Source: Desulfosarcinaceae bacterium
GTDB taxonomy: Bacteria > Desulfobacterota > Desulfobacteria > Desulfobacterales > Desulfosarcinaceae
DNA length: 64,000 nucleotides
Assembly: GCA_030066015.1 (NCBI GenBank)
Contig: JASJCL010000039.1
Span: 1 to 64,000, forward strand
Direction of reading: 5' to 3'
Shown here: piece after piece, positions 1-64,000 of the stretch
Layout: every line of letters begins with the position of its first letter
Numbering within the stretch: position 1 is the first letter of the stretch
Notes under the pieces: model-generated
Databases searched by the model: none
Seen by the model: the letters and a program-made list of their open reading frames with translations, nothing else
What the model was told of the DNA's origin: nothing
Made by a program: the position numbers and the translations under genes

Positions 1-254
1 TCCCAGGGATCTTCGTTGAGAAAGCGGTGCATGGTGTCGAAGGTGGCCCCGCCCCAGGTCTCCACGGCCCAGTAGCCCACCTGGTCCATCAGCTCGGCCA
101 CCGGAATCATGTCCTCGGTGCGCCCGCGGGTGGCAAAGAGGCTCTGGTGGCCGTCGCGCAGGCTCAGATCCATGATCTTGATCGGGTTCTCCCCCTGGGG
201 CCGGTTCACATCATAGTTCATGTCGGTCATCTTGACTTGATCGTGGTCACTCAT
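1..254 (-). CDS. Carboxyltransferase 5S-type subunit (pyruvate/oxaloacetate carboxyltransferase), N-terminal part
   Basis: The first 84 residues of a biotin-dependent carboxyltransferase of the pyruvate carboxylase B / oxaloacetate decarboxylase alpha / transcarboxylase 5S family; the rest lies beyond the left edge. The family moves a carboxyl group between biotin and pyruvate or oxaloacetate. Visible are the family motif [15 protein letters not shown], whose first Asp is the expected metal ligand, and a following ETWGGATFD. The ATG at 254 has a GGAG ribosome site about 10 bases upstream. It is the last visible gene of the mmdA operon, so it probably works with the 12S-type subunit as a methylmalonyl-CoA:pyruvate transcarboxylase. 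From this fragment alone an oxaloacetate decarboxylase alpha subunit cannot be excluded. Confidence 0.85.
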
Positions 255-347
255 CTTACAAGTCTCCTCATCTGGCAAAAGGTCTTAAATAAGGTATCTA
301 ATCAGGTACAAAAAGGATCGTTGATCTTGACGTCACCGCAGCCGTAC

Positions 348-554
348 TCAGCGTCGCTGCAGGCCCTTCAGCTGCATAAGGCTGCGCATCTGCATAATCT
401 CCTGTCGGCCGCCCATGCCCCACAGGTTGGGGGTCTTGCTCTGGCGAGGGATCGGTTTCACCGGCGGCGGCAGCAACAGGGCCTCCTCTTCGGTCTGGAT
501 ATAGGCCGATACAGCAGCAAGGGCGGCGGCCAATTTCTTCTCGTGTGCTTCCAT
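348..554 (-). CDS. Small OadG-tail-like protein between the carboxyltransferase subunits
   Basis: A 68-residue basic protein with an Ala-rich N-terminal helix (KLAAALAAVSAYIQTEEEA), a Pro-rich linker (PPPVKPIP) and a conserved-looking end (LWGMGGRQEIMQMR). The order Ala-rich helix, Pro linker, Trp-Gly-Arg-Gln resembles the cytoplasmic tail of OadG-type gamma subunits of sodium-pumping decarboxylases, but the membrane helix is absent. It starts at an ATG with an AGAGGA ribosome site, 37 bases after mmdA. A structural or assembly subunit of the transcarboxylase is the likeliest role. The family assignment rests on pattern only. Confidence 0.6.
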   Translation of the reverse strand: MEAHEKKLAAALAAVSAYIQTEEEALLLPPPVKPIPRQSKTPNLWGMGGRQEIMQMRSLMQLKGLQRR

Positions 555-591
555 AAATTATCCTCTGTTACGGCGAAGGTTGGGTGCCTCG

Positions 592-2145
592 TTAGACCGG
601 AATATTGCCGTGCTTCTTGGCCGGCCGCAGCTCGCGCTTGCTGCACATCACCTCGAGGGCGTCGATGAGGCGCGGACGGGTTTCGGCCGGCTCGATAACG
701 GCGTCGATATAGCCCCGAGCGGCGGCGCAGTAAGGATTGGAGAAGAGATTTTCGTACTCCTGAATTTTCTCCTGCCGCTTGGCCTTGGGATTCTGAGCGC
801 CCTTTATCTCCTTGCGGTGAATAATGTTGGCCGCCCCGGCGGCGCCCATGACGGCGATTTCTGCCGTGGGCCAGGCGAAGGCCATGTCGGCGCCCAGATC
901 CTTGGAGCACATCGCCAGGTAGGAACCGCCATAGTCCTTGCGGGTCACCAGCAGGAGCTTGGGCACCGTGGCTTCGGAATAGCACCACAACAGCTTGGCG
1001 CCGTGGCGGATAATGCCGCCCCACTCCTGTTGGCTGCCGGGCAGGTAGCCGGGCACGTCGGCGATGGTCAGCAGGGGAATATTGAAGGCGTCGCAGAAAC
1101 GGATGAAGCGGGTGGCTTTATCGGACGCGTTGATGTCGAGACAGCCCGCCATCTCCTGAGGCTGGTTGGCGATGATCCCCACTGTCCGGCCGTTGAGGCG
1201 CGCAAAACAGATGATGATATTCTTGGCGTAATACTGATGGGGTTCGAAAAAGGTGCCCTCGTCGACGATGGACTGGATCACGGCCTTCATATCGTAGCTG
1301 TGGTTGGGATTGTCGGGGATGATGGCGTTGAGGGCCGGATCGGTGCGTCCGGGGTCGTCCACCGTGGCCACGTGGGGAGGGTCTTCCATGTTGTTGGCGG
1401 GCAGATAGCTGAGCAGTTTCTTGATCTGATCGATGGCGTCGGTGTCGTCTTCACAGGCGAAGTGGGCCACGCCGCTCTTTTCGTTGTGGGCCATGGCGCC
1501 GCCCAGATCCTCGAAGTTGATCTCCTCACCGGTCACCGATTTTATCACCTCGGGGCCGGTGATGAACATGTAGCTGGTCTTCTTCACCATGAAGATGTAA
1601 TCGGTCATGGCCGGCGAGTAGACCGCGCCACCTGCGTTGGGGCCCATGATGGCCGAAATCTGGGGAATCACGCCGGAGGCCAGCGAATTGCGGTAGAAGA
1701 TCTGTCCGAATCCTGAAAGGGCATCGACCCCCTCTTGGATGCGGGCCCCGCCGGAGTCGTTGAGACCCACCAGCGGCACGCCGGCCTTGAGGGCCAGGTC
1801 CATCACCTTCGTAATTTTTTTGGCGTGCATCTCACCCAGACTGCCGGCCCTGGAGGTGAAGTCCTGGGAATAGGCAAAAACCGGTCGGCCTTCCACCATG
1901 CCGTGTCCCGTGATCACACCGTCGGAGGGGATCTCCACCGCTTCCATGCCGAAATTGTTGCAGCGGTGCTGGACGAACATGTCGATCTCCCGGAAAGTGC
2001 CGGCATCAAATAGGCGATCGAGCCGCTCGCGGGCGGTCAGCTTGCCCTTCTCCTTGTGTTTGGCGACCATTTTGTCACCGCCCATTTTGAGCACTTGGGC
2101 CTGTCGCTCCCTCAGCTCGTTGATCTTGTTCTCCACATTACCCAT
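592..2145 (-). CDS. mmdA: Acyl-CoA (methylmalonyl/propionyl-CoA) carboxyltransferase, 12S-type subunit
   Basis: A 517-residue protein of full family length for propionyl-CoA carboxylase beta / methylmalonyl-CoA decarboxylase alpha / transcarboxylase 12S. Both carboxyltransferase halves are present: the N half has SQDFTSRAGSLGEMHAKK and the oxyanion stretch NDSGGARIQEGVDAL; the C half has ANQPQEMAGCLDINASDKA and DVPGYLPGSQQEWGGIIRHG. It transfers carboxyl between carboxybiotin and propionyl-CoA. A GTG at 2151 is possible, but AAAGGA lies 8 bases before the ATG at 2145, so that start is chosen. No biotin carboxylase or carrier gene lies in the window. With the 5S gene next door, transcarboxylase or methylmalonyl-CoA decarboxylase function is more likely than a stand-alone carboxylase. 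Confidence 0.92.
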   Translation of the reverse strand: MGNVENKINELRERQAQVLKMGGDKMVAKHKEKGKLTARERLDRLFDAGTFREIDMFVQHRCNNFGMEAVEIPSDGVITGHGMVEGRPVFAYSQDFTSRAGSLGEMHAKKITKVMDLALKAGVPLVGLNDSGGARIQEGVDALSGFGQIFYRNSLASGVIPQISAIMGPNAGGAVYSPAMTDYIFMVKKTSYMFITGPEVIKSVTGEEINFEDLGGAMAHNEKSGVAHFACEDDTDAIDQIKKLLSYLPANNMEDPPHVATVDDPGRTDPALNAIIPDNPNHSYDMKAVIQSIVDEGTFFEPHQYYAKNIIICFARLNGRTVGIIANQPQEMAGCLDINASDKATRFIRFCDAFNIPLLTIADVPGYLPGSQQEWGGIIRHGAKLLWCYSEATVPKLLLVTRKDYGGSYLAMCSKDLGADMAFAWPTAEIAVMGAAGAANIIHRKEIKGAQNPKAKRQEKIQEYENLFSNPYCAAARGYIDAVIEPAETRPRLIDALEVMCSKRELRPAKKHGNIPV

Positions 2146-2315
2146 GGTCACATTCCTTTCACCTAGCCTTTAATTATACCGATATCCTGGAACCGCCCAG
2201 CATGGGGGCGGACAATGGCGTTGAAGAGACGAATAAAGATAAGAAACAGAAGATTAGATAGAAGCACGCCCGGGCGTCACCATCCTTAGAAAGGAGTAAA
2301 AGCTTCGTCCACGAA

Positions 2316-3299
2316 CTAGTCATTGTCAAGTAAAAAAAGCAGCTCCCGCGCCGCTCGGGTGGCGGCCGCGCGTCCGGCAGCAACATCGCGCCCCAACTCC
2401 GGCAGGCGCGCCTGAACACGTGAGTGGCGCTGAAAACGGTCCCGCAGCCCCTCCTCCACCAGTGCCCACATCCAGTCCAAGGCCTGCCCACGGCGTTTTT
2501 CAGCCAGCTCACCGGTGGCCGTCAGCTTTTCGCGATACGTGCAGACCACTTCCCACACCGCATCCACCCCCCTCAAGGTTAGGGCGCTGCAGGTGCGCAC
2601 GGGGGGGCTCCAGGTGGGGGTTGCCGGATTGAGCAGGTGGAGAGCCGCCTCATACTCTTGGCGAGCTTTCTCCGCCTTTGCGATGTTGTCGCCATCCGCC
2701 TTGTTGATCACGACGGCGTCGGCCAGCTCCAAAACGCCCTTCTTGATCCCCTGCAGCTGATCACCGGCGCCAGCCAACATGAGAACCAGAAAAAAATCCA
2801 CCATGGAGGCCACCGTGGTTTCACTCTGTCCGACGCCCACGGTCTCCACGATGATGACATCGAAACCGGCCGCCTCGCAAACCAACATGGTTTCCCGCGT
2901 CATCCGTCCGACCCCCCCCAGGGTACGGCCGGCGGGTGAAGGGCGGATGAATGCGTTCGGTTGAACACTGAGCCGCTCCATGCGGGTCTTGTCCGCCATG
3001 ATACTGCCACCGGTACGCTGGCTGGAGGGGTCCACGGCCAGAACAGCCACTTTGTGGCCCTTCTCCACCAGCTGCATCCCCAGGGCTTCGATGAAGGTGG
3101 ATTTCCCCACCCCCGGCACGCCCGTAATCCCCAAACGCACCGCCTTGCCGGTCGTCGACAGCAGATGATCGATCAACCGGCCCGCCAGACGGCGGTGTTC
3201 CGGATGCTGGCTCTCCACCAGCGTAATGGCCTTGGCCAGGGCACGCCGCTCCTGGTTCTGGACACCATGGAGAATGGCATCGAAATCGGGCAGCATCAT
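2316..3299 (-). CDS. meaB: Methylmalonyl-CoA mutase-associated GTPase MeaB
   Basis: A 327-residue G3E P-loop GTPase that loads and protects the cobalamin cofactor of methylmalonyl-CoA mutase. The P-loop GVPGVGKST is near residues 61-69. AVDPSSQRTGGSIMADKTRM (switch), FIRPSPAGRTLGG and IIVETVGVGQSE (Walker B region) and the base-recognition NKAD all match the ArgK/MeaB family. It begins 18 bases after the mutase stop, so the pair is clearly co-transcribed. Length and motif order are normal. Two adjacent ATGs (3299, 3296) could both serve as start. Confidence 0.95.
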   Translation of the reverse strand: MMLPDFDAILHGVQNQERRALAKAITLVESQHPEHRRLAGRLIDHLLSTTGKAVRLGITGVPGVGKSTFIEALGMQLVEKGHKVAVLAVDPSSQRTGGSIMADKTRMERLSVQPNAFIRPSPAGRTLGGVGRMTRETMLVCEAAGFDVIIVETVGVGQSETTVASMVDFFLVLMLAGAGDQLQGIKKGVLELADAVVINKADGDNIAKAEKARQEYEAALHLLNPATPTWSPPVRTCSALTLRGVDAVWEVVCTYREKLTATGELAEKRRGQALDWMWALVEEGLRDRFQRHSRVQARLPELGRDVAAGRAAATRAARELLFLLDND

Positions 3300-3317
3300 C
3301 AGCCGGTTACCCTCAGT

Positions 3318-5444
3318 TTAGGCTTGCTCCAGCGCGTTGAGCACCTTATTGGCAGAGTCCGTGATCGGCGTTCCAGGCCCGAACACCCCCACACAGCCGG
3401 CTTCGTAAAGCTGATCGTAGTCGCCGGGGGGGATCACGCCGCCCACCACGACCCGGATGCCCTCGCCACCGGCCGCCTTAAGCGCCTCGACGAGTTGGGG
3501 CACCAGGGTCTTGTGACCGGCGGCCAGGCTGGAGGCGCCAACGATGTGAACATCGTTCTCCACGGCCATTTTGGCGGCTTCCTCAGGGGTCTGGAACATG
3601 GGACTGATGTCCACATCAAACCCCAGGTCAGCATAGGCCGTCGCGATCACCTTGATGCCGCGGTCGTGGCCGTCCTGGCCCATTTTGGTCAGGAGGATGC
3701 GCGGCCGGCGCCCCTGTTTCTCCAGGAATGCCTCGGTACGTTTACGCAGGGTAGCGATGACGCTGTCGTCGCCGAACTCCGCAGCATATACGCCGGAGAT
3801 GCACTGGGTGGTGGCAACGAATCGACCGAAGGCGCTCTCCATGGCGTCGGAGATTTCACCCACCGTGGCCCGTGCCCGGACCGCGGGTATGCAGGCGGCC
3901 AGCAGGTTGTCGCCATTTTCGGCCGCCTGGGTCACCGCTGCCAGGGCGGCGGCAACGGCTGCGTCGTCACGGCTCCCCTTGAGCGCCTTGAGACGGTCAA
4001 CCTGCTCATCGCGCACCGTCTCGGACACCTCGAGAACCTCCATGGGGCTGTCCTCTTCGATCTGGTATTTGTTCACCCCCACGATCACGTCGAGGCCCTG
4101 GTCGATACGGGCCTGTTTGCGGGCGGCCGAGGCCTCGATACGCATCTTGGGCATTCCCGTCTCGATCGCCTTGGCCATGCCACCCAGCGCTTCCACTTCC
4201 GCGATGATTTTGCGCGCTTCGGTGATGATACCGTTGGTGAGCGCCTCGATGTAGTAGGATCCCCCCAGCGGATCCACCACGCGGCAGATCTGAGACTCCT
4301 CCTGGATGAGGATCTGGGTGTTGCGGGCGATGCGGGCGCTAAAGTCGGTGGGCAGGCCCACCGCCTCGTCGAAGCTGTTGGTGTGCAGGCTCTGGGTCCC
4401 ACCCAGGGCCGCAGCAAGCGCCTCCAAGGTGGTTCGAATAATATTGTTGTAGGGATCTTGTTCGGTAAGGCTCCAGCCAGATGTCTGCACATGTGTGCGC
4501 AACATGGTGGATTTGGGATTCTGGGGATTGAAGGGGCTGATCAGCTCATGCCACAGGAAGCGGGCGGCCCGCAACATGGCGATCTCCATGAAAAAGTTCA
4601 TCCCAACGCCGAAGAAGAAGCTGAGGCGCGGGGCAAAATCATCGATTTTGAGGCCGGCATCGAGGGCCGCACGCACATACTCCAGGCCGTCGGCCAGCGT
4701 GAAAGCGGTTTGAAGGACCGAGTTGGCGCCGGCCTCCATCATGTGATAGCCGCTGATGCTCACTGTGTTGAAGCGCGGCATGTGCTCGCTGCAATAGGCG
4801 ATGATGTCCGAAACGATGCGCATGGAGGGCTCGGGCGGGTAGATGTAGGTATTGCGGGTCAAGTACTCCTTGAGAATATCATTCTGAATCGTGCCGGAAA
4901 GCTTGACCTGATCGACGCCCTGCTCCTCGGCGGCCACGATGTAGCCGGCCATGATGGGCAGAACGGCACCGTTCATGGTCATGGAGACCGACATTTGGTC
5001 CAGGGGAATCTGGTCAAAGAGAACCTTCATGTCCTCGATGCTGTCGATCGCCACCCCGGCCTTGCCCACATCGCCGGCCACGCGGGGATGGTCAGAGTCG
5101 TAGCCACGGTGGGTGGCCAGATCGAAGGCCACCGAGAGCCCCTTCTGACCAGCGGCCAGGTTGCGCCGGTAAAAGGCGTTGGAATCCTTGGCGGTGGAGA
5201 AGCCTGCGTATTGGCGGATCGTCCAGGGACGGCCGGCATACATGGTGGCCATGGGACCGCGGGTGTAGGGGGCGAAGCCGGGCAGACCGCCCACATGTTC
5301 GAGCCCCTCAAGATCGGCGGCCGTGTAAAGCGGTTTGACCTGGATCCCTTCCGGGGTGTCCCAGTCGAGGTCCTCCAGGGGGCGGCCTCGTAATTGTTTG
5401 GTGGCAAGTTCCTTCCATTGCTGCGGATCGGGATGTTTCGACAT
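3318..5444 (-). CDS. scpA: Methylmalonyl-CoA mutase, catalytic (alpha) chain
   Basis: A 708-residue adenosylcobalamin enzyme interconverting methylmalonyl-CoA and succinyl-CoA. The N-terminal TIM barrel carries [21 protein letters not shown] and the substrate-site stretch [12 protein letters not shown]. The C-terminal B12-binding domain has [11 protein letters not shown], where the DxHxxG His is the lower cobalt ligand, followed by the GASSLAAGH loop. This is a single-chain mutase of human or MutB type; no separate beta chain is present. The start is set at the ATG at 5444, with GGAGGAG 7 bases upstream, rather than at an in-frame codon at 5480. It leads the run meaB, mmdA, small protein, 5S subunit, which together convert between succinyl-CoA and propionyl-CoA plus a carboxyl carried to pyruvate. 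Confidence 0.96.
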
Positions 5445-5542
5445 GGTGCGCTCCTCCATGGCTGCAAATATTGGTGCCAATCATCACCACAGCGGGTGGC
5501 CGGCCACTTTGAAGCGGCAGCGGCCTGTGACCCACCAATGGA

Positions 5543-5572
5543 TGCTGTTGCTAAGGCTGCTGTTGCTAAGGC
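5543..5572. repeat. Tandem 15-bp direct repeat at the tetR 3' end
   Basis: Two perfect adjacent copies of TGCTGTTGCTAAGGC (5543-5557 and 5558-5572). The right copy contains the TAG stop of the TetR gene (5566-5568). It looks like a recent slippage duplication just after the coding region. Confidence 0.8.
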
Positions 5573-6183
5573 GCTGGTGCGTCGGGGTTGGTGATGGCCC
5601 GCCAGATCATCTCGAAAAGCATGTTGGTCTGGTCGGTCAGACGCCCGTCCTGACCCCGCTGCACCCACATAACAAAGGCTCGCTGGACGGTGCCCAGCAT
5701 GAAGTCCAATAAAACGCCGGCCCGAACGCGGTTGTTGAGCACCCCCTCGCGCTGGCCGTTGCGCATCACCTCCAGGTAGAGGTTGATCATTTTTTTCTGC
5801 TGAAAGGTTTCGTCCGCCATCCAGGTTTTCATCGGCAGGGTCATGAAGATAATGCGGGCCAGACCGGGATTGCGCTCGTAGTAGTCCAACTGCAGCCACA
5901 GCACCTTGCGCATCAGCTCCTTCAGATCCTGAATCCCCTGGAGATGGTCGAAGATGCGGTCGGTCAACTCTCCCAGCCAGACATCCACGAAGGCAAAAAC
6001 CAGACGCTCTTTGCTGCCGTAGTGTTTGTAAATGGTGGTAAAGCTGACCCCGGCCCGCTTGGCCACGTCGCGGATGTTGGCCTTGTGGAAATCGTTGTGG
6101 GAGAAGATGTCGAGGACCGCCTGTTCGAGACGCCGATGCACTTCAGCCCGAAGGGGGGTAAACTTTGTTATCTGAGCCTCCAT
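5566..6183 (-). CDS. TetR-family transcriptional regulator
   Basis: A 205-residue TetR-type repressor. The N-terminal helix-turn-helix is typical: AVLDIFSHNDFHKANIRDVA then KRAGVSFTTIYKHYGSKERL (about residues 20-60), followed by an all-helical ligand domain. It is the first gene of the minus-strand mutase operon, 121 bases before the mutase start, so it probably senses an acyl-CoA or related intermediate and controls itself plus the operon. An AT-rich inverted repeat 28-58 bases before its start is a good operator candidate. The ligand cannot be read from the sequence. Confidence 0.9.
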   Translation of the reverse strand: MEAQITKFTPLRAEVHRRLEQAVLDIFSHNDFHKANIRDVAKRAGVSFTTIYKHYGSKERLVFAFVDVWLGELTDRIFDHLQGIQDLKELMRKVLWLQLDYYERNPGLARIIFMTLPMKTWMADETFQQKKMINLYLEVMRNGQREGVLNNRVRAGVLLDFMLGTVQRAFVMWVQRGQDGRLTDQTNMLFEMIWRAITNPDAPAP

Positions 6184-6210
6184 CCAATTTCCCAGCGTAT
6201 CAGCAGATCC

Positions 6211-6241
6211 AATATAAATACTTGATAATTATGTTTATATT
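6211..6241. promoter_or_regulatory. AT-rich inverted repeat, candidate TetR operator
   Basis: Arms AATATAAA (6211-6218) and TTTATATT (6234-6241) flank a 15-bp core in an AT-rich island directly upstream of the tetR start at 6183. On the minus strand the left arm supplies TATATT, usable as a -10 element. Position and symmetry fit an autoregulatory operator; the assignment is inferred. Confidence 0.4.
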
Positions 6242-6454
6242 TATAAGGCAGAGGTCTATGTAAAATACCAATTACACTTGAATGAGGGTATTACGGATCA
6301 TTATTATTTTATATTATTATTAATAAATACAAACAATTAATTCTATTTTAAGCGGGCAGTTAAGGCTTGTAGAGTAACAATGTTATTTTTATTTGCAGAT
6401 TAGACCTGAGAAAAACCAGCTGTCAAGCCTTATTTATTGAAGGAGAGGCAGATA

Positions 6455-6481
6455 ATGAAGCGCTTTCACAGAGCGTACTGA
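6455..6481 (+). other. Micro-ORF of 8 codons with strong Shine-Dalgarno
   Basis: ATG-AAG-CGC-TTT-CAC-AGA-GCG-TAC-TGA encodes MKRFHRAY. GGAGAGG precedes the ATG by 8 bases and the region upstream is AT-rich. It could be a leader peptide or the stub of a lost gene. Nothing on this strand follows that it could regulate within the gap. Confidence 0.2.
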
Positions 6482-6550
6482 GCGAATCGAAGCGGAGAAG
6501 GTGGGAACATCGGCACCGTCGGCCCTAAGGCCAAGCAGCATCCCTGTCTA

Positions 6551-6579
6551 AGGGCACAGCCCTAAATCGGCTGTGCCCT
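6551..6579. other. Perfect 11-bp hairpin
   Basis: Arms AGGGCACAGCC (6551-6561) and GGCTGTGCCCT (6569-6579) with a 7-base loop. No U-run follows on either strand, so it is an RNA hairpin or protein site rather than a classic intrinsic terminator. Confidence 0.5.
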
Positions 6580-6650
6580 GCACCTGGGATCCTGCGGATC
6601 GGAAATGGGGGGCCCACCCACGGGTGGGAGGGCGCCGGCAAGTGGGCCGC

Positions 6651-7724
6651 TTAGCGCTTGGCCCGCGGTAGAAAGGCGTTCGCTTCCCAAAGGTCGTAAT
6701 TGGCGCGAAAAGCGCTCAGATCAGCGTAGGCCTCCTTGAACATGGGAGATTGGGAAGCCAGCTCGGCGGCCACGTCCTCCCAGGCCTGCTTGAAGGCCGC
6801 CAGCATCTCCTCCGGCCAGTAATGGATAGTGACGCCGCGGTTTTTGACGTTGGTGTTCATCACCTCGGCCTGAATCGCCTCGGTGTAGGCGAAGCTGTCT
6901 GCCGTGGCAGCCCGGCACATCATCTCAACAATCATCTGCTGGCTTTCGCTCATGGCGTTCCAGACATCCTTGTTGATGAGGAGTTCGAAGAGGGTCGCCT
7001 GCTGATGCCAACCGGGAAAATAGTTGTTCTTGACCACCTTGTAAAACCCCAGGCGAGCATCGATGGCCGGCATGGAGAACTCGGTGGCATCGATGGCCCC
7101 CTTCTCCAGGGCGGGGAAAATCTCGCCGCCGGGCAACAGGCTGACCGAGACCCCCAACTTCTGCATCGCCTTGCCGCCCAGGCCGTAGAAGCGCATTTTG
7201 AGGCCTTTGAGGTCGTCCAGCGAGACGATGGGATCTTTGAACCAGCCCGAGGTTTCCGGGGCGATGATGCCGCAGGGGATGACGTGAACGTTGAAGCCCG
7301 CATCATCGTACATCTTCTGGTAGAGTTGGCGTCCATTGCCGTACCAGATCCAGGCGAGGAACTCACCGGTTTCTGGACCGAAGGGCACGGTGGAGAAGAT
7401 CGATGCGCCGGGGATCTTGCCTTCCCAATACCCCGAAATGCTGTATCCGGCGTTGACCTTGCCCTTGGAAACCGACTCGAGAATCTCGAAAGGCGCGATC
7501 AGCTTGCCCGGCTCGTACACCTTCATGCGCACACTGCCGGCACTGGCAAGCTGGATTCGCTCCTCAACCCACTTAATGGTTGAGCCGAGTCCGGGTAGCG
7601 CTGTGGAAAAACAGATCGGCACCTTGAGCAAAACGGGTTTGTCTTTGGCCGCTGCCGGCGTAACAGCGATCAGTAAACCAAGGACCACTACCCAACAGAC
7701 ACACTTCATCAGACGACACTGCAT
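6651..7724 (-). CDS. TRAP transporter solute-binding protein, DctP family
   Basis: A 357-residue periplasmic binding protein for an organic acid. It has an N-terminal signal peptide (hydrophobic CWVVVLGLLIAVTPAAAK, cleavage after AAA). The DctP core has DLKGLKMRFYGLGGKAMQKL, whose Arg is the usual carboxylate clamp, and the hinge-region stretch GGEIFPALEKGAIDATEFS. GAGGAGG lies 6 bases before the ATG at 7724. The usual small and large permease genes (dctQ, dctM) are absent on both sides, making this an orphan binding protein. A sigma54 promoter (7905-7920) and a palindromic enhancer (8055-8092) precede it, and the divergent sigma54 activator is its likely regulator. The substrate is unknown; a short-chain or dicarboxylic acid suits the neighbourhood. 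Confidence 0.92.
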   Translation of the reverse strand: MQCRLMKCVCWVVVLGLLIAVTPAAAKDKPVLLKVPICFSTALPGLGSTIKWVEERIQLASAGSVRMKVYEPGKLIAPFEILESVSKGKVNAGYSISGYWEGKIPGASIFSTVPFGPETGEFLAWIWYGNGRQLYQKMYDDAGFNVHVIPCGIIAPETSGWFKDPIVSLDDLKGLKMRFYGLGGKAMQKLGVSVSLLPGGEIFPALEKGAIDATEFSMPAIDARLGFYKVVKNNYFPGWHQQATLFELLINKDVWNAMSESQQMIVEMMCRAATADSFAYTEAIQAEVMNTNVKNRGVTIHYWPEEMLAAFKQAWEDVAAELASQSPMFKEAYADLSAFRANYDLWEANAFLPRAKR

Positions 7725-7904
7725 ACTTGCCTCCTCGCGAAAATGAAATTAGACGCCAGATCCTTGGCCTGGTGCCGACCAAGCGACCCCGCGTGGTCTC
7801 CGGGTCCATGCGCCCTGGTTGGGCGGTCCTGACCCATACACCGATGCACCCAAATTGCGCAGTACCCTTCGGGTAACTGCGGTAACAGCCCTGGCATAAA
7901 TTGG

Positions 7905-7920
7905 TGCAATTAATAGACCA
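7905..7920 (-). promoter_or_regulatory. Candidate sigma54 (-24/-12) promoter of the TRAP gene
   Basis: The minus strand reads TGGTCTATTAATTGCA, matching TGG-N10-TTGCA with GG and GC exactly 10 bases apart. Transcription would start near 7893, leaving a leader of about 170 bases before the ATG at 7724. The palindrome at 8055-8092 lies about 155 bases upstream of the -24 element, a normal enhancer distance. Confidence 0.6.
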
Positions 7921-8054
7921 ATTGCCCACAAACCCAAGGACGAAGGCGCCGCGGCAGGGTATCGGACTGCATCCGCTTGGCGGTAGGACCGGCAGCCCGG
8001 GGAAGCCCCTTGCACGAGATGCGATGAAAAAAGGTAGCGTCGGCGGGGCAAAAC

Positions 8055-8092
8055 CTGTATCAAAATGGCGACGTGTCGCCATTTTGATACAG
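8055..8092. promoter_or_regulatory. Perfect 18+18 bp palindrome, probable enhancer/operator of the sigma54 activator
   Basis: Arms CTGTATCAAAATGGCGAC (8055-8072) and GTCGCCATTTTGATACAG (8075-8092) are exact reverse complements separated by GT. It lies between divergent genes: upstream of the TRAP sigma54 promoter and 49 bases before the activator's own start. It should bind the Fis-type domain of that activator, activating the TRAP gene and possibly repressing the activator gene. Confidence 0.75.
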
Positions 8093-8140
8093 ATCGTCAT
8101 GGCCCCTACCCCATCATTCTATTTTTGCGGAGGCTTCAAA

Positions 8141-9550
8141 ATGCCAGCAGTTCAAGCTCTGGACCTTTTCAGCCATGAGCGGATGGAAACCCAACTGGAG
8201 CTGTTTAGGGGGATATTCGACGGCCTTCCCACCGGCTGCCTGATTACCGATGCAAAGGGCATCATCCTTTACATCAACAAACCCTATGGCCGCTTCCTCG
8301 AGGTGGATCCCGAGGCCTGTGTCGGACGGCACTGCACGGCGATCGTCCCCAATACGCGTATGCATCTGGTGGCGGCGAGCGGCCGGGCAGAGATGTATAA
8401 GACACAGCGCATCAAAGGTCAGCTCCTCGTGGTGCACCGGATCCCGATCAAAAAAAGAGGCAGCGTATTGGCCGTGTTCGGCCTCGTCATGTTTAGCGAT
8501 GTGAAAGAGGTGGAGGGCCTGGCCAAGAAGCTCTCCATCCTTGAAACCAAGGTGAAACTCTATGAAAAGGAGCTCCTCGCCCTGCGCTCGACCCGCTACA
8601 CCCTGGACAGCATTGTCTCTAAAAGCCGTGTCATGGGAGAGCTCAAGAAGGTGGCCCGAAGAGCGGCGGCGAGCGCATTCCCGGTCCTCATCACGGGGCA
8701 GAGCGGCACGGGCAAGGAGCTCTTCGCCCAAGGCATCCACCAGGCCTCCGACCGCCGCGTCTATCCTTTCGTCAGAATCAATTGCGCCGCCATCCCCAGG
8801 GAGCTGCTGGAATCGGAGCTTTTCGGGTATGAGAAAGGCGCCTTCAGCGGGGCGCGACGGGGGGGCAAACCGGGTAAGTTCGAACTGGCCCACAAGGGCA
8901 CCATCTTTCTCGACGAGATCGGCGATCTACCCATGGAGATGCAGCCCAAACTTCTGCGGGTGTTGGAGGAGAAGGAGGTGGAGCGGTTGGGGGGACGCGT
9001 GCCCATTCGAACCAACTTCCGCCTCATTGCGGCCACCAATCAAGATCTAGGCGAGATGATCGCCAAAGGGCATTTTCGCCAGGATCTCTATTACCGGCTG
9101 AACGTCATCCGAATCGCCATTCCACCCCTGCGCGAGCGGCGGCCGGACATTCTGCCCATCGCACGGCATCTTCTGCGCCATGCTGCGGAGGAGAGCACCC
9201 TTGACGAGATCGGCCTTTCGGAAAGCGCGGGAAAAGCGCTGACCGCCTATACGTGGCCGGGCAATGTGCGGGAACTGGCCAATGCCCTCAATCGCGCCCT
9301 GGCCGCCATGGCGAGCGACAGCGACCAGATTGAGATCCACCACCTGCCCTTTCAGCTCACCCGCCGACCCCAAACCGCACCGGGCAGCCGCCCACCCGGA
9401 ATCCGCCAGATTCAGGCCACTGCCGAAAAGGAAGCGATTACCAGTGCCCTTGCCCAGGCGGGCAATAACAAGACCATCGCCGCACGTCTCCTGGGCATCC
9501 ACCGCACGCACCTATACAAGAAAATGAAACGACACGGAATTGCCCCCTGA
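8141..9550 (+). CDS. Sigma54-dependent transcriptional activator (PAS, AAA+, Fis-type HTH)
   Basis: A 469-residue enhancer-binding protein. A PAS sensor (about residues 20-125, FDGLPTGCLITDAKGIILYI) is followed by the AAA+ domain with Walker A GQSGTGKE (about residue 186), a GAFSGA loop (Ser in place of the more common Thr) and Walker B TIFLDEIGDLP. The C-terminal HTH is NNKTIAARLLGIHRTHLYKK. The open frame extends back to 7901, but the ATG at 8141 has GCGGAGG just upstream and follows the palindrome, so it is chosen. There is no receiver domain, so the signal is sensed directly through PAS. It is divergent from the TRAP gene, its probable target. Confidence 0.93.
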   Translation: MPAVQALDLFSHERMETQLELFRGIFDGLPTGCLITDAKGIILYINKPYGRFLEVDPEACVGRHCTAIVPNTRMHLVAASGRAEMYKTQRIKGQLLVVHRIPIKKRGSVLAVFGLVMFSDVKEVEGLAKKLSILETKVKLYEKELLALRSTRYTLDSIVSKSRVMGELKKVARRAAASAFPVLITGQSGTGKELFAQGIHQASDRRVYPFVRINCAAIPRELLESELFGYEKGAFSGARRGGKPGKFELAHKGTIFLDEIGDLPMEMQPKLLRVLEEKEVERLGGRVPIRTNFRLIAATNQDLGEMIAKGHFRQDLYYRLNVIRIAIPPLRERRPDILPIARHLLRHAAEESTLDEIGLSESAGKALTAYTWPGNVRELANALNRALAAMASDSDQIEIHHLPFQLTRRPQTAPGSRPPGIRQIQATAEKEAITSALAQAGNNKTIAARLLGIHRTHLYKKMKRHGIAP

Positions 9551-9565
9551 CGATGCGGCCGGCAA

Positions 9566-9583
9566 TGTCGCCGATTTGATACA
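9566..9583. promoter_or_regulatory. Half-site resembling the 8055-8092 palindrome
   Basis: TGTCGCCGATTTGATACA matches the right arm of the upstream palindrome (8074-8091) at 16 of 18 positions. There is no matching left arm. It sits in the 41-base gap between the convergent ends of the activator and CoA-transferase genes, 16 bases after the activator stop. Confidence 0.45.
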
Positions 9584-9591
9584 CTTGGCGC

Positions 9592-11166
9592 TCAGTCAGC
9601 GAGACCCATGACGGCGTCTGCAAAGATGCGGGCATCCATGGGACGGGGGGCTGTGGGGATGACGGGTGTGAAGCCCATCTGATCGAGAATGTGCCCTTGA
9701 ATGTCGACGCCCGGTGCAACCTCCTCCAACACCATGCCCTCTCGCCCCAGACGGAACACGCAGCGTTCGGTGATATATAGGACCGGTTGACGCCGCTCCA
9801 GGGCATATTGTCCACTGAAGGTGATATGTTCCACCGCTTCGACAAACTTCCGCACACGGCCCTCCTGTTCGATGCACAGTTGGCCGTTCGCGAGCCGTAC
9901 TTTCAGTCCACCGGCGGTGAAGGTCCCCAGGAACACCACCGCACGGGCATTTTGGCTGATATTGATGAAACCACCGGCACCGGTCAACTTGGGCCCGAAC
10001 TTGCTCACGTTGAGATTTCCGCGGGCGTCCGCCTGGGCCAGTCCCAAAAAGGCCAGATCCAGGCCGCCACCGTCATAGAAATCGAACTGGGAAGGCTGAT
10101 CGATGAGCACCTCGGTGTTGGTAGCGGCGCCGAAACTGAGGCCGCCGGCCGGAATCCCGCCGATGACGCCGGGCTCGGTGGTCAGCGTCATATGGCCGCC
10201 GATGCCCTCCTCATTGGCCACCAGAGCGACCCCTTCGGGCATGCCGATCCCAAGGTTGACCACACTGTCCGGTTGCAGTTCGAAGGCCGCCCGTCGGGCG
10301 ATTATCTTGCGGGGCCCCATCTCCATGGCGGGCAGGCTTTCCAGCGGCACCCGCACCTCCCCGCTGAAACCCGGGTTGTAAACCTCGCCGAAGGTCTGCC
10401 AATGATGGGCCGGCTCGGCCACCACCACGGCGTCCACGAGGATGCCGGGAATCTTGATCAACCGCGGGTTGAGGCTGTGACGCTCGGCGATGCGCTCCAC
10501 CTGTGCGATCACACGTCCGCCGGAGTTTTTGGCGGCCATGGCCATGGCTTGAACCTCAAGGGTCAGCGCCTCACGCTCCATGGTGACATTGCCGAAGCTG
10601 TCCGCCGTCGTCCCCCGGACCAGGGCCACGTCGATGGGAAAGGTCTTATATGCCAGATAGGATTTTCCGTCGAACTCGATGCGCTCTACCAACTCTTCGG
10701 TGGTGCAGGTGTTGATCTTGCCGCCGCCATGCTTGGGGTCGACGAAGGTTTCCAGGCCCACCGTCGTGATGGTGCGCGGCTTACCGGCGGCGATGTCGCG
10801 ATACAGATGGGCAATGACGCCCTGGGGCAAATTGTAGGCCTCGATCTTGTTGTCCAGGGCCAATTGCTGAATGGCCGGCACAAGTCCCCAGTGGCCGCCA
10901 ACGACGCTGCGAATCAAACCATCGTGGCCGAGATGGTTCAATCCACGCCCTTGGCCGTCGCCCTGGCCAGCGGCATAGACCAAACGCAATGCTGTGGGTC
11001 CCCCTTCCGCGAGATAACGCTCCTCCAGAGCGATGGCCAACGCCTCGGGAAAACCGGTCCCCACAAACCCGCCGGTGGCGATGGTATCGCCATCCTGAAT
11101 TAATTTGACGGCTTCAGGGGCCGACATCAGCTTGGTCTCTTTCCCGGCAACTCTGCTTGCCTGCAT
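9592..11166 (-). CDS. Acyl-CoA:acetate/3-keto-acid CoA-transferase (propionate CoA-transferase-like)
   Basis: A 524-residue family I CoA-transferase with alpha and beta halves fused, the length typical of Pct/YdiF enzymes. The N half has [20 protein letters not shown]; the C half has the catalytic-Glu motif [13 protein letters not shown]. It exchanges CoA between acyl-CoA and a free acid such as propionate or acetate, activating substrate without ATP. The ATG at 11166 is preceded by GGGAGGG; an in-frame extension to 11259 would overlap the sigma54 promoter and is unlikely. Its context (mutase, epimerase, dead prpE, satP) suggests it is the working propionate-activating enzyme. Substrate preference is inferred. 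Confidence 0.9.
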
Positions 11167-11254
11167 GGCCCTCCCTTTCCAGCGCTCACACGCCTGTCGA
11201 TGATTTGCAAACCGGTCCCCCATGGAAAAGCGGGGAATGGACAGCGCATAATTT

Positions 11255-11270
11255 AGCAATTTCGATGCCG
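11255..11270 (-). promoter_or_regulatory. Candidate sigma54 promoter of the CoA-transferase gene
   Basis: The minus strand reads CGGCATCGAAATTGCT: GGCA at -24 and TTGCT at -12 with exact GG-N10-GC spacing; only the first T of the consensus is missing. Predicted start is near 11243, about 77 bases before the ATG. A weaker GG-N10-GC match at 11204-11222 is ignored. Confidence 0.6.
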
Positions 11271-11311
11271 CTGATCCCTCCTCTCCGGTTCCTCGGGAAC
11301 AGCGTATAGAA

Positions 11312-11346
11312 AAGCCGCCCTGACCGTCGAGCGGTCAGGACGGCTT
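11312..11346 (-). terminator. Rho-independent terminator of the epimerase transcript
   Basis: 15-bp stem (11312-11326 with 11332-11346, one G-T mismatch), loop TCGAG. On the minus strand the stem is followed by TTTTCT. It lies 34 bases after the epimerase stop and upstream of the CoA-transferase promoter, so it separates the two units. Confidence 0.8.
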
Positions 11347-11379
11347 ACCCAATGGGCCGATAGTAGCATTCAGGCCAAC

Positions 11380-11781
11380 TTAACGTTCACACAGCTCCAC
11401 GAGAACACCGCCCGTGGCTTTGGGATGCAGGAAGGCGATCTTGGCGCCGCCGGCCCCGTGACGCGGTGACTCGTCGATCAGCCGAACGCCCTTCTCCTTG
11501 AGCTCGGCCAGAGCAGCCTCGATGTCGGCCACCCGGAAGGCCACATGCTGGATCCCCTGCCCCCGCTTTTCGATATACTTTGCGACCGGCCCGTCAGGTG
11601 AGGTGGATTCGAGCAATTCCACCTCGCTCTCACCGACTGGAAAAAATGCAGTGGTCACCTTCTGGGCCTCGACCGTTTCAGTACCCTCGAAACCGAGTCC
11701 AAGCACGTCGGACCAAAAATTCTTACCATCATCGATACTGTTGACGGCGATACCGAGATGATCGATTTTGAGAATCTCCAT
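11380..11781 (-). CDS. mce: Methylmalonyl-CoA epimerase
   Basis: A 133-residue vicinal-oxygen-chelate (glyoxalase fold) protein of the exact length of bacterial methylmalonyl-CoA epimerases. It interconverts the R and S forms so that transcarboxylase product can enter the mutase. Two beta-alpha-beta units are visible; likely metal ligands are His in IDHLGIAV, Glu in ELLE, His in IQHVAF and the terminal Glu in GVLVEL. GAGGAGG precedes the ATG. It lies 20 bases after the aminotransferase gene and ends at a clear terminator. Confidence 0.93.
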
Positions 11782-11801
11782 CCTAACCTCCTCTGATGAC
11801 G

Positions 11802-12983
11802 TTATTTGAATTTATCCATAACCCGTTTAAAGCCCGCGAGGGCATTGACAATGACGGTATCCTCCACGCAGAAGGCGATCCGGAAATGGCCGGGTCCGGC
11901 AAATCCGCTGCCGGGCACCACCAGGATCAGCTCCTCCTGGAGAGCGCGAACAAAGGCCACATCATCGGCGATGGGTGTCCGGGGAAAGAGGTAGAAGGCA
12001 CCGGCCGGTGTTTCGAATTCATAACCAGCCGCTGCGAGGCCATCACAGAGCAGGTCGCGTTTGTGTTTGTAGGCCCCGATATCCACACTCTGCCCCTGAA
12101 GACAACTGACCACGCGCTGCATGAGGGCTGGCGCATTGACGAATCCCAGGATGCGGTTGGCCAGGGTCATGCCCGCCAGCAGATCGCGGTGATGGGTTGC
12201 CTGGGGATTGACGGCCGCAAAGCCGATCCGCTCTCCGGGGATAGAGAGATCTTTGCTATATGAGGTGGCCAGGATACTGTCCTGATAAGCGGTGAATACG
12301 CTGGGCACCTCCACGCCCCCAAAAACGATCTTACGATAGGGCTCATCGCTGAGCAGGTAGATCGTCCGATCCAATTCCGCACTCTTGCGCTGCAGCAGCT
12401 CTCCCAGCGCATCCAGGGCCTCGCGCGAATATATACGCCCGGTGGGATTGTTGGGTGAGTTGATGAGCACCGCCTTGGTTTTGGCACCGATGGCGACCGC
12501 CAGGGCGTCCAGGTCCAGGTCGAAGTTGGAACGCGTGGGCACCATTTTCAGGCGGCCGCCGTGGTTGTCCACGTAAAAATTGTACTCCACGAAGCAAGGG
12601 GTCGGCACGATCACCTCGTCACCGGGATCGATGAGGGTTTTGAGGATCACGTTGAGGGCCCCGGCGGCGCCGCAGGTCATGAGGACATCTGCTTCGGATA
12701 CGGCGACACCCTGCTCCTCAGACAGGTAAGTGGCAATAGACCGGCAGACCTGGGGATAACCGGCCTGGGGCATGTAGCAATGACCATCTGGACCGCAGGT
12801 GACCACTACCTCCTGCAGGGTCTGGTTAAAACTCTCCGGCGGCGGTAAATTGGGGTTCCCGAGACTGAAGTCGAAGACCTTGTCGGCGCCGTGTTGGGCC
12901 TTGAGCCGGGCGCCCTCCTCAAACATCTTCCGAATCCAGGAAGATTTTTCCATAAATGCGTTGATCTTGGTGGCAATGGTCAT
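11802..12983 (-). CDS. Class I/II pyridoxal-phosphate aminotransferase
   Basis: A 393-residue fold-type I aminotransferase of the aspartate/alanine group. Motifs are [11 protein letters not shown] near the N terminus, [26 protein letters not shown] and the PLP-lysine motif [21 protein letters not shown] lies about 8 bases before the ATG at 12983, favouring it over codons at 12992 and 13022. It is probably co-transcribed with the epimerase. Amino donor and acceptor cannot be told from the sequence; alanine or aspartate transamination of the pyruvate or oxaloacetate pool would fit the context. Confidence 0.9.
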
Positions 12984-13190
12984 GGGGCGCATCTCCTCTG
13001 CGGAATTGGGGAGCTGGTTCACCAGTGGCGCTTGCGGTCAGAACAACTGCCCCCTGCATAGGCCCAAACCCGCCAAAGATCAAGCGTCCATTCGCGACAC
13101 CACCCTCACCGAGGGCCGTCGCAGGCGCAAGGAAACAGGCGTACGCCGTCCCATGCGATCGAAGGCTGCCCCAGCGAAACGACAAAAAAA

Positions 13191-13223
13191 GGTGGCCGGA
13201 TGGGCACAGGTCATCCGGCCACC
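13191..13223 (-). terminator. Rho-independent terminator behind the prpE remnant
   Basis: Perfect 12-bp stem GGTGGCCGGATG / CATCCGGCCACC with a 9-base loop; on the minus strand a run of seven T follows. It lies 50 bases after the pseudogene's old stop codon and is intact although the gene is not. Confidence 0.85.
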
Positions 13224-13272
13224 ATAAGGGTTTCGTCAACGGCCAAGGTCAACAATGGCCGCTATTGGGGAT

Positions 13273-13830
13273 TTAGGTTCTGGCCCTTCCGAAGCCGATG
13301 GTGTTGAGCACCTCGGCCATCTTTCCCAGAATCGCCGGATCGTCGATGGTGGCCGGCGTCTTCCAAGGCGTGTTGTCGGCCATCTTCTGGATGGTGCCCC
13401 GGAGAATCTTCCCCGAGCGTGTTTCGGGCAGACGCTTGACCACCTGCTAGTCCCATCCCAGTACGGCCTTGGTGGGCGAGCCGTACTTGACCGCATGGCG
13501 TGCAGCCCCATGCAATTGGCCGCAATGGCCCAGCCAGTCTCGGTCTGCCACCAATGGTCGATGACCGGTACCTTTAGATGGGTCTCTGACCACCGGACTG
13601 TCGTAGATCAGGGCGACATTGTCACCGCGCCCTTCGGCCACATGCAGGTCGAGAGCGTTGTAGCAGGTGTTGGGGGTTCCGACAGCGAACCAGCGGTAAA
13701 ACGGCTTGTTGCTGTCGTCCAGCACCTTGTCCCTTTTGCGGTACCAGTAGCACTGCTCAGCGGCTTCGGCCCAAAACGCTTCTGGATCCTTAAGGGAGCG
13801 CACGTAGGCGCTTTCATATGCGGTTGTCAT
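13273..13830 (-). pseudogene. Decayed propionyl-CoA/acetyl-CoA synthetase (prpE-like)
   Basis: Remnants of an AMP-forming acyl-CoA synthetase normally about 630 residues long, compressed into about 560 bases. The N-terminal piece (from ATG 13830) has AFWAEAAEQCYWYRKRDKVL and FYRWFAVGTPNTCYNALDLH. It then jumps to a core fragment, readable only in a shifted frame, VIDHWWQTETGWAIAANCMG (about 13505-13580). After a stop at 13447-13449 come the C-terminal VKRLPETRSGKILRGTIQK and DDPAILGKMAEV, ending at a TAA at 13273-13275. Large internal deletions plus frameshifts rule out an active ligase. The ligase route of propionate activation has been lost here while the CoA-transferase remains. Confidence 0.88.
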
Positions 13831-13922
13831 TTCCGCTCTTCTGACAGGGGTCTTTAAACCAGATCAACGCCGTCTGAAATCGAGGCGTTGCCATTGCGGA
13901 TATCTTAGCGGCGCGGCTCAGA

Positions 13923-13948
13923 GAGGAGGCCCAGGGACTGGCCTCCTC
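13923..13948. other. 9-bp hairpin downstream of satP
   Basis: GAGGAGGCC (13923-13931) and GGCCTCCTC (13940-13948) with an 8-base loop, about 105 bases after the satP stop. It may end the satP transcript, but no U-run follows. Confidence 0.4.
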
Positions 13949-14052
13949 CAGCGGATGGTCCTTGGGGGTGGCGGATGTCGGATCAACTTGCCGCCGTCCA
14001 GGGGGGCTGTCGCAGCAGGACAGGCCGCTGAACGGCGGCAGCATGCAAGCGG

Positions 14053-14664
14053 TCAGGAGACAGCGCGGGCGGGCCTCAGGTCGATCTCTCTCGGTTTGGG
14101 CTCAATCCAGGGTTTACCAACCGGGAGGACGTCGTGGCCGAACACCTGGAGATAGATGACATGGGCCATCATATACCAGGCCGAGGCGGCGCAGAGCATC
14201 AATTCGTAGGCGGCCACCTTGGTCAGCCAGGGATAACCGAAGTGGGCCAAATCCAGTAGGATGAAACCGATCAGCAGCAGGGTGAAGGTCAGGCCCATGG
14301 CGCCGTGGATGCGCATGGCCGGAATCCACAGGATGAAGGTGTACAGGGTCCAGACCACCAGGAACCAGCCCACATCGGTCCCGCTGGAGGTGTAGATGCC
14401 GAAATGGTTCAGCAGGAAAATCACGCCCAATGAGATCCAAAACGCCCCATAGGAGACAAAGGCGCTAAAACCAAAGTTATTGTTGCACTTGAACTCCTGG
14501 AACCCGGCGATCATCTGTGCCCCGCCGCCGAAGACCAATGCCAGGGCAACAATGGGCCCGAGGCCACACCAGCCTGCGTTGTGGAACTGCAGAATCATCG
14601 TGGTGAGACCGAAAGCCGCGAGACCCACTACCGCCGGATTGCCGAGCTGCTGCTGATTTGCCAT
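14053..14664 (-). CDS. satP: Acetate/succinate transporter, GPR1/FUN34/YaaH (SatP) family
   Basis: A 203-residue six-helix inner-membrane carrier of the AceTr family. The N-terminal signature NPAVVGLAAFGLTT matches the family NPAPLGL motif; the following segments (GPIVALALVFGGGAQMIAGF, GAFWISLGVIFL and so on) are its helices. It imports acetate or succinate, probably with protons. The ATG at 14664 has GGAGGG upstream; an in-frame codon at 14703 lacks a site. A near-perfect sigma54 promoter lies about 310 bases upstream, next to the sigma54 response regulator, which is probably its activator. Confidence 0.92.
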   Translation of the reverse strand: MANQQQLGNPAVVGLAAFGLTTMILQFHNAGWCGLGPIVALALVFGGGAQMIAGFQEFKCNNNFGFSAFVSYGAFWISLGVIFLLNHFGIYTSSGTDVGWFLVVWTLYTFILWIPAMRIHGAMGLTFTLLLIGFILLDLAHFGYPWLTKVAAYELMLCAASAWYMMAHVIYLQVFGHDVLPVGKPWIEPKPREIDLRPARAVS

Positions 14665-14973
14665 TACACCCTCCTTGATGCGTTCGGCCCTTAAAGGGGT
14701 CATCCCTTAAGGGGTTCATCTGCTGATCCGAATGATCAGCCTGCCGAGTGATGCCTTTGCGCCGCCTGTCGACGTCAAAGCACCCTCTTTGCGGTGCATT
14801 GGTGTGCGTACCGCCCATCATGGGGCCGGCGCCGCCGCCATCGACCAAATGTGGCTCCAAGGCGGCATCGACCGTGGCCGTGATCACGGTAGGGGGAGGG
14901 AGAAGGGAGCGTTTTGCGGAGAAACTCTCCCTTCCCTTCATCCCATCGAGGCGGGCCATTGGCCAACGTCATC
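14665..14973. other. Long leader region of satP
   Basis: About 300 bases between the predicted sigma54 start (near 14962) and the satP ATG. No convincing gene was found. Apparent frames here are low-complexity Arg/Pro/Gly-rich translations without ribosome sites. A regulatory leader is possible, but no known riboswitch was recognised. Confidence 0.3.
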
Positions 14974-14989
14974 AGCAACGCCCATGCCA
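14974..14989 (-). promoter_or_regulatory. Sigma54 promoter upstream of satP
   Basis: The minus strand reads TGGCATGGGCGTTGCT, matching TGGCAYR-N4-TTGCW completely with correct GG-N10-GC spacing. It reads toward satP and lies about 185 bases beyond the end of the sigma54 response-regulator gene. Confidence 0.75.
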
Positions 14990-15144
14990 GGCCAAGCAGG
15001 ACATGGCATAAAAACAATTATAACAATGTATTAGAGGCTATTTTGGCGATAATTAATGGGAACTGCATTCAGCAGGCTTTGGGGCATTATTGTCTCAGAG
15101 CCTGAGGAAAACAGATATAACTATCTATATTTGTTGATTTTGTT

Positions 15145-15170
15145 GAATTGGGTCGAATAGTTCTCAATTC
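15145..15170. promoter_or_regulatory. Possible enhancer site for the satP promoter
   Basis: Arms GAATTG and CAATTC lie 14 bases apart, flanked by a partly repeated AATTGGGTCGAATAG / AATTCGGGTCTAATC. The site is about 155 bases upstream of the -24 element, the same distance as at the TRAP promoter. Symmetry is weak. Confidence 0.3.
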
Positions 15171-15174
15171 GGGT

Positions 15175-17124
15175 CTAATCGATCCCGTGCGCTTTGATTT
15201 TCCGAAATAGGGTGCGGCGGTCCACTCCCAGGCGGCGGGCGACCCGGGAGCGGTGCCAATGGTGGGCGGCGAGCATTCGCTCTATGTAGCGTTTCTCAAA
15301 CGCACGCATCACGTCGGCGAGACGCGGTGAGGCGCTCTGGGCATCGGGCCAGTCGGCCGCCAGGGCTTGCGTCAAAGGGCCGCCTTCGAGACCGTGTCCG
15401 GTCGGCTGGGTGCTTTCGCGTGGGGGGGGGACACTGACGGGGATCGGCAGCTCTTTCAGGGTGACATACCGGTGGACGGCGTTCTGAAGTTCCCGAACAT
15501 TGCCCGGCCAGTCATGGCGCATCATGGACTGGATGACGGTATCGGGGAGGGTGGCGGGGGCACCATCCTCCGTGAAGAGCGCCAGGAAATGGTGGGCCAG
15601 CAGCGGAATGTCGGCGCGGCGCTCTCGCAGGGGCGGCAGGTGAACGGGGATGATGTGGATGCGGTAGTAAAAATCGCGCCGAAAGAGGCCCTGGTGCATC
15701 TGGGCCGCCAGGTCGCGGTGGGTGGCGGCGATGATGCGCAGATCGGGTGTGATGACGGCGTGGCTGCCGATGGGGGAGTAACCACCGCCGTCGATGGCCC
15801 GCAGCAACTTGACCTGCATGGAGAGCGGCAGCTCCCCGATCTCGTCCAGAAAGAGGGTGCCCTGGTGGGCGGCATCGAGGAAACCGGGCTTGTCCATCTG
15901 GGCGCCGGTGAAAGCCCCCTTGCGGTAACCAAAAAACTCGCTCTCCAATAGATTCTCGGGAATCGCACCGCAGTTCACGGTGACAAAACGCTGCCCCCCG
16001 CGCCGGCTGAGGTCGTGGATGGTGCGGGCAACCAACTCTTTACCGGTGCCCGATTCCCCGTAGACGATGACGTTGGCGGATGATTCGGCCGCTTTGAGGA
16101 TGTTGGTATACACCGTCTGCATGGCCGCGCTCTTGCCAACGATTTCGCCGAAGCGCAGCCGTCCTTTGAGAGAGGAGCGCAGGCGGTCGGTCTGGGCTCT
16201 GAGTTCGGCTTCGCTGCGCTTGAGGCTCTCTTCGGTCTGTTTTCGGTCGGTAATATCCATCACAATTATCTGCGCGCGAACCGCCCTGCCCGCCGCCGCG
16301 CCCATCGGGGTATGGATGGCATAGAACCAGCGTTCCGGGCTGACCGCATCCGTCGGACGACAAAACTCGTAGCGCTGCGTCTGCCCCCCGAAGACCGCCA
16401 TGTTGGGGCACCAGGTGCAGGGCCCGCTGCCCTGGTAGATCGCGGCGTAGCACGCCTCGCCGGTGGCATCGCGGCCGATGGTCTCCGCCAGGCGCCGATT
16501 CATGAACTCGATGCGGTAATCGGCATCCACCGTGTAAATGAAGCCCTCGAAAAGGGCGATCACCTCCCGCAGGCGCCCCTCGCTGTGCCGCAGCGCCTCC
16601 GCCATCTGGTGGCCTTTGGTAATCTCCGCTTGAAGCCGCTGGTTGGTTTCCTCGAGCTGGCCCGTGCGTTCCCGCAGTGCCTTGGTGCGCTCGGTGACGG
16701 CCGCCTCAAGCCCCTCACGGTAGCGGCGGTTTTCATGAACCAGATTGCGTTGATCCAATCCCCGTCTGACGGCGTTTTCCAGAACGGCCATGTCAATAAT
16801 GGGCTTGGCGATGAAGTCGAACGCACCCAGTCGCAAGGCGGCGACGGCATCCTGCATGCCGCCGGCACCCGTAACGACGATGACGGGGACATCGGGGTCG
16901 CGCTGAGCGAGCTCCGATAGCACCTCCAAACCGTCCATGCCGGGCATGCGCAGGTCCAGCAGCACCAGATCAGGTGGGTGGGCTGCAAAGCGCTCCAGTC
17001 CCGAAGGACCGTCCACCGCCTCGGAGACCGTATAGCCGCTGTCTTCCAAATAGACGGAGATGCTTTCGCGCATGATGGCTTCGTCGTCGATGATGAGGAC
17101 GGCCCAGCGATGTGCTGTTTTCAT
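15175..17124 (-). CDS. Sigma54-dependent response regulator (receiver, PAS, AAA+, Fis-type HTH)
   Basis: A 649-residue NtrC-type regulator with an added PAS. The receiver domain (1-125) has DD13-14, the phosphoacceptor D57 in [10 protein letters not shown] and the conserved Lys in FIAKP. A coiled linker leads to a PAS with a CysxxCys-like stretch ([16 protein letters not shown]), then AAA+ with Walker A GESGTGKE (about residue 355), GAFTGA (about 403) and [11 protein letters not shown]. The C-terminal HTH is [19 protein letters not shown]. Its start overlaps the kinase stop by 4 bases (ATGA), so the pair is translationally coupled. satP with its sigma54 promoter lies immediately downstream and is the obvious target. 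The Cys pair in PAS hints at redox or metal sensing, but that is speculation. Confidence 0.94.
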
Positions 17125-19934
17125 GGGATCTCACGCTCCTCGGCGATACCGGCGCTGGTGGCGGCCGTGAGGTCGGTTGGCGGGGCGATGGTGTGGCCGG
17201 GCGGGTGGGAAGCGGCCGAAAGCGGCAAACGGATGGTGAAGCAGGTGCCCTGATCGGTGTCCGATTCCAAACTGAGCTGGCCGCCGTGATGGCTGGTGAT
17301 GATGAAGTAGGAGACGCTCAGGCCGAGCCCGGTGCCGATGCCCACATCCTTGGTGGTGAAGAACGGTTCAAACACCCGTGAGCGCAGATCGGGCGGTATG
17401 CCGGGTCCGTTATCCGCGATGGTGATAAGGGCCTGGTCCAGGTGGCGACGGGTGGTGAGGACGATCTCCGGGGCCCGTTGCGCCATGGTCTCCGTCATGG
17501 CCTGGGCCGCGTTGCGCAGCAAGTTAAGGACCACCTGTTCAATCTCGGTGGCCACACAGGGCACCTCGGGCAGGTCTGGAGCGTATTCGCGTTGGATACG
17601 AATATCCCGAAAATCGAATCGCTTGCGCAGGTCGTAGTCATGGGCGGCCAGTTCGACGCTCTTGTCCAACAGGCGACTGAGAGCCACCGGCGCCTTTCGG
17701 GCTTCACTGCGGCGGCTGAAGCTGAGCATGTTCTGAACAATGTGCGAGGCCCGCTCGCCGGATACCCGGATGCCGTCCAGGAACTTCAGCACCCGCCGCT
17801 GCTCCAGGTAGGTGCGGATGGCGCCGAGGCTGGTTCCGCAGGCCTCGGCCTCGGAGTGGTTGACGGCCAGTTCGTCGGATAGGCGACGCTGGATGTTTTG
17901 CAGGCTCTGGAGGATACCCCCCAATGGATTGTTGATTTCATGGGCCATGCCGGCAGCCAGGCCGCCCACCGACATCATCTTCTCCGTCTGGACCATGGTG
18001 TTTTCCAAGCGCACCCGATCGGTGATGTCGTCCACCCGGATCACGGCACCGGCGACCTCATGCACGGTGAGGGGGTAGATCATGATGTTCACGTAGGTGA
18101 TCCGGTCGCTGTCCCCAAAGACCACTTTCTCCAGAAGAGTGGCCTGCTGCTTTTCAACTGCCGGTCGGATCTGGTCGCTGTTCGCCTGCAGATGCGGCAG
18201 CACCTCGACAACCGGGCGTCCGATGGCGGCTTCGGAGGTCAGCCGGGTGACGCGCTCCGCTTCACGATTCCACTGCGTCACCCGCCCATTGCGATCAACG
18301 CCCACGAGGATGGAGGGCATGGAGTCGATGATGTTTTGGAGGTAATGCCGCAGGCGCGAGGTCTCTCGTTCGGCCAGTCGCGATTCGGTAATGTCGTTGC
18401 CCACACAGAGATACTCGGCCACGGCGCCTGCGGCGCCCGCTATCGCCTTGCTGGTCCAGGCGATCCAAACGCGCCGGCCGTCCCGCCGCCGGTTTGCGAA
18501 CTCAAAATGACCAAAGGCGGCCTGGTCGGCACCGGTGGCGGCAGCGGCGGCCAGAAAGTCCCCCGATCCCTCGGGCACGATCAATTCGGTCACGGCGGCA
18601 CCGAGGGCCTCGGCTTCGCTGAATTGAAAAAAGGTCTGGGAGAACTCGTTGAAGAAGGTGATCCGTCCCTGAGTGTCCATTCGCAGAATGATGCTGTTGG
18701 CGTTTTGAACCAGCTCGCGATACTTGGCCTCACTGCGCCGAATGGCGGCTTCGGCACGACGCCGGTCGGCGATCTCTCCGCGCAAATCGTCGCTGTAGGC
18801 CTCCAGCCGTTCCATGAAGGAGTTGAAATAACGCGCCAGATGGCCGATCTCATCGCGGGAGCGTCTCTGCATGCGCACCGAAATGTCCCCTTGGGCGCCT
18901 TTGGAAAACTGCTGCATCAGCTCCCTGAGAGGGTGGGTGATGGAGGAGCTCAACCGCAGGGTGATGGGCAGCACCAGCAGCATGAAGATCACGACAGTGG
19001 CGACGATGAGACTGCGCACCATCTTCAGCGGCGCATAGAATTCGTCCAGGTAGCTGGAGGAGGCCACTATCCAGTCGAACTCAGGGATATAGTTGAAGAT
19101 CACCAGTTTTTCTCGGGGAATGTTCTCACCAGGGTTTTCCCAGGGGTAGGTAATCTTGCCGTTTTTACGCGCGCAAATCTCCTGGATGAAGTAGTGCCCT
19201 TTGCGGTCTTGGGCGCCGTAGTAGTTGCCCTCCTGTGCGGGGTGCAGAATGAGGTTGCCCCTGCTGTCCATGATGTAGGAATAGCCCGTCTGACCGAAGG
19301 TGAGGGAGAGGATCCCCTCCTCAAAATCGGTGACGTCGATCAGCTGACGAAATTCGCTGCGGTAGGAGGACGCCGATATGATCCAGTCCCAGGGCTCGAA
19401 ATAGGTCATGTAGAGCGCCTTGGGCCGTGGATGATCCTCGCCGGGGTTCTGCCAGTCGTACTCCAGATAGCCGATTTTGCGAAGCTTCTGATCGCGGACA
19501 AAGTCGAAACGCGAGATATCGGCGCCCAACAGAGCCCTCTCCGGATGGATCAGCACCTTGCCGAAGCTGTCGATGCAATAGATATATCCGGTCGTGCCGA
19601 TGGTCTGGCTGCGCATCACACGCCCGGCCTGGTGTTTGGCCTCGCTCTCGCTGATCTCGCCCGCCTGCCAGCGCTCGTAAAAGTTCAGCGCGATCTCCCG
19701 GTTTTTTTCCGCCACCGCCCGCAGGTGGTTGCGGATGGAGACATTGGCCGCGGTCCGCACCATGTTGAGAATGGTGGTGGTGCTGTTCTCCAGCTCGCTT
19801 TCGATGCCGGCTTCGATGGTCTGGCGCACAAATGTGTAGATGATGTAACTGCCCAGGGACATGGAGAGGGCGAACACCGTGGCGTAGCTCACCAGGAGTT
19901 TGTAGCGTATTCGCAGATTGGAGAACCAGCGCAT
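17121..19934 (-). CDS. Membrane histidine kinase with Cache sensor, HAMP and two PAS domains
   Basis: A 937-residue sensor kinase. An N-terminal membrane helix ([20 protein letters not shown]) precedes a periplasmic sensor with two similar Cache units, marked by [19 protein letters not shown] and [20 protein letters not shown] second helix (about residues 305-325) and HAMP follow, then two PAS domains. The dimerisation domain has its H-box in [17 protein letters not shown], and the ATPase has DNGPGIP and [12 protein letters not shown]. Such Cache pairs bind small carboxylates or amino acids. With the overlapping regulator and nearby satP, an acetate or related acid sensor is likely. No transmitter residues appear to be missing. 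Confidence 0.94.
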
Positions 19935-20088
19935 CGGTTACCGCCCCGGCTGAGAGGGTTGTCTCTGGCCGCCGGTGAGGGGCCCGCGTGAGATCTGAGC
20001 AAGGACAAAGAGAGGGGTCGGCGACAGGAGATCGCGGTGGCAGAGATGGCTGAATCGTAGTGAAACGGCAGGGGGGGTGTCAAGCCGC

Positions 20089-20109
20089 CAGGGCCTCCGG
20101 GAGGCCCTG
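20089..20109. other. GC-rich inverted repeat between the NifU-like and kinase genes
   Basis: CAGGGCCTCC (20089-20098) and GGAGGCCCTG (20100-20109) around one central base. It is 36 bases after the NifU-like stop and may end the tgt/queA transcript, though no U-run is adjacent. Confidence 0.4.
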
Positions 20110-20144
20110 AAACGACAAAAAAGGGATCGCTGCCATCAGACCGC

Positions 20145-20363
20145 TTAGGCTGGTTCGACGGCCTTTATTTCGGGTATCTCCTGCTTGAGAACCCGTTCGA
20201 TGCCGTTGCGGAGCGTCATCTGGGACATGGGGCAGCCGGCGCAGGCCCCCTGAAGACGAACCTTGACCACGCCGTCGACCACCTCCACTAATTCCACATC
20301 CCCTCCATCGGCCTGGAGCATCGGACGAATCTTGTTCAGGGCGGCTTCGACTTTCTCTTTCAT
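20145..20363 (-). CDS. NifU C-terminal-domain Fe-S scaffold protein
   Basis: A 72-residue protein comprising only the NifU C-terminal domain. It has IRPMLQADGGDVELVEV and the cluster-binding CxxC in GACAGCPMSQMTL. It can carry a transient Fe-S cluster for delivery to target proteins. GGAGG lies 8 bases before the ATG at 20363, preferred over an upstream in-frame codon at 20393. It follows tgt by 29 bases on the same strand. Stand-alone NifU-C proteins of this size are common. Confidence 0.92.
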   Translation of the reverse strand: MKEKVEAALNKIRPMLQADGGDVELVEVVDGVVKVRLQGACAGCPMSQMTLRNGIERVLKQEIPEIKAVEPA

Positions 20364-20392
20364 GTTGTCCTCCAATCCTGCTTGCGGAACCA

Positions 20393-21529
<1,137 letters not shown>

Positions 21530-21589
21530 TTATCCCCCAACCGCTGAAGGGTCGGCTGGAGACGCCTCGGTGCCGCGAACCGAGTGGTG

Positions 21590-22642
21590 TCAGGTGATCA
21601 GCATGGCATCCCCATAACTGAAAAAGCGATATTGCGCAGCCACTGCCGCCCGGTAGGCGGCCAGAATCTGTTCCCGTCCGGCCAGGGCCGCCACCAACAT
21701 CAGGAGGGTCGACTCCGGCAGATGAAAGTTGGTGATGAGGGCGTCCACCACCTTGAACTGGTAACCGGGATAGATGAACAGATCGCACTCGCCGCTGCCC
21801 GACCGGACCCGCCCATCCGCCTCGCCGCTGGCTTCCAGCGTACGAACGGCGGTGGTGCCCACGGCAACCACACGGCGGCCCTCTGCCTTGGCGCGGTTGA
21901 TGGTCGCGGCCGTTCGAGAACCCAGCCGATACCACTCGGCATGCATTCGGTGGTCCCGGATGTCGTTCACGCGTACCGGGACGAAGGTGCCGTACCCCAC
22001 GTGCAGGGTTACCTGGGCCACCGCAATGCCCCGCTCTGCGAGCCGGTCCAACAGCCCGGTGGTGAAGTGCAGCCCGGCCGTGGGAGCGGCGATGGCCCCC
22101 TTGTGGGCGGCATAAACCGTCTGGTAGTCTTGGCGATCCGCCATGCGGTCTACCGAGTCCCGCTTGATATAGGGCGGCAGCGGGACATGTCCGATCTCGG
22201 ACAAGAGGGCTTCGAAGTCGGCATCGCAATGGAATCGCAGGGTGGCGATCCCATCGGCGGCGTCGAGGACGTCCCCGTGAAGCCGCGGATCAAAGCGGAG
22301 CCGCATACCGGGTCGCACCGGTTTCGACGAGCGCACCATGCAGCGATGGATGCGACCGCCCTCGGCCCCTGAATCGCCGCGATGGTAGTCCAAAAGGAGA
22401 ACCTCGACCTTGCCGCCGGTGGGTTTGCGGCCGAAGAGGCGGCCCGGGACAACGGCCGTATTGTTGACCACCAGGAGGTCTCCCGACGCGAGCAGCGCCG
22501 GCAGATCTGCAAAGCGGTGGTGTCGCAGCGCGCCGGAACCACGGCGCAGGTGCAGAAGACGGGCGCTCTTGCGGTCCGGCACGGGATGCTGGGCGATGAG
22601 CCGTTCGGGCAGCTCGTAGGCGTAATCTTTTCTCCGGTACAT
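21590..22642 (-). CDS. queA: S-adenosylmethionine:tRNA ribosyltransferase-isomerase
   Basis: A 350-residue QueA that transfers and rearranges the ribosyl group of SAM onto preQ1-tRNA to give epoxyqueuosine. Family motifs include YELPERLIAQHP, DLLVVNNTAVVPGRLFG, AAPTAGLHFTTGLLDRL and HVGYGTFVPVR. It starts at an ATG 13 bases after the DUF2065 gene and precedes tgt. No queG or queH is in the window. Confidence 0.96.
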   Translation of the reverse strand: MYRRKDYAYELPERLIAQHPVPDRKSARLLHLRRGSGALRHHRFADLPALLASGDLLVVNNTAVVPGRLFGRKPTGGKVEVLLLDYHRGDSGAEGGRIHRCMVRSSKPVRPGMRLRFDPRLHGDVLDAADGIATLRFHCDADFEALLSEIGHVPLPPYIKRDSVDRMADRQDYQTVYAAHKGAIAAPTAGLHFTTGLLDRLAERGIAVAQVTLHVGYGTFVPVRVNDIRDHRMHAEWYRLGSRTAATINRAKAEGRRVVAVGTTAVRTLEASGEADGRVRSGSGECDLFIYPGYQFKVVDALITNFHLPESTLLMLVAALAGREQILAAYRAAVAAQYRFFSYGDAMLIT

Positions 22643-22654
22643 CGGTCCGTCGCT

Positions 22655-22846
22655 TCAATCGCCCGCGCGGCCCATGGCTACGAGCAGGAGCCCCGCCAGC
22701 ATTAACATCAATCCCATGATCCGCATGTTGCCCGGGGACAATTCGAGCGCCTTGGCCATCCAGACCTTCATCTTCTCGGGAAAGGCAAAGTAGGGCAAGC
22801 CCTCGACGATCATCACCATTCCCAACACGCACAGGAAGAATTTCAT
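22655..22846 (-). CDS. DUF2065 small membrane protein
   Basis: A 63-residue protein with two hydrophobic helices (FFLCVLGMVMIVEGLPYF and MRIMGLMLMLAGLLLVAMG), the layout and size of DUF2065 (YjeT) proteins. The function of the family is unknown. It is the first gene of the queA-tgt operon and is divergent from the phosphatase at 22958. Confidence 0.8.
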   Translation of the reverse strand: MKFFLCVLGMVMIVEGLPYFAFPEKMKVWMAKALELSPGNMRIMGLMLMLAGLLLVAMGRAGD

Positions 22847-22957
22847 GCGATTCTAACTTCTTGTGGTTGACAGAAACCGGCTATATATTCTCAACTAAAA
22901 ACACTTGTCAAAACAAACCTGCCATCAACAGACGGCGCACCACGTGAGGAGACGCAC

Positions 22958-23026
22958 ATGCTACGCATCCTGGTCCACTACCTGTTCGCCACATCGGCGT
23001 TGACCATCTACGGGGGGCAGGTCTGA
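22958..23026 (+). CDS. 22-codon ORF, in frame with the following phosphatase: its probable original N terminus
   Basis: MLRILVHYLFATSALTIYGG plus QV, ending in TGA at 23024-23026. GAGGAG lies 7 bases before its ATG, the only good ribosome site in front of the phosphatase. The frame continues after TGA as PFM into the phosphatase with no shift. The peptide reads like a first membrane helix. It is either the first exon-like part of one protein whose TGA is read through (selenocysteine or suppression), a nonsense mutation, or a coupled leader peptide. Confidence 0.5.
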   Translation: MLRILVHYLFATSALTIYGGQV

Positions 23027-23032
23027 CCCTTC

Positions 23033-24493
23033 ATGGAAGGCTTACCCCCCGTGATCCTGGGGGTATCGATTTTGATTCCCTTCGGACTGGCCTTTGCCGT
23101 GCGGCCGCTCCTGGAGAAGCGCTATGTGCTGAACGCCGCGCCGGCCAGGGCGACCAAACGCCAGTTCACCGTGGATCTGTCACTGCCCATGGCGGCCGGC
23201 ACGCTAGTGGTTGTATACAACAGCATTGCCCTTGGATTTCCCCTGGGCAGCGGGCTGAGTCTGCTCCTGGGATGTCTGATCTTCGGTTTTTTTCTCGCCC
23301 TGGACACCGCACTGGCACGCGAGCGCCAGCTCATCCAGGCCGCCGTCAGTGCCAACCGCGTGGTGGAGCCCCCTCAACGGCTATACCCCATGACGCGCCG
23401 CTTTTCCATGGTGGCGGTGGCGGCCACGCTCTGTGTCACCCTGGTGATCAGCATGGTGATCCTAAGGGATTTCGCCTGGCTTTCCGAGGCGGTCATGACG
23501 GCCGAAAGCGTGGAGGCCGCTCAGCGCTCGGTGCTGGTGGAGGTGCTCTTCATCATGGTCGTTCTTCTGGGGATGGTCATCAACCTGATCATCTCCTATT
23601 CGATGAATCTGCGTCTCCTCTTCCATAATGAAACCCAGGTCCTTGAACAGGTCAGCAATGGCGATCTCTCCCGCTTTGTTCCGGTGACCACCAACGATGA
23701 GTTTGGCTTTATCGCCGGCCATACGAACACCATGATCCGGGGACTGCGCCACCGCTCCCGTCTCGTCAACGCCCTCAAAGTGGCCGAAGAGGTCCAGCAG
23801 AACCTGTTGCCCCACCGACCACCGCAACGCAAGGGCGTTCAAGTGGCCGGCGTGAGTCAATATTGCGATGAAACCGGCGGAGACTACTTCGATTATCTCG
23901 AACTCCCCGGTCACCGTCTGGGCATCATCGTGGCCGATGCCGCCGACCATGGCATCGGTTCGGCCCTGCACATGGCGACGGCGCGTGCCTTTATGCGATT
24001 CGCCGCCCATCACTACTCCGATCCAGCCACCTTGATGGAAGCCGTCAACCGCGATCTGACCCGCGACAGTGCTGCCTCGGGCCGTTTCATTACGGCCTTT
24101 TTTCTCGAAATTGACGTCGATGGCCGACGCTTGCGGTGGTCCCGAGCCGGCCACGAACCCGCCCTGCTCTTCAATCCGCAGACAGCGGCGTTCAGTGAGC
24201 TCGATGGCAAGGGCATCGCCCTGGGCGTATCCGACACGGCGAGCTACCGAAGCGCAGAGACCCAGGACTGGCCTCCCGGCAGCGTCATCCTGATCGGTAC
24301 CGACGGCATTCACGAGGCCCGCAACGTCAAGGGGGACTATTTCGGTCATGAGCGACTGAAAAAACTCATCGCCCAACACCATCAGGAGGATGCGGAGACC
24401 CTCAAAAACCGAATTCTGGAGGCGGTGGACGCCTTTCGAGAGGGCTTCGCCATGGAGGATGATCTCACCCTGGTCGCGATAAAATTGCGGTGA
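23033..24493 (+). CDS. Membrane SpoIIE-type PP2C phosphatase
   Basis: A 486-residue protein from the first ATG after the in-frame TGA. The N-terminal third holds about five membrane helices (VILGVSILIPFGLAFAV, the pair around GFPLGSGLSLLLGC, then VAVAATLCVTLVISMVIL and VLFIMVVLLGMVINLII). A HAMP-like segment (EQVSNGDLSRFVPVTTNDEF) leads to the phosphatase domain: VQQNLLP, ETGGDYFDYLEL with its metal Asp, VADAADHGIGSAL, SRAGHEPAL, GTDGIHEARN and EDDLTLVAIKLR. It should dephosphorylate a STAS anti-anti-sigma protein, presumably the one at 30524. The ATG at 23033 has no good ribosome site, supporting translation from 22958. Divergent from DUF2065; the second phosphatase lies convergent at its end. 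Confidence 0.88.
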   Translation: MEGLPPVILGVSILIPFGLAFAVRPLLEKRYVLNAAPARATKRQFTVDLSLPMAAGTLVVVYNSIALGFPLGSGLSLLLGCLIFGFFLALDTALARERQLIQAAVSANRVVEPPQRLYPMTRRFSMVAVAATLCVTLVISMVILRDFAWLSEAVMTAESVEAAQRSVLVEVLFIMVVLLGMVINLIISYSMNLRLLFHNETQVLEQVSNGDLSRFVPVTTNDEFGFIAGHTNTMIRGLRHRSRLVNALKVAEEVQQNLLPHRPPQRKGVQVAGVSQYCDETGGDYFDYLELPGHRLGIIVADAADHGIGSALHMATARAFMRFAAHHYSDPATLMEAVNRDLTRDSAASGRFITAFFLEIDVDGRRLRWSRAGHEPALLFNPQTAAFSELDGKGIALGVSDTASYRSAETQDWPPGSVILIGTDGIHEARNVKGDYFGHERLKKLIAQHHQEDAETLKNRILEAVDAFREGFAMEDDLTLVAIKLR

Positions 24494-24572
24494 GGTGCGG
24501 CGGCGCAAGGCCACGGCGAGCGTCAGTATCCGTAGGCGATCGTCCGCGTCCATTGGCGATCGTCAGCATTCA

Positions 24573-26714
24573 TCAAGATGGGGTTGGCGCTGCGGCGGTT
24601 CGCTTGATCACCACCAGGGTGGCATCATCCACCGCCGCTGCGGCCTGGCGGAACCGATCCAGATCGGCCATCACGGCATCGACAATTCGGTTCGCCGGCA
24701 GATGGGCATTTCGGCGCACCAGCCGCTCGAGACGGTCTTTGCCGAACATCCTTCCCTCTGGATTGAGGGTTTCCCAGATGCCGTCCGTGCCGATCACCAC
24801 CAGCTCTGACTCGGCGAGCCGGATCCGTTCTGCGGAGAAGGCAGCGTCCGCCGACACCCCCATGGCCAATCCCTTCCCCGACAATATTTCGAAGCGGTCT
24901 GCAGCGGGGTCGTAGTGCCAGCCCGGCTCATGGCCGGCCCGCAGCCAAACCAGACCGCCGTCCTTTATAGAGACCTCGGCCACCATGAGGGTCATGAACT
25001 GCCCTGAGTCCCGCACGTCCTGGCATAGCAAGCGGTTGACATCGGCCAGTTTTGGGGCGAGATCGCCCTCGAGGTGAAAGCGCTGACGGATAAGGGCCCG
25101 GGCCGTGGCCATCAGAAGGGCCGATGAGATGCCGTGACCCGCGACGTCCCCGACGATAACCAGCAGGCGGTGGTCTTCGGGCGGTCCGGTGACCAGGTAG
25201 TCGAAATAATCCCCGCCGGTTTGTTCGCAGTAGCGACTTCGGCCGCAAATATCCAGTCCCGGTACCCGGGGCGCCGCCTCGGGAAGCAGGTTTTGCTGGA
25301 CCTCCCGGGCCAGGTCCAGTGAGCGCCGAAGGTCATAATGGGCTTTCAGTTCCGGCCCGACCTGGTTGAAAATCTTGGCCATTCGTCCGAACTCGTCATT
25401 GCTGCGCACCGCCACGCGGGCCTGAAAGTCACCGGCGGCCAGACGCTGCGCCCCGTCACTGAGACGCTTGAGGGGCCGGGTGACCGTTTTGGCAAACAGA
25501 ACGGCGAGTAGTATGGTCGCACCACAGACGACGGAGAGGATGATGAGGGTCGAGCGGGCGATGCGGGCCACCTGTCGGCCGGCTTCCCGCTCGGCGGCGT
25601 CGGTCATCCGTTGAATGGTGTCGTAGGGCGTTATGAGCACCAGGGCTGTCCCATGATGGGTCGCCCCGTAGGTCCACAGGCTGTCGACGCCCTGCCACAC
25701 CAGCCGGCGCATGTTGCTTTTCCCTTCGGCGATGTCTTGCAATAGCGCGGAAAAGATTTCTGTATCGCCCCCGGTAAGCCACTCCGCATCGATGGGCACT
25801 TTCCAATGCCGATGGGCCAGCTCGGAATGGGACGAACGCGCCACGATGCGCAGTCGCCGTTCGAGGGGCGGGTCGGCCCTCTCCAGATGGCAGAGCAGGG
25901 GAACGGTGTCGGCGGGCAGATTGTCGGCCAGGAAGGGGCGCTCCAGGATGCGGCTGATGGGAAGCACCATACCGGTAACCCCCACCTTCGTTCCCGCGGG
26001 CCCCCGAACGGGCCGCAGCACAGCGGTAACGACCTGACGGGTAACCGGATCCACATAGGGATCCATCCATGCCATCTCGTCCCCGCGAAAATGCTTGGAG
26101 GCGAAACGATCCCGCGGATCCAACTGCCGGGGAAAACTGTCGTGCCCCGGAAAGGCCAGATGGACGCCGCTGTCCAAATTGACAAATTGCCACAGCGTCA
26201 AACCGCGAAATCTGGCGGCCGTTCGCCAGAAGGCCGTCATCCCGGCCAGCCGCTGGCAATCGGCTTCCAAGGCGGCCGGATCCGCACCGGGGGAGAATTT
26301 GAACACCGGTGTGTCGTACGAGACGGGCAACGGGCGGACCTGGCCGGCACGCCCTCGCTTGGCATGCTGGTCCGACACCGCCAGTGCGGGCAGCTCCAAG
26401 CCACCCGCCTCTTGGCCAGCGACGTAAAGGGGCTGGGACGCCCCGGGCGCCTCGGCCAGCAGCCGCTCCACTACCTGGGCCTGCAGCTGCAACGAGAAGA
26501 GGGCATAGGCGCGGTTGAGGTGCAGCACTTCGGCATACCCCTCGACGATGAGGTTCAGACGATCCTCGATCTGCTTTAGGAGACTATCTTGGGTGCGGCT
26601 CACCAGGGTCTGGCCCAGGTTCTGGATGGCATGGAGGCCGAAGGGCCGCATCACCGCCATGGGTCCCATGGCCAGTGCCAAGAGCAGAATCAGTAGCTTC
26701 CATTGGTACCGCAC
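24573..26714 (-). CDS. SpoIIE-type PP2C phosphatase with extracytoplasmic sensor and HAMP
   Basis: A 713-residue membrane phosphatase. An N-terminal helix (LLILLLALAMGPMAVM) and a large periplasmic region of about 370 residues, Cache-like by length and by WMDPYVDPVTRQVVTAVLRP, are followed by a helix (STLIILSVVCGATILLAVLF), HAMP and the PP2C domain: VQQNLLPEAAPRVPGLDICG, QTGGDYFDYLV, VGDVAGHGISSAL, RAGHEPGWHY, GTDGIWE and DDATLVVIKR. It starts at GTG 26714 with GGAGGAGGG upstream. Sensing outside the cell would set the phosphorylation of a STAS protein, probably that at 30524. Its phosphatase domain resembles that of the convergent neighbour. Confidence 0.92.
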   Translation of the reverse strand: MRYQWKLLILLLALAMGPMAVMRPFGLHAIQNLGQTLVSRTQDSLLKQIEDRLNLIVEGYAEVLHLNRAYALFSLQLQAQVVERLLAEAPGASQPLYVAGQEAGGLELPALAVSDQHAKRGRAGQVRPLPVSYDTPVFKFSPGADPAALEADCQRLAGMTAFWRTAARFRGLTLWQFVNLDSGVHLAFPGHDSFPRQLDPRDRFASKHFRGDEMAWMDPYVDPVTRQVVTAVLRPVRGPAGTKVGVTGMVLPISRILERPFLADNLPADTVPLLCHLERADPPLERRLRIVARSSHSELAHRHWKVPIDAEWLTGGDTEIFSALLQDIAEGKSNMRRLVWQGVDSLWTYGATHHGTALVLITPYDTIQRMTDAAEREAGRQVARIARSTLIILSVVCGATILLAVLFAKTVTRPLKRLSDGAQRLAAGDFQARVAVRSNDEFGRMAKIFNQVGPELKAHYDLRRSLDLAREVQQNLLPEAAPRVPGLDICGRSRYCEQTGGDYFDYLVTGPPEDHRLLVIVGDVAGHGISSALLMATARALIRQRFHLEGDLAPKLADVNRLLCQDVRDSGQFMTLMVAEVSIKDGGLVWLRAGHEPGWHYDPAADRFEILSGKGLAMGVSADAAFSAERIRLAESELVVIGTDGIWETLNPEGRMFGKDRLERLVRRNAHLPANRIVDAVMADLDRFRQAAAAVDDATLVVIKRTAAAPTPS

Positions 26715-26931
26715 GGCGCCCTCCTCCCGCTTCGATTGTCACGGCCGCCCCTGCACAGCAGCGCACGCATCGATCTGCAAATTCTCCAGCCCACTGGCCT
26801 TTACCACAACAGCGGCGGCGCGTGCAAAAGCCGGGGCGCATCACCTGCCTTTTTCCTTGCCAAATCCTATATTTGCTGTAGCTTGTGGATGTCTCCATGT
26901 GTCCCATAGTCCTTGCAGACGGGAGCCAGTG

Positions 26932-29433
26932 ATGGCCAAGCTTTACCGAAGCATTGTGGAACGGCCCCTGCGGTCATGGATCTTCACATCCGGCATCACG
27001 CACCTCCAGGGGGCCCTGGTAGTCGTCATCTTGGGCGTTGTATTTGCCAGGGTTCTGCCACTGGAGATGCAGAAGCGCATCATCAACGAGGCCATCAACC
27101 TGCGCAAAATCGACCTGCTCTTTCTGTATTGCGGCTTCTATTTGGCAGCAGTGGTGGCCGCCAACGGGTTCAAATTCGCCATGAACGCCCTGCAGGCCGT
27201 CATCAGCCAACGGGCCACCGCGCGAATGCGCGAAGCGCTCTACCACCATGCACTCACCCTCCCCCTGACCTATTATCGCAACACCCAACCGGGAGCGGTG
27301 GTCAATGCCGTCATCAACGAGCTCACCCTGCCGGGCAACTATATCGGCATGGCGGTGGCGGTGCCGCTGAGCAACGTGTTGACGCTGGTGGCTTTCGCCG
27401 CCTACCTGGCTTGGCTCAATCTCTGGCTGGCGGCCCTCTCCCTCTCCATCTACCCCCTGGTGCTCTTTCTCGTGCCCCTGCTGCAACGCAAGGTCAACCA
27501 GGCCAACAAGCAGCGGGTGGACGCCTCCCGCAAGCTCTCGAGCCGCATCTCCGAGTCCATCGGTGGCATCCATGAAATCCAGGCCAACGGCGCCTACACC
27601 CTCGAAAACCGCAAATTCGACAAGATTGTCCGTCGTCTTCTCAAGATCCGCATCCGGTGGAGCCTTTACCGCTTCGCCATCAAAGTGACCAACAACTTCT
27701 TCGTCAGCCTGGGCCCCTTCCTGGTCTTCATCCTGGGCGGGTGGTTGACCATCAAAGGACGGCTCGAGCTGGGCGCCCTGGTGGCCTTTCTATCTGCCCA
27801 GGAAAAACTCTACGATCCTTGGCGGGAGTTGATCGAATTCTATCAGGTCTACCAGGATGGACGGGTGAGCTATGACCGCACCATGGCCCTGTTCAACGTG
27901 CCGCCCGAGCATCGCCTGATTGCCGATGACCGCCCCCCGCACCAGCTCGAACGCAGCATCGAGGTCAAGGATTTAAGCTTCATCACCCGGGACGGTATCC
28001 GTCTGCTAGACCGGATCAACCTCACCTTAAAATCTGGCGAGCATCTCGCGCTGGTGGGCTTCAGCGGCAGCGGCAAGAGCACCCTGGCGCTCTGCCTCGG
28101 TCAGCTTTACAGCTACGATGAGGGCCGGGCGACCATCGGCGGCCACGAAATCGCCGAACTCACCAAGCAGGACCTCGTTGCCAACGTGGGTTTCGTCTCC
28201 CAGACGCCCTTCATATTTCAGGGCACCATCGAGGAGAATCTTCTTTACGCCTATACGGCCCAGCACGATGGTGGTCCACCGCCGGAACTGGACGATATGA
28301 TCGCCGCTCTGCAGCAGGCCGGCATCTTCATCGATGTCCTGCGATTTGGCCTCAACACCATCATCGCCCCGGGCGAGCGGCCGGAGCTGGTGGAAGCCGT
28401 CATCCGGGTTCGCAACAATTTCCGTCAGGACTACGGCACCGATTTGAGCGAGTGGGTGGAGTTTTTCGACGAGAGCCAATACCTCTACCACTCCAGTATC
28501 GAAGACAACCTCATCTTCGGCAGCGCTCAAAATCCCGACCTGTGCGGCGAGAAACTGCTCACCAACCCTTTCTTCATGCAGTTTCTGGACGAGGCCGACC
28601 TCAACCGCACGCTGCTGGCCCTGGGTGCGGCCCTGACGCGGCAAACGGTCGATCTGCTGGGAAACCTTCCGCCAGATGAACTCTTTTTCAAACAGAGTCC
28701 CTTGGAGCCCGCCGAACTGGATACCTACAAGGCGGTGGCCGCCGAATTGCGTCAGCGCAACCTCCACCAGTTGGATCCACACACCCAGCGCCGCCTGCTA
28801 TCCTTGGCCCTGCGCTTCACTCCCGGCCTGCACAAAATGGTGGCGCTCGACACGCTCCTGGAACGGTTGATTCTGGAGGGCCGCGTCCTCTTCCGGGAGC
28901 GCATCGAGGAGCAGATGCCGGAGGCCGTCACCTTCTATCGTCTGGATCAATACAGCTACGGGCAGACCATCCTCAATAACATCCTCTTCGGAAAGACCAA
29001 GACCGAACAGACTCAGGCGCGCGAGCGTATCTACCAGAGCATCATCCAGCTCCTCATCGAGGAGGATTTTCTGGAAGCCGCTGTGGCCATCGGGATGCAA
29101 TACGACGTGGGCCGCGGGGGCGACAAACTCTCCGGCGGCCAGCGCCAAAAGCTGGCCATCGCAAGGGCCTTCCTAAAGCGTCCGCGCATCTTGATTATGG
29201 ACGAGGCCACCTCGGCGCTGGACAACAAATCCCAGGGACGCATTCAGAACATCATCGAGAAACATTACAAGGGCAAAAGCACCCTCATCGCCGTGGTGCA
29301 CCGCCTGGACATCATCAAGAACTACGACAAGGTCGCCGTCATGAAGGCGGGCAAGATCGTCGAGATGGGGACCTACGATGAATTGATCGCCAAGGAGGGA
29401 CAACTCTATGAGCTCGAATTCGGAAGGCCTTAA
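26932..29433 (+). CDS. ABC transporter (fused membrane and ATPase domains) with large Q-loop-region insertion
   Basis: An 833-residue type I exporter half. The membrane domain has six helices in the first 340 residues. The ATPase has Walker A GFSGSGKST (376-384), signature LSGGQRQ (733-739), Walker B ILIMDEATSALD (753-764) and H-loop His790. Normally about 105 residues separate Walker A and signature; here about 350 do. The extra part contains three related segments: FIFQGTIEENLLYA (427), YLYHSSIEDNLIFG (517) and YSYGQTILNNILFG (674). Each resembles the post-Q-loop segment of exporters. The frame is open throughout and composition is uniform, so this is a real architecture. The ATG at 26932 follows GGGAG. 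The next gene overlaps its end by 26 bases. Substrate unknown. Confidence 0.88.
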   Translation: MAKLYRSIVERPLRSWIFTSGITHLQGALVVVILGVVFARVLPLEMQKRIINEAINLRKIDLLFLYCGFYLAAVVAANGFKFAMNALQAVISQRATARMREALYHHALTLPLTYYRNTQPGAVVNAVINELTLPGNYIGMAVAVPLSNVLTLVAFAAYLAWLNLWLAALSLSIYPLVLFLVPLLQRKVNQANKQRVDASRKLSSRISESIGGIHEIQANGAYTLENRKFDKIVRRLLKIRIRWSLYRFAIKVTNNFFVSLGPFLVFILGGWLTIKGRLELGALVAFLSAQEKLYDPWRELIEFYQVYQDGRVSYDRTMALFNVPPEHRLIADDRPPHQLERSIEVKDLSFITRDGIRLLDRINLTLKSGEHLALVGFSGSGKSTLALCLGQLYSYDEGRATIGGHEIAELTKQDLVANVGFVSQTPFIFQGTIEENLLYAYTAQHDGGPPPELDDMIAALQQAGIFIDVLRFGLNTIIAPGERPELVEAVIRVRNNFRQDYGTDLSEWVEFFDESQYLYHSSIEDNLIFGSAQNPDLCGEKLLTNPFFMQFLDEADLNRTLLALGAALTRQTVDLLGNLPPDELFFKQSPLEPAELDTYKAVAAELRQRNLHQLDPHTQRRLLSLALRFTPGLHKMVALDTLLERLILEGRVLFRERIEEQMPEAVTFYRLDQYSYGQTILNNILFGKTKTEQTQARERIYQSIIQLLIEEDFLEAAVAIGMQYDVGRGGDKLSGGQRQKLAIARAFLKRPRILIMDEATSALDNKSQGRIQNIIEKHYKGKSTLIAVVHRLDIIKNYDKVAVMKAGKIVEMGTYDELIAKEGQLYELEFGRP

Positions 29434-29935
29434 GACAGGGGCCTCCTGCGAGATCACCGACAACATCGGCATCTTGCGCGAAGTCCATTTTTTTGCCGGC
29501 CTGCCCCTGGAGGTGGTCAAACTTTTCGCCTATCTCTGCACCCGCGAGAGCTTCAAAGCGGGTGATTTTCTCTTTCGGCAGGGGGATGACGACGGCTGCG
29601 CCTACTTTACGCTGTCCGGTGAGGTGGAGCTGCGACGACGGGAGACCGACCGTGAGGTGACCCTGCGGCGCTATCCGGAGGGGTCCTTTTTCGGCAGCCT
29701 CTCCCTGATGGGCCCCATGCCGCGACTCTTTTCCCTCCAAGCCGCCACCGACTTGGGCTGTCTGATCCTAACGCGCGAAAAATTCGCCAAGATCTCGGAA
29801 CAATTCCCCGCGATAGGGCCCAAAATCGTCGCCAGCGTCGTCGGTCGCGTGCTCAAGTGGGAAAAACAAGTCCTCAAAGAGATGGAAGGCGATCTCAGCA
29901 GCTGTCAGCACTGTATCGGAATAAGCTTGCTCTAG
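29408..29935 (+). CDS. Cyclic-nucleotide-binding-domain (Crp-like fold) protein without HTH
   Basis: A 175-residue protein with a single cNMP-binding beta-barrel (about 25-145: FFAGLPLEVVKLFAYL, FKAGDFLFRQGDDDGCAYFTLSG, LRRYPEGSFFGSLSLMG) and no DNA-binding domain. In the phosphate-binding cassette the usual FGE is FGS, although a following PR is kept, so classic cAMP binding is doubtful. It overlaps the ABC gene by 26 bases and is probably a regulatory partner of that transporter or of the downstream switch. Two Cys near the C terminus (SSCQHCIG) form a CxxC. Confidence 0.85.
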   Translation: MSSNSEGLKTGASCEITDNIGILREVHFFAGLPLEVVKLFAYLCTRESFKAGDFLFRQGDDDGCAYFTLSGEVELRRRETDREVTLRRYPEGSFFGSLSLMGPMPRLFSLQAATDLGCLILTREKFAKISEQFPAIGPKIVASVVGRVLKWEKQVLKEMEGDLSSCQHCIGISLL

Positions 29936-30020
29936 CGGCCCAAACATGGCTAGAATCCTAAGCAAGATCGTGAACTGACGTCTGCCCCAATTGCGCGATT
30001 CAACTCAGGGAGTTTGGCAG

Positions 30021-30485
30021 ATGGCGACCCAAAGGCTTACGTTCAAACTGAAAAACCAACTCGCCGATCTTGAGAAGATCAACGGCGCACTTGAGAATTT
30101 GCGTCGGCAACTCGGTTTTTCAAACAAGTGTAAGTGCGAAACCAACCTGGTCCTGGAGGAGCTCTTCACCAACATTATCAGCTATGGCTACCGCGACGGT
30201 GGTGACCACGAGGTAGTGCTGCGTATCCGCATCGACCCCGATCAGATGTATATCGAGATAGAGGACGACGGGGTCCCATTTGACCCGCTGACCGCTGAAC
30301 CGCCCTGCCTGGACACCGATGTCGAAGCGCGCGAAGTCGGCGGCTTAGGCGTCTTTTTCGCCCGTCGATTTGCCGATCAAATTCACTACGAACGGGTGGG
30401 CGAGAAAAATATCGTAAAGATCACCAAACGGTTTCAAAATGATCACGGCTCTGAGCATTGCCCTACGGCAGCCAAGTTGGGCTGA
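30021..30485 (+). CDS. RsbW-type serine kinase / anti-sigma factor (HATPase)
   Basis: A 154-residue GHKL-fold protein. It has the N-box VLEELFTNIISYGY, the G1 box EDDGVPFDP and the GGLGVFFARRFAD lid region. Such kinases phosphorylate STAS antagonists and sequester a sigma factor or other client. GGGAG lies 8 bases before the ATG at 30021. It is between the cyclic-nucleotide-domain gene and the STAS gene, whose product is the natural substrate. No sigma factor gene is adjacent, so the output is unknown. Confidence 0.9.
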   Translation: MATQRLTFKLKNQLADLEKINGALENLRRQLGFSNKCKCETNLVLEELFTNIISYGYRDGGDHEVVLRIRIDPDQMYIEIEDDGVPFDPLTAEPPCLDTDVEAREVGGLGVFFARRFADQIHYERVGEKNIVKITKRFQNDHGSEHCPTAAKLG

Positions 30486-30523
30486 GGGGCATCACGTGGA
30501 TCAAGATTCAAGGACTAAGACGC

Positions 30524-30856
30524 ATGCAAATCGATTTAGATACCAGAGAAAACGTCAGTGTTTTCAGTCTTAAAGGTCGTCTGGACTCCAATACATCGCC
30601 GGAGCTTGAGGAGGTGATCGCCTCCCAGATCGAAAATGGTTCCAGCAGCCTGATCATCAACTTTGAAAACCTGGACTACATTAGCAGTGCCGGTCTCAGA
30701 GTGATCCTAAAAACCACCAAAGATCTCAAGCGGCGCGAGGGCAAGCTCTTGCTCTGCGCCATGCAGGACTATGTCAAAGAGGTTTTCGAAATTGCGGGCT
30801 TCGATACCTTTCTGCCCATCGTGCCTACCATGGATGAGGCCATCTCCAAGATATAA
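30524..30856 (+). CDS. STAS-domain anti-anti-sigma (RsbV/SpoIIAA-like) protein
   Basis: A 110-residue single STAS domain: VSVFSLKGRLDSNTSPELEE, then LIINFENLDYISSAGLRVIL with the phosphorylatable Ser in ISSAG. AAGGA precedes the ATG at 30524 by 9 bases. It ends the ABC-CNB-kinase-STAS operon. It should be phosphorylated by the kinase upstream and dephosphorylated by one or both SpoIIE-type phosphatases to the left, forming a complete partner-switching module. Confidence 0.92.
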   Translation: MQIDLDTRENVSVFSLKGRLDSNTSPELEEVIASQIENGSSSLIINFENLDYISSAGLRVILKTTKDLKRREGKLLLCAMQDYVKEVFEIAGFDTFLPIVPTMDEAISKI

Positions 30857-30962
30857 CCGCCCTCCCGGCGACCGGCGCAAGCCCGCCGCACATCCGCCCC
30901 GCATCCCCAGACCTCATAGAAAGGGCGCTGTGGCAGGGGGTACCGCCCTGCGACCATCGATC

Positions 30963-31352
30963 TCAAGGTTCCCGTAGACCGATCAGGCCGCGTTTGCCCA
31001 GCATCCGAAGGAAGGTGGTGACCGACAGCTCCGCTTCACGCTGCGGCAGTTTGTGGAACTCGCCGAAGCGGGCGACGATATCACCCACGCTGCGCTCACC
31101 GTCGATCCATCCCCACACCTGGGTCCCCAGGGTATCCAGCTGGATCTTGCGCTTTTGATCTGAAAGCGCGTCGCGACCGAATCGTCGCAGCAGACGATCC
31201 AGCCAGGGACGCATCACGATGGGATAGATCAGCACCAGCTCTCCGCTCTCCAGGGTCTCCGCCGCGACGCCGGCGTGTTTCATCGGGATGCAGGCCAGGG
31301 CTGCTACCCGCTTTTCAGGATCTGAAGCGCTTGGATCAACAATAGGTTTCAT
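30963..31352 (-). CDS. PqqD-like (RiPP recognition element) protein
   Basis: A 129-residue protein whose second half fits the PqqD fold: IQLDTLGTQVWGWIDGERSV, then VGDIVARFGEFHKLPQREAE and LSVTTFLRMLGKRGLIGL. PqqD domains bind leader peptides of ribosomal peptides or act as maturation chaperones. The first 60 residues look like an extra domain with hydrophobic LVLIYPIVMRPWLDRLLRRF. The ATG at 31352 overlaps the previous gene by 17 bases. No radical SAM enzyme or obvious precursor gene is near, so its partner may be the unknown protein upstream. Confidence 0.75.
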   Translation of the reverse strand: MKPIVDPSASDPEKRVAALACIPMKHAGVAAETLESGELVLIYPIVMRPWLDRLLRRFGRDALSDQKRKIQLDTLGTQVWGWIDGERSVGDIVARFGEFHKLPQREAELSVTTFLRMLGKRGLIGLREP

Positions 31353-32217
31353 AGGTCTCAGCGAGTCGCTCGAAAAGAGGGCCAAGGCCCCTCCCCCGCC
31401 CACTCACCTCAATCCCCAAGAGGCTGTTGTGGGGCGGTGTATGCCGAACCCGCAGGTATCGTTGAAATCGAAAGCGTTGCCAGCGGATGGGCAGCGGGCC
31501 TCCCGCTGACCAGATCCCATCGACCACCTGCTCGCCTCCCCGCTCCGTGACGGTCAGCCCCGCCGCCGGAACGCTGAACTGGTTCTGGATAAAGGATAGC
31601 AGCGGGGTCTGATCGAGAATGGCGGCGGCCGGGGCCCAGCGGTGCAGCCCGATGCGAATCCGCGCTTTGCGCCACAGGAGCCGATAGCGACCCGTTTCGA
31701 ATCGGAAACGGTGCAGATTGGCCCCGGCGGGCAGTTGGGCCCGGACGCCGAAGAGCGCGAGCGGTGTCTCCGCTCCCGAGGGGTGATCGTTAAAGGAGGC
31801 CAATAGCCGCGGGATGGATTCAGGATGTTGGGTCAGTGGCGGGTGGATCTGAAGCAGACTTAAACGACGACACTGGGGACAATAGATCAGCAGTCCGCAG
31901 CCATCGGCTTCCGAGCGCCGCCAAATGAATCCGGTTACGCGATAGGCGGAGAGGCTGGCTGTCCAAGTTTGGGGAGCCTGCCAGGGGGTCGGCGCTGGCA
32001 GACCTTTTCGTCTGGCGCGCTTACCAATGCGCCGTAGGACCCGGGCCTCGTCATACGCGCCCCGGTGAGGGGCCCAGTGAATCTCCAAGGTGGCCAGCGC
32101 GTCATCGCTCCATTGAATCTGGTCCGGCGCAATGCGGGCGACGTTCCATGAGGCCGGATGTCGCAAGAAAATCCCGTTCCAGGCGGTTTCCGCCCAGGTC
32201 GCATCAGTAGGGCACAA
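31336..32217 (-). CDS. Conserved-looking protein of unknown function, partner of the PqqD-like gene
   Basis: A 293-residue soluble protein. It begins at TTG 32217, inside the last codons of the preceding gene, with GGAAG just upstream. The N-terminal part (ETAWNGIFLRHPASWNVARI) is followed by a Trp-rich beta-type segment and a Cys pair (GLLIYCPQCRRLSLLQIH), possibly metal-binding. A later part contains paired basic strands (LLWRKARIRIGLHRW, WQRFRFQRYLRV). No known family was recognised. Overlaps on both sides (14 bases with the secreted protein gene, 17 with the PqqD gene) show a tight functional unit. Confidence 0.7.
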   Translation of the reverse strand: MCPTDATWAETAWNGIFLRHPASWNVARIAPDQIQWSDDALATLEIHWAPHRGAYDEARVLRRIGKRARRKGLPAPTPWQAPQTWTASLSAYRVTGFIWRRSEADGCGLLIYCPQCRRLSLLQIHPPLTQHPESIPRLLASFNDHPSGAETPLALFGVRAQLPAGANLHRFRFETGRYRLLWRKARIRIGLHRWAPAAAILDQTPLLSFIQNQFSVPAAGLTVTERGGEQVVDGIWSAGGPLPIRWQRFRFQRYLRVRHTPPHNSLLGIEVSGRGRGLGPLFERLAETYETYC

Positions 32218-32869
32218 AGCGCTTCCAGTCGTCTGCCTGATACCCTTTGCGGCCTGCGCCCTTGCCGCCGCCGTCTACGCCAGCCGCCACGGCATCGGGC
32301 TGTTTGGCCTCGAAACAGCGCCGCTCCTTGTCGATTTGGGAGATGAGGGACAATTTGATGGCGTTGCCCATCTTCTGTTCAACGTCCTTGGTATTGTGCT
32401 GCATGGTCAAAGAGATCCGGTTGCCTGCCGCATCCTCAAAGGACCACTTCCAGGCCACAAGCACGTGAAAGGGGTCGCCTTTGTATTCGTCCGGCTCACC
32501 GTAGCGCTGCCGCAAACGCTTCATCATTTCGTTGAAAAAGCGCTTGCTTCCGTCGGTGTATTTAAGCTTAATGCGCAAGATCTTACCGGGATCAGCACAG
32601 GTGCCGAAGCCGATCAAGCCGCTCTTGAACCCTGGCTGCGCGCGGATCTCTGCCTCCTGAATATACTCCATGTAGCGTACGTGCAGGCAGGTATCCATGT
32701 CCACCAGCTCTTCGCAGGTTTCGATCTGCTCCCCCAGTTGGAAGCCCCCCAAGTGGCGGGGTGCCTCAACCGCACCGGCCTCCACGGCCAGCACTGTGAG
32801 CAGGATCAGCGCCAGTGTCGCGCCGCTGCCAAAACCCATGTTCTCTTTTCGCGTAACAACCCTCTTCAT
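32204..32869 (-). CDS. Exported protein of unknown function
   Basis: A 221-residue protein with an N-terminal signal sequence (GATLALILLTVLAVEAGAVEA). The mature part has four Cys (TCEELVDMDTCLH, GFGTCADPGK, RRCFEAKQPD), likely disulfides. A central segment (GSKRFFNEMMKRLRQRYGEP, WKWSFEDAAGNRISLTMQHN) resembles small periplasmic proteins of unknown role. The ATG at 32869 has AAGGA 12 bases upstream. First gene of the trio ending with the PqqD-like gene. Confidence 0.7.
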   Translation of the reverse strand: MKRVVTRKENMGFGSGATLALILLTVLAVEAGAVEAPRHLGGFQLGEQIETCEELVDMDTCLHVRYMEYIQEAEIRAQPGFKSGLIGFGTCADPGKILRIKLKYTDGSKRFFNEMMKRLRQRYGEPDEYKGDPFHVLVAWKWSFEDAAGNRISLTMQHNTKDVEQKMGNAIKLSLISQIDKERRCFEAKQPDAVAAGVDGGGKGAGRKGYQADDWKRFVPY

Positions 32870-33119
32870 AAGATTTAGATCCTTCCATCCCCGTTGGCGA
32901 TCTGACCCGCCGACCATGTCCACCGGTCACACGGAATGCGCGGCGAATGGGGAGCAGCCAGTGGCGGTGGTCCAGGTCCGGTCGTATGCGCCGTAACGCC
33001 CCCCAGCGCAGGGCCGACCGCATCGGATACGGGTTTCCGCGATGGACCGCGTCGTTCGACGCGGGGACCGCATCCGTTAGGCAACTCAACTCGAGGGCTC
33101 CCCTTTGCGGGAACACTAC
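32870..33119. other. Intergenic region with hairpin
   Basis: About 250 bases with no gene. A perfect GC-rich stem CCGCGTCG / CGACGCGG (33047-33064) lies about 55 bases after the OPT-like gene end and may stop that long minus-strand transcript; no U-run is present. Confidence 0.35.
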
Positions 33120-35081
33120 CTAATATGCGAGTCTTCCCAGGGATTTCAAGATGAGGGCGAACCCCATGGCGAACATGCCGGTGAGTCCCATCCCACATGA
33201 GAAACCCGCCAACAGCACTGGGGCGTATTGGCGCCAGCGGGCACCATACCGTTTGAGAAAGAAAAAACGTCCCAGGAAGGCGCCCAACACCTCCAGCAGC
33301 ATGCCGTGGGGCGTGCTCTGCCCCAATCCGCGGACCACACCGTACACCAGCAGAATGGGCAGGCCAAAAAGGGAGAGGACGCCGTAGGTGACCACGCCGA
33401 AACCGAGGCCGCAGACGATGTAAATCCAATTCAGCGCCTGATAGAAAAGGGAGTTGCCCTCAAGCGTAGAGGTCTGCATGAGCAGTGTGTTGAGCGCCTG
33501 CAAATGCCAGAGCTCCTGGGCGTACGGATACTGACTGGAGGGAATGGGGGCCAGGCGCCAGATAAACTGGGAAAAGAGCAGACTGGCAATCATCACCACT
33601 GGAAAGACAACGATCTCCGATTTGATAATTCCGCGGATACTGGTGCCGGTGAGTTCGATCTGACGGAAGTTGACGGTCGCCTCGCCGTAATTGTGGATGG
33701 GGATGGGAGCGTACCAGATCTCGATGCCCTGGTAGCCAAAATATTTGGCACCGGCGATGAAGCTGGCCTCACGCACCAATGGGAGACTGACGAACTGGCC
33801 GGCGATGCCCTCCATGCGGGCAGTGATGTAGGAGATGACCGGCGTGTAGATGAAACCGTATCCCAGAAAAAAGATCCAAGGAAAGTTGGGCACCAGCCAG
33901 ACACAGAGGCCCACGTACGCCAAGGTGGAGAACACGTAGATGCCGATGGAGATCCAAAAGTTGAAATCCCCCCGGCCCGGTGGCGGGTTGAACAGGTCCC
34001 GCAACGAGCCGCGCACACCGGGACCTGACGGACCGAAGGAGCGCAGCACCTGCCAGATGCCGATGGCCCCGATGGCCAATCCCAGGCCGATGCCAAAGCT
34101 CATGTAGAAATCGAAATTGTTGGCGAAAACCGTGTCGACGGTTTCCATTCCCGGATGCCAGCGGGTCAGAATGCCCGCCTTGTGGAGAAAGGGGTTGGCC
34201 ACGACGGTGATCACCAATCCCACGAAGCCGCCGATCACGGCCCAGAATGGCAGCACCATACCGATGAAGAGCAGCCCCAAATCCAGCTGAATACCGGTGG
34301 CCACGGCGGGCAGCAGCTTCTCCGTGTGGCGGGTCAACTCCACCCAGGGGATGGGGATCAGACGAATCGGTTCCAGAAAGAGCAGTCCCGACACCGTGGG
34401 CAGCAGCACATAGATGGCGCCGAACGCCAGACCGATCACCCCGCCGACGGAGAAAACACGCCACTTCCAGCTTTTTTGCTTCTCCTCGGTGGATTCCGCC
34501 AGGGCGATGGTGCCGAGGGCCCCCACCGGTGCCATGGGAAAGGGCAGCTTTTCCACGTCGGAGGTGATTCGGTAGAGCGCGTAGCCCAGTCCAAACTGGT
34601 CGATGCGCTGGATGATCTGAGCACCGACGAGGAGCAGAATTGGAATCAGCCAGTCGCGGTGCAGAAAGGTGCGCTCAATGAGGGAGAGTGAATCGGGTTG
34701 GGGGGCCACCCAAGTGGGGATGAATTCGGTCAGTCCCAGCATACGGGCGGCATCGGACTGCACCAGGTACTGGTTCCAGAGAAGGCCCTGAAAGGGTGAG
34801 GCCAGGGCTGCGCCGGCCATGTAATAGAGCAGAAAGATTTCCTGTTGCTTGAGGTCCTGGTAGGCCCGCTTGGCCACTTCGGCGAAGAGGATGATGGTCA
34901 CCCAGCGGGCGGCTGGGCCGATGCCCGTGCCGATGACCAGCTGGAGATACATGCTGCCGGGCATCATCAGAAATCCGATGAAGACCGCGCCCAGGATGGT
35001 TTTCCAGTCGAAGCCCTCCTCGAATCGGTCCGGGGGCTTGAGCAGGTCGCGGTACTCTTGGAGTTCTTTATCTTCGTACAT
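33120..35081 (-). CDS. OPT-like polytopic membrane transporter
   Basis: A 653-residue integral membrane protein with roughly 14 hydrophobic helices (for example TILGAVFIGFLMMPGSMYLQ, VGGVIGLAFGAIYVLLPTVS, FIGMVLPFWAVIGGFVGLVI). Layout and length resemble oligopeptide (OPT) transporters and the related large DUF678x membrane proteins. A soluble stretch around SDVEKLPFPMAPVGALGTIA resembles the Pro-rich loop of OPT proteins. It is 143 bases after the second OPT-like gene and downstream of the FtsX/M28 fusion. The family assignment is by pattern; the substrate is unknown. Confidence 0.7.
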   Translation of the reverse strand: MYEDKELQEYRDLLKPPDRFEEGFDWKTILGAVFIGFLMMPGSMYLQLVIGTGIGPAARWVTIILFAEVAKRAYQDLKQQEIFLLYYMAGAALASPFQGLLWNQYLVQSDAARMLGLTEFIPTWVAPQPDSLSLIERTFLHRDWLIPILLLVGAQIIQRIDQFGLGYALYRITSDVEKLPFPMAPVGALGTIALAESTEEKQKSWKWRVFSVGGVIGLAFGAIYVLLPTVSGLLFLEPIRLIPIPWVELTRHTEKLLPAVATGIQLDLGLLFIGMVLPFWAVIGGFVGLVITVVANPFLHKAGILTRWHPGMETVDTVFANNFDFYMSFGIGLGLAIGAIGIWQVLRSFGPSGPGVRGSLRDLFNPPPGRGDFNFWISIGIYVFSTLAYVGLCVWLVPNFPWIFFLGYGFIYTPVISYITARMEGIAGQFVSLPLVREASFIAGAKYFGYQGIEIWYAPIPIHNYGEATVNFRQIELTGTSIRGIIKSEIVVFPVVMIASLLFSQFIWRLAPIPSSQYPYAQELWHLQALNTLLMQTSTLEGNSLFYQALNWIYIVCGLGFGVVTYGVLSLFGLPILLVYGVVRGLGQSTPHGMLLEVLGAFLGRFFFLKRYGARWRQYAPVLLAGFSCGMGLTGMFAMGFALILKSLGRLAY

Positions 35082-35224
35082 GGGGTTCGTTACGTCGTCG
35101 ATAGGTCGCGTCGTTTATTCAGAAGCGCGGTCGGCGCCTGATAGGTGGTCCTCTCAGGAGATGATCGGTTAGACGGCCAATCCGTCCCCAATCTGCCAAG
35201 CATAGCCGCATTTCGCTCTGGCAC

Positions 35225-37258
35225 TTAGGTGGGCAGCACCTGATATGAGGCGTGACTGAACAGTCCCACCAGCGCCCAGCTGCCGCCCATGAGAAAATCG
35301 CCGATGATCAGTCCGATGAAGAAGAAGCGAATCTTTTTGAACAAGACAACCCCCCCGTAGCGCATGCAGACGGCGTTGCAGAGCCACCCGACAAAAAAGC
35401 TGAACCAGAGAATCCGCATCGCCGAGCTGTAGGCCATCAAATACCCAATGGGATGCAGCGGCCACCAGTAGAACCGGTGGTAGCAGAGCACCAGGCCCAC
35501 CATCACCACGGCCCCTGACAAAACGAAAACGGTCACCCAGGTCCCCGGGCGCACCGGTGTGGTCAGAAGCGTGTTCAGGTTGTCGTAGACGTTCAAGGTG
35601 GTGCGCGAGGCCCAGTCCAGCTGGAGTTCGCGCACACCATAGCGGTAGCAAAGGGCCAGCATCGCCACAAAGGAGACCACCACGCTGAAAAACAGCAGCA
35701 CCAATAGCGCCCAGCGAATCAGGTTGCGGCCGCTCATCTCCCCACTGAGCTTGCGGAGATGGAGTAGCGAGGGCATCAGGGACTCACGCAGGTCCACGAA
35801 AAGGACTTTCTGGGCCACCCCTGCCAGGACGAGGCTGGCCTGGGAAAAAAACTGGGGTCCGAGGAGGGCCAGGATGCCGTCCATGGGTGCCGCTGTGAGG
35901 GTGAAGTAGGCGACGCCGCCCTGGCAGATCACCCGCATGGCCACCAGCGTGAAAATGAAGAACGCCCCCAGCACCACGAGGGCGACGCCCAAGGGCATGC
36001 CGAAGAGATAGAACCACAGCAGCAGCAGCAGCGTCCCGACCACCACCCCCCAGAAGGCGAAGCGCATGCTGAACCAATCATTGGCCGGGCGCATGGCGGG
36101 TTTCAGGAAGAAGGCTTGCCGGAGCACATCCGCGAAATGAAATCGGGCCAGCCAGATCAGAAAGAAGAGAAAGGCCAGGAATGCGCCCACCATCTGCATC
36201 TCCTCGGGCCTTGCGAGGGTGGGGCCGAAGGTGACCCCCAGGGCGGCGGCCGGAATCTGGTAGCCCAGAAGCCCCAGCAGTCCGTAAAGCAGGCCTCCCG
36301 CCAGGAAAAAGAACCAGAAGGAGAAAGAGATCTGTTTGGCGGCCAGAAACGCGAATCCGATGAAGGCTGGGTAGATAAAAATTTTCAGTTTGATAAAGCC
36401 GGAGAAGAGCCCGACTTTGGAAAAATAGCTGCCCGCCAGGATCAGCGTGGGCAGCTGCGGCACCGAAGGATAGTAAAAACTGAGCCCATTGAGCAGATGC
36501 AGGACCACGGGAATGGCGATGCCGCAGAGCAGAAAGCGGTTGCCCCAGAAGGCGGCGCTTTGCCCTTCGTCCACGGCCGCCTCCATGAGCTGGGGCACCC
36601 GCAGCAGGGGAAAGTTCATCCGTTCGTTGACCAGCGCCTGGGGGGCCAACAGGCTGACGATGCAGATCATCACCCAATAGCAGAGCAGGATAAACCCACC
36701 CCAGGCCACGAGAGGGCCAAGCCAGGCGCTCCAGGGGATTTGCGTCAGAACCGACCACCAGGAGAGCCGCCGCCCGCCTTCGAGCCCATTGTAGAGTTCC
36801 AGAATGGCGCCCTTGTCGGCAGGGAAGAGTCCTGCCGGCAGCAGCGGCTGAAGGGTGTCGGCCCACCGGTTCTCCACCGTGGCGAAGTGAAAGGGGGCCG
36901 TCAGATTGATAAAGAAGGTGCGCACCAGCCCGGTGTAGGCCACTCCCGAGACCAGCACCATAAGCCCCCAGGCGAGCAGTAGCTCGCTGCCGCTGAGCAG
37001 GGGGGGCTTCTCCTTGCGGAAATGGTTGGCCAAACTGGTTGCCAGGGTCAGCCAGATGAGGATGTAGAAGGGCGCCAGTGGAAAGTGTCCGCCGCCCAGG
37101 GGGGTCGCCTGACGATAGGTGTTGTTGAAGGGGGTCAAGGCACAGATCAGCAGAGCGATCAGCGACCCAATCAATACGGCCCGCAGGCGGACGGGTGGAA
37201 CGCGGGGGGTGATCTGAGGGTCGCTCGGTTGGGTTCGGCTGCTCGGCCCTGCGGTCAT
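35225..37258 (-). CDS. Second OPT-like polytopic membrane protein (DUF6785/DUF6784 type)
   Basis: A 677-residue membrane protein with about 14-16 helices (AVLIGSLIALLICALTPFNN, PFYILIWLTLATSLANHF, LLLLWFYLFGMPLGVALVVL, FVLSGAVVMVGLVLCYHRFY). A cytosolic Asn-Glu-Arg segment (PQALVNERMNFPLLRVPQLM) and a GGVAYFTLTAAPMDGI loop stand out. The ATG at 37258 begins 5 bases after the fusion protein's stop, so translation is coupled. It is distinct in sequence from the other OPT-like protein but similar in architecture; they may form a heteromeric unit. Confidence 0.7.
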   Translation of the reverse strand: MTAGPSSRTQPSDPQITPRVPPVRLRAVLIGSLIALLICALTPFNNTYRQATPLGGGHFPLAPFYILIWLTLATSLANHFRKEKPPLLSGSELLLAWGLMVLVSGVAYTGLVRTFFINLTAPFHFATVENRWADTLQPLLPAGLFPADKGAILELYNGLEGGRRLSWWSVLTQIPWSAWLGPLVAWGGFILLCYWVMICIVSLLAPQALVNERMNFPLLRVPQLMEAAVDEGQSAAFWGNRFLLCGIAIPVVLHLLNGLSFYYPSVPQLPTLILAGSYFSKVGLFSGFIKLKIFIYPAFIGFAFLAAKQISFSFWFFFLAGGLLYGLLGLLGYQIPAAALGVTFGPTLARPEEMQMVGAFLAFLFFLIWLARFHFADVLRQAFFLKPAMRPANDWFSMRFAFWGVVVGTLLLLLWFYLFGMPLGVALVVLGAFFIFTLVAMRVICQGGVAYFTLTAAPMDGILALLGPQFFSQASLVLAGVAQKVLFVDLRESLMPSLLHLRKLSGEMSGRNLIRWALLVLLFFSVVVSFVAMLALCYRYGVRELQLDWASRTTLNVYDNLNTLLTTPVRPGTWVTVFVLSGAVVMVGLVLCYHRFYWWPLHPIGYLMAYSSAMRILWFSFFVGWLCNAVCMRYGGVVLFKKIRFFFIGLIIGDFLMGGSWALVGLFSHASYQVLPT

Positions 37259-37263
37259 AAACC

Positions 37264-40200
37264 TTATCCCTCTGATGGAAGGGGCGTCGTGAGCGCATTT
37301 TCGTAGTGGAATTTGTGGGCGGCCGACAAAGACCGCCACACCAGCATCTGTTTCCGCAACTGATGGATGAACATTTTATTGGTTCGCCGCCAGGCGTTGG
37401 CTTCGCCGGCGCCGCGGGTGATCCGCATCCGGATCTCGATGAAGCCCGGCTCGTCGGCAGAGGCGCAAAAGAGCAGCTCCACTTGTTGAACAACGCCCAG
37501 GTCAAAGGGTGCCAGCCAGACCAGTGACTCCATCTGCAGGCAGGGGGTTTTCGGCGATGGATGGATCTGGTCCGCGGGCGCATCCGTAACGCCCAATTTC
37601 AGATCCCCGGTTGAGAACAGCCCGTGGGAAATATCCAGATGGCCGTTGAAATAGTCGTAGATATAACCGGCGGCGCTCTTCTCCTCGCCCGCCTTCAGGA
37701 GAAAGGGCAGGGTGATTTCGATGTGGTTGCCATGGACTTTGGGAAGCTGCCAGGAGCGCTTTACGTCAGGGATCGCGATGGCGGCGGCCACCCGCGAGGG
37801 ATAGATCACCGAGACCAGCACCACCACGATCACCAGCACCATGGCGGCCACGCCGGCCATGGAGGAGTAGTTGACCGTGATCCCCGCCCAGAGCGCGCTG
37901 CCCGCCAGAAACTTGGCCGCCGTCTGCGCCACGATGTAGCCCATCACCACGCTGAGGACGGCAAACGCCAGCGCCTCGGCGATGAAGAGAAAGGCCACAT
38001 GGGAGGGTGCCAGTCCCACGGAGGTATAGATCCCGATCTCGCGCTTGCGCTCGTAAACGCTGCTGATCATGGTGTTGAGCACGATGAGAATGGAGATCAC
38101 CACTGGAATCAGAATGTTGGGCACTCCGCTGTAACTGAGGGTGTCGCTGGCGGTGTAAACGAAACTGCCCTCTGGCTCTCCGCTAAAGAGGGTCAGGCCA
38201 AACCGGTCCGATAGCCGCTCGGCCAGTTCGGGGATGGCGCCCCCGCCGGGTTTCAGGGCGATCGCCTTGAGGTGGCCGCCTGCCGAGAGGAGGGTCTGGG
38301 CGGGCAGTATCACCACCAGCTCCGGCGGGACGTGGACATAACGGCTCTGGAAAGCGCGCACGTCGTCACCCGATTCGAGAGCTTCCATCTCCACTTCGGT
38401 GAGGGCCTGGGCGGTCTCGCTGGGAAAGGTCACCGGCGTGAGCGGCTCGCCGTCCAGATCGCTGCGACCTCCCAGCGCCGCGGGATCGAAGATGCCCACC
38501 ACCGTGTAGGGGACGCCCCAGAGATTCACCTGTTTGCGGCCCGTGTCCGATGGCGTGATGCCGAGCCCCTGGGCCAAGTTTTGCGGCAAGAGGACAGCGT
38601 CCCGCTCACCGGGATCAAACCAGCGGCCGGCCATCAAAATGGCGTCCATTCCGGTCACCGCCGGTTCCTCCGGCGCCAATCCCACCACCCCTTGCGCTTC
38701 GAGGGTTCGGTTGCCGATGCTGAGGAGCACCCGGCGCACGCGGGTGCGGTCATCGGCCTCCAGCCAAATCCGCGGAGCAATGCGGCCGCCATCGGCAAAT
38801 TTGTTGGCCACCATCGCCAACGCCTCTGGTGGCAGATCCTGCCAGTTGATGTTCTTGAGGAGGATCCCCTCGTAGGCCGGTTGCGCATTGTATTGCAGGC
38901 GGGTGTGGCGTCTCAGGGAATTCACCGAGGTAAAGCTCATGATGGTGAAGGTGAGAATCACCAGTGTGATGCAGGTGAGGGCAGTACGCAGGCGCCGGCG
39001 GCGCAGGTTGCTGACCCCCAAAAAGAACGCGGCCGCAAAGGCCTTCCACATGCTGACCTCCTCGGCCCGCTTCTGCTGACTCTGTCGCTGGAGCAGCATC
39101 ATCTCCTCTTCGAAGCGCAGAAATATGATCAGGCTGACCATCAGGGAGAGACCGATGATGAAGAAGGCCAGAATCACCACCGTGGGGCTGTAGGCCAGTT
39201 GGAAGGCCGGGTGGACGTTGTAGATAACGGTGATGAGCAGCAGCAGAATCGCCATAAAGGCCGAAATCCGCTTGTAGATGCTGCGATAGGAGAAGAGCAG
39301 GCGCTCGGCACAGAAGGCGAAGGGTACGAAGAGGGCGATGTAGAACAGCACCCCCAGGAGGACATCCTTCTGGGTGCGCTCCACGTGTTCGTAGACCCGG
39401 CTGGCCAGCGCCCACGAGCGTCGCGCAGACTCAAAGAAGCGGTCGTAAGCTTGGGCGGCGAGGGCGGTTTCGGCCTCGCTTAAGGCGCTCAGGCCAGTCT
39501 GCTGCAGCCCCGCGATGCGATCGTCGTGGATGCCGTGGCGCTCCAGGTTGGCGATGCGGGGGGCCAGGAGGGCCCACATATCCTTGGCCACGCGGTACTC
39601 CGTTGGCGCGATGCGGGGCCACTGATCGAGCCGGTAGCCCGTCCCCTGGCTGTTGGACCCGTCGGCGTTGGTGAGGATGAGCTTGTGACGCAGGACACTG
39701 TCCGAGAGGGTCAACTTGAGCGGCGTCGTCGGCTCGAGGTAGATGCTCGAGATCACCGAATCCCGGGTATCGATGCGACTGTACCAGAAGCGCACCGGGG
39801 GTGCCTCCTGCCGCCCGTCGTACAGGTTGAGCTTTGTCATGTAGCGAAAGCTGCGCGGTTCGAGCAGATTGAAGATGGTGGTTCCCCGGCAGGCGAACAT
39901 GACCAGGTCGGTCTCCATGCGCGGATGCTGCATCTTGACCCGATAGTTGGCCTTGGTGGTTTGGTTTTTGTCGATGGCCCAGACCACCTTTCCGGTCCGA
40001 GGGTCGAACTTGTACCCCTCGATAATCACCTTGTGCAGGACGTGCTTTTTGTCCACCACGCCTTTGATCTGAAAGCGCCCTTGGGTGTCCACCAGGCTGA
40101 TGTAGCGTCCAGGACCCTGATAGGAGAGCAGGACACTATCCGGTGCCGGCTGATCTGGGAAAAGTTCTCCGTGCCGCAGAAAGTTGGCGCGGCCGGTCAC

Positions 40201-42090
40201 CGTGGCAAAGCCGTAACGGGGCTGTTCGTCGGTCTGCAGTTCATCCGCGGCCGCCAGATGATGGATGAGCCCTTGAATAAGCCGGGCCTGCTGACGGGCG
40301 AAGGACCAGTCGATGCGGTCGATGGTGTCGAAGGGCGTGCCCCAGTGCGGGCGGGCGTCGTGGGTGGTGGCCAGGCTGATCCCCACGATACCGGCCACGG
40401 AGCTCACCTCGCCCCCGAGGAAGGGATGGTCCACGAAGAAGCTTTGCCAGCTGTGTTTACGACTGGGGCGCAGCGTATCCTTGAAAAGCGGCGGCAGGGC
40501 CTGATCGGTCTGGACCGCGGCAGCGCCCGCGCGAAGCACCTCGTCGATGCGGCTGTAGGCGTTGACGCGGTTGATAATGGGTTTGAGGGGATAGAGCCAG
40601 CCCTGGTTGAAGGCCCCCACCCCGCTGCCGTGGCTGGAAAGGTGCAGGCTGACCGCGGCGGCCAGTTCATGGCGTTTTACCAAGGCGCGAAAACGGGTGG
40701 CCATCTTGAGTTCGTCGAGCTGCCGCTGGGCATCGGCCAGCGCGGCCCGGTGGCGCGCTTCGGCCAGCGGCAGGAGATCGTTCACATGGTGCTGCTGGGC
40801 TGGGTCGAGGTTGGCCAGCTCGGTTTGCCAATCCAGGCGTCTGAGCAGCAAGCGCTCCTCTGCCAGCGCGGCAATGTCGGCTTGGCTGACACTGCCAGGG
40901 GTCTGCATGCGCAGCTGCATCAGTTCCCGCGAGAGCCGATCCACGGCGTTCTTGATCTCCGCAGCAACGGCGGTCTTCAGCGCGACCGCCTGGGGTGCCG
41001 TCAGGGCGGTGGATGCAAGGCCGGTGGTCTCTTCGAGCAATTTGAGGGTTGCCTTCTGGGCGGAGATCCGCTTCTTCAGTTCCCGATCGCGCTGGCGTAG
41101 CTCGCGGCTGCGTTCGGCAACACTCCAGATCATCTCGCGCATCCCCCCCAGGGTGTGGGCATGGGCGTCGGTCGCCACCAGGAGCACGCTGCGCCTGGGG
41201 GGATTGGCTTTTAGATGACGGGCCAGCGTGAGGAGTGTGGCCGCGCCCAGGGCCTCCTCCGCTCCCGGGGAGCGGCCCGCCACAAGGGCGGTGCTATCGT
41301 AGAAGGCCTCCACCAGCAGCAGCGTCTCGCTGAGATCGGGATCGCTCCCGGGAACCAGCGCATAGATGTTGCGTGCCTCGGTGGCGGTCCAGTGCATGTC
41401 GGAGCGGAGGCGGACCGCCGTGGCCAGATCCCCCTGGGATGATTCGAAGGCGCCGAAGCGCTCACGGACGGTCTCGATGGGGAGCCAAAAGCGGGGAAAC
41501 TGCAGGGGTGTCAGCTCATATTTGTCTTCGTAGAGCGACTTTGGGGTCCCTGCTGCACCGCCGCGGTCGATATAGATAAGGGCCTTGGCACCCAGTGAAG
41601 CGGCGTTCAGCCAGTTGCGGCCGGATTCCAGCTCCATGAGAACGATGCTGCCGGCGACCGTTCGGCCGTTGAAGTCCGCCGGCTCGCCGTGCCCAACGTA
41701 GATCAGGTTCCCGCTCAGGCCTTCGGCAGGCAGGGTATCGGGGGCGACGGCATTGGCGGCGAAGGGCGACAAGGCCAGGAGATCCTGGTCCGACCCAAAC
41801 ACCAGGCGGCATTGGCTAAAACGCCGGACCGGCAGAGAGAAGGCCATTTCGCCCACCTGGGACAGCTCCAGGGCTTCGAAGGCGGAGCGGATGTAGGCCC
41901 CTGCGGCTCGGCCGCCGGGACTCCCGCTGCTGCGGTCCGCATGGGTACTCAAGGCTGTCATGTGCGCCGTGAGATCCTCTGAAAGGCTGGCAGCCGTCAC
42001 CGCGGGCAGCAGCAACACCCCGCAGACCAGGAGCAGCCGTCGCCACATGCCAACCGCTATTGGGGTCCAAATGCCTGACCAGTGTGCCAT
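37264..42090 (-). CDS. Giant fusion: degenerate M28-type peptidase ectodomain plus MacB/FtsX-type permease
   Basis: A 1608-residue protein. A signal/anchor helix (LLLVCGVLLLPAVTAAS) leads to an M28-like exopeptidase domain with a PA-type insert (LSGNLIYVGHGEPADFNGRT). Expected zinc ligands are altered: the HxDS position reads EAFYDS, the GADDNASG loop PGAEEALGAA, and GEExG is ATDAHAHTLGG, so catalysis is unlikely. A coiled coil, a further HSWQSFFVDHPFLGGEVSS segment and a beta-rich domain follow. Helices near residues 960-1060 precede a complete FtsX permease with a MacB-like periplasmic domain (ending SVYERKREIGIYTSVGLAPS) and a soluble C-terminal tail. The ATG at 42090 lies 7 bases after the ATPase stop. 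Probably a mechanotransmission or lipoprotein/peptide-handling ABC system. Confidence 0.85.
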   Translation of the reverse strand: MAHWSGIWTPIAVGMWRRLLLVCGVLLLPAVTAASLSEDLTAHMTALSTHADRSSGSPGGRAAGAYIRSAFEALELSQVGEMAFSLPVRRFSQCRLVFGSDQDLLALSPFAANAVAPDTLPAEGLSGNLIYVGHGEPADFNGRTVAGSIVLMELESGRNWLNAASLGAKALIYIDRGGAAGTPKSLYEDKYELTPLQFPRFWLPIETVRERFGAFESSQGDLATAVRLRSDMHWTATEARNIYALVPGSDPDLSETLLLVEAFYDSTALVAGRSPGAEEALGAATLLTLARHLKANPPRRSVLLVATDAHAHTLGGMREMIWSVAERSRELRQRDRELKKRISAQKATLKLLEETTGLASTALTAPQAVALKTAVAAEIKNAVDRLSRELMQLRMQTPGSVSQADIAALAEERLLLRRLDWQTELANLDPAQQHHVNDLLPLAEARHRAALADAQRQLDELKMATRFRALVKRHELAAAVSLHLSSHGSGVGAFNQGWLYPLKPIINRVNAYSRIDEVLRAGAAAVQTDQALPPLFKDTLRPSRKHSWQSFFVDHPFLGGEVSSVAGIVGISLATTHDARPHWGTPFDTIDRIDWSFARQQARLIQGLIHHLAAADELQTDEQPRYGFATVTGRANFLRHGELFPDQPAPDSVLLSYQGPGRYISLVDTQGRFQIKGVVDKKHVLHKVIIEGYKFDPRTGKVVWAIDKNQTTKANYRVKMQHPRMETDLVMFACRGTTIFNLLEPRSFRYMTKLNLYDGRQEAPPVRFWYSRIDTRDSVISSIYLEPTTPLKLTLSDSVLRHKLILTNADGSNSQGTGYRLDQWPRIAPTEYRVAKDMWALLAPRIANLERHGIHDDRIAGLQQTGLSALSEAETALAAQAYDRFFESARRSWALASRVYEHVERTQKDVLLGVLFYIALFVPFAFCAERLLFSYRSIYKRISAFMAILLLLITVIYNVHPAFQLAYSPTVVILAFFIIGLSLMVSLIIFLRFEEEMMLLQRQSQQKRAEEVSMWKAFAAAFFLGVSNLRRRRLRTALTCITLVILTFTIMSFTSVNSLRRHTRLQYNAQPAYEGILLKNINWQDLPPEALAMVANKFADGGRIAPRIWLEADDRTRVRRVLLSIGNRTLEAQGVVGLAPEEPAVTGMDAILMAGRWFDPGERDAVLLPQNLAQGLGITPSDTGRKQVNLWGVPYTVVGIFDPAALGGRSDLDGEPLTPVTFPSETAQALTEVEMEALESGDDVRAFQSRYVHVPPELVVILPAQTLLSAGGHLKAIALKPGGGAIPELAERLSDRFGLTLFSGEPEGSFVYTASDTLSYSGVPNILIPVVISILIVLNTMISSVYERKREIGIYTSVGLAPSHVAFLFIAEALAFAVLSVVMGYIVAQTAAKFLAGSALWAGITVNYSSMAGVAAMVLVIVVVLVSVIYPSRVAAAIAIPDVKRSWQLPKVHGNHIEITLPFLLKAGEEKSAAGYIYDYFNGHLDISHGLFSTGDLKLGVTDAPADQIHPSPKTPCLQMESLVWLAPFDLGVVQQVELLFCASADEPGFIEIRMRITRGAGEANAWRRTNKMFIHQLRKQMLVWRSLSAAHKFHYENALTTPLPSEG

Positions 42091-42097
42091 CGCCGTC

Positions 42098-42835
42098 CTA
42101 TCCTCGCGTGCCGATCTCGCCGATGGAGATGGAGAGCTCGTCGCGGTTTTCGATCTTGTCCACCCGTCCGTCACGAATCCACACCACCCGGTCGGAGACA
42201 TTGAGCATTTTGAAATCGTGGGTGGCGGAGATTACCGTCACCTGACGGTCGCTGCTCAGCTCCTTTAGCAGCGCAATAATCTCCTCGCCGGTGGTCAGAT
42301 CGAGATTGCCGGTGGGTTCGTCCGCCAGGATGATGGCCGGGTCGTTTGCCAGGGCCCGGGCCACGGCCACCCGCTGCTGCTGGCCGCCGGAGAGCTCGAA
42401 CGGTTTGTGCTGGAAGCGGTCGGCCAGACCCACCGTCTCCAGGAGGGCCATACCGCGATCGACGGCCTCGTCGCCGCCGATCCCGGCGAAGGTCATGGGC
42501 AGGGTCACGTTCTCTAATGCCGTCATGACCTGAATGATATTGAAGGTCTGAAAAATGTAGCCGATTTTGCGGCAGCGCAGCCAGGCCAACTCGTAAGCGT
42601 CCAGCTGGGAGACATCCACCTCGTCGATATAGACTTTGCCGGCGGTGGGTTTGTCCAGGCCGCCGATCATGTTGAAGAGCGTACTCTTGCCCGAGCCGGA
42701 GGGACCCATGATGGAGATATATTCGCCGGCGCTGATCTCCAGATCGATCCCTTTGAGGGCATCGACCGTCAGCTTGCCCAGTTGAAAGGATTTGGTGACC
42801 CCGGCGACCCGCACGATGTGGCTGTCTGTCGTCAT
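42098..42835 (-). CDS. ABC transporter ATPase, LolD/MacB type
   Basis: A 245-residue ATPase with Walker [10 protein letters not shown] (about 43-51), Q-loop [10 protein letters not shown], signature [15 protein letters not shown], Walker [13 protein letters not shown] and H-loop ISATHD. All catalytic residues are present. It lies directly upstream of the giant FtsX fusion and downstream of a small FtsX permease, so it probably powers one or both. Confidence 0.95.
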
Positions 42836-43001
42836 ATTCGAGACCTTATCAGTGACGTAACGCTCGTCTGCTGGGAAAGGATGCGGCTTCCAGACGCGAT
42901 CGGCGCACCTGTGAGCCCGTCAGCCGGCGTGCCGCTAGTGGATCGGGGCTGTCTTAGCGATGGACAGACGGGTGCCCTGGCCCGCCGGCAATCGCCATCA
43001 C

Positions 43002-43718
43002 TCACTGCTCCACCCGCATCGCTTCAACGGGCTGCATGCGGGCCGCCACCAGGGCCGGGTAGAAGACACCGATGAGGCTGAGGATGCAGCCCGCGACCAC
43101 GGCGAAGCCCAATGAGGCCAGGACCCCGCCCCAACTGACCTCGGCAATTGCCGCGACACCGTACCGCAGCCAGGCGCTCAGCAAAGCGGCGCCACCGCCG
43201 AGTAAGGCGCCCGCCAAGGCGCCGATGATGCCCTGCAATCCCGCCTCCAGAAAGAACAGCCGCAGGATGAAGCGGTCCAACGCCCCCAGGCACTTCATGG
43301 TGCCGATCTCGCGGAATCGCTCGGTCACCGCCATGAGTTGGGCATTGATGATGCCCACGACACACACCAGCAGGCTGAGAATGACGATCCATCGCTGCTT
43401 GGGACTGCTGTCAACCCGCAGATCGCCGGGTGACAGGTCGTAGCCGGCGTCCACCAGCAGTCGGAACCACTCGCCGTGACCAGTGGCCAGAAGGCCGTTG
43501 GCCACATCGTTGCCCACGTTGACAAAGCTCAAAAAGGCGATGGCCAATACCAAGCTGAGCGTGGTCACCAGGGAGCGAAAAAAACGCACCTGGATGCTCT
43601 TGAGCGCGATCTCCACCGATTTGCGAAACGGCAGGACGACCAGTCGGTGCACCGAGGCGGGGCCTCTAGCCCTTTGGGCGACCGGCGCGTTTGTGGGTGC
43701 CGTTGGCGGTGCAGGCAT
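43002..43718 (-). CDS. Short FtsX-type permease
   Basis: A 238-residue permease. An Ala/Pro-rich N terminus, helix 1 (RSLVTTLSLVLAIAFLSFVN), a short periplasmic loop of about 50 residues instead of the usual 200 or more, then three helices (WIVILSLLVCVVGIINAQLM, and the last two around GIIGALAGALLGGGAALL and GFAVVAGCILSLIGVFYPAL). The MTERFREIGTMKCLGALDR motif is typical of FtsX proteins. It precedes the ATPase gene by 166 bases. It may pair with the fusion permease as the second half of the transporter. Confidence 0.85.
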   Translation of the reverse strand: MPAPPTAPTNAPVAQRARGPASVHRLVVLPFRKSVEIALKSIQVRFFRSLVTTLSLVLAIAFLSFVNVGNDVANGLLATGHGEWFRLLVDAGYDLSPGDLRVDSSPKQRWIVILSLLVCVVGIINAQLMAVTERFREIGTMKCLGALDRFILRLFFLEAGLQGIIGALAGALLGGGAALLSAWLRYGVAAIAEVSWGGVLASLGFAVVAGCILSLIGVFYPALVAARMQPVEAMRVEQ

Positions 43719-43735
43719 GGCAGCTGCTTTCTCGG

Positions 43736-44554
43736 TCAGGTTGGATCGGTTTCCGCCAGGTTGGGGAATTCCAGGAGCGTCTTAAGTTCTACTATCCTGA
43801 AATGCTGTTGCATCTTCATATGTTGCAGCAGAATGTCGAGAAAGTCAAAAGCGGCCGGGTTCATCCGCTGGTGGTGCAGCATGATGCCACACCAACCGGC
43901 GGTGAGCGCCGTTTCCAGCTCCGCCAACAAGCGGGCCCAATCCGCATCCGGCCGCGGCGCCTTGCGGGTATGCAGGTCCACATTCACCGTGAAATCGGGC
44001 AAGCCCGCCGGCGCCGCAGGCGTCGCTCCCGTGCTGCGGGACACCGCTCGAAAGCCCATTTCCCGGAGCTCTTGCAAGGTCGCTTGCGAACAGCGGTTCC
44101 AGGGCGGCGTGAAAACGGGTAGGAAGGCATCCGCCAGCAAGCTTTCCAGACGGCGGCGACCCCGCTCCAGGTCGGCGCGCAGCGAAGCAGGCGCGCGTGC
44201 CGAACCAAATTCCTGCTTTTTGCCGTGCGTTTCATGATTTTGGTGACGCCAGCCGTGCTGGTGCCAGCCCCAGAGATGGGCTGCGGCGCCGCCGTGTGCC
44301 AAGAGCCCCTCCCAACGGGGGCGGGTCAGCCAGGTGGGCACAAGGGCTGGTGCCAACGGCACCTGGTGGTGGGCGAATAGAGCCAGCATCCGATAGAATT
44401 GCCGCCCAGGAACGCCGATATCGTCGGCCCGAAACCAGACGGTGGCGGGCCGCTGCATGCGGCGGGCGGTGTTGGCGCGGGCCAGCGTCGCCGCAAGGCG
44501 CTGCTCGATATCGCGTTGGGGCTTCCGGTATATGGCCGCTGGTGTCCGATTCAC
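43736..44554 (-). CDS. Polysaccharide deacetylase-like protein (NodB/CE4 fold)
   Basis: A 272-residue protein with carbohydrate esterase 4 hallmarks: VWFRADDIGVP (catalytic and metal Asp pair), LWGWHQHGWRHQNHE (metal His) and the substrate-groove FTPPWNRCSQATLQEL, plus a late IMLHHQRM. It could deacetylate an N-acetyl sugar of the glycan made by this cluster. It starts at GTG 44554, overlapping the upstream glycosyltransferase stop by 4 bases. No signal peptide is evident, so it acts in the cytosol or on a precursor. Confidence 0.85.
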   Translation of the reverse strand: MNRTPAAIYRKPQRDIEQRLAATLARANTARRMQRPATVWFRADDIGVPGRQFYRMLALFAHHQVPLAPALVPTWLTRPRWEGLLAHGGAAAHLWGWHQHGWRHQNHETHGKKQEFGSARAPASLRADLERGRRRLESLLADAFLPVFTPPWNRCSQATLQELREMGFRAVSRSTGATPAAPAGLPDFTVNVDLHTRKAPRPDADWARLLAELETALTAGWCGIMLHHQRMNPAAFDFLDILLQHMKMQQHFRIVELKTLLEFPNLAETDPT

Positions 44555-45750
44555 GGTGTTGTCCTTTTTGGCGCAGTGGCCAGCCAGTCGGTGAGCCAGC
44601 GCGCGCTGGTCTCGGCGCCATCCAGGCGCACGGTGCTGGAAGGACCCGGCGGCGATGTGAGCAGTGTGGCCATGCGGGCCGCCAAGGCATGGGGCGTCAA
44701 ATTCGCATCTTCCAGCAGGTGGAGCGGCGTACGGCGCTGAAGTCGCTCTACCCGCAAGCGCTGTTCGCGGTTCTGGCCAAACGGCCAGATGAGGGCCCTT
44801 GGGACCCGGGCGGCGAGGAGGTTCATGGTGGTGTTGTAGCCCCCCATGCTCACCGATAGGTCGGCCGCCGAGAGGAGCTGCAGAAAGCGATCACTGAAGC
44901 GCTCGATGGTGAGGCGCTCACCGACCGCCGCGGCCTCCTTCCGCAGGGCCGCAGGATCACCATAGGGACCGGTGAGCAGATGCATGTGGATGCGGAGTTC
45001 CTCCTTCAGCACCAGCCGCTGGAAAGCGCCCACCGCCGCTGTCATGAGGGGGCCGCCAACCTTGCCGCCCCCGGCGCTGACCACCACCAGGCGGTCCGCA
45101 TCGCCCAGGCCCATGCGCGCGCGTGCGACGGCGCCGGCCTCCGGACTGGGGCGGGCGGTAACGTAGCCAGTGTAGATCACCGGAATCTTGATTTGGTCAA
45201 CCGCATTGAAGGTCTCGTCCAGCGGGATCACCGCGGGGTCGCCATGCACCAGGAGGGCGTCGAATGCTGCCAGCTGTTTGAGCACCCGCCGCTCGTACGC
45301 GGCGGGGTCCGACTTCTCCACGAGAATATCCCGCAGGCTGCACACCACCCTGCAGGGCGGCAGCGCCCCGGTTGCCAGGGCATTGAGCACCGGTTCCAGC
45401 TCGAAGCGGAATGCCTTGCGGCCGAACGGATAGAGTTCGATGAGGAGCAGGTCGGGCGCCTCGCGCCGCATCAGTGCCATCAGCTGCCGCCGCCGATCGC
45501 GCTGGATGGCATCCACGTCACCCGTGCCATCGCGATCGGCACCGGCTGCATACACCCGCTTGAAGTCGGCGTCCATCATGAGGGCCGGCAGTTCGAAGCG
45601 CCTCAGCCCCTGCGGCAGGGCCACGCTGACGCCCTCCCCTCCGGTGACGAGAAGGACCTCATGCTCGACGAGCAGGGCGCGGCACAACTCCAACACCCGG
45701 AAAAAATGGCCGATGCCCAGAACATGCTGGCAGTAGAAAGCGATTTTCAC
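44551..45750 (-). CDS. MurG-like (GT28-fold) glycosyltransferase
   Basis: A 399-residue GT-B enzyme. The N-terminal domain has FYCQHVLGIGHFFRVLELCR; the C domain has VVSAGGGKVGGPLM and the nucleotide-binding SMGGYNTTMNLLAARVPRAL, matching MurG C-terminal motifs. It starts at GTG 45750 with GGAGGA upstream. It is related in layout to the enzyme at 48948-50150. The sugar donor is unknown. Confidence 0.88.
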   Translation of the reverse strand: MKIAFYCQHVLGIGHFFRVLELCRALLVEHEVLLVTGGEGVSVALPQGLRRFELPALMMDADFKRVYAAGADRDGTGDVDAIQRDRRRQLMALMRREAPDLLLIELYPFGRKAFRFELEPVLNALATGALPPCRVVCSLRDILVEKSDPAAYERRVLKQLAAFDALLVHGDPAVIPLDETFNAVDQIKIPVIYTGYVTARPSPEAGAVARARMGLGDADRLVVVSAGGGKVGGPLMTAAVGAFQRLVLKEELRIHMHLLTGPYGDPAALRKEAAAVGERLTIERFSDRFLQLLSAADLSVSMGGYNTTMNLLAARVPRALIWPFGQNREQRLRVERLQRRTPLHLLEDANLTPHALAARMATLLTSPPGPSSTVRLDGAETSARWLTDWLATAPKRTTP

Positions 45751-45877
45751 AATCGTCCTCCTCCCCGCTGGCGTCCGGAATTAGGTTCTATATAAAAGCG
45801 CTATACGGCACACGGGTGTCCATCGCCGTCAAGCCGCCCGATTGTCATGGCGGATCCGACACCATCGATTGCAAAGG

Positions 45878-46510
45878 TCAATGCGACCCGGTCAGGTCGA
45901 GGGCGTTCACCGGTCCGGGCAGCAGCCGCCGACCATCTCCAAAGATCCAGTGCAGAAAATTCGGCTGCAGGAGCCGTTTTTCCTGCGGCATGAAACGGCG
46001 GCGGTAAAGACGGTAGGTCAGCGCCTTGAGCACCCCGCCGTGAACCACCACCAGAAGGGTTTCCCCCGGGCACCTGCGGGACAGCTCCACCAGGGCGGCC
46101 TGGCTACGGCGCCACACCCGTCTGCGACTCTCTCCGTCAGGCGGGCGAAAGGTCCACCCCTCGGTGAGCGGTCCCGGGGTCATCCGGATCAAACGCGCTT
46201 CGATCCAGGCGAGCGCTCGTCCCTCCCATGCCCCCCAGCTCTGCTCCATCAACCGCGCATCGACCATCAAGGGGGCGCCCAAACAGGTATTGACCAAGGC
46301 GCCCGTTTCCCTGGCCCGCTTTAGCGGGCTGGTGACCACCCGGTCCCAGGGGAGGTGGCCAAGGTGCGCTCCCCAGGCCAGCGCGTCCCGCCGGCCGCGG
46401 TCGCACAGGGGCAGGTCACTGTGGCCCTGGATCCGTTTGGCCAGGTTCCACTCGGTGGCGGCATGGCGCAGGAGGCCAAAGCGGGTCAGACGACTAGGGC
46501 GATGCGGCAT
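45878..46510 (-). CDS. Histidine phosphatase (phosphoglycerate-mutase-like)
   Basis: A 210-residue member of the branch-1 histidine phosphatases. The catalytic His lies in FGLLRHAATEWN (RHA rather than the usual RHG), followed by RIQGHSDLPL; the second catalytic His is in LLVVVHGGVLKAL. It could dephosphorylate a sugar or nucleotide-sugar intermediate. The ATG at 46510 overlaps the end of the GT4 gene by 17 bases, placing it in the glycan operon. Confidence 0.88.
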   Translation of the reverse strand: MPHRPSRLTRFGLLRHAATEWNLAKRIQGHSDLPLCDRGRRDALAWGAHLGHLPWDRVVTSPLKRARETGALVNTCLGAPLMVDARLMEQSWGAWEGRALAWIEARLIRMTPGPLTEGWTFRPPDGESRRRVWRRSQAALVELSRRCPGETLLVVVHGGVLKALTYRLYRRRFMPQEKRLLQPNFLHWIFGDGRRLLPGPVNALDLTGSH

Positions 46511-47675
46511 GAAACTGCTCCAGCATGGTCAGCACTTGGGCGTAGTTCCGATTCAGATCATGGCAATCCCGCACGCGTCGGGCGGCACTTCGCCCCATGC
46601 GGGCCCGCAGATCCGCATCCGTGAGCAGCTGCAGCACGCGATCGGCGAAGACCTGCCGATCAAAGGGGGGGGTGAGAAAACCGCTCACACCGTGGGCCAC
46701 CACCTCGGGGATGCCGCCATTGTCGAAGGCCACAACGGGCAGGCCGCAGGATTGCGCCTCCAGATACACCATTCCGAGAGATTCGCGAATCCCCGGAAAT
46801 GCAAACAGATCGCCGGCGCTGTAAAAGGCCGCCATCTCTTCGCGGCGCAGCCGCCCCACAAAATGCACCTGACCGGGTAGGTGGCGTTGGGCGGCGGCCG
46901 CCAACTCGTCCCGGCAGGGCCCCTCGCCGGCGATGGCCAGCTGAAAGGGGGAGCTGCCGGCCCTCATGCTGCCCAGACACCTGATGAGCCAGAGAAGCCC
47001 CTGGGTTTTCACATCCCGGCGAAACATGGCAGCAGAGAGAATGAGGGGCCCCTCGCGGTGCCCCTCCCCCAGGCCCCACGCCCGACGCAGCTGGCGGCCG
47101 GCGCCCTCGTCTCTGACGAAATCACCGGGGAATATCCCCGGCGACACATAGGTGAGCTGGCGGCGGTCCCGCAGACGCAGCAGATTGACCTCGTCAAGGC
47201 GTCGATTGGTGAAGAGGTGATCAGCGGCCAGCAGCGCCCGGCGGTTCAGGTAGAACCCCGCTGCCGTCGTCAGACGCCGGCGGTGCTTGGTCGCGTAAAT
47301 TCCTTGAAACACAAGATAAGGGATACCCAGACGTTTGCAAACGCCAGGCCCCAGAAGGTCGGGGGATTTGTAGTAGGTGTGGTAGGTCAGCCAAAGATGG
47401 GGCCGCCGACGTCGGCAAAAGCGCAGTGCCCGGCGGTATTGCACCAGCAGCTGGGGCCACAGGTTCGGCCGCCGGTAGATCCAGCGGGAGCGCAGGGTGG
47501 CCGGTATGGTCACCCGCACGCCCCGCCCCCGCAGAAATGCCACCAGTCCGGTGGCGATGACCAGGTCGCCCGAGGGGTTCCGGTGGCCAAGGGGCTTGAA
47601 CGGCGCATAGAAGGCGATCCGCAGGGGCGATCGCCGCGGACCCGCAACCGTGGGACCGGGCCCGGAGCGCACCAC
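46494..47675 (-). CDS. GT4-family glycosyltransferase
   Basis: A 393-residue GT-B enzyme. The N-terminal Rossmann domain (IAFYAPFKPLGHRNPSGDLV, LWLTYHTYYKSPDLLG) is followed by a C domain with the GT4 EX7E-type stretch FPGIRESLGMVYLEAQSCGL and FDNGGIPEVVAHG. An in-frame codon at 47750 would give a longer N terminus inside the preceding gene; the GTG at 47675, just before that gene's stop at 47677, with GGATGG upstream, is more likely. Donor and acceptor unknown. Confidence 0.88.
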   Translation of the reverse strand: MVRSGPGPTVAGPRRSPLRIAFYAPFKPLGHRNPSGDLVIATGLVAFLRGRGVRVTIPATLRSRWIYRRPNLWPQLLVQYRRALRFCRRRRPHLWLTYHTYYKSPDLLGPGVCKRLGIPYLVFQGIYATKHRRRLTTAAGFYLNRRALLAADHLFTNRRLDEVNLLRLRDRRQLTYVSPGIFPGDFVRDEGAGRQLRRAWGLGEGHREGPLILSAAMFRRDVKTQGLLWLIRCLGSMRAGSSPFQLAIAGEGPCRDELAAAAQRHLPGQVHFVGRLRREEMAAFYSAGDLFAFPGIRESLGMVYLEAQSCGLPVVAFDNGGIPEVVAHGVSGFLTPPFDRQVFADRVLQLLTDADLRARMGRSAARRVRDCHDLNRNYAQVLTMLEQFHAASP

Positions 47676-47676
47676 C

Positions 47677-48945
47677 TCAGTCCATCCCCAGTTCGGGAAG
47701 GTAGCGGCGGTAGTGGGCGGCCAGCTGGTCGATGAGGATCCGGTTGTCAAAATGGGTCCTCACCCGCTCGCGGGCAGCGGGAATCACCCTGCGGCGCAGG
47801 TCGATGTCGGTCAGCATCCGCTGGAGGCTCTCGGCCAATCGGTCCGGGGCCTTGGCGGCCACCAGCAGCCCATGGTGGCCATCCGCCACCAGTTCGGGAA
47901 TGGCCGACACCGTGGTGGCGACGACCGGCACGCCCATGGCCATGCTCTCCACGAGAACGTTGGGGATGCCGTCACGGTCGCCGTTGGGCGCCACCTCGCA
48001 CCCTAGGACGAAGAGATGGGCGCGCTTGAACAGGGCAATCACCTCCTCGTGGGGCAAGGTTCCCCGCCACCGGCAGACATCGGTCAAATCGAGATCATCG
48101 ATCATCCGGAGCACGGCATCGCGATCGTCTCCATCCCCGACGAGGGTGTGACGAAAGGGCAGCCCGGCGGTCTTGAGACGGTGCAGGGCCCGCAACACCG
48201 TCGGCAGCCCTTTCTTGGCCGTCAGGCGGGCCACGGTCAGAATCTCATAGGGCGGTTGCGGGGCCGCCAGCCGCAGGCCGCTATCGAACAGCCGGGTGTC
48301 GATGCCGTGGTAAACGCAATGCACCTTCGCGGCGGCGCCGCTGTCGCCGGCGATCGTCCGCAGATACTCGCGGTTGTAGCGCGTGCAGGTGGCCACGAAG
48401 CGCGCCAGGTGGATCTTTTCGGCCAACTGACGCGGATCGCTGGTGTAGATGTCCTTGGCATGCCCGAAAAAGCTGAAGGGGCGGTGGCTGAGAAAGTGGG
48501 CGAACATGGCGACGGATGTGGGGGAGTGGGCGAAGTGGGCGTGGAGGTGCACCACCCCGCTGCCGGGCAGGAGTCGATCGGTAAGGTAGCCGGCCTGCAG
48601 CAGGTGCTTCAGGGTGGCGCTTTTGCGGGTGCGCCGGAAGCGCCGCAGCGCGATTCTCAGGGCGTGGCGATAGCGCTCGGGTTGCCGCAAGGCCAGACGG
48701 CCGTTATGGGCCAGCAGTTGGGGCAGGTGGCCCAGGATGGTGTGCGGCAGATAGTCCACCCGGGCGCGTATCTGGCGGACGCTGGCATGGGTGATGGATT
48801 CGCGGGGATGACGCATGGAGAAGATGTGGATGCGGAAACCGCGCTGCTCCAGCAGCAGAATCTCATTGGAGATAAAGCTCTCCGAAATGCGGGGGTAGCC
48901 CTTGAGGACCATCCCCAGAACCGGCGAGGGCGGCTGTTTCGCCAT
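47677..48945 (-). CDS. GT4-family glycosyltransferase
   Basis: A 422-residue enzyme with GMVLKGYPRISESFISNEIL at the N terminus, VHLHAHFAHSPTSVAMFA, and the C-terminal ILTVARLTAKKGLPTVLRAL, VLGCEVAPNGDRDGIPNVLV and ESMAMGVPVVATTVSAIPEL. These are WaaG/colanic-acid-type GT4 features. The ATG at 48945 lies 2 bases after the upstream stop; a possible start at 48969 has no ribosome site. Confidence 0.9.
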   Translation of the reverse strand: MAKQPPSPVLGMVLKGYPRISESFISNEILLLEQRGFRIHIFSMRHPRESITHASVRQIRARVDYLPHTILGHLPQLLAHNGRLALRQPERYRHALRIALRRFRRTRKSATLKHLLQAGYLTDRLLPGSGVVHLHAHFAHSPTSVAMFAHFLSHRPFSFFGHAKDIYTSDPRQLAEKIHLARFVATCTRYNREYLRTIAGDSGAAAKVHCVYHGIDTRLFDSGLRLAAPQPPYEILTVARLTAKKGLPTVLRALHRLKTAGLPFRHTLVGDGDDRDAVLRMIDDLDLTDVCRWRGTLPHEEVIALFKRAHLFVLGCEVAPNGDRDGIPNVLVESMAMGVPVVATTVSAIPELVADGHHGLLVAAKAPDRLAESLQRMLTDIDLRRRVIPAARERVRTHFDNRILIDQLAAHYRRYLPELGMD

Positions 48946-48947
48946 GG

Positions 48948-50150
48948 TCAGCACCCGCGATGGAGACATATGCGTTTGACCATGGCATCGATGCCGGTCA
49001 GCTTGAAATCAGCGATGGCCCTTTGGGTGGGCTCGGGCGCCTGCAAAAGGGCCGTCATCTTTTCCGCCAGGGGGCCCGGCTCGAGACGGCTCCAGGGCAG
49101 AAAATCGATCAGCCGTTGGCTGTGCAGCGCCTCGGCTCGGATCAGCTGCTCCTTGCGCGGGGTTTCCCGGGGGATCACCAGCGAAACGGTGCCCTGGGAA
49201 AGGATCTCACAGATCGTGTTGTAGCCCCCCATGCAGACCACCAGGTCGGCCGCAGCGAGAATCTTCTCCATCTGGCGGAAGAAGTGATAGGTGCGGACAC
49301 CGAGTCGGCGGGCCCGCTTGAACAACCGGCGGCGCTGCTGCTTGGGCATGAAGGGACCGGTGATGAGCACGCTTTTGAACCGCATCGGCAGTCCCTGGGC
49401 GGCGCGGGCCTCAAGCACATCGAGAAAGGTGGACATGACGGGGTAGCCGTCCCCCCCGCCGCCGGTGGTCACCACCACCAGCTTCTCGCCATTGTCGATT
49501 CCCTGTTCGCGGCGGATCTGTTTGACCCCCTTGCGGTCGGGCACCTTGCGGGGGATGTAGCCCGTAAACTGCATCTTGGCGGCGATGGTGGGGGGAATCT
49601 GATACTCCTGAATGGGATCGTAGAGGGCTTGATTGCCATAGACCCATATCTCGTCGTAGAGCTGATCGAGAATGGCGTAGACCCCCTTATCGGTCCAATC
49701 CTTGATCACCGTGGGGGCGTCGTCCATCACGTCGCGCAACCCCAAAATCGAGCGGCTGTGCGGGAGACAGCGACGCAGCCACTGGAGGGTGGGTAGAACC
49801 TCTTTTTTCAGGCCGAAGGGCTCCTTGTCCACGATAAACAGGTGGGGCTGAAAGGTCTTGGCTGTGGCGGTGATGATGTTACGCCGGATATCCAGGGCGT
49901 GGCGCGGATTGATCTTGATGCTGAGGGGCTGATACTCCTCGTTGGTCTTCTTGATCATCCCGGGTATGCGCACAAAGTCCACCTGCTCCGGAAAGGCGAA
50001 GCGACCGGCGATGGGGGAGCCCGTCAGGATGAGGATATTGGTGTTGGGCTGCCGCAGGTGGGCGGCGATGGCCATGGTGCGACGAATGTGGCCGAGGCCG
50101 TAGGTGTCGTGGGAGTACATCAGAATGTTGAAGGTCGAATTGCGCGCCAT
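48948..50150 (-). CDS. MurG-like (GT28-fold) glycosyltransferase
   Basis: A 400-residue GT-B enzyme with SHDTYGLGHIRRTMAIAAHL near the start and VVVTTGGGGDGYPVM and CMGGYNTICEILSQGTVSLV in the nucleotide-binding half. It shares the 'glycosyltransferase family protein' layout with the gene at 44551. It lies 9 bases after the acetyltransferase gene's end and continues into the GT4 gene, so all are one operon. Confidence 0.88.
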   Translation of the reverse strand: MARNSTFNILMYSHDTYGLGHIRRTMAIAAHLRQPNTNILILTGSPIAGRFAFPEQVDFVRIPGMIKKTNEEYQPLSIKINPRHALDIRRNIITATAKTFQPHLFIVDKEPFGLKKEVLPTLQWLRRCLPHSRSILGLRDVMDDAPTVIKDWTDKGVYAILDQLYDEIWVYGNQALYDPIQEYQIPPTIAAKMQFTGYIPRKVPDRKGVKQIRREQGIDNGEKLVVVTTGGGGDGYPVMSTFLDVLEARAAQGLPMRFKSVLITGPFMPKQQRRRLFKRARRLGVRTYHFFRQMEKILAAADLVVCMGGYNTICEILSQGTVSLVIPRETPRKEQLIRAEALHSQRLIDFLPWSRLEPGPLAEKMTALLQAPEPTQRAIADFKLTGIDAMVKRICLHRGC

Positions 50151-50159
50151 GGTGCCCTT

Positions 50160-50714
50160 TCAACCCCTCGGTGCTGCGGCGGGCAGCCGAAATCGCTGGG
50201 CGGCCGCTCGGGCCATCTCCTGGGCGGGATCGGCCGTACCGCGCACACCGATCTTGCGGGCCGGCACCCCCCCCCAGATCTCATAGGGACCGGGATTTCG
50301 GGTCAGTACCGCGCCGGCGGCCACCACCACGCCGTCGGGAATGTGGGTCACCTGGTAGAGAACGCGGGCGTTGTCGTGAATCCAGACGTCGCGGCCGATC
50401 ACCTTGTCCTGCCAGATCACCCCATAGCGCTCCTCCACTTCGAGGAGCGGCTGCCGCCCGGCGTGCATATGATCGTGGGTGTAGATGCGACAGCGGGCGC
50501 TGATATTGCACCAAGGGCCCAGCTGGATGGAGCCGGTACAATCCATGTAGGCAAAGCGGCTCACCAGCAGGTTGGTCTCCCGGTCGGGGGATTCGAACAC
50601 CGCCGGGCTCAATATCAGCTTGCCCTTGTGTACATTGCCATGGGGGTGGTGAACGACCTGCTCGAGCGCAGCGTCCAGTTGGGCTTTGGTCAATGTGGTG
50701 GGTTCAAACTTCAC
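50160..50714 (-). CDS. Left-handed beta-helix acyltransferase (acetyltransferase)
   Basis: A 184-residue hexapeptide-repeat protein: GPWCNISARCRIYTHDHMH, KVIGRDVWIHDNARVLYQVT, IPDGVVVAAGAVLTRNPGPY, then WGGVPARKIG. These are typical of WbbJ/NodL-type O-acetyltransferases, with the catalytic-type His in THDH. It starts at GTG 50714 with AGGAG upstream. It probably acetylates a sugar residue in the cluster's glycan. Confidence 0.88.
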   Translation of the reverse strand: MKFEPTTLTKAQLDAALEQVVHHPHGNVHKGKLILSPAVFESPDRETNLLVSRFAYMDCTGSIQLGPWCNISARCRIYTHDHMHAGRQPLLEVEERYGVIWQDKVIGRDVWIHDNARVLYQVTHIPDGVVVAAGAVLTRNPGPYEIWGGVPARKIGVRGTADPAQEMARAAAQRFRLPAAAPRG

Positions 50715-50841
50715 GACGGCTCCTGATTCCCGGAGTGACAGCGCGATGTGGAAGGGTGGGACAATCCGACGGAGGCTCGTTCAAATATGGTTTCAGGCAT
50801 TGACCCCAAGCAACTCCTTCTATGGAACCGGGGCGTTTTTG

Positions 50842-51795
50842 TCAATGGCCATAGAACCTGAAGAAGTGGGTCATGATGAACTCGACCGTATCGGCGTTGA
50901 CGTGAAAGTTTTCCTTGCTGTCGCTGCGAAAATAACGCTTGCCCTCCAGCTGGCGATAGATGGTGGCCATCTCGTAGGCCGGGAAGTAGTGGACGTTGGC
51001 GTGGGCCGCGACAAAGGCGTCGGTGACCGCCCGCAGGGTCGACTTGGAGTTGCAGCTGGCACTGATCACATCGCAGTCCCGGCGAAATGTAGCCCACAGA
51101 TGGACGGGGCTCACCGTCATCAGCAGCTGACAGGTCGGATTGTGGGTGGCCATTAGGGCGTGGATGCGTTCGAGATTGGCCAGATTCTCCTCGTATCGGC
51201 TGACGCGGAAGCGATAGGCCGACATGTCGCCCCCTTCGCTGTAATAGGGGCCCGAAGGCAGACAGATGACGGCCCCATCGCGTTGGTCCTCCCAAATCTC
51301 GGTGAGTCCCAGGGTCAGGATGAGGACCTGGGCCTTGGTGAGGGCGTTACGGGAATGCGTGCGATGGCGGGCAAAGTCGGTTTCAGCAGCGGCTTCGTCA
51401 GGGTAGAGAATGATGCGTCGGTAGGGATCCTGGATCTGGCGGGACTGCGGTGTTCGCCACCAGCGGACGTGGGGCTGCCAGTCGCTGAAAGTATACTCGA
51501 AGATCTGCCGCATGCTGAAGCTGTTGTAGGTGCGTTCCCAAGCGGCGGAGGCGTGAACGGCGGCCGGATGGTGGGTCTCCTCGGTGATGTAGTTGTAGTT
51601 CTCGCGCAGGAGCACCTTGCGGATCTCGCGGGCAAAGCAGGATCCCATGGAGGCGATGGCCGTCTCGGAGGTGACGGCCAGGGCACCCGTATCGGGACGG
51701 GGGTAGTTGCCATCGACCGGCGGGTTATCGTAGGAGCCCGGCCACACCTGCCAGGATTCGAAACGATGGATGGGATGCACTTCGGATCGCGCCAT
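50842..51795 (-). CDS. GSCFA-domain protein
   Basis: A 317-residue member of the GSCFA family, named for the motif seen in IASMGSCFAREIRKVLL. A second conserved stretch, LILTLGLTEIWEDQRDGAVI, follows. The fold is SGNH-hydrolase-like; members cluster with exopolysaccharide genes and may act as sugar esterases or acyltransferases. The ATG at 51795 has GGAG upstream; longer frames lack a site. About 127 bases separate it from the acetyltransferase gene. Confidence 0.88.
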   Translation of the reverse strand: MARSEVHPIHRFESWQVWPGSYDNPPVDGNYPRPDTGALAVTSETAIASMGSCFAREIRKVLLRENYNYITEETHHPAAVHASAAWERTYNSFSMRQIFEYTFSDWQPHVRWWRTPQSRQIQDPYRRIILYPDEAAAETDFARHRTHSRNALTKAQVLILTLGLTEIWEDQRDGAVICLPSGPYYSEGGDMSAYRFRVSRYEENLANLERIHALMATHNPTCQLLMTVSPVHLWATFRRDCDVISASCNSKSTLRAVTDAFVAAHANVHYFPAYEMATIYRQLEGKRYFRSDSKENFHVNADTVEFIMTHFFRFYGH

Positions 51796-51935
51796 ATCGT
51801 CTCCTAACGCTGGTAAGGTTTCCCCCCGGTGGTGACGGCTGCCCTGACGATGGCACCGCATTTCGGCCCACAGCGCCCTGCCCCGGGCAGCTCGCTGGTC
51901 ACCCTCCCATTACACCATGCGCGCGGGTCGGGCGT

Positions 51936-52976
51936 CTAATCAAAAAAACCGTTTCGCTTGAGGATTTTCACCAAGGCTGCGGTGTAAAGCTGGGCATCCT
52001 CCGCCCCCAGGTGGGAGCCGTCTGGACAATCGAAGGCGGCCAGCTCCGCGTGGTCCTCAAAATGGATGAAGGGAATCGAGAGCCGGTTGGCGAGCCGGTC
52101 CCAGAAGCGCCGCCGCGGCCAGGTGGCCGCCTCGACGCTTCTGACCGCGTCCTGCGAGGGCATCCGCACCACGGCCACCCGGCCGCCCTTGCGCTGGATC
52201 TGGCGTACCAGTAGAGAGAGATTTTTGATCCGCTCCTCGAAAGCGGCGGCCGTCAGCGGTTGCGCTTCCTGCTGGCGGCGGCGCTCACGTCTGGCCCGTG
52301 CCTCCCGGAGTTGGTCGATGTCGATGAGATCGTAATCGGCAGCCCGGTAGCGGTCGGTCCGCATGGGGGCATAGATGAGACGCGGTCGTGTTCCCGCCGT
52401 GAGATGCTCCCAGATCCGCGCTGGGGCCAGGCCTGGATAGCGGAAGACAAACCGCTCCTGTACCGCGATGCGCAGGGTGGTTTCCAGCCGTGACGATCTG
52501 GTTTGCTGTCGATATCTGCGCAGCCACTTGCGCGCCCGCCGATCCGACACCGCAGTTTCGCCAAAAAACATGGGGACGTAGCTGAGCAGAACCGATCCAT
52601 TGAAACGGGGATCCTCTGCCAGGTCGCTCAGCACCGCCAGCGGGGCGTTGCCGTCGATGGCCAGCATGACGGCCGCACGCCCGCTCTCCCGTTGGAAGCG
52701 CTCCGGGTCCACCCCCAATTGGATGCGTGAAGCACCCACCAGCGCCACCTTCTCCGGGGCCTCGATCAGCAGGCGGCGCCGACTGGCCCAGATGCCCCAG
52801 TCATCCTCCACGCTGGGGACGAAGCCGTAAAGGCGCCAGCCCAGCTCCCATACGCCCAGCAGCAGCAGCGCCACCAACAGGGCGAGGCTCCAGATCCGCC
52901 GCCAGAGGTCGGCAGGCGGCCGGACGGGGACCGCGGCGGCTGTCTCAGAACTGGAAGTAGATGAAGGCACGGTCAT
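51936..52976 (-). CDS. Membrane-anchored SGNH-fold protein, partner of the MBOAT acyltransferase
   Basis: A 346-residue protein with one N-terminal membrane helix (WSLALLVALLLLGVWELGWR) and an extracytoplasmic SGNH-like domain: VALVGASRIQLGV (Ser in the GxS position) and the C-terminal CPDGSHLGAEDAQ (DGxH dyad). Such AlgJ/AlgX/DltD-like proteins take acyl groups delivered by an MBOAT protein and transfer them to a polysaccharide. It overlaps the MBOAT gene end by 32 bases. Confidence 0.8.
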   Translation of the reverse strand: MTVPSSTSSSETAAAVPVRPPADLWRRIWSLALLVALLLLGVWELGWRLYGFVPSVEDDWGIWASRRRLLIEAPEKVALVGASRIQLGVDPERFQRESGRAAVMLAIDGNAPLAVLSDLAEDPRFNGSVLLSYVPMFFGETAVSDRRARKWLRRYRQQTRSSRLETTLRIAVQERFVFRYPGLAPARIWEHLTAGTRPRLIYAPMRTDRYRAADYDLIDIDQLREARARRERRRQQEAQPLTAAAFEERIKNLSLLVRQIQRKGGRVAVVRMPSQDAVRSVEAATWPRRRFWDRLANRLSIPFIHFEDHAELAAFDCPDGSHLGAEDAQLYTAALVKILKRNGFFD

Positions 52977-54363
52977 CTCCCGGTGAGAGGCAGAGGGCGA
53001 TCAGCAGCCCGGCCAAGCCCACACTGCGCACGGACCATGGCCAGCTGGCAACCACCGTTCGCAAGTTGGTCTCCCGCAGCCGGCGGTGCACCACCAACAG
53101 GGGTATGATAACGAAAAGGGCTTGGCGGATCTCCGCCCCGGTGAGCAGCGCCCCGCCATTGCCGCCGAACATGGCTTTCAACAGCAGCATCGCGGCCCCG
53201 AAATCGTGAGAGCGGAAAAACACCCAGGTCACGCAGAGCAAGGCGAGGGTAAGCAGCCAGATCGACACATGCCAAAAGGCGTGGCTGAGCCGGATCCCCC
53301 GCTGGTTCCCCCAGCGACGGACGAAGCGCTCGACGGCCAGAAAGCCGCCATGCAGGCCGCCCCAGAGGACAAAGAGCCAGGACGCACCATGCCAGAGTCC
53401 GCCCAGGAGCATGGTGATCAGAAGATGGACGTAGGTGCGCAGGTCGCCCTTACGGTTGCCGCCCAACGGGATGTAGAGATAGTCCCGCAGCCATGTGGAA
53501 AGGGAGATATGCCAGCGCCGCCAGAAATCGGTGAACCCCTCGGCGGCCAGAGGCGCGTTGAAATTCTCGGGCAGAATGAAACCCAGACAGAGCGCCACCC
53601 CGATGGCGCAGGTGGAGTAGCCGGAGAAGTCGCAGAAGATCTGGCCGCTGAAGGCCAGATTGGCCATCCAGACATCGATCCAGCCTGCCTGGGCGGGCGA
53701 CGCGTAGACCTTGTCCACCACTGGGGCGAGGAGGGCATCGGCCAGGAGTATTTTCTGGCTGAGACCCATCACGAGGAGCGCCAGCCCCCAGCCCAGTTGA
53801 TCGGTCGTTGCCCGTCGCGGTTCGATGGTTTGGGGCAGAAACGTCGTCGCGCGCACGATGGGACCCGCCACGAGCTGGGGGAAAAAGGTCACGTAGAGGG
53901 CAAAGTCGGAGAAGGAGTGCCATGGCTGCATGCGGCCGCGGTAGATATCGATGGTATAGGACATGGACTGGAAGGTGTAGAAGGAGATGCCCACCGGCAA
54001 TACGATGTCGGGCATGGCCGGCCGAAAGGCGATCCCGAGGGTATCCATGAAGTCGATAAAACTGCTCAGCATGAAGGTGCCGTATTTGAAGTACCCCAGA
54101 AGCCCCAGGTTCACCGCCAGGCTGAGGAGGAGGATGAGGCGCCGAAAGCGGGGCTCGCTGGCGCTGGCCAGTCTGCGACCGGCGAACCAGTCCACCACTG
54201 TGGAGATCCAGAGCAGGAGGACGAAGGGTGGATTCCAGGCGGCGTAAAACAGATAGGAGGCGATCCAGAGCTGGCCCTTACGCCAGCGCCAGGGCAGGGG
54301 CAGGTGATGAAGGGCGAGGACGATCGCAAAAAAAACAAGAAATGTCAGCGAGTTGAAGAGCAT
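52945..54363 (-). CDS. MBOAT-family O-acyltransferase (AlgI-like)
   Basis: A 472-residue membrane O-acetyltransferase with about ten helices. The family signature is complete: LPVGISFYTFQSMSYTIDIY, DFWRRWHISLSTWLRDYLYI and the catalytic His in LLGGLWHGASWLFVLWGGLH. It moves acetyl groups across the inner membrane for glycan acetylation. Divergent operon start at the right end of the glycan cluster; the SGNH partner follows with overlap. Confidence 0.95.
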   Translation of the reverse strand: MLFNSLTFLVFFAIVLALHHLPLPWRWRKGQLWIASYLFYAAWNPPFVLLLWISTVVDWFAGRRLASASEPRFRRLILLLSLAVNLGLLGYFKYGTFMLSSFIDFMDTLGIAFRPAMPDIVLPVGISFYTFQSMSYTIDIYRGRMQPWHSFSDFALYVTFFPQLVAGPIVRATTFLPQTIEPRRATTDQLGWGLALLVMGLSQKILLADALLAPVVDKVYASPAQAGWIDVWMANLAFSGQIFCDFSGYSTCAIGVALCLGFILPENFNAPLAAEGFTDFWRRWHISLSTWLRDYLYIPLGGNRKGDLRTYVHLLITMLLGGLWHGASWLFVLWGGLHGGFLAVERFVRRWGNQRGIRLSHAFWHVSIWLLTLALLCVTWVFFRSHDFGAAMLLLKAMFGGNGGALLTGAEIRQALFVIIPLLVVHRRLRETNLRTVVASWPWSVRSVGLAGLLIALCLSPGDDRAFIYFQF

Positions 54364-54510
54364 CTACGCCATGGGCGGGTGAGGGCGCGAGTGTGCCGCC
54401 GGTTGAATTATTGCGGCAACATGGTCCTCAGGCCACGCACCACGCGGGCACTGTGCCATCGATCGTGGGGCGGGTCAAGTGAACGCTGATATCACTGCCC
54501 GGTTGCGGGA

Positions 54511-55038
54511 TCAGTCGTCATCATGGTGGTGGCTGTTGAAGAAGTTCGACCGCTTGCGACGATAGGATTCGTCGAAAGGCGTGCTCACCTGAACAATGGT
54601 GTCGTCCAGCATGCGTATCGTGGCGAAGGCGCGCCAATCGTAGAGCGAGTACCAGAGACCGATCCGCTGCCCATCGTCGGTGAGCATGTAACGTCCATAT
54701 GTGTAGGGAAGATACTTGGCCCTGCGGGTGGGGTTGAAAACCCAGGCTTTAAGTTGATCGTCTGTCATTTCAACCGGTTTCCAAATCCTCGATTCGAGGG
54801 TGAAGGCCTCATCGATGGCGATGATGGCATCGGGCCGAGAGTCCGATCCACTGAAATAGTAGCTGTGATCCGGGAGCACGGTCAGCTCCTCGAAAATTTG
54901 ATCGACCTGCTCGTCATAGACAAAGCTGCCATAGGTTCCCCCGCAGCCCAACAAGGTCAACATGCAGAGGAGCAAGATTCCCCCTGGCCAAAAAGCAGCC
55001 CTGAAAGGCCGATGTTGCGTGAGCCGTGATCGCTTCAT
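54511..55038 (-). CDS. Predicted lipoprotein of unknown function
   Basis: A 175-residue protein with a basic N terminus, hydrophobic ILLLCMLTLLGC and a lipobox Cys (LLGC), so it is probably lipid-anchored. The mature part is rich in Tyr and acidic residues and ends in His/Asp (SHHHDDD). No family was recognised. It lies 147 bases upstream of the MBOAT gene on the same strand. Confidence 0.75.
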   Translation of the reverse strand: MKRSRLTQHRPFRAAFWPGGILLLCMLTLLGCGGTYGSFVYDEQVDQIFEELTVLPDHSYYFSGSDSRPDAIIAIDEAFTLESRIWKPVEMTDDQLKAWVFNPTRRAKYLPYTYGRYMLTDDGQRIGLWYSLYDWRAFATIRMLDDTIVQVSTPFDESYRRKRSNFFNSHHHDDD

Positions 55039-55635
55039 TTACCACCATCCTTTTCCATTGCGGCGGCCGCCGCCGGGCGGCCATTATCCACTTCTGGGAC
55101 AAAGATAAAGACGAAGCAGCCAATGGCAAGTCGGGCGCCCGGTCTCACCATCGGGCGGCTTGAAGGCCTTGCCGGCGGCTGCGGCCCAATGTAGTTGAAA
55201 TCCCTCATCAAAGCTTAACACAGTTTGCGCAATCTATCTTCTCTGTTGACACTGGGACTTGGTCATGGAAGAATTTAGCGAACCAAATCCTTTCAACATC
55301 GGCAGTATCGCAAGGTCGTCCTGTTCCGAAAGGCCTGCTGCCCACATCTGAACCCGCTTCCCGGACAGTCGTCTGATCCAGCTGTTGATCGGGGCAATGC
55401 CTTATCAGTGATCCTGTTCAGAGTTGCGGACAGCGGCTGACGTCGACAGAGGGCGACCAATCGCTTGACCCATCCATACCCATGGTTGGCGCAAGCAATT
55501 CCCAGTACGATGAAACACCGTCGAACTGGAAAGGGCCACGAACACCCACTCGATTCGCATGGCGGCAGGGAACCCCCACTAGGAGGAGGGCCCCCCACCT
55601 TTACCCGTTGATTTGCTATCTAGGGAGGAGAGCAA
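55039..55635. other. Long intergenic region upstream of the first porin
   Basis: About 600 bases without a convincing gene. It contains a sigma70-like promoter candidate (55246-55274) and otherwise unremarkable sequence; frames on the minus strand here are Cys/Arg-rich and lack ribosome sites. A long untranslated leader or an unrecognised small RNA is possible. Confidence 0.4.
55246..55274 (+). promoter_or_regulatory. Candidate sigma70-type promoter
   Basis: TTGACA at 55246-55251, a 17-base spacer, and AAGAAT (4 of 6 to consensus) at 55269-55274. It reads toward the porin, leaving a leader of about 350 bases. Confidence 0.3.
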
Positions 55636-56919
55636 ATGAAAAGATTCGGAATAGCTGCGCTTGCAGCGCTACTCGTAGTTGCCTTCACACTTCCGGCGGC
55701 TGCCGTTGAGCACCAGTTCGGCGGTTACTGGAACACACGTTTCTTTATGGCCCGCGATTTTTCCGGCAGCAGCGCCGGGGCCAATGACGAGTCCGAGGAC
55801 TACAGCGTTGTGGATTCGCGGACCCGCCTTTACTACACCGCCGTTCTCAACGACGCCCTCAAACTGGTGACCAAGTTCGAGATGGACGCCGACTGGGGCG
55901 ACGGCGGCACCGAATTTGGTGACATCGGCGCGGACGGCATCGCCGTGGAAGTCAAGAACACCTACGCCGAAATCGATTATGGCATCTCTCGGATCCGTGT
56001 CGGCACCCAGGGCGCCGCCATCGCCCGCAGCTTCTTCTTCGATGCCGATTTTTCCGGCATCACCGTCAACCTCGACATGGACGACATCATCGTGCCCTTC
56101 TACTGGATCCGCATGGACGAAGGGGGAGTGGGCAAGGACGCCAATGACGGCGACGCCGACTACTTCGGCGTGGCGCCCTTCTTCAAATTCGACAACATCC
56201 TCGTCAATCCCATGCTGTTCTGGGCGACCACCCAGGACGACAGCAAGGGCAACGACTCCTTTTTCGACATCAGCCCCGGCACCGAGGAGAAGGCCGACCT
56301 CTACTTCATCGGTCTCAACGCCGATGCCACCTTCGGATCGGCCAATGTGTGGTTCACCGGGATCTATGAGACGGGAACGGTGGAAGTGCCCGCCGGTGAC
56401 GATATCGACGTGGCCGCCTACCTGGTGGGGCTCGGCGGCGGGTACAACTTCGGCATGTTCGAAGCCCACGGACAGATCTTCTATGCCACGGGCGACGACG
56501 ATTCGGGCGACGACGAATCCAACGATTTCTTCGTCCCTGCCGGCCAGTCCTACTACTGGAGCGAGATCATGGGTTTTGGCGTCTTCGACGACGCCGTCTC
56601 CAACGGCTCCCCAGGGGACCTCATCAGCGACATCCTGGCCATTGGGATCGGCGCCAGCGTGAGCCCCATGGAGAAGCTGAGCCTGGGCCTCGACATCTGG
56701 TACGCCCAGAGGGCGCAGGATGAGCAGGACGGCGCCGACGTCGATGAGCAGCTGGGCACCGAGGTGGACTTCACCGTCAAATACGCCCTGCTGGAGGATC
56801 TCAACCTCACGGTGGTGGCGGCCTATCTGTTCGCCGATGACGGCACCGATCCCACCGCCGACAACGACGATACGGTGAATCCCTTTGAACTGGGCGCGCA
56901 ACTCTCCTTAGGCTTCTAA
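55636..56919 (+). CDS. Acidic outer-membrane porin
   Basis: A 427-residue beta-barrel protein. A signal peptide (IAALAALLVVAFTLPAAAVE) is followed by alternating strands and very Asp/Gly-rich loops (GDDDSGDDESNDFF), ending in LSLGF with the terminal Phe needed for barrel assembly. It probably allows diffusion of small solutes. GGAGGAG lies about 6 bases before the ATG; a strong terminator follows. It resembles the porin at 60357 in style but not closely in sequence. Confidence 0.85.
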   Translation: MKRFGIAALAALLVVAFTLPAAAVEHQFGGYWNTRFFMARDFSGSSAGANDESEDYSVVDSRTRLYYTAVLNDALKLVTKFEMDADWGDGGTEFGDIGADGIAVEVKNTYAEIDYGISRIRVGTQGAAIARSFFFDADFSGITVNLDMDDIIVPFYWIRMDEGGVGKDANDGDADYFGVAPFFKFDNILVNPMLFWATTQDDSKGNDSFFDISPGTEEKADLYFIGLNADATFGSANVWFTGIYETGTVEVPAGDDIDVAAYLVGLGGGYNFGMFEAHGQIFYATGDDDSGDDESNDFFVPAGQSYYWSEIMGFGVFDDAVSNGSPGDLISDILAIGIGASVSPMEKLSLGLDIWYAQRAQDEQDGADVDEQLGTEVDFTVKYALLEDLNLTVVAAYLFADDGTDPTADNDDTVNPFELGAQLSLGF

Positions 56920-56950
56920 GCAGCGCCCTTCACGCGCCGACCATGCCCTC

Positions 56951-56977
56951 AAGAGCCCGCCCTTTTGGCGGGCTCTT
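56951..56977 (+). terminator. Intrinsic terminator after the porin
   Basis: Perfect stem AAGAGCCCGCC / GGCGGGCTCTT with a 5-base loop, 31 bases after the porin stop. The trailing U-run is short (TCTTGTT). Confidence 0.75.
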
Positions 56978-57106
56978 GTTGGTTCATCGGCCCGTTGCCC
57001 GCCGCCGACGTCAACACGCTTGATTACACCCGTCCCTTTCCCCTATATAATGCCCATTCCCAATCCATCTTGGTCTGGCTTCCCCCCACAAGAGAGGAGT
57101 CCGAAG

Positions 57107-58696
57107 GTGAAATCGACGTCGACACCCTGGGTAGCGATTCTGATCTGCAGCCTGATCACCGTCATCCCCCTGCGGGCCGTGGCCCAATCCCCGCCCAAGC
57201 GGGTGCTGGTGCTGCCCTTTCAGGTCCATGCGCCGCAGGAATACGCCTACCTCCAGGAGGGTATCCGGTCCACCCTCGTCCATCGCCTGCAGCAGCCCGG
57301 CGTCAGCCAGACCATCTCCGAGGAGCGTGTGCAGGCGGCGCTGGCCCAAGTGGCGGCACCCCACACGCCCGATACGGCGAAGGCGATCGGCCCCGATCTG
57401 GACGCCGATCTGGCCATCACCGGCAGCGTCACCATCGTGGGCGCCGCCGCGCGCACCTTCATCAACGTATGGCAGCTGCCCGATGGAACCGAACTGGTGC
57501 GGTTTCAAGCGTCCGGCGAACGCCCGGATGAGGTGCTGGCCCATGTGGATCAATTCGTCGACCGCCTCAACGCAGAGGTGTTGCAGCCATCCGCCGCAGC
57601 GCCGTCAGCCACTGCGGCCGCCGACCCCGACGAGGCCGCCGATACCGTGGCCGCTACTGCCGAGGCCCTCATCTGGCAGTCGCCCCATATCGATACCCGT
57701 ATCCTCGGCCTGGCGGTGGCGGATCTGGGACCGACGCCCGGCCGGGAGACGGCCATTATCGACAGCCGTCATCTATGGGTCTACCGCATCGACGGATCCG
57801 AGATGCACCGCCTGCAGGAGGTGTCCGCCGAGCCATTCCTCGAGCTGATCAGCGTGGACGCCGCCGATCTCAACGGCAACGGCTGGGCGGAGATCTTCGT
57901 GACGGCCATCCATCCGCGCCTGGGCCAGCTGCGCTCCTTTGTCGTTGAGTGGAACGGACAGCGCTACGCAACCATCGCGTCGGACCTCAACCGCTACTTC
58001 CGCGTCATCGGACCGCCTGCGGGCACCCCCACCCTGATCTCACAGGAAATGGGCCTGAAACGATTGTTCGGTGCCGCCCCCCAGATCGCAACCTGGCGGG
58101 AAGGTGGCTATCCACCCGGTGCCCCCATAGAGCTGCCACCCAAGGCCACGCTTTACGACTTTATCAGCGGCGCCATCGACGCTGCGGAAGCGGACAGCAT
58201 CGTCATCCTGACCCGTCACAACCGTCTAATGGTATATCGCTCCCCCCAGGAACCGCGCTGGACCAGCGAGGAGACTTACGGCGGCAGCAGCGTCTACCTG
58301 GACGAGGCCGACTACCGGAACAACCAGGAGCGCCAGCAAAAAGGCATAGCCGAGGAGCGCCTGCAGCGGATCTATATCCACCCCCGCATGGTGATGACGG
58401 ATCTGGATGAGGATGGACAAACCGGCCTGCTCGTGGTCAAGAACACGGACGCGGCCGGCGGGCTGTTCCGACGCAGCCGCCTGCTGACCAGCGGCCAGGT
58501 CGTCTGCCTCCAGTGGCAGCAGTTCGGTCTGGTGCCCAAGTGGCACACGCCCAAGGTATCCGGGCACATCAACGATATCGCCCTGGCCGATCTGAGCGGG
58601 GATGGCCGCCAGGAGCTGATCTATGCCGTCGTGGATCGGCACAAAAAGGGCCTCGACGGAATTCGCAGCTATCTCGTGGTACAGGCGCTGCCATAG
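57107..58696 (+). CDS. Exported FG-GAP/VCBS-like protein with FlgO-like N-terminal domain
   Basis: A 529-residue secreted protein. It starts at GTG 57107 with GAGGAG upstream and a signal peptide (WVAILICSLITVIPLRAVAQ). The N-terminal domain (KRVLVLPFQVHAPQEYAYLQ, then ADLAITGSVTIVG) resembles FlgO/TolB-N-type lipoprotein domains. The second half holds calcium-loop-like repeats: DAADLNGNGWAEIFV, TDLDEDGQTGLLVVK and ADLSGDGRQELIYAV, typical of FG-GAP beta-propellers. A periplasmic scaffold role is likely; the exact function is unknown. It is 60 bases upstream of gatB. Confidence 0.8.
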   Translation: MKSTSTPWVAILICSLITVIPLRAVAQSPPKRVLVLPFQVHAPQEYAYLQEGIRSTLVHRLQQPGVSQTISEERVQAALAQVAAPHTPDTAKAIGPDLDADLAITGSVTIVGAAARTFINVWQLPDGTELVRFQASGERPDEVLAHVDQFVDRLNAEVLQPSAAAPSATAAADPDEAADTVAATAEALIWQSPHIDTRILGLAVADLGPTPGRETAIIDSRHLWVYRIDGSEMHRLQEVSAEPFLELISVDAADLNGNGWAEIFVTAIHPRLGQLRSFVVEWNGQRYATIASDLNRYFRVIGPPAGTPTLISQEMGLKRLFGAAPQIATWREGGYPPGAPIELPPKATLYDFISGAIDAAEADSIVILTRHNRLMVYRSPQEPRWTSEETYGGSSVYLDEADYRNNQERQQKGIAEERLQRIYIHPRMVMTDLDEDGQTGLLVVKNTDAAGGLFRRSRLLTSGQVVCLQWQQFGLVPKWHTPKVSGHINDIALADLSGDGRQELIYAVVDRHKKGLDGIRSYLVVQALP

Positions 58697-58755
58697 GCGT
58701 CCGGTTGGCCGCCCGCCCCGCGCCAATTCCGCACAACCGCTAGGAAAGCCCACCC

Positions 58756-60219
58756 ATGCAATTTGAAACGATTATTGGTCTGGAAGTTCACGCCCAACTC
58801 AAGACCCGCACCAAGATCTTCTGCGGCTGCTCGACCCAATTCGGCGGCCCGCCCAACACCCACACCTGTCCGGTATGCCTGGGGATGCCGGGGGTCCTGC
58901 CCGTCCTCAACCGTCAGGTGGTGGAGTACACTCTGCGGATGGCCCTGGCGACCCACTGCACCATCGCCCGTGAGAGCCGCTTCGCGCGTAAAAATTACTT
59001 CTATCCCGATCTGCCCAAGGGATACCAGATCTCCCAGTACGAGCTCCCCATTGCCGAGCATGGACATCTGGATATCGCGGTCGAGAGCGATTCCAAAAAC
59101 GAATCCGACCCTGATGCTGAACCCACGAAACGCATCGGCATCACCCGTATCCACATGGAGGAGGATGCCGGCAAGCTGATCCACGACGACCGCCGACCCG
59201 TCAGCCGGGTCGACCTGAACCGGACCGGGGTTCCCCTGATGGAGATCGTCAGCGAACCCGACATGCGCAGCCCCGCGGAGGCGGGGGCCTACCTGCGCAA
59301 GCTGCGCAGCATCATCCGCTATCTTGGCATCGGCGATGGCAACATGGAGGAGGGGAGTTTCCGCTGCGATGCCAACGTGAGCATTCGACCGGTCGGCAGC
59401 GATCGCTTCGGCACCCGAACCGAGATTAAGAATCTCAACAGTTTTAAAAATGTGGAGAAGGCGATCCGCTATGAGGTGGCCCGCCAGCGGGAGATTCTCT
59501 TGGATGGCGCCAGTGTGATCCAGGAAACCCGCCTCTGGGATCCGGCCGCCGGGCGCACCAACGCCATGCGGGGCAAGGAGGAGGCCCACGACTACCGCTA
59601 TTTTCCCGATCCGGACCTGGTTCCCCTGGTGATCGACGAAGCGTGGATCGCCGCGGCGCGGCAGGCGCTGCCCGAGCTGCCCGATGACAAAAGGGCGCGC
59701 TTCATCGACCAGCACGGGCTGCCGGCCTACGATGCCGGGGTGCTCACCGCCAGCCGGGATCTGGCCGACTACTACGAAGAGACCGTCAAGCGCTGCCAGC
59801 TGCCCAAACCGGCCAGCAATTGGATCATGGGCAGCCTGTTGGGCCTGCTCAACGCCGAAGGTCTCACCATCGCGGCCTCGCCCATAAGCCCCCATAACCT
59901 GGCCGATCTGCTCACGCTCATCGACCGGGGGACGATCAGCGGTAAGATTGCCAAAACCGTCTTCGAAGAGATGGCCGTCTCGGGAAATAGCCCCCAGGAG
60001 ATCGTGGCCGCCAAAGGCCTGGAGCAGGTCAGCGATACCGACGCCATCGCGGCCATCGTGGATCAGGTGTGGGCGGACCACCCAGATGAGGTGGCGCGGC
60101 TGAAGGCGGGCAACCAGAAATTGATGGGATTCTTCGTCGGGCAGGTGATGAGGTCAACCAAAGGCAAAGCGAATCCCAAAATAGTGAATCAGCTGCTTGC
60201 CCAAAAACTGGCCCAGTAA
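58756..60219 (+). CDS. gatB: Asp-tRNA(Asn)/Glu-tRNA(Gln) amidotransferase subunit B
   Basis: A 487-residue GatB that converts mischarged Glu-tRNA(Gln) or Asp-tRNA(Asn) in the GatCAB complex. Motifs include [31 protein letters not shown] (zinc Cys), [15 protein letters not shown] and [18 protein letters not shown]; the C-terminal YqeY-like domain is complete. AGGAAAG precedes the ATG. gatC and gatA are not adjacent. Confidence 0.97.
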
Positions 60220-60285
60220 TACCCGAGTGGGTCGGTGGCCCCGCCCGACACGGGCGCACTGGTGCAGCGGCACCCCGCACCAGAC

Positions 60286-60317
60286 AAAAAAAGCCCGCCA
60301 AATGGCGGGCTTTTTTT
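60286..60317. terminator. Bidirectional intrinsic terminator between gatB and the second porin
   Basis: AAAAAAAGCCCGCC (60286-60299) pairs perfectly with GGCGGGCTTTTTTT (60304-60317) around a 4-base loop. Runs of seven T follow the GC stem on both strands, serving both convergent genes. Confidence 0.95.
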
Positions 60318-60356
60318 ATGATCTAGCAACTGGCTGCCGCTCAGGCGGCACTCAAC

Positions 60357-61553
60357 TTAGAAGCTGATGGCCAGTTTGTGGTACAGCTTGTACCCCGGAT
60401 CGGGATCGTCGCCGGCGTCACGATCGACAGAGGCGTAGCCGCCGCCGACAGTGTAGGTGACGGCGTCGGTGATTTTGTAGGCGCCGCGCGCGGAGATATC
60501 CAGAGCGGTGTCATCCTCGATGGTGGGATGGTCGCTGTTGCCTTGGGCGTAGCCGATCTGACCGAAGAAGGAGAGGGCATCGCTGGCGGCAAAGTTGACA
60601 TAGGCGCCGAAGTAGGTGGCGCCGCCGATGGCGTCCACACCGCCGAAGGCGAACTCGTTACCGATCATCTCGGCCCCGTGGCCGTCGAAGTCGTCGCCGA
60701 AGTTGAAGACCAGACCGGCGTCATCGTCGACGCTGCCGTAGGCGAAGAAGACACCCGGTTTCAGAGCGTCGAGCTGGGCGTATACGTCGAAGTAGAGGCC
60801 GAACAGGCTGGCGCTGTCTTCGCCGCCCGGGCTCACATCGGCACCGTCATCGTAGTTGATGTTGGTGTAGTCGAACTCGGACTCGAAACCGATGATGCCG
60901 AAGGTGCCGTCCAGACCCAACTGGAACAGGAAGGTGTTGCGGTAGCCGTCATCGGTCAGATCCTGGGAACCATCGTTGATGTAGCCGACCAGGGGTTTGA
61001 CGTTGATGTTGCCGGCCTTGGTGACCAGGCCCACATAGTAGGCGTCGCTGTCGTTCTTCTCGCTGTCCTCGACGGAGGAGCCGTTCTCAGCCTTCTTCTC
61101 AATGATGGCCAGCAGGGTGCCGATGGGCAGGGGCTGGGTGAGCTTCAAGCGGTAACGGGCTTCGCCGGCCTCGGCAAAGGAGGTGGCCCAGGTGCCACCG
61201 GTCATTTTGCCGAACTCGAACTTGGTGCCGTTGGTGAAGGTGTGACCACCCCAGACACGCTGCACTTCGAGGTTGTCGTCGGAGGCGATACCGCCGCCGT
61301 CGCCCGGCCAATTCTCATCGGCGATCTCAAAGCGGAAACGAACGAAGGTGGTGTCGGAGACGTTGATCTGGCTCCAGAGATCCAGCTCATGGTCGTAGTT
61401 GCTGAACGGATCGTAGTCATCCTCGAGATCCAGACCGGGATTGCTGAAGTAGCGACCCCGTACGTAGTAACTACCGTCAACTTCGACGCTGGCCGCCCAG
61501 GCGGCGCTGGAGAGCATGAGCACTGCGAGGAGTGCTACCATAAACTTTTTCAT
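60357..61553 (-). CDS. Outer-membrane porin
   Basis: A 398-residue beta-barrel protein with a signal peptide (MVALLAVLMLSSAAWAAS), aromatic girdle strands (VDGSYYVRGRYFSN, FVRFRFEIADENW), acidic loops (YDDGADVSPGGEDSA, DRDAGDDPDPG) and a C-terminal LAISF. It fits general porins of sulfate reducers. GGAGG lies about 8 bases before the ATG. Its upstream region is AT-rich with two inverted repeats. Confidence 0.85.
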   Translation of the reverse strand: MKKFMVALLAVLMLSSAAWAASVEVDGSYYVRGRYFSNPGLDLEDDYDPFSNYDHELDLWSQINVSDTTFVRFRFEIADENWPGDGGGIASDDNLEVQRVWGGHTFTNGTKFEFGKMTGGTWATSFAEAGEARYRLKLTQPLPIGTLLAIIEKKAENGSSVEDSEKNDSDAYYVGLVTKAGNINVKPLVGYINDGSQDLTDDGYRNTFLFQLGLDGTFGIIGFESEFDYTNINYDDGADVSPGGEDSASLFGLYFDVYAQLDALKPGVFFAYGSVDDDAGLVFNFGDDFDGHGAEMIGNEFAFGGVDAIGGATYFGAYVNFAASDALSFFGQIGYAQGNSDHPTIEDDTALDISARGAYKITDAVTYTVGGGYASVDRDAGDDPDPGYKLYHKLAISF

Positions 61554-61684
61554 CTGTTTTCCTCCAAAACGGTTAATAAAGATAGAATTTACTGCAACCT
61601 AATAATGGGTATGGGATACTTCGGGCTGCTCGCCGCAGCGGGGCTTGGCGACTATTGGCCGGCACCACCTCCTTCAAGAGCATT

Positions 61685-61720
61685 TTAAGGCAAAGATGCT
61701 ATGGCCAGCATTTGCCTTAA
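61685..61720. repeat. Bulged inverted repeat upstream of the porin
   Basis: TTAAGGCAA plus ATGCT on the left pair with AGCAT plus TTGCCTTAA on the right, with a 2-base bulge and a 6-base loop: 14 pairs. Possible operator or RNA hairpin. Confidence 0.55.
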
Positions 61721-61732
61721 TGTAAAGTCGTC

Positions 61733-61757
61733 AAAATCTAAGTTAACTTTAGATTTT
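61733..61757. repeat. AT-rich inverted repeat
   Basis: AAAATCTAA (61733-61741) and TTAGATTTT (61749-61757) around GTTAACT. It is palindromic and could be an operator for the divergent genes. Confidence 0.5.
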
Positions 61758-61991
61758 TATTAACGAAATTTATCTTGAAAGACAGAAATATCGAGGTCTG
61801 TTTAGCAACCCGGCACGCTTACGTCAAGCTTTTTCTACACTTTTTTGGGAAATTGAGAAGCATTCGCGCGCCGGTGAGATTGACATGGCGGGGCGGTTTT
61901 CGGTAGGCTCAGCGGGCATTTCGGCGCCTCCGGCCCGCCTTGCCGAGGCCGATCCCGAAGACCTCAATGAACGGCAGGAAACCCCTCTCAA

Positions 61992-62399
61992 ATGATCCGT
62001 CACACCATCGAGATGATAGTTCCCTTTCATGACCTGGATCCCATGCAGGTTGTTTGGCATGGCAATTATTTCAAGTATTTCGATCGTGCCCGCTTCGCAC
62101 TATTCGCGGCCCGCGGCATCGATCTCTACCAGTTTCTGATCGAGAAGCAATATGTCTTCCCCCTGACGCGCACCGCCGTCAAGCACATCGCCCCCCTGCG
62201 CTTCGACGACCGCTTTCGTTGTACGGCCACGGTGACCGAGGCGCGTTACAAGATCGCCATCGATTTCGAAATCCGTCGGGGACCCGATGATGAACTGTGC
62301 ACCCGCGCCTCGAGCGAACAGGTGGCGGTCAAAATGCCCGACATGGCGCTGGAGTTCGAGATCCCCCATGAGATTCAGCGTGCCCTGGGGATGACCTGA
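61992..62399 (+). CDS. Acyl-CoA thioesterase, YbgC/4HBT hot-dog family
   Basis: A 135-residue hot-dog thioesterase. The active-site signature is complete: FHDLDPMQVVWHGNYFKYFD, with the catalytic Asp and the VWHGNY helix. It hydrolyses acyl-CoA or acyl-ACP. Its stop overlaps the ATG of the DAK2-DegV gene (TGATG), so the two are coupled; both belong to fatty-acid handling. Confidence 0.92.
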   Translation: MIRHTIEMIVPFHDLDPMQVVWHGNYFKYFDRARFALFAARGIDLYQFLIEKQYVFPLTRTAVKHIAPLRFDDRFRCTATVTEARYKIAIDFEIRRGPDDELCTRASSEQVAVKMPDMALEFEIPHEIQRALGMT

Positions 62400-64000
62400 T
62401 GCCGGAACCCCCAATGGCCCGCCAGGTCAGCGCCCCCTTTCGCGCCGGCTATGCCCGCATGGCGGCCTGGTCCGACCTCCTCGATGACATCAATGTCTTT
62501 CCGATTGCGGATGGCGATACGGGCCGCAATCTCTCCATCAGCCTGGCGCCGCTGAAGGCATTGAATGAATACCCGATTGAAATCGTTGGGCAAAATGTGT
62601 TGCGTCAGGCCACCGGCAACTCGGGCAATATCGCGGCGGCCTTCATCATGGAGTTTCTCAAAGGTGCCGAGACAGCGGCATTCGCCCGGGCGGCCGCCAA
62701 TGGTGCCCATGCCGCCCGATCCGCCATCGCCAACCCGGTCAGCGGCACCATGCTGGACGTTTTCGATTCCCTGGCCGAACGATTGGCCGGGCCCCCCGCC
62801 GGCAGCGCCCGTCCCGACCAGCTCCTGCCAGCGCTTGCCGATGCCGTCCAAGCGACCACCGCCCGCCTGCCGGCCCTTGCTGCGGCGGACCTTATCGATG
62901 CCGGTGCCTTGGCCATGTACCTCTTCTTCGAAGGGTTCTTTTTCGAGCTGGATGGCCGCGAACCGCTGCCGGGACCGCTGCCGGCGGTGTTCGGCCACCT
63001 GCTCCGCACAAGCGATCGGCCCCGCACCGCACCCGCCTCAGCGGACAGCGCGGACGAGATTTGCGTCAATGCACTGGTGCGACCCGCCGCGGGGAGCGAC
63101 CCTGCGGACCTGCAAAGCCGCCTTCAGCGGTTGGGGGAGAGTGTGGTCACCCTGGGCAGCGCCGGTGTGCTGAAGATCCATCTGCATGCCCGCGATCTCG
63201 GCGCCGCGGCCGAGCTGCTGGCCGGCATCGGGACCATCGAGGCCATGTCGGACGAAGCGCTTTACGACCCGGCCTATGCCGTTGATCCCCTCTCTCCGGG
63301 CCCCATCCACATCATGACCGATGCCGCCGGCTCCCTCTCCCGCCCGCGGGCGCGTCAGCTGCGGGTAACCCTGCTGGACAGCTTTGTGGTGGGCGACGGC
63401 GCGGCAGTTCCGGAAACCCTGTTGGCCCCGGAGATCGTGTACCGGCGCATGCGCAATGGTGAACGCTACACCACCGCCCAGGCGTCCAACCGGGAGCGCC
63501 ATCAGCGCTACGCCGCCGCGTTGAACCGATTCCAGCAGGTGCTCTATCTCAGCGTGGGCTCAGCCTACACCGGCAACGTGGCCGCCGCCCGCCGATGGCA
63601 GCGCTCCAACGATGTAGCAGAGCGCCTCACAATCCTCGACACCGGAGCGGCCTCGGGCCGGTTGGGCCTCATCGCCCAGGCGGTGGCCCGCTACGCCAGC
63701 CGGGCGAACACCGCCGAGGCCGTCATCGATTTTGCGAAAACGGCGGTGGCCGACTGCGGCGAATTGGTCTTTTTGGATCAGCTCAAATACCTGGCCGCCG
63801 GCGGCCGCATTTCCAAATCGCGTGGATTTTTCGGGGATCTCTTCAAGATCAAGCCGGTGATCACGCCGACCCCGACAGGCGTTAAAAAGGTGGCTGTCGC
63901 TCGCAACGCCGACCGGCAGCTGCCGCTGGCCCTGGCGCACCTCAAAAGGATCCTGTCCAAAGCGCCCGATCCACTGCTGCTCTTGCAATATACCGACAAT
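62399..64000 (+). CDS. DAK2-DegV fusion protein (fatty-acid-binding/kinase type), incomplete at right edge
   Basis: 534 residues are present with no stop before the window end. The N-terminal DhaL/DAK2 domain has DDINVFPIADGDTGRNLSIS, with the Mg/ATP Asp residues, and GNSGNIAAAFIMEFL; the DegV part has HIMTDAAGSLSRPRARQLRV, LYLSVGSAYTGNVAAARRWQ and FLDQLKYLAAGGRISKSRGF. Fatty-acid kinase FakA and FakB are separate proteins in Firmicutes; here the DAK2 and DegV folds are on one chain. This suggests phosphorylation of a bound fatty acid for phospholipid synthesis. Starts within the thioesterase stop. Confidence 0.9.
   Translation, partial: MPEPPMARQVSAPFRAGYARMAAWSDLLDDINVFPIADGDTGRNLSISLAPLKALNEYPIEIVGQNVLRQATGNSGNIAAAFIMEFLKGAETAAFARAAANGAHAARSAIANPVSGTMLDVFDSLAERLAGPPAGSARPDQLLPALADAVQATTARLPALAAADLIDAGALAMYLFFEGFFFELDGREPLPGPLPAVFGHLLRTSDRPRTAPASADSADEICVNALVRPAAGSDPADLQSRLQRLGESVVTLGSAGVLKIHLHARDLGAAAELLAGIGTIEAMSDEALYDPAYAVDPLSPGPIHIMTDAAGSLSRPRARQLRVTLLDSFVVGDGAAVPETLLAPEIVYRRMRNGERYTTAQASNRERHQRYAAALNRFQQVLYLSVGSAYTGNVAAARRWQRSNDVAERLTILDTGAASGRLGLIAQAVARYASRANTAEAVIDFAKTAVADCGELVFLDQLKYLAAGGRISKSRGFFGDLFKIKPVITPTPTGVKKVAVARNADRQLPLALAHLKRILSKAPDPLLLLQYTDN

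Follow-up and report, generated by a model that had tools for sequence, protein, structure and literature searches.

A conserved Desulfobacterota gene cluster predicted to pair an ABC motor bearing a pseudopeptidase ectodomain with OPT-like membrane proteins

The gene cluster and its conservation

What task could bring together, in one run of genes, a giant protein that joins a peptidase fold with a replaced metal site to an FtsX permease, the ATPase of an ABC transporter and two membrane proteins resembling OPT transporters? Such a run lies on the minus strand of the window (the whole 64,000-nucleotide stretch of Desulfosarcinaceae DNA analysed here), with all five genes where a preliminary description had placed them: a short FtsX permease of 238 aa (FtsX2; 43002-43718; Pfam FtsX, PF02687, E 1.4e-15), a LolD/MacB-type ABC ATPase of 245 aa (42098-42835; PF00005, E 1.8e-33), the 1608-aa M28X, with a pseudo-M28 ectodomain and a full FtsX permease (37264-42090), OPTB, a 677-aa DUF6785+DUF6784 membrane protein (35225-37258; PF20581, 6.9e-160; PF20580, 2.9e-36), and OPTA, a 653-aa OPT-like membrane protein outside any Pfam family (33120-35081). 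The successive intergenic gaps are 166, 7, 5 and 143 bases, the M28X-OPTB gap being exactly the 5 bases first reported; OPTB is taken to start at the ATG at 37258 (677 aa), and the listed open reading frame runs from the GTG at 37339 (704 aa).

The conserved neighbourhood extends beyond these five genes. Downstream, on the same strand of the window, are the accessory proteins H239 (32204-32923; no significant family; N-terminal hydrophobic segment 34-52) and H293 (31336-32217; no Pfam family) and a PqqD-like protein (30963-31403; PF05402, 5.4e-7, 30.3 bits against a cut-off of 23.4); H239 follows OPTA on its strand in 24/44 loci, and H293 and the PqqD-like gene are found downstream in 29/44 and 30/44. 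Upstream, also on the minus strand, are a polysaccharide-deacetylase-like/DUF2334-like gene (43736-44554; PF10096, 1.7e-5, and PF01522, 3.4e-4, both scoring slightly below their cut-offs; 29/45 loci), the MurG-like glycosyltransferase GT28a (44551-45750; PF04101, 5.6e-8), a histidine phosphatase (45878-46510; PF00300, 1.3e-42; 32/45), the glycosyltransferases GT4a (46494-47750; PF00534, 4e-32; 19/45) and GT4b (47677-48969; PF00534, 1.8e-32; 24/45), and a second MurG-like glycosyltransferase, GT28b (48948-50150; PF04101, 1.9e-13; 21/45), which is 27% identical to GT28a. Both GT28 relatives found in the window's genome are those of the cluster, and GT28a had no match in the PDB by sequence. GT28a overlaps FtsX2 by 4 bases in one locus (L222) and by 20 in another (L224), and the PqqD-like gene lies directly upstream of FtsX2 in L223. 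The glycosyltransferase linkage is not universal, since two loci (L124, L125) show no glycosyltransferase of the window's families within ~10 kb on either side of the core. Regulator genes of the SpoIIE, RsbW-like and STAS types are also seen nearby.

The five-gene order recurs across Desulfobacterota in tens of genomes and thus exceeds chance, which answers the call in the preliminary description for a survey of other genomes. Our neighbourhood survey covered 100 loci, of which 95 contain M28X; in some cases the same genome was probably counted twice (L095 and L214), so the locus fractions are not fractions of independent genomes. The order is conserved in 67/71 loci, with FtsX2 and/or LolD missing in L077, L099, L120 and L231. 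Both OPT-like genes lie downstream of M28X in 59/64 of the loci whose sequence continues for 4.5 kb or more beyond it (the OPT genes are missing in L060, L099, L120 and L231, and OPTA in L228), so that their linkage to the fusion holds in relatives. Measured from the first possible ORF starts, the median gaps are 5 bases for LolD-M28X and -4 for M28X-OPTB. A separate search of 97 genomes gave 28 matches, reduced to 25 when three hits to the permease only (G029, G059, G075; 41-43 bits) were dropped; the 20 regions compared for order (L031-L050) come from 20 of those 25 genomes. A mobile element was considered and rejected: the OPTA tree is mostly grouped by family name, and plasmids yielded no M28X at E<=1e-8, no OPTA at E<=1e-3 and no OPTB at E<=1e-2. 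No M28X relatives were found among viral contigs.

Components of the predicted machine

M28X comprises an M28 domain with a helical insert, a beta region, three extra TMs and a full FtsX permease, and its Pfam matches to Peptidase_M28 (6.1e-8), MacB_PCD (5.4e-7) and FtsX (3e-11) bear out the fusion as originally described. Residues 31-997 were modelled at pLDDT 90, and structure comparison assigns the model to the M28 fold (Z ~25), close both to M28 aminopeptidases (2ek8, YwaD/BSAP, 1amp; for 1amp, Z 25.5 and rmsd 2.7 over 260 residues) and to the M28-related ectodomain of transferrin receptor 1 (Z 24.8, rmsd 7.0 over 400 residues). The M28X profile likewise matches 2ek8 (E 5.7e-15), and a single ectodomain sequence searched against the PDB had no match. 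Almost all of 48 relatives have replaced the catalytic Glu as well as four of five zinc ligands: in Vibrio aminopeptidase numbering, the equivalents of His97, Glu151, Glu152 and His256 are each found in 0/48, Asp at the Asp179 position in 1/48 and that of Asp117 in 45/48 (columns set by profile mapping, the Asp179 position by motif only and the last His in a region that scores -0.9 and 1.4 bits but where the TPxD motif is clear). Intact zinc ligands occur in 0/48 sequences, and the early suspicion of a replaced site is upheld. In contrast to the aminopeptidases, M28X thus carries replaced ligands and catalytic Glu, a helical insert and a membrane fusion. Transferrin receptor 1 has an M28-related fold that serves binding and is not known to have peptidase activity, although it is eukaryotic and lacks an ABC motor.

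The ATPase carries Walker A, LSGGQ and ILADEP motifs and has LolD as its best NCBIfam match (225.9 bits, below the model cut-off of 307.75), in keeping with the LolD ATPase first noted beside the fusion, while FtsX2 scores 41.8 bits against the LolCE model (cut-off 362.45). By hydropathy only, the TM1-TM2 loop has a median of 270 aa in the M28X permease and of 42 aa in FtsX2 (72/78 homologues with at least four TMs); a MacB-like periplasmic domain is accordingly found in M28X and not in both permease halves.

OPTB matches DUF6785 and DUF6784 above the curated cut-off (533 and 124 bits), and its model (pLDDT 90) has as its sole PDB match at E<=0.001 the OPT/YSL transporter HvYS1, in two entries (7wst and 7wsr; E 4.7e-7 and 1.7e-6; TM-score 0.61-0.69; rmsd 6.6-6.9; 11% identity). 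An OPT/YSL-like fold is well supported by this prediction, although OPTB has no match to PF03169 (OPT) at E<=1. For OPTA the support is moderate and comes, weakly, from profiles only: hhalign against 12 OPT proteins gave 61% (E 7.9e-5) for OPTA and 51% (E 1.6e-4) for OPTB, values that grew with alignment size from 35% and 15% with 8 sequences, and 0.2% for a SulP negative control against OPTA. The window's OPTA has no match to PF03169, which is matched by 2/37 OPTA members (best 0.0035), and the unrelated EMP70 was matched similarly (2/37; 0.0069). OPTA and OPTB do not match each other by hhalign, and a relationship between the two is therefore supported only through the resemblance of each to OPT; the profiles of both gave only chance-level matches to the PDB by sequence. 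The description of two OPT-like proteins therefore stands well for OPTB, by predicted fold, and moderately for OPTA, by profile. In 36 relatives OPTA is 70-88% identical to the window protein, which suggests tight constraint by a common task. PF03169 itself is present in 11/297 genomes of the phylum and absent from the window's own; in one of the 11 (G167), the weak match falls within its OPTA.

Co-inheritance, cargo and rival readings

M28X, OPTA, OPTB and GT28a occur in the same 20/297 Desulfobacterota genomes, which are related to each other, and partial sets of M28X, OPTA and OPTB in 0/297 at the thresholds used: within the phylum, the machine is kept or lost together with GT28a. GT28a has 24/297 matches at E<=1e-15. 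We counted the 20 that score 195 bits or more, a threshold placed once the next score, 101 bits, was known; the remaining four (G110, G151, G210, G331), given as 61-85 bits, were excluded. One machine-gene count first read 21/297 and became 20 on removal of G097 (19.5 bits, under the cut-off). GT28a is distant from the machine in two genomes (G364, G199) and still co-occurs with it. H293 is found in 10/297 genomes, all within the 20 carrying the machine.

We tentatively propose, as quite possible, a dedicated Desulfobacterota envelope machine in which an ABC motor, a non-cutting ectodomain and an OPT pair handle the product of the linked glycosyltransferases. Its physical assembly, cargo and direction of transport we infer as follows. 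FtsX2, the LolD-like ATPase and M28X would assemble into a Type VII ABC complex that is asymmetric, M28X contributing nearly the whole periplasmic part. Through ATP binding and hydrolysis the FtsX helices would shift, as would the M28-fold ectodomain in a swinging motion; this domain, lacking the family's zinc-based cutting, may act as a binding or docking module comparable to the transferrin receptor. OPTA and OPTB would work with the ectodomain at the inner membrane, translocating or extracting the glycosyltransferase product, the cargo most likely being a small glycoconjugate headed to the cell surface. We favour a glycan over a peptide because GT28a matches the machine's presence in 20/297 genomes; this co-inheritance with a sugar-transferring enzyme points to an unstudied handling of a sugar-containing envelope molecule in a phylum rich in sulfate reducers.

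The preliminary description had instead put forward envelope peptide or lipoprotein handling, in which the M28-fold domain binds, the ABC motor presents and the OPT-fold proteins import peptides. The OPT/YSL fold predicted for OPTB, the M28 fold, LolD as the closest ATPase model and the PqqD-like gene in 30/44 loci are consistent with this, as is OPT-type transport being described as uptake in PMC9691689. However, a MurG-like glycosyltransferase shares the machine's pattern of presence, many loci have further glycosyltransferases upstream, and OPTB lacks an OPT match in Pfam. We consider peptide or lipoprotein cargo unlikely, and retain from that interpretation the conserved system, its non-catalytic peptidase-fold ectodomain, its ABC engine and its transporter-fold partners. 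As to RiPP traits, a PqqD-like gene is present and no modifying enzyme is seen among the annotated shared families.

A more specific form of the glycan proposal, which we judge unlikely, is that a glycoconjugate leaves the inner membrane by a new route: OPT-fold proteins would be flippases, and the dead-peptidase ectodomain of the ABC motor would pull the product out, in place of a Wzx/ABC-2 exporter. Known OPT/YSL transport, as PMC9691689 presents it for HvYS1, is proton-coupled uptake, the opposite of export, and this direction counts against our main proposal, as do the glycosyltransferase linkage not being universal and the weak OPT kinship of OPTA.

Distinctly improbable, in our estimate, is a role in sensing or cell-wall control, in which the motor would signal through the ectodomain to envelope enzymes in the manner of FtsEX and the OPT-like proteins would be scaffolds or receptors. 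Type VII ABC complexes perform mechanical work in the periplasm (PMC5985334), and of the SpoIIE, RsbW-like and STAS genes lying near the machine, STAS and RsbW occur in 16/44 loci; yet no peptidoglycan-hydrolase gene was found among the Pfam-annotated neighbours scanned, and two carrier-fold proteins would be unusual for a signalling device. Very improbable is that the ABC proteins have one function and the two OPT-like proteins another, sharing only an operon. A shared operon alone is weak evidence of joint action, and the OPT pair is on a separate contig from M28X in G073 and G382, and OPTA alone lies elsewhere in G167; but all parts are still present in those genomes, and none of the 297 has a partial M28X/OPTA/OPTB set. 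Finally, that M28X remains an enzyme with an altered or absent metal site is highly improbable: its site is not simply decaying, since Asp265, Trp583 and Asp588 are invariant (48/48) and the replacement histidines frequent (His310 in 32/48, His483 in 37/48, His487 in 38/48), and the PDB title of 2anp terms functional an Aeromonas Glu151His mutant, at the position occupied by His310, but the loss also extends to four of five zinc ligands, and the replacement histidines are not universal.

Known relatives and wider meaning

The folds are already known, and we found no description of M28X, an ABC motor and an OPT pair in combination, nor any paper on DUF6785 or DUF6784, among open-licence PMC papers. 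Like Type VII ABC systems (MacAB-TolC, LolCDE, FtsEX-EnvC), the proposed machine has the FtsX permease, a MacB-like domain and a separate LolD/MacB-type ATPase; unlike them, it has an M28-fold ectodomain and three TMs ahead of the permease, a partner permease with a stub loop, and OPT-fold partners, and the cut-offs of the LolD and LolCE models are unmet. YbbAP-TesA likewise joins a Type VII ABC transporter to a hydrolase-type periplasmic partner, although TesA is separate and active, whereas in M28X the hydrolase fold belongs to the permease chain itself and has a replaced active site, and OPT partners go unmentioned for YbbAP-TesA in the abstract of PMC12646458. In contrast to OPT/YSL transporters such as HvYS1, OPTA and OPTB always accompany the ABC part in our genome sample.

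If the proposal is true, it would add a further kind of work for Type VII ABC motors, a bacterial M28 pseudopeptidase serving as a moving ectodomain and a functional context for DUF6785/DUF6784, and the glycosyltransferase co-inheritance would lead directly towards the cargo, in a phylum that is widespread and ecologically important. PMC6848030 mentions PF03169 alone, and PMC10533852, on a sulfate reducer, counts Dde_0728, a gene of the OPT superfamily, among those whose expression changed most.

Domain make-up of the machine and its lost zinc site

We found that the five genes of the machine lie on the minus strand, bearing out the positions in the preliminary description: FtsX2 (43002-43718), a LolD-like ATPase (42098-42835), M28X (37264-42090; 1608 aa) and the OPT-like membrane proteins OPTB (35225-37258) and OPTA (33120-35081), separated by 166, 7, 5 and 143 bases. 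By Pfam, hydropathy and a structure model of residues 31-997, M28X begins with a hydrophobic segment. A PA-like and M28 domain, interrupted by a long insert of helices (about 328-472), comes next and leads through a beta-rich region to three TM segments (about 910-989); after these stand an FtsX permease that carries a MacB-like periplasmic domain and, last, a terminal domain, which topology would put on the cytoplasmic side. This conserved C-terminal domain (residues about 1445-1608; window 37264-37760) lies past the last TM segment, displays the consensus motifs VWLAPFDFGIMQ, GEANAW and RINK, and matches no Pfam family. In the second FtsX permease, FtsX2, a short loop takes the place of the MacB-like domain; by hydropathy only, its median length is 42 aa across those 72 of 78 homologues with four or more TM segments, and that of the equivalent M28X loop is 270 aa (87 proteins). 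The ATPase has intact motifs, and its nearest model is LolD, with a score below the LolD cut-off.

The AlphaFold model of M28X (pLDDT 90) matches M28 aminopeptidases, with Z 25.5 for 1amp (rmsd 2.7 over 260 residues), and also, at Z 24.8, the transferrin receptor (rmsd 7.0 over 400 residues). A profile of 48 M28X relatives was aligned to solved M28 enzymes, with the zinc-site residues (His97, Asp117, Glu151, Glu152, Asp179, His256) numbered as in the Vibrio enzyme. The first zinc His corresponds to Phe263 of M28X, the Glu-Glu pair to His310-Ala311, Asp179, placed by motif, to His483, and the last His to Gly584, in a stretch that is weakly aligned, though its TPxD motif is clear. Equivalents of His97, Glu151, Glu152 and His256 occur in 0/48 sequences, with Asp at the Glu152 position in one; Asp179 is kept in 1/48 and Asp117 in 45/48, with Glu in two, including the M28X of the window. 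As aligned, the family has lost the zinc site, with a caution: the Glu151 position is His in 32/48 sequences, and a Glu151His mutant is named functional in the title of PDB entry 2anp. Since Asp265, Trp583 and Asp588 are invariant (48/48), the site is conserved, though in an altered form.

OPTB consists of DUF6785 and DUF6784 (Pfam). At E<=0.001 its model (pLDDT 90) matches just two PDB entries, each of them a structure of the OPT/YSL transporter HvYS1, giving it a predicted OPT/YSL fold. OPTA matches no Pfam family; against 12 bacterial OPT proteins, hhalign returned 61% (E 7.9e-5, 410 columns) for OPTA and 51% (E 1.6e-4, 418 columns) for OPTB, with SulP controls at 0.2%. PF03169 matches only 2/37 OPTA proteins (best 0.0035), and the unrelated EMP70 likewise 2/37 (0.0069).

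Gene order, distribution and co-inheritance with a glycosyltransferase

All but one (L049) of 20 regions taken from relatives carry FtsX2, LolD, M28X and OPTB in this order on one strand; OPTB is split over two frames in L043, and about 2.7 kb lie between M28X and OPTB in L041. OPTA is present in 17/20, two of the other three reaching a contig edge. In a larger locus set, FtsX2 and LolD are present in 67/71 loci with at least 2.6 kb of upstream DNA, and both OPT genes in 59/64 with at least 4.5 kb downstream. Judged by their titles, the 80 of 209 relatives listed in a named-sequence scan belong for the most part to Desulfobacterales, Desulfobacteraceae, Desulfobulbaceae and similarly named groups, and some to Desulfovibrionaceae. 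Cultured bacteria among them include Desulfatibacillum alkenivorans, Desulfogranum, Desulfopila aestuarii, Desulforhopalus and Solidesulfovibrio. Such relatives would put the window itself in Desulfobacterota. An OPTA tree (49 rows) groups largely by family name, a pattern consistent with old vertical descent and losses.

M28X, OPTA, OPTB and the MurG-like glycosyltransferase GT28a occur in an identical 20 of 297 Desulfobacterota genomes, across 17 genera (thresholds: OPTB above the DUF6785 cut-off, GT28a at least 195 bits). About 10^30.8 sets of 20 are possible, a figure that is no probability, as the genomes are related; more telling is the patchy presence, with the full set in G182 and missing from G110 and G210 of the same family, and likewise in G095 and missing from G362. 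Every part is retained despite separation, with GT28a and M28X 1.2 Mb (G364) or 0.3 Mb (G199) apart on single contigs, and the OPT pair and M28X on separate contigs in G073 and G382. The downstream accessory protein H293 occurs in 10/297 genomes, all within the 20. Single stop codons inside the GT28a matches of G039 and G300 and the M28X match of G321 could reflect sequencing error, recoding or decay.

Where the DNA upstream of FtsX2 extends for at least 6 kb (45 loci), it holds GT28a (34), a histidine phosphatase (32), a deacetylase-like protein (29), GT4b (24), GT28b (21) and GT4a (19). The GT28a and FtsX2 genes overlap in L222 (4 bases) and L224 (20 bases). GT4a and GT4b each occur in 17/29 stretches, 20 of which were taken around GT28 hits, several sharing a genome. 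No glycosyltransferases of these families were recognised beside the machine in L124 and L125. No flippase or polymerase was seen among the 10 neighbour proteins annotated, which represent only part of the shared families.

Proposed mechanism

Every fold in the machine is already known, and it belongs with the Type VII ABC systems, in which ATP drives periplasmic parts rather than substrate passage across their own membrane (PMC5985334); one such protein works in YbbAP-TesA alongside a hydrolase whose substrates are hydrophobic molecules (PMC12646458). Targeted searches of open papers found no description of this combination of parts. The analysis establishes the parts themselves, the lost zinc site, the predicted fold of OPTB, the gene order and the co-inheritance; the complex, its cargo and the direction of transport are inferred. 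By analogy with these systems, we posit that the parts would form a physical complex, with the M28X ectodomain as the moving part of the motor, which, its zinc site lost, would bind and hand on cargo rather than cut it, the OPT-fold pair as the route through the membrane, and a product of the co-inherited glycosyltransferase as the cargo. Transport may run in either direction: HvYS1, the structural match of OPTB, is a proton-coupled importer (PMC9691689), which makes uptake the main rival. The boldest reading compatible with these data is a glycoconjugate flippase.

Other neighbours

Upstream of the glycosyltransferases, hexapeptide transferase-like, GSCFA and MBOAT genes (window 50160-54363, minus strand) make up an acylation-type set, found in 6, 2 and 0 of the 45 loci, respectively. 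An ABC exporter (26515-29433, plus strand; a 972-aa frame with uncertain start) has an ATPase domain whose family matches are split between residues about 500-616 and 810-967, some 200 residues apart, and lies downstream of OPTA in 23/44 loci, mostly on the opposite strand. MASE10-SpoIIE, HAMP-SpoIIE, cNMP-binding, RsbW-like and STAS genes (23033-30856) possibly constitute a partner-switching regulatory set; a SpoIIE protein directly follows OPTA in L125, as do SpoIIE-like frames in L215 and L216. HSP20 genes lie directly upstream of FtsX2 in G199 (a pair; L226 4300-5182) and G167 (L228 15817-16209).
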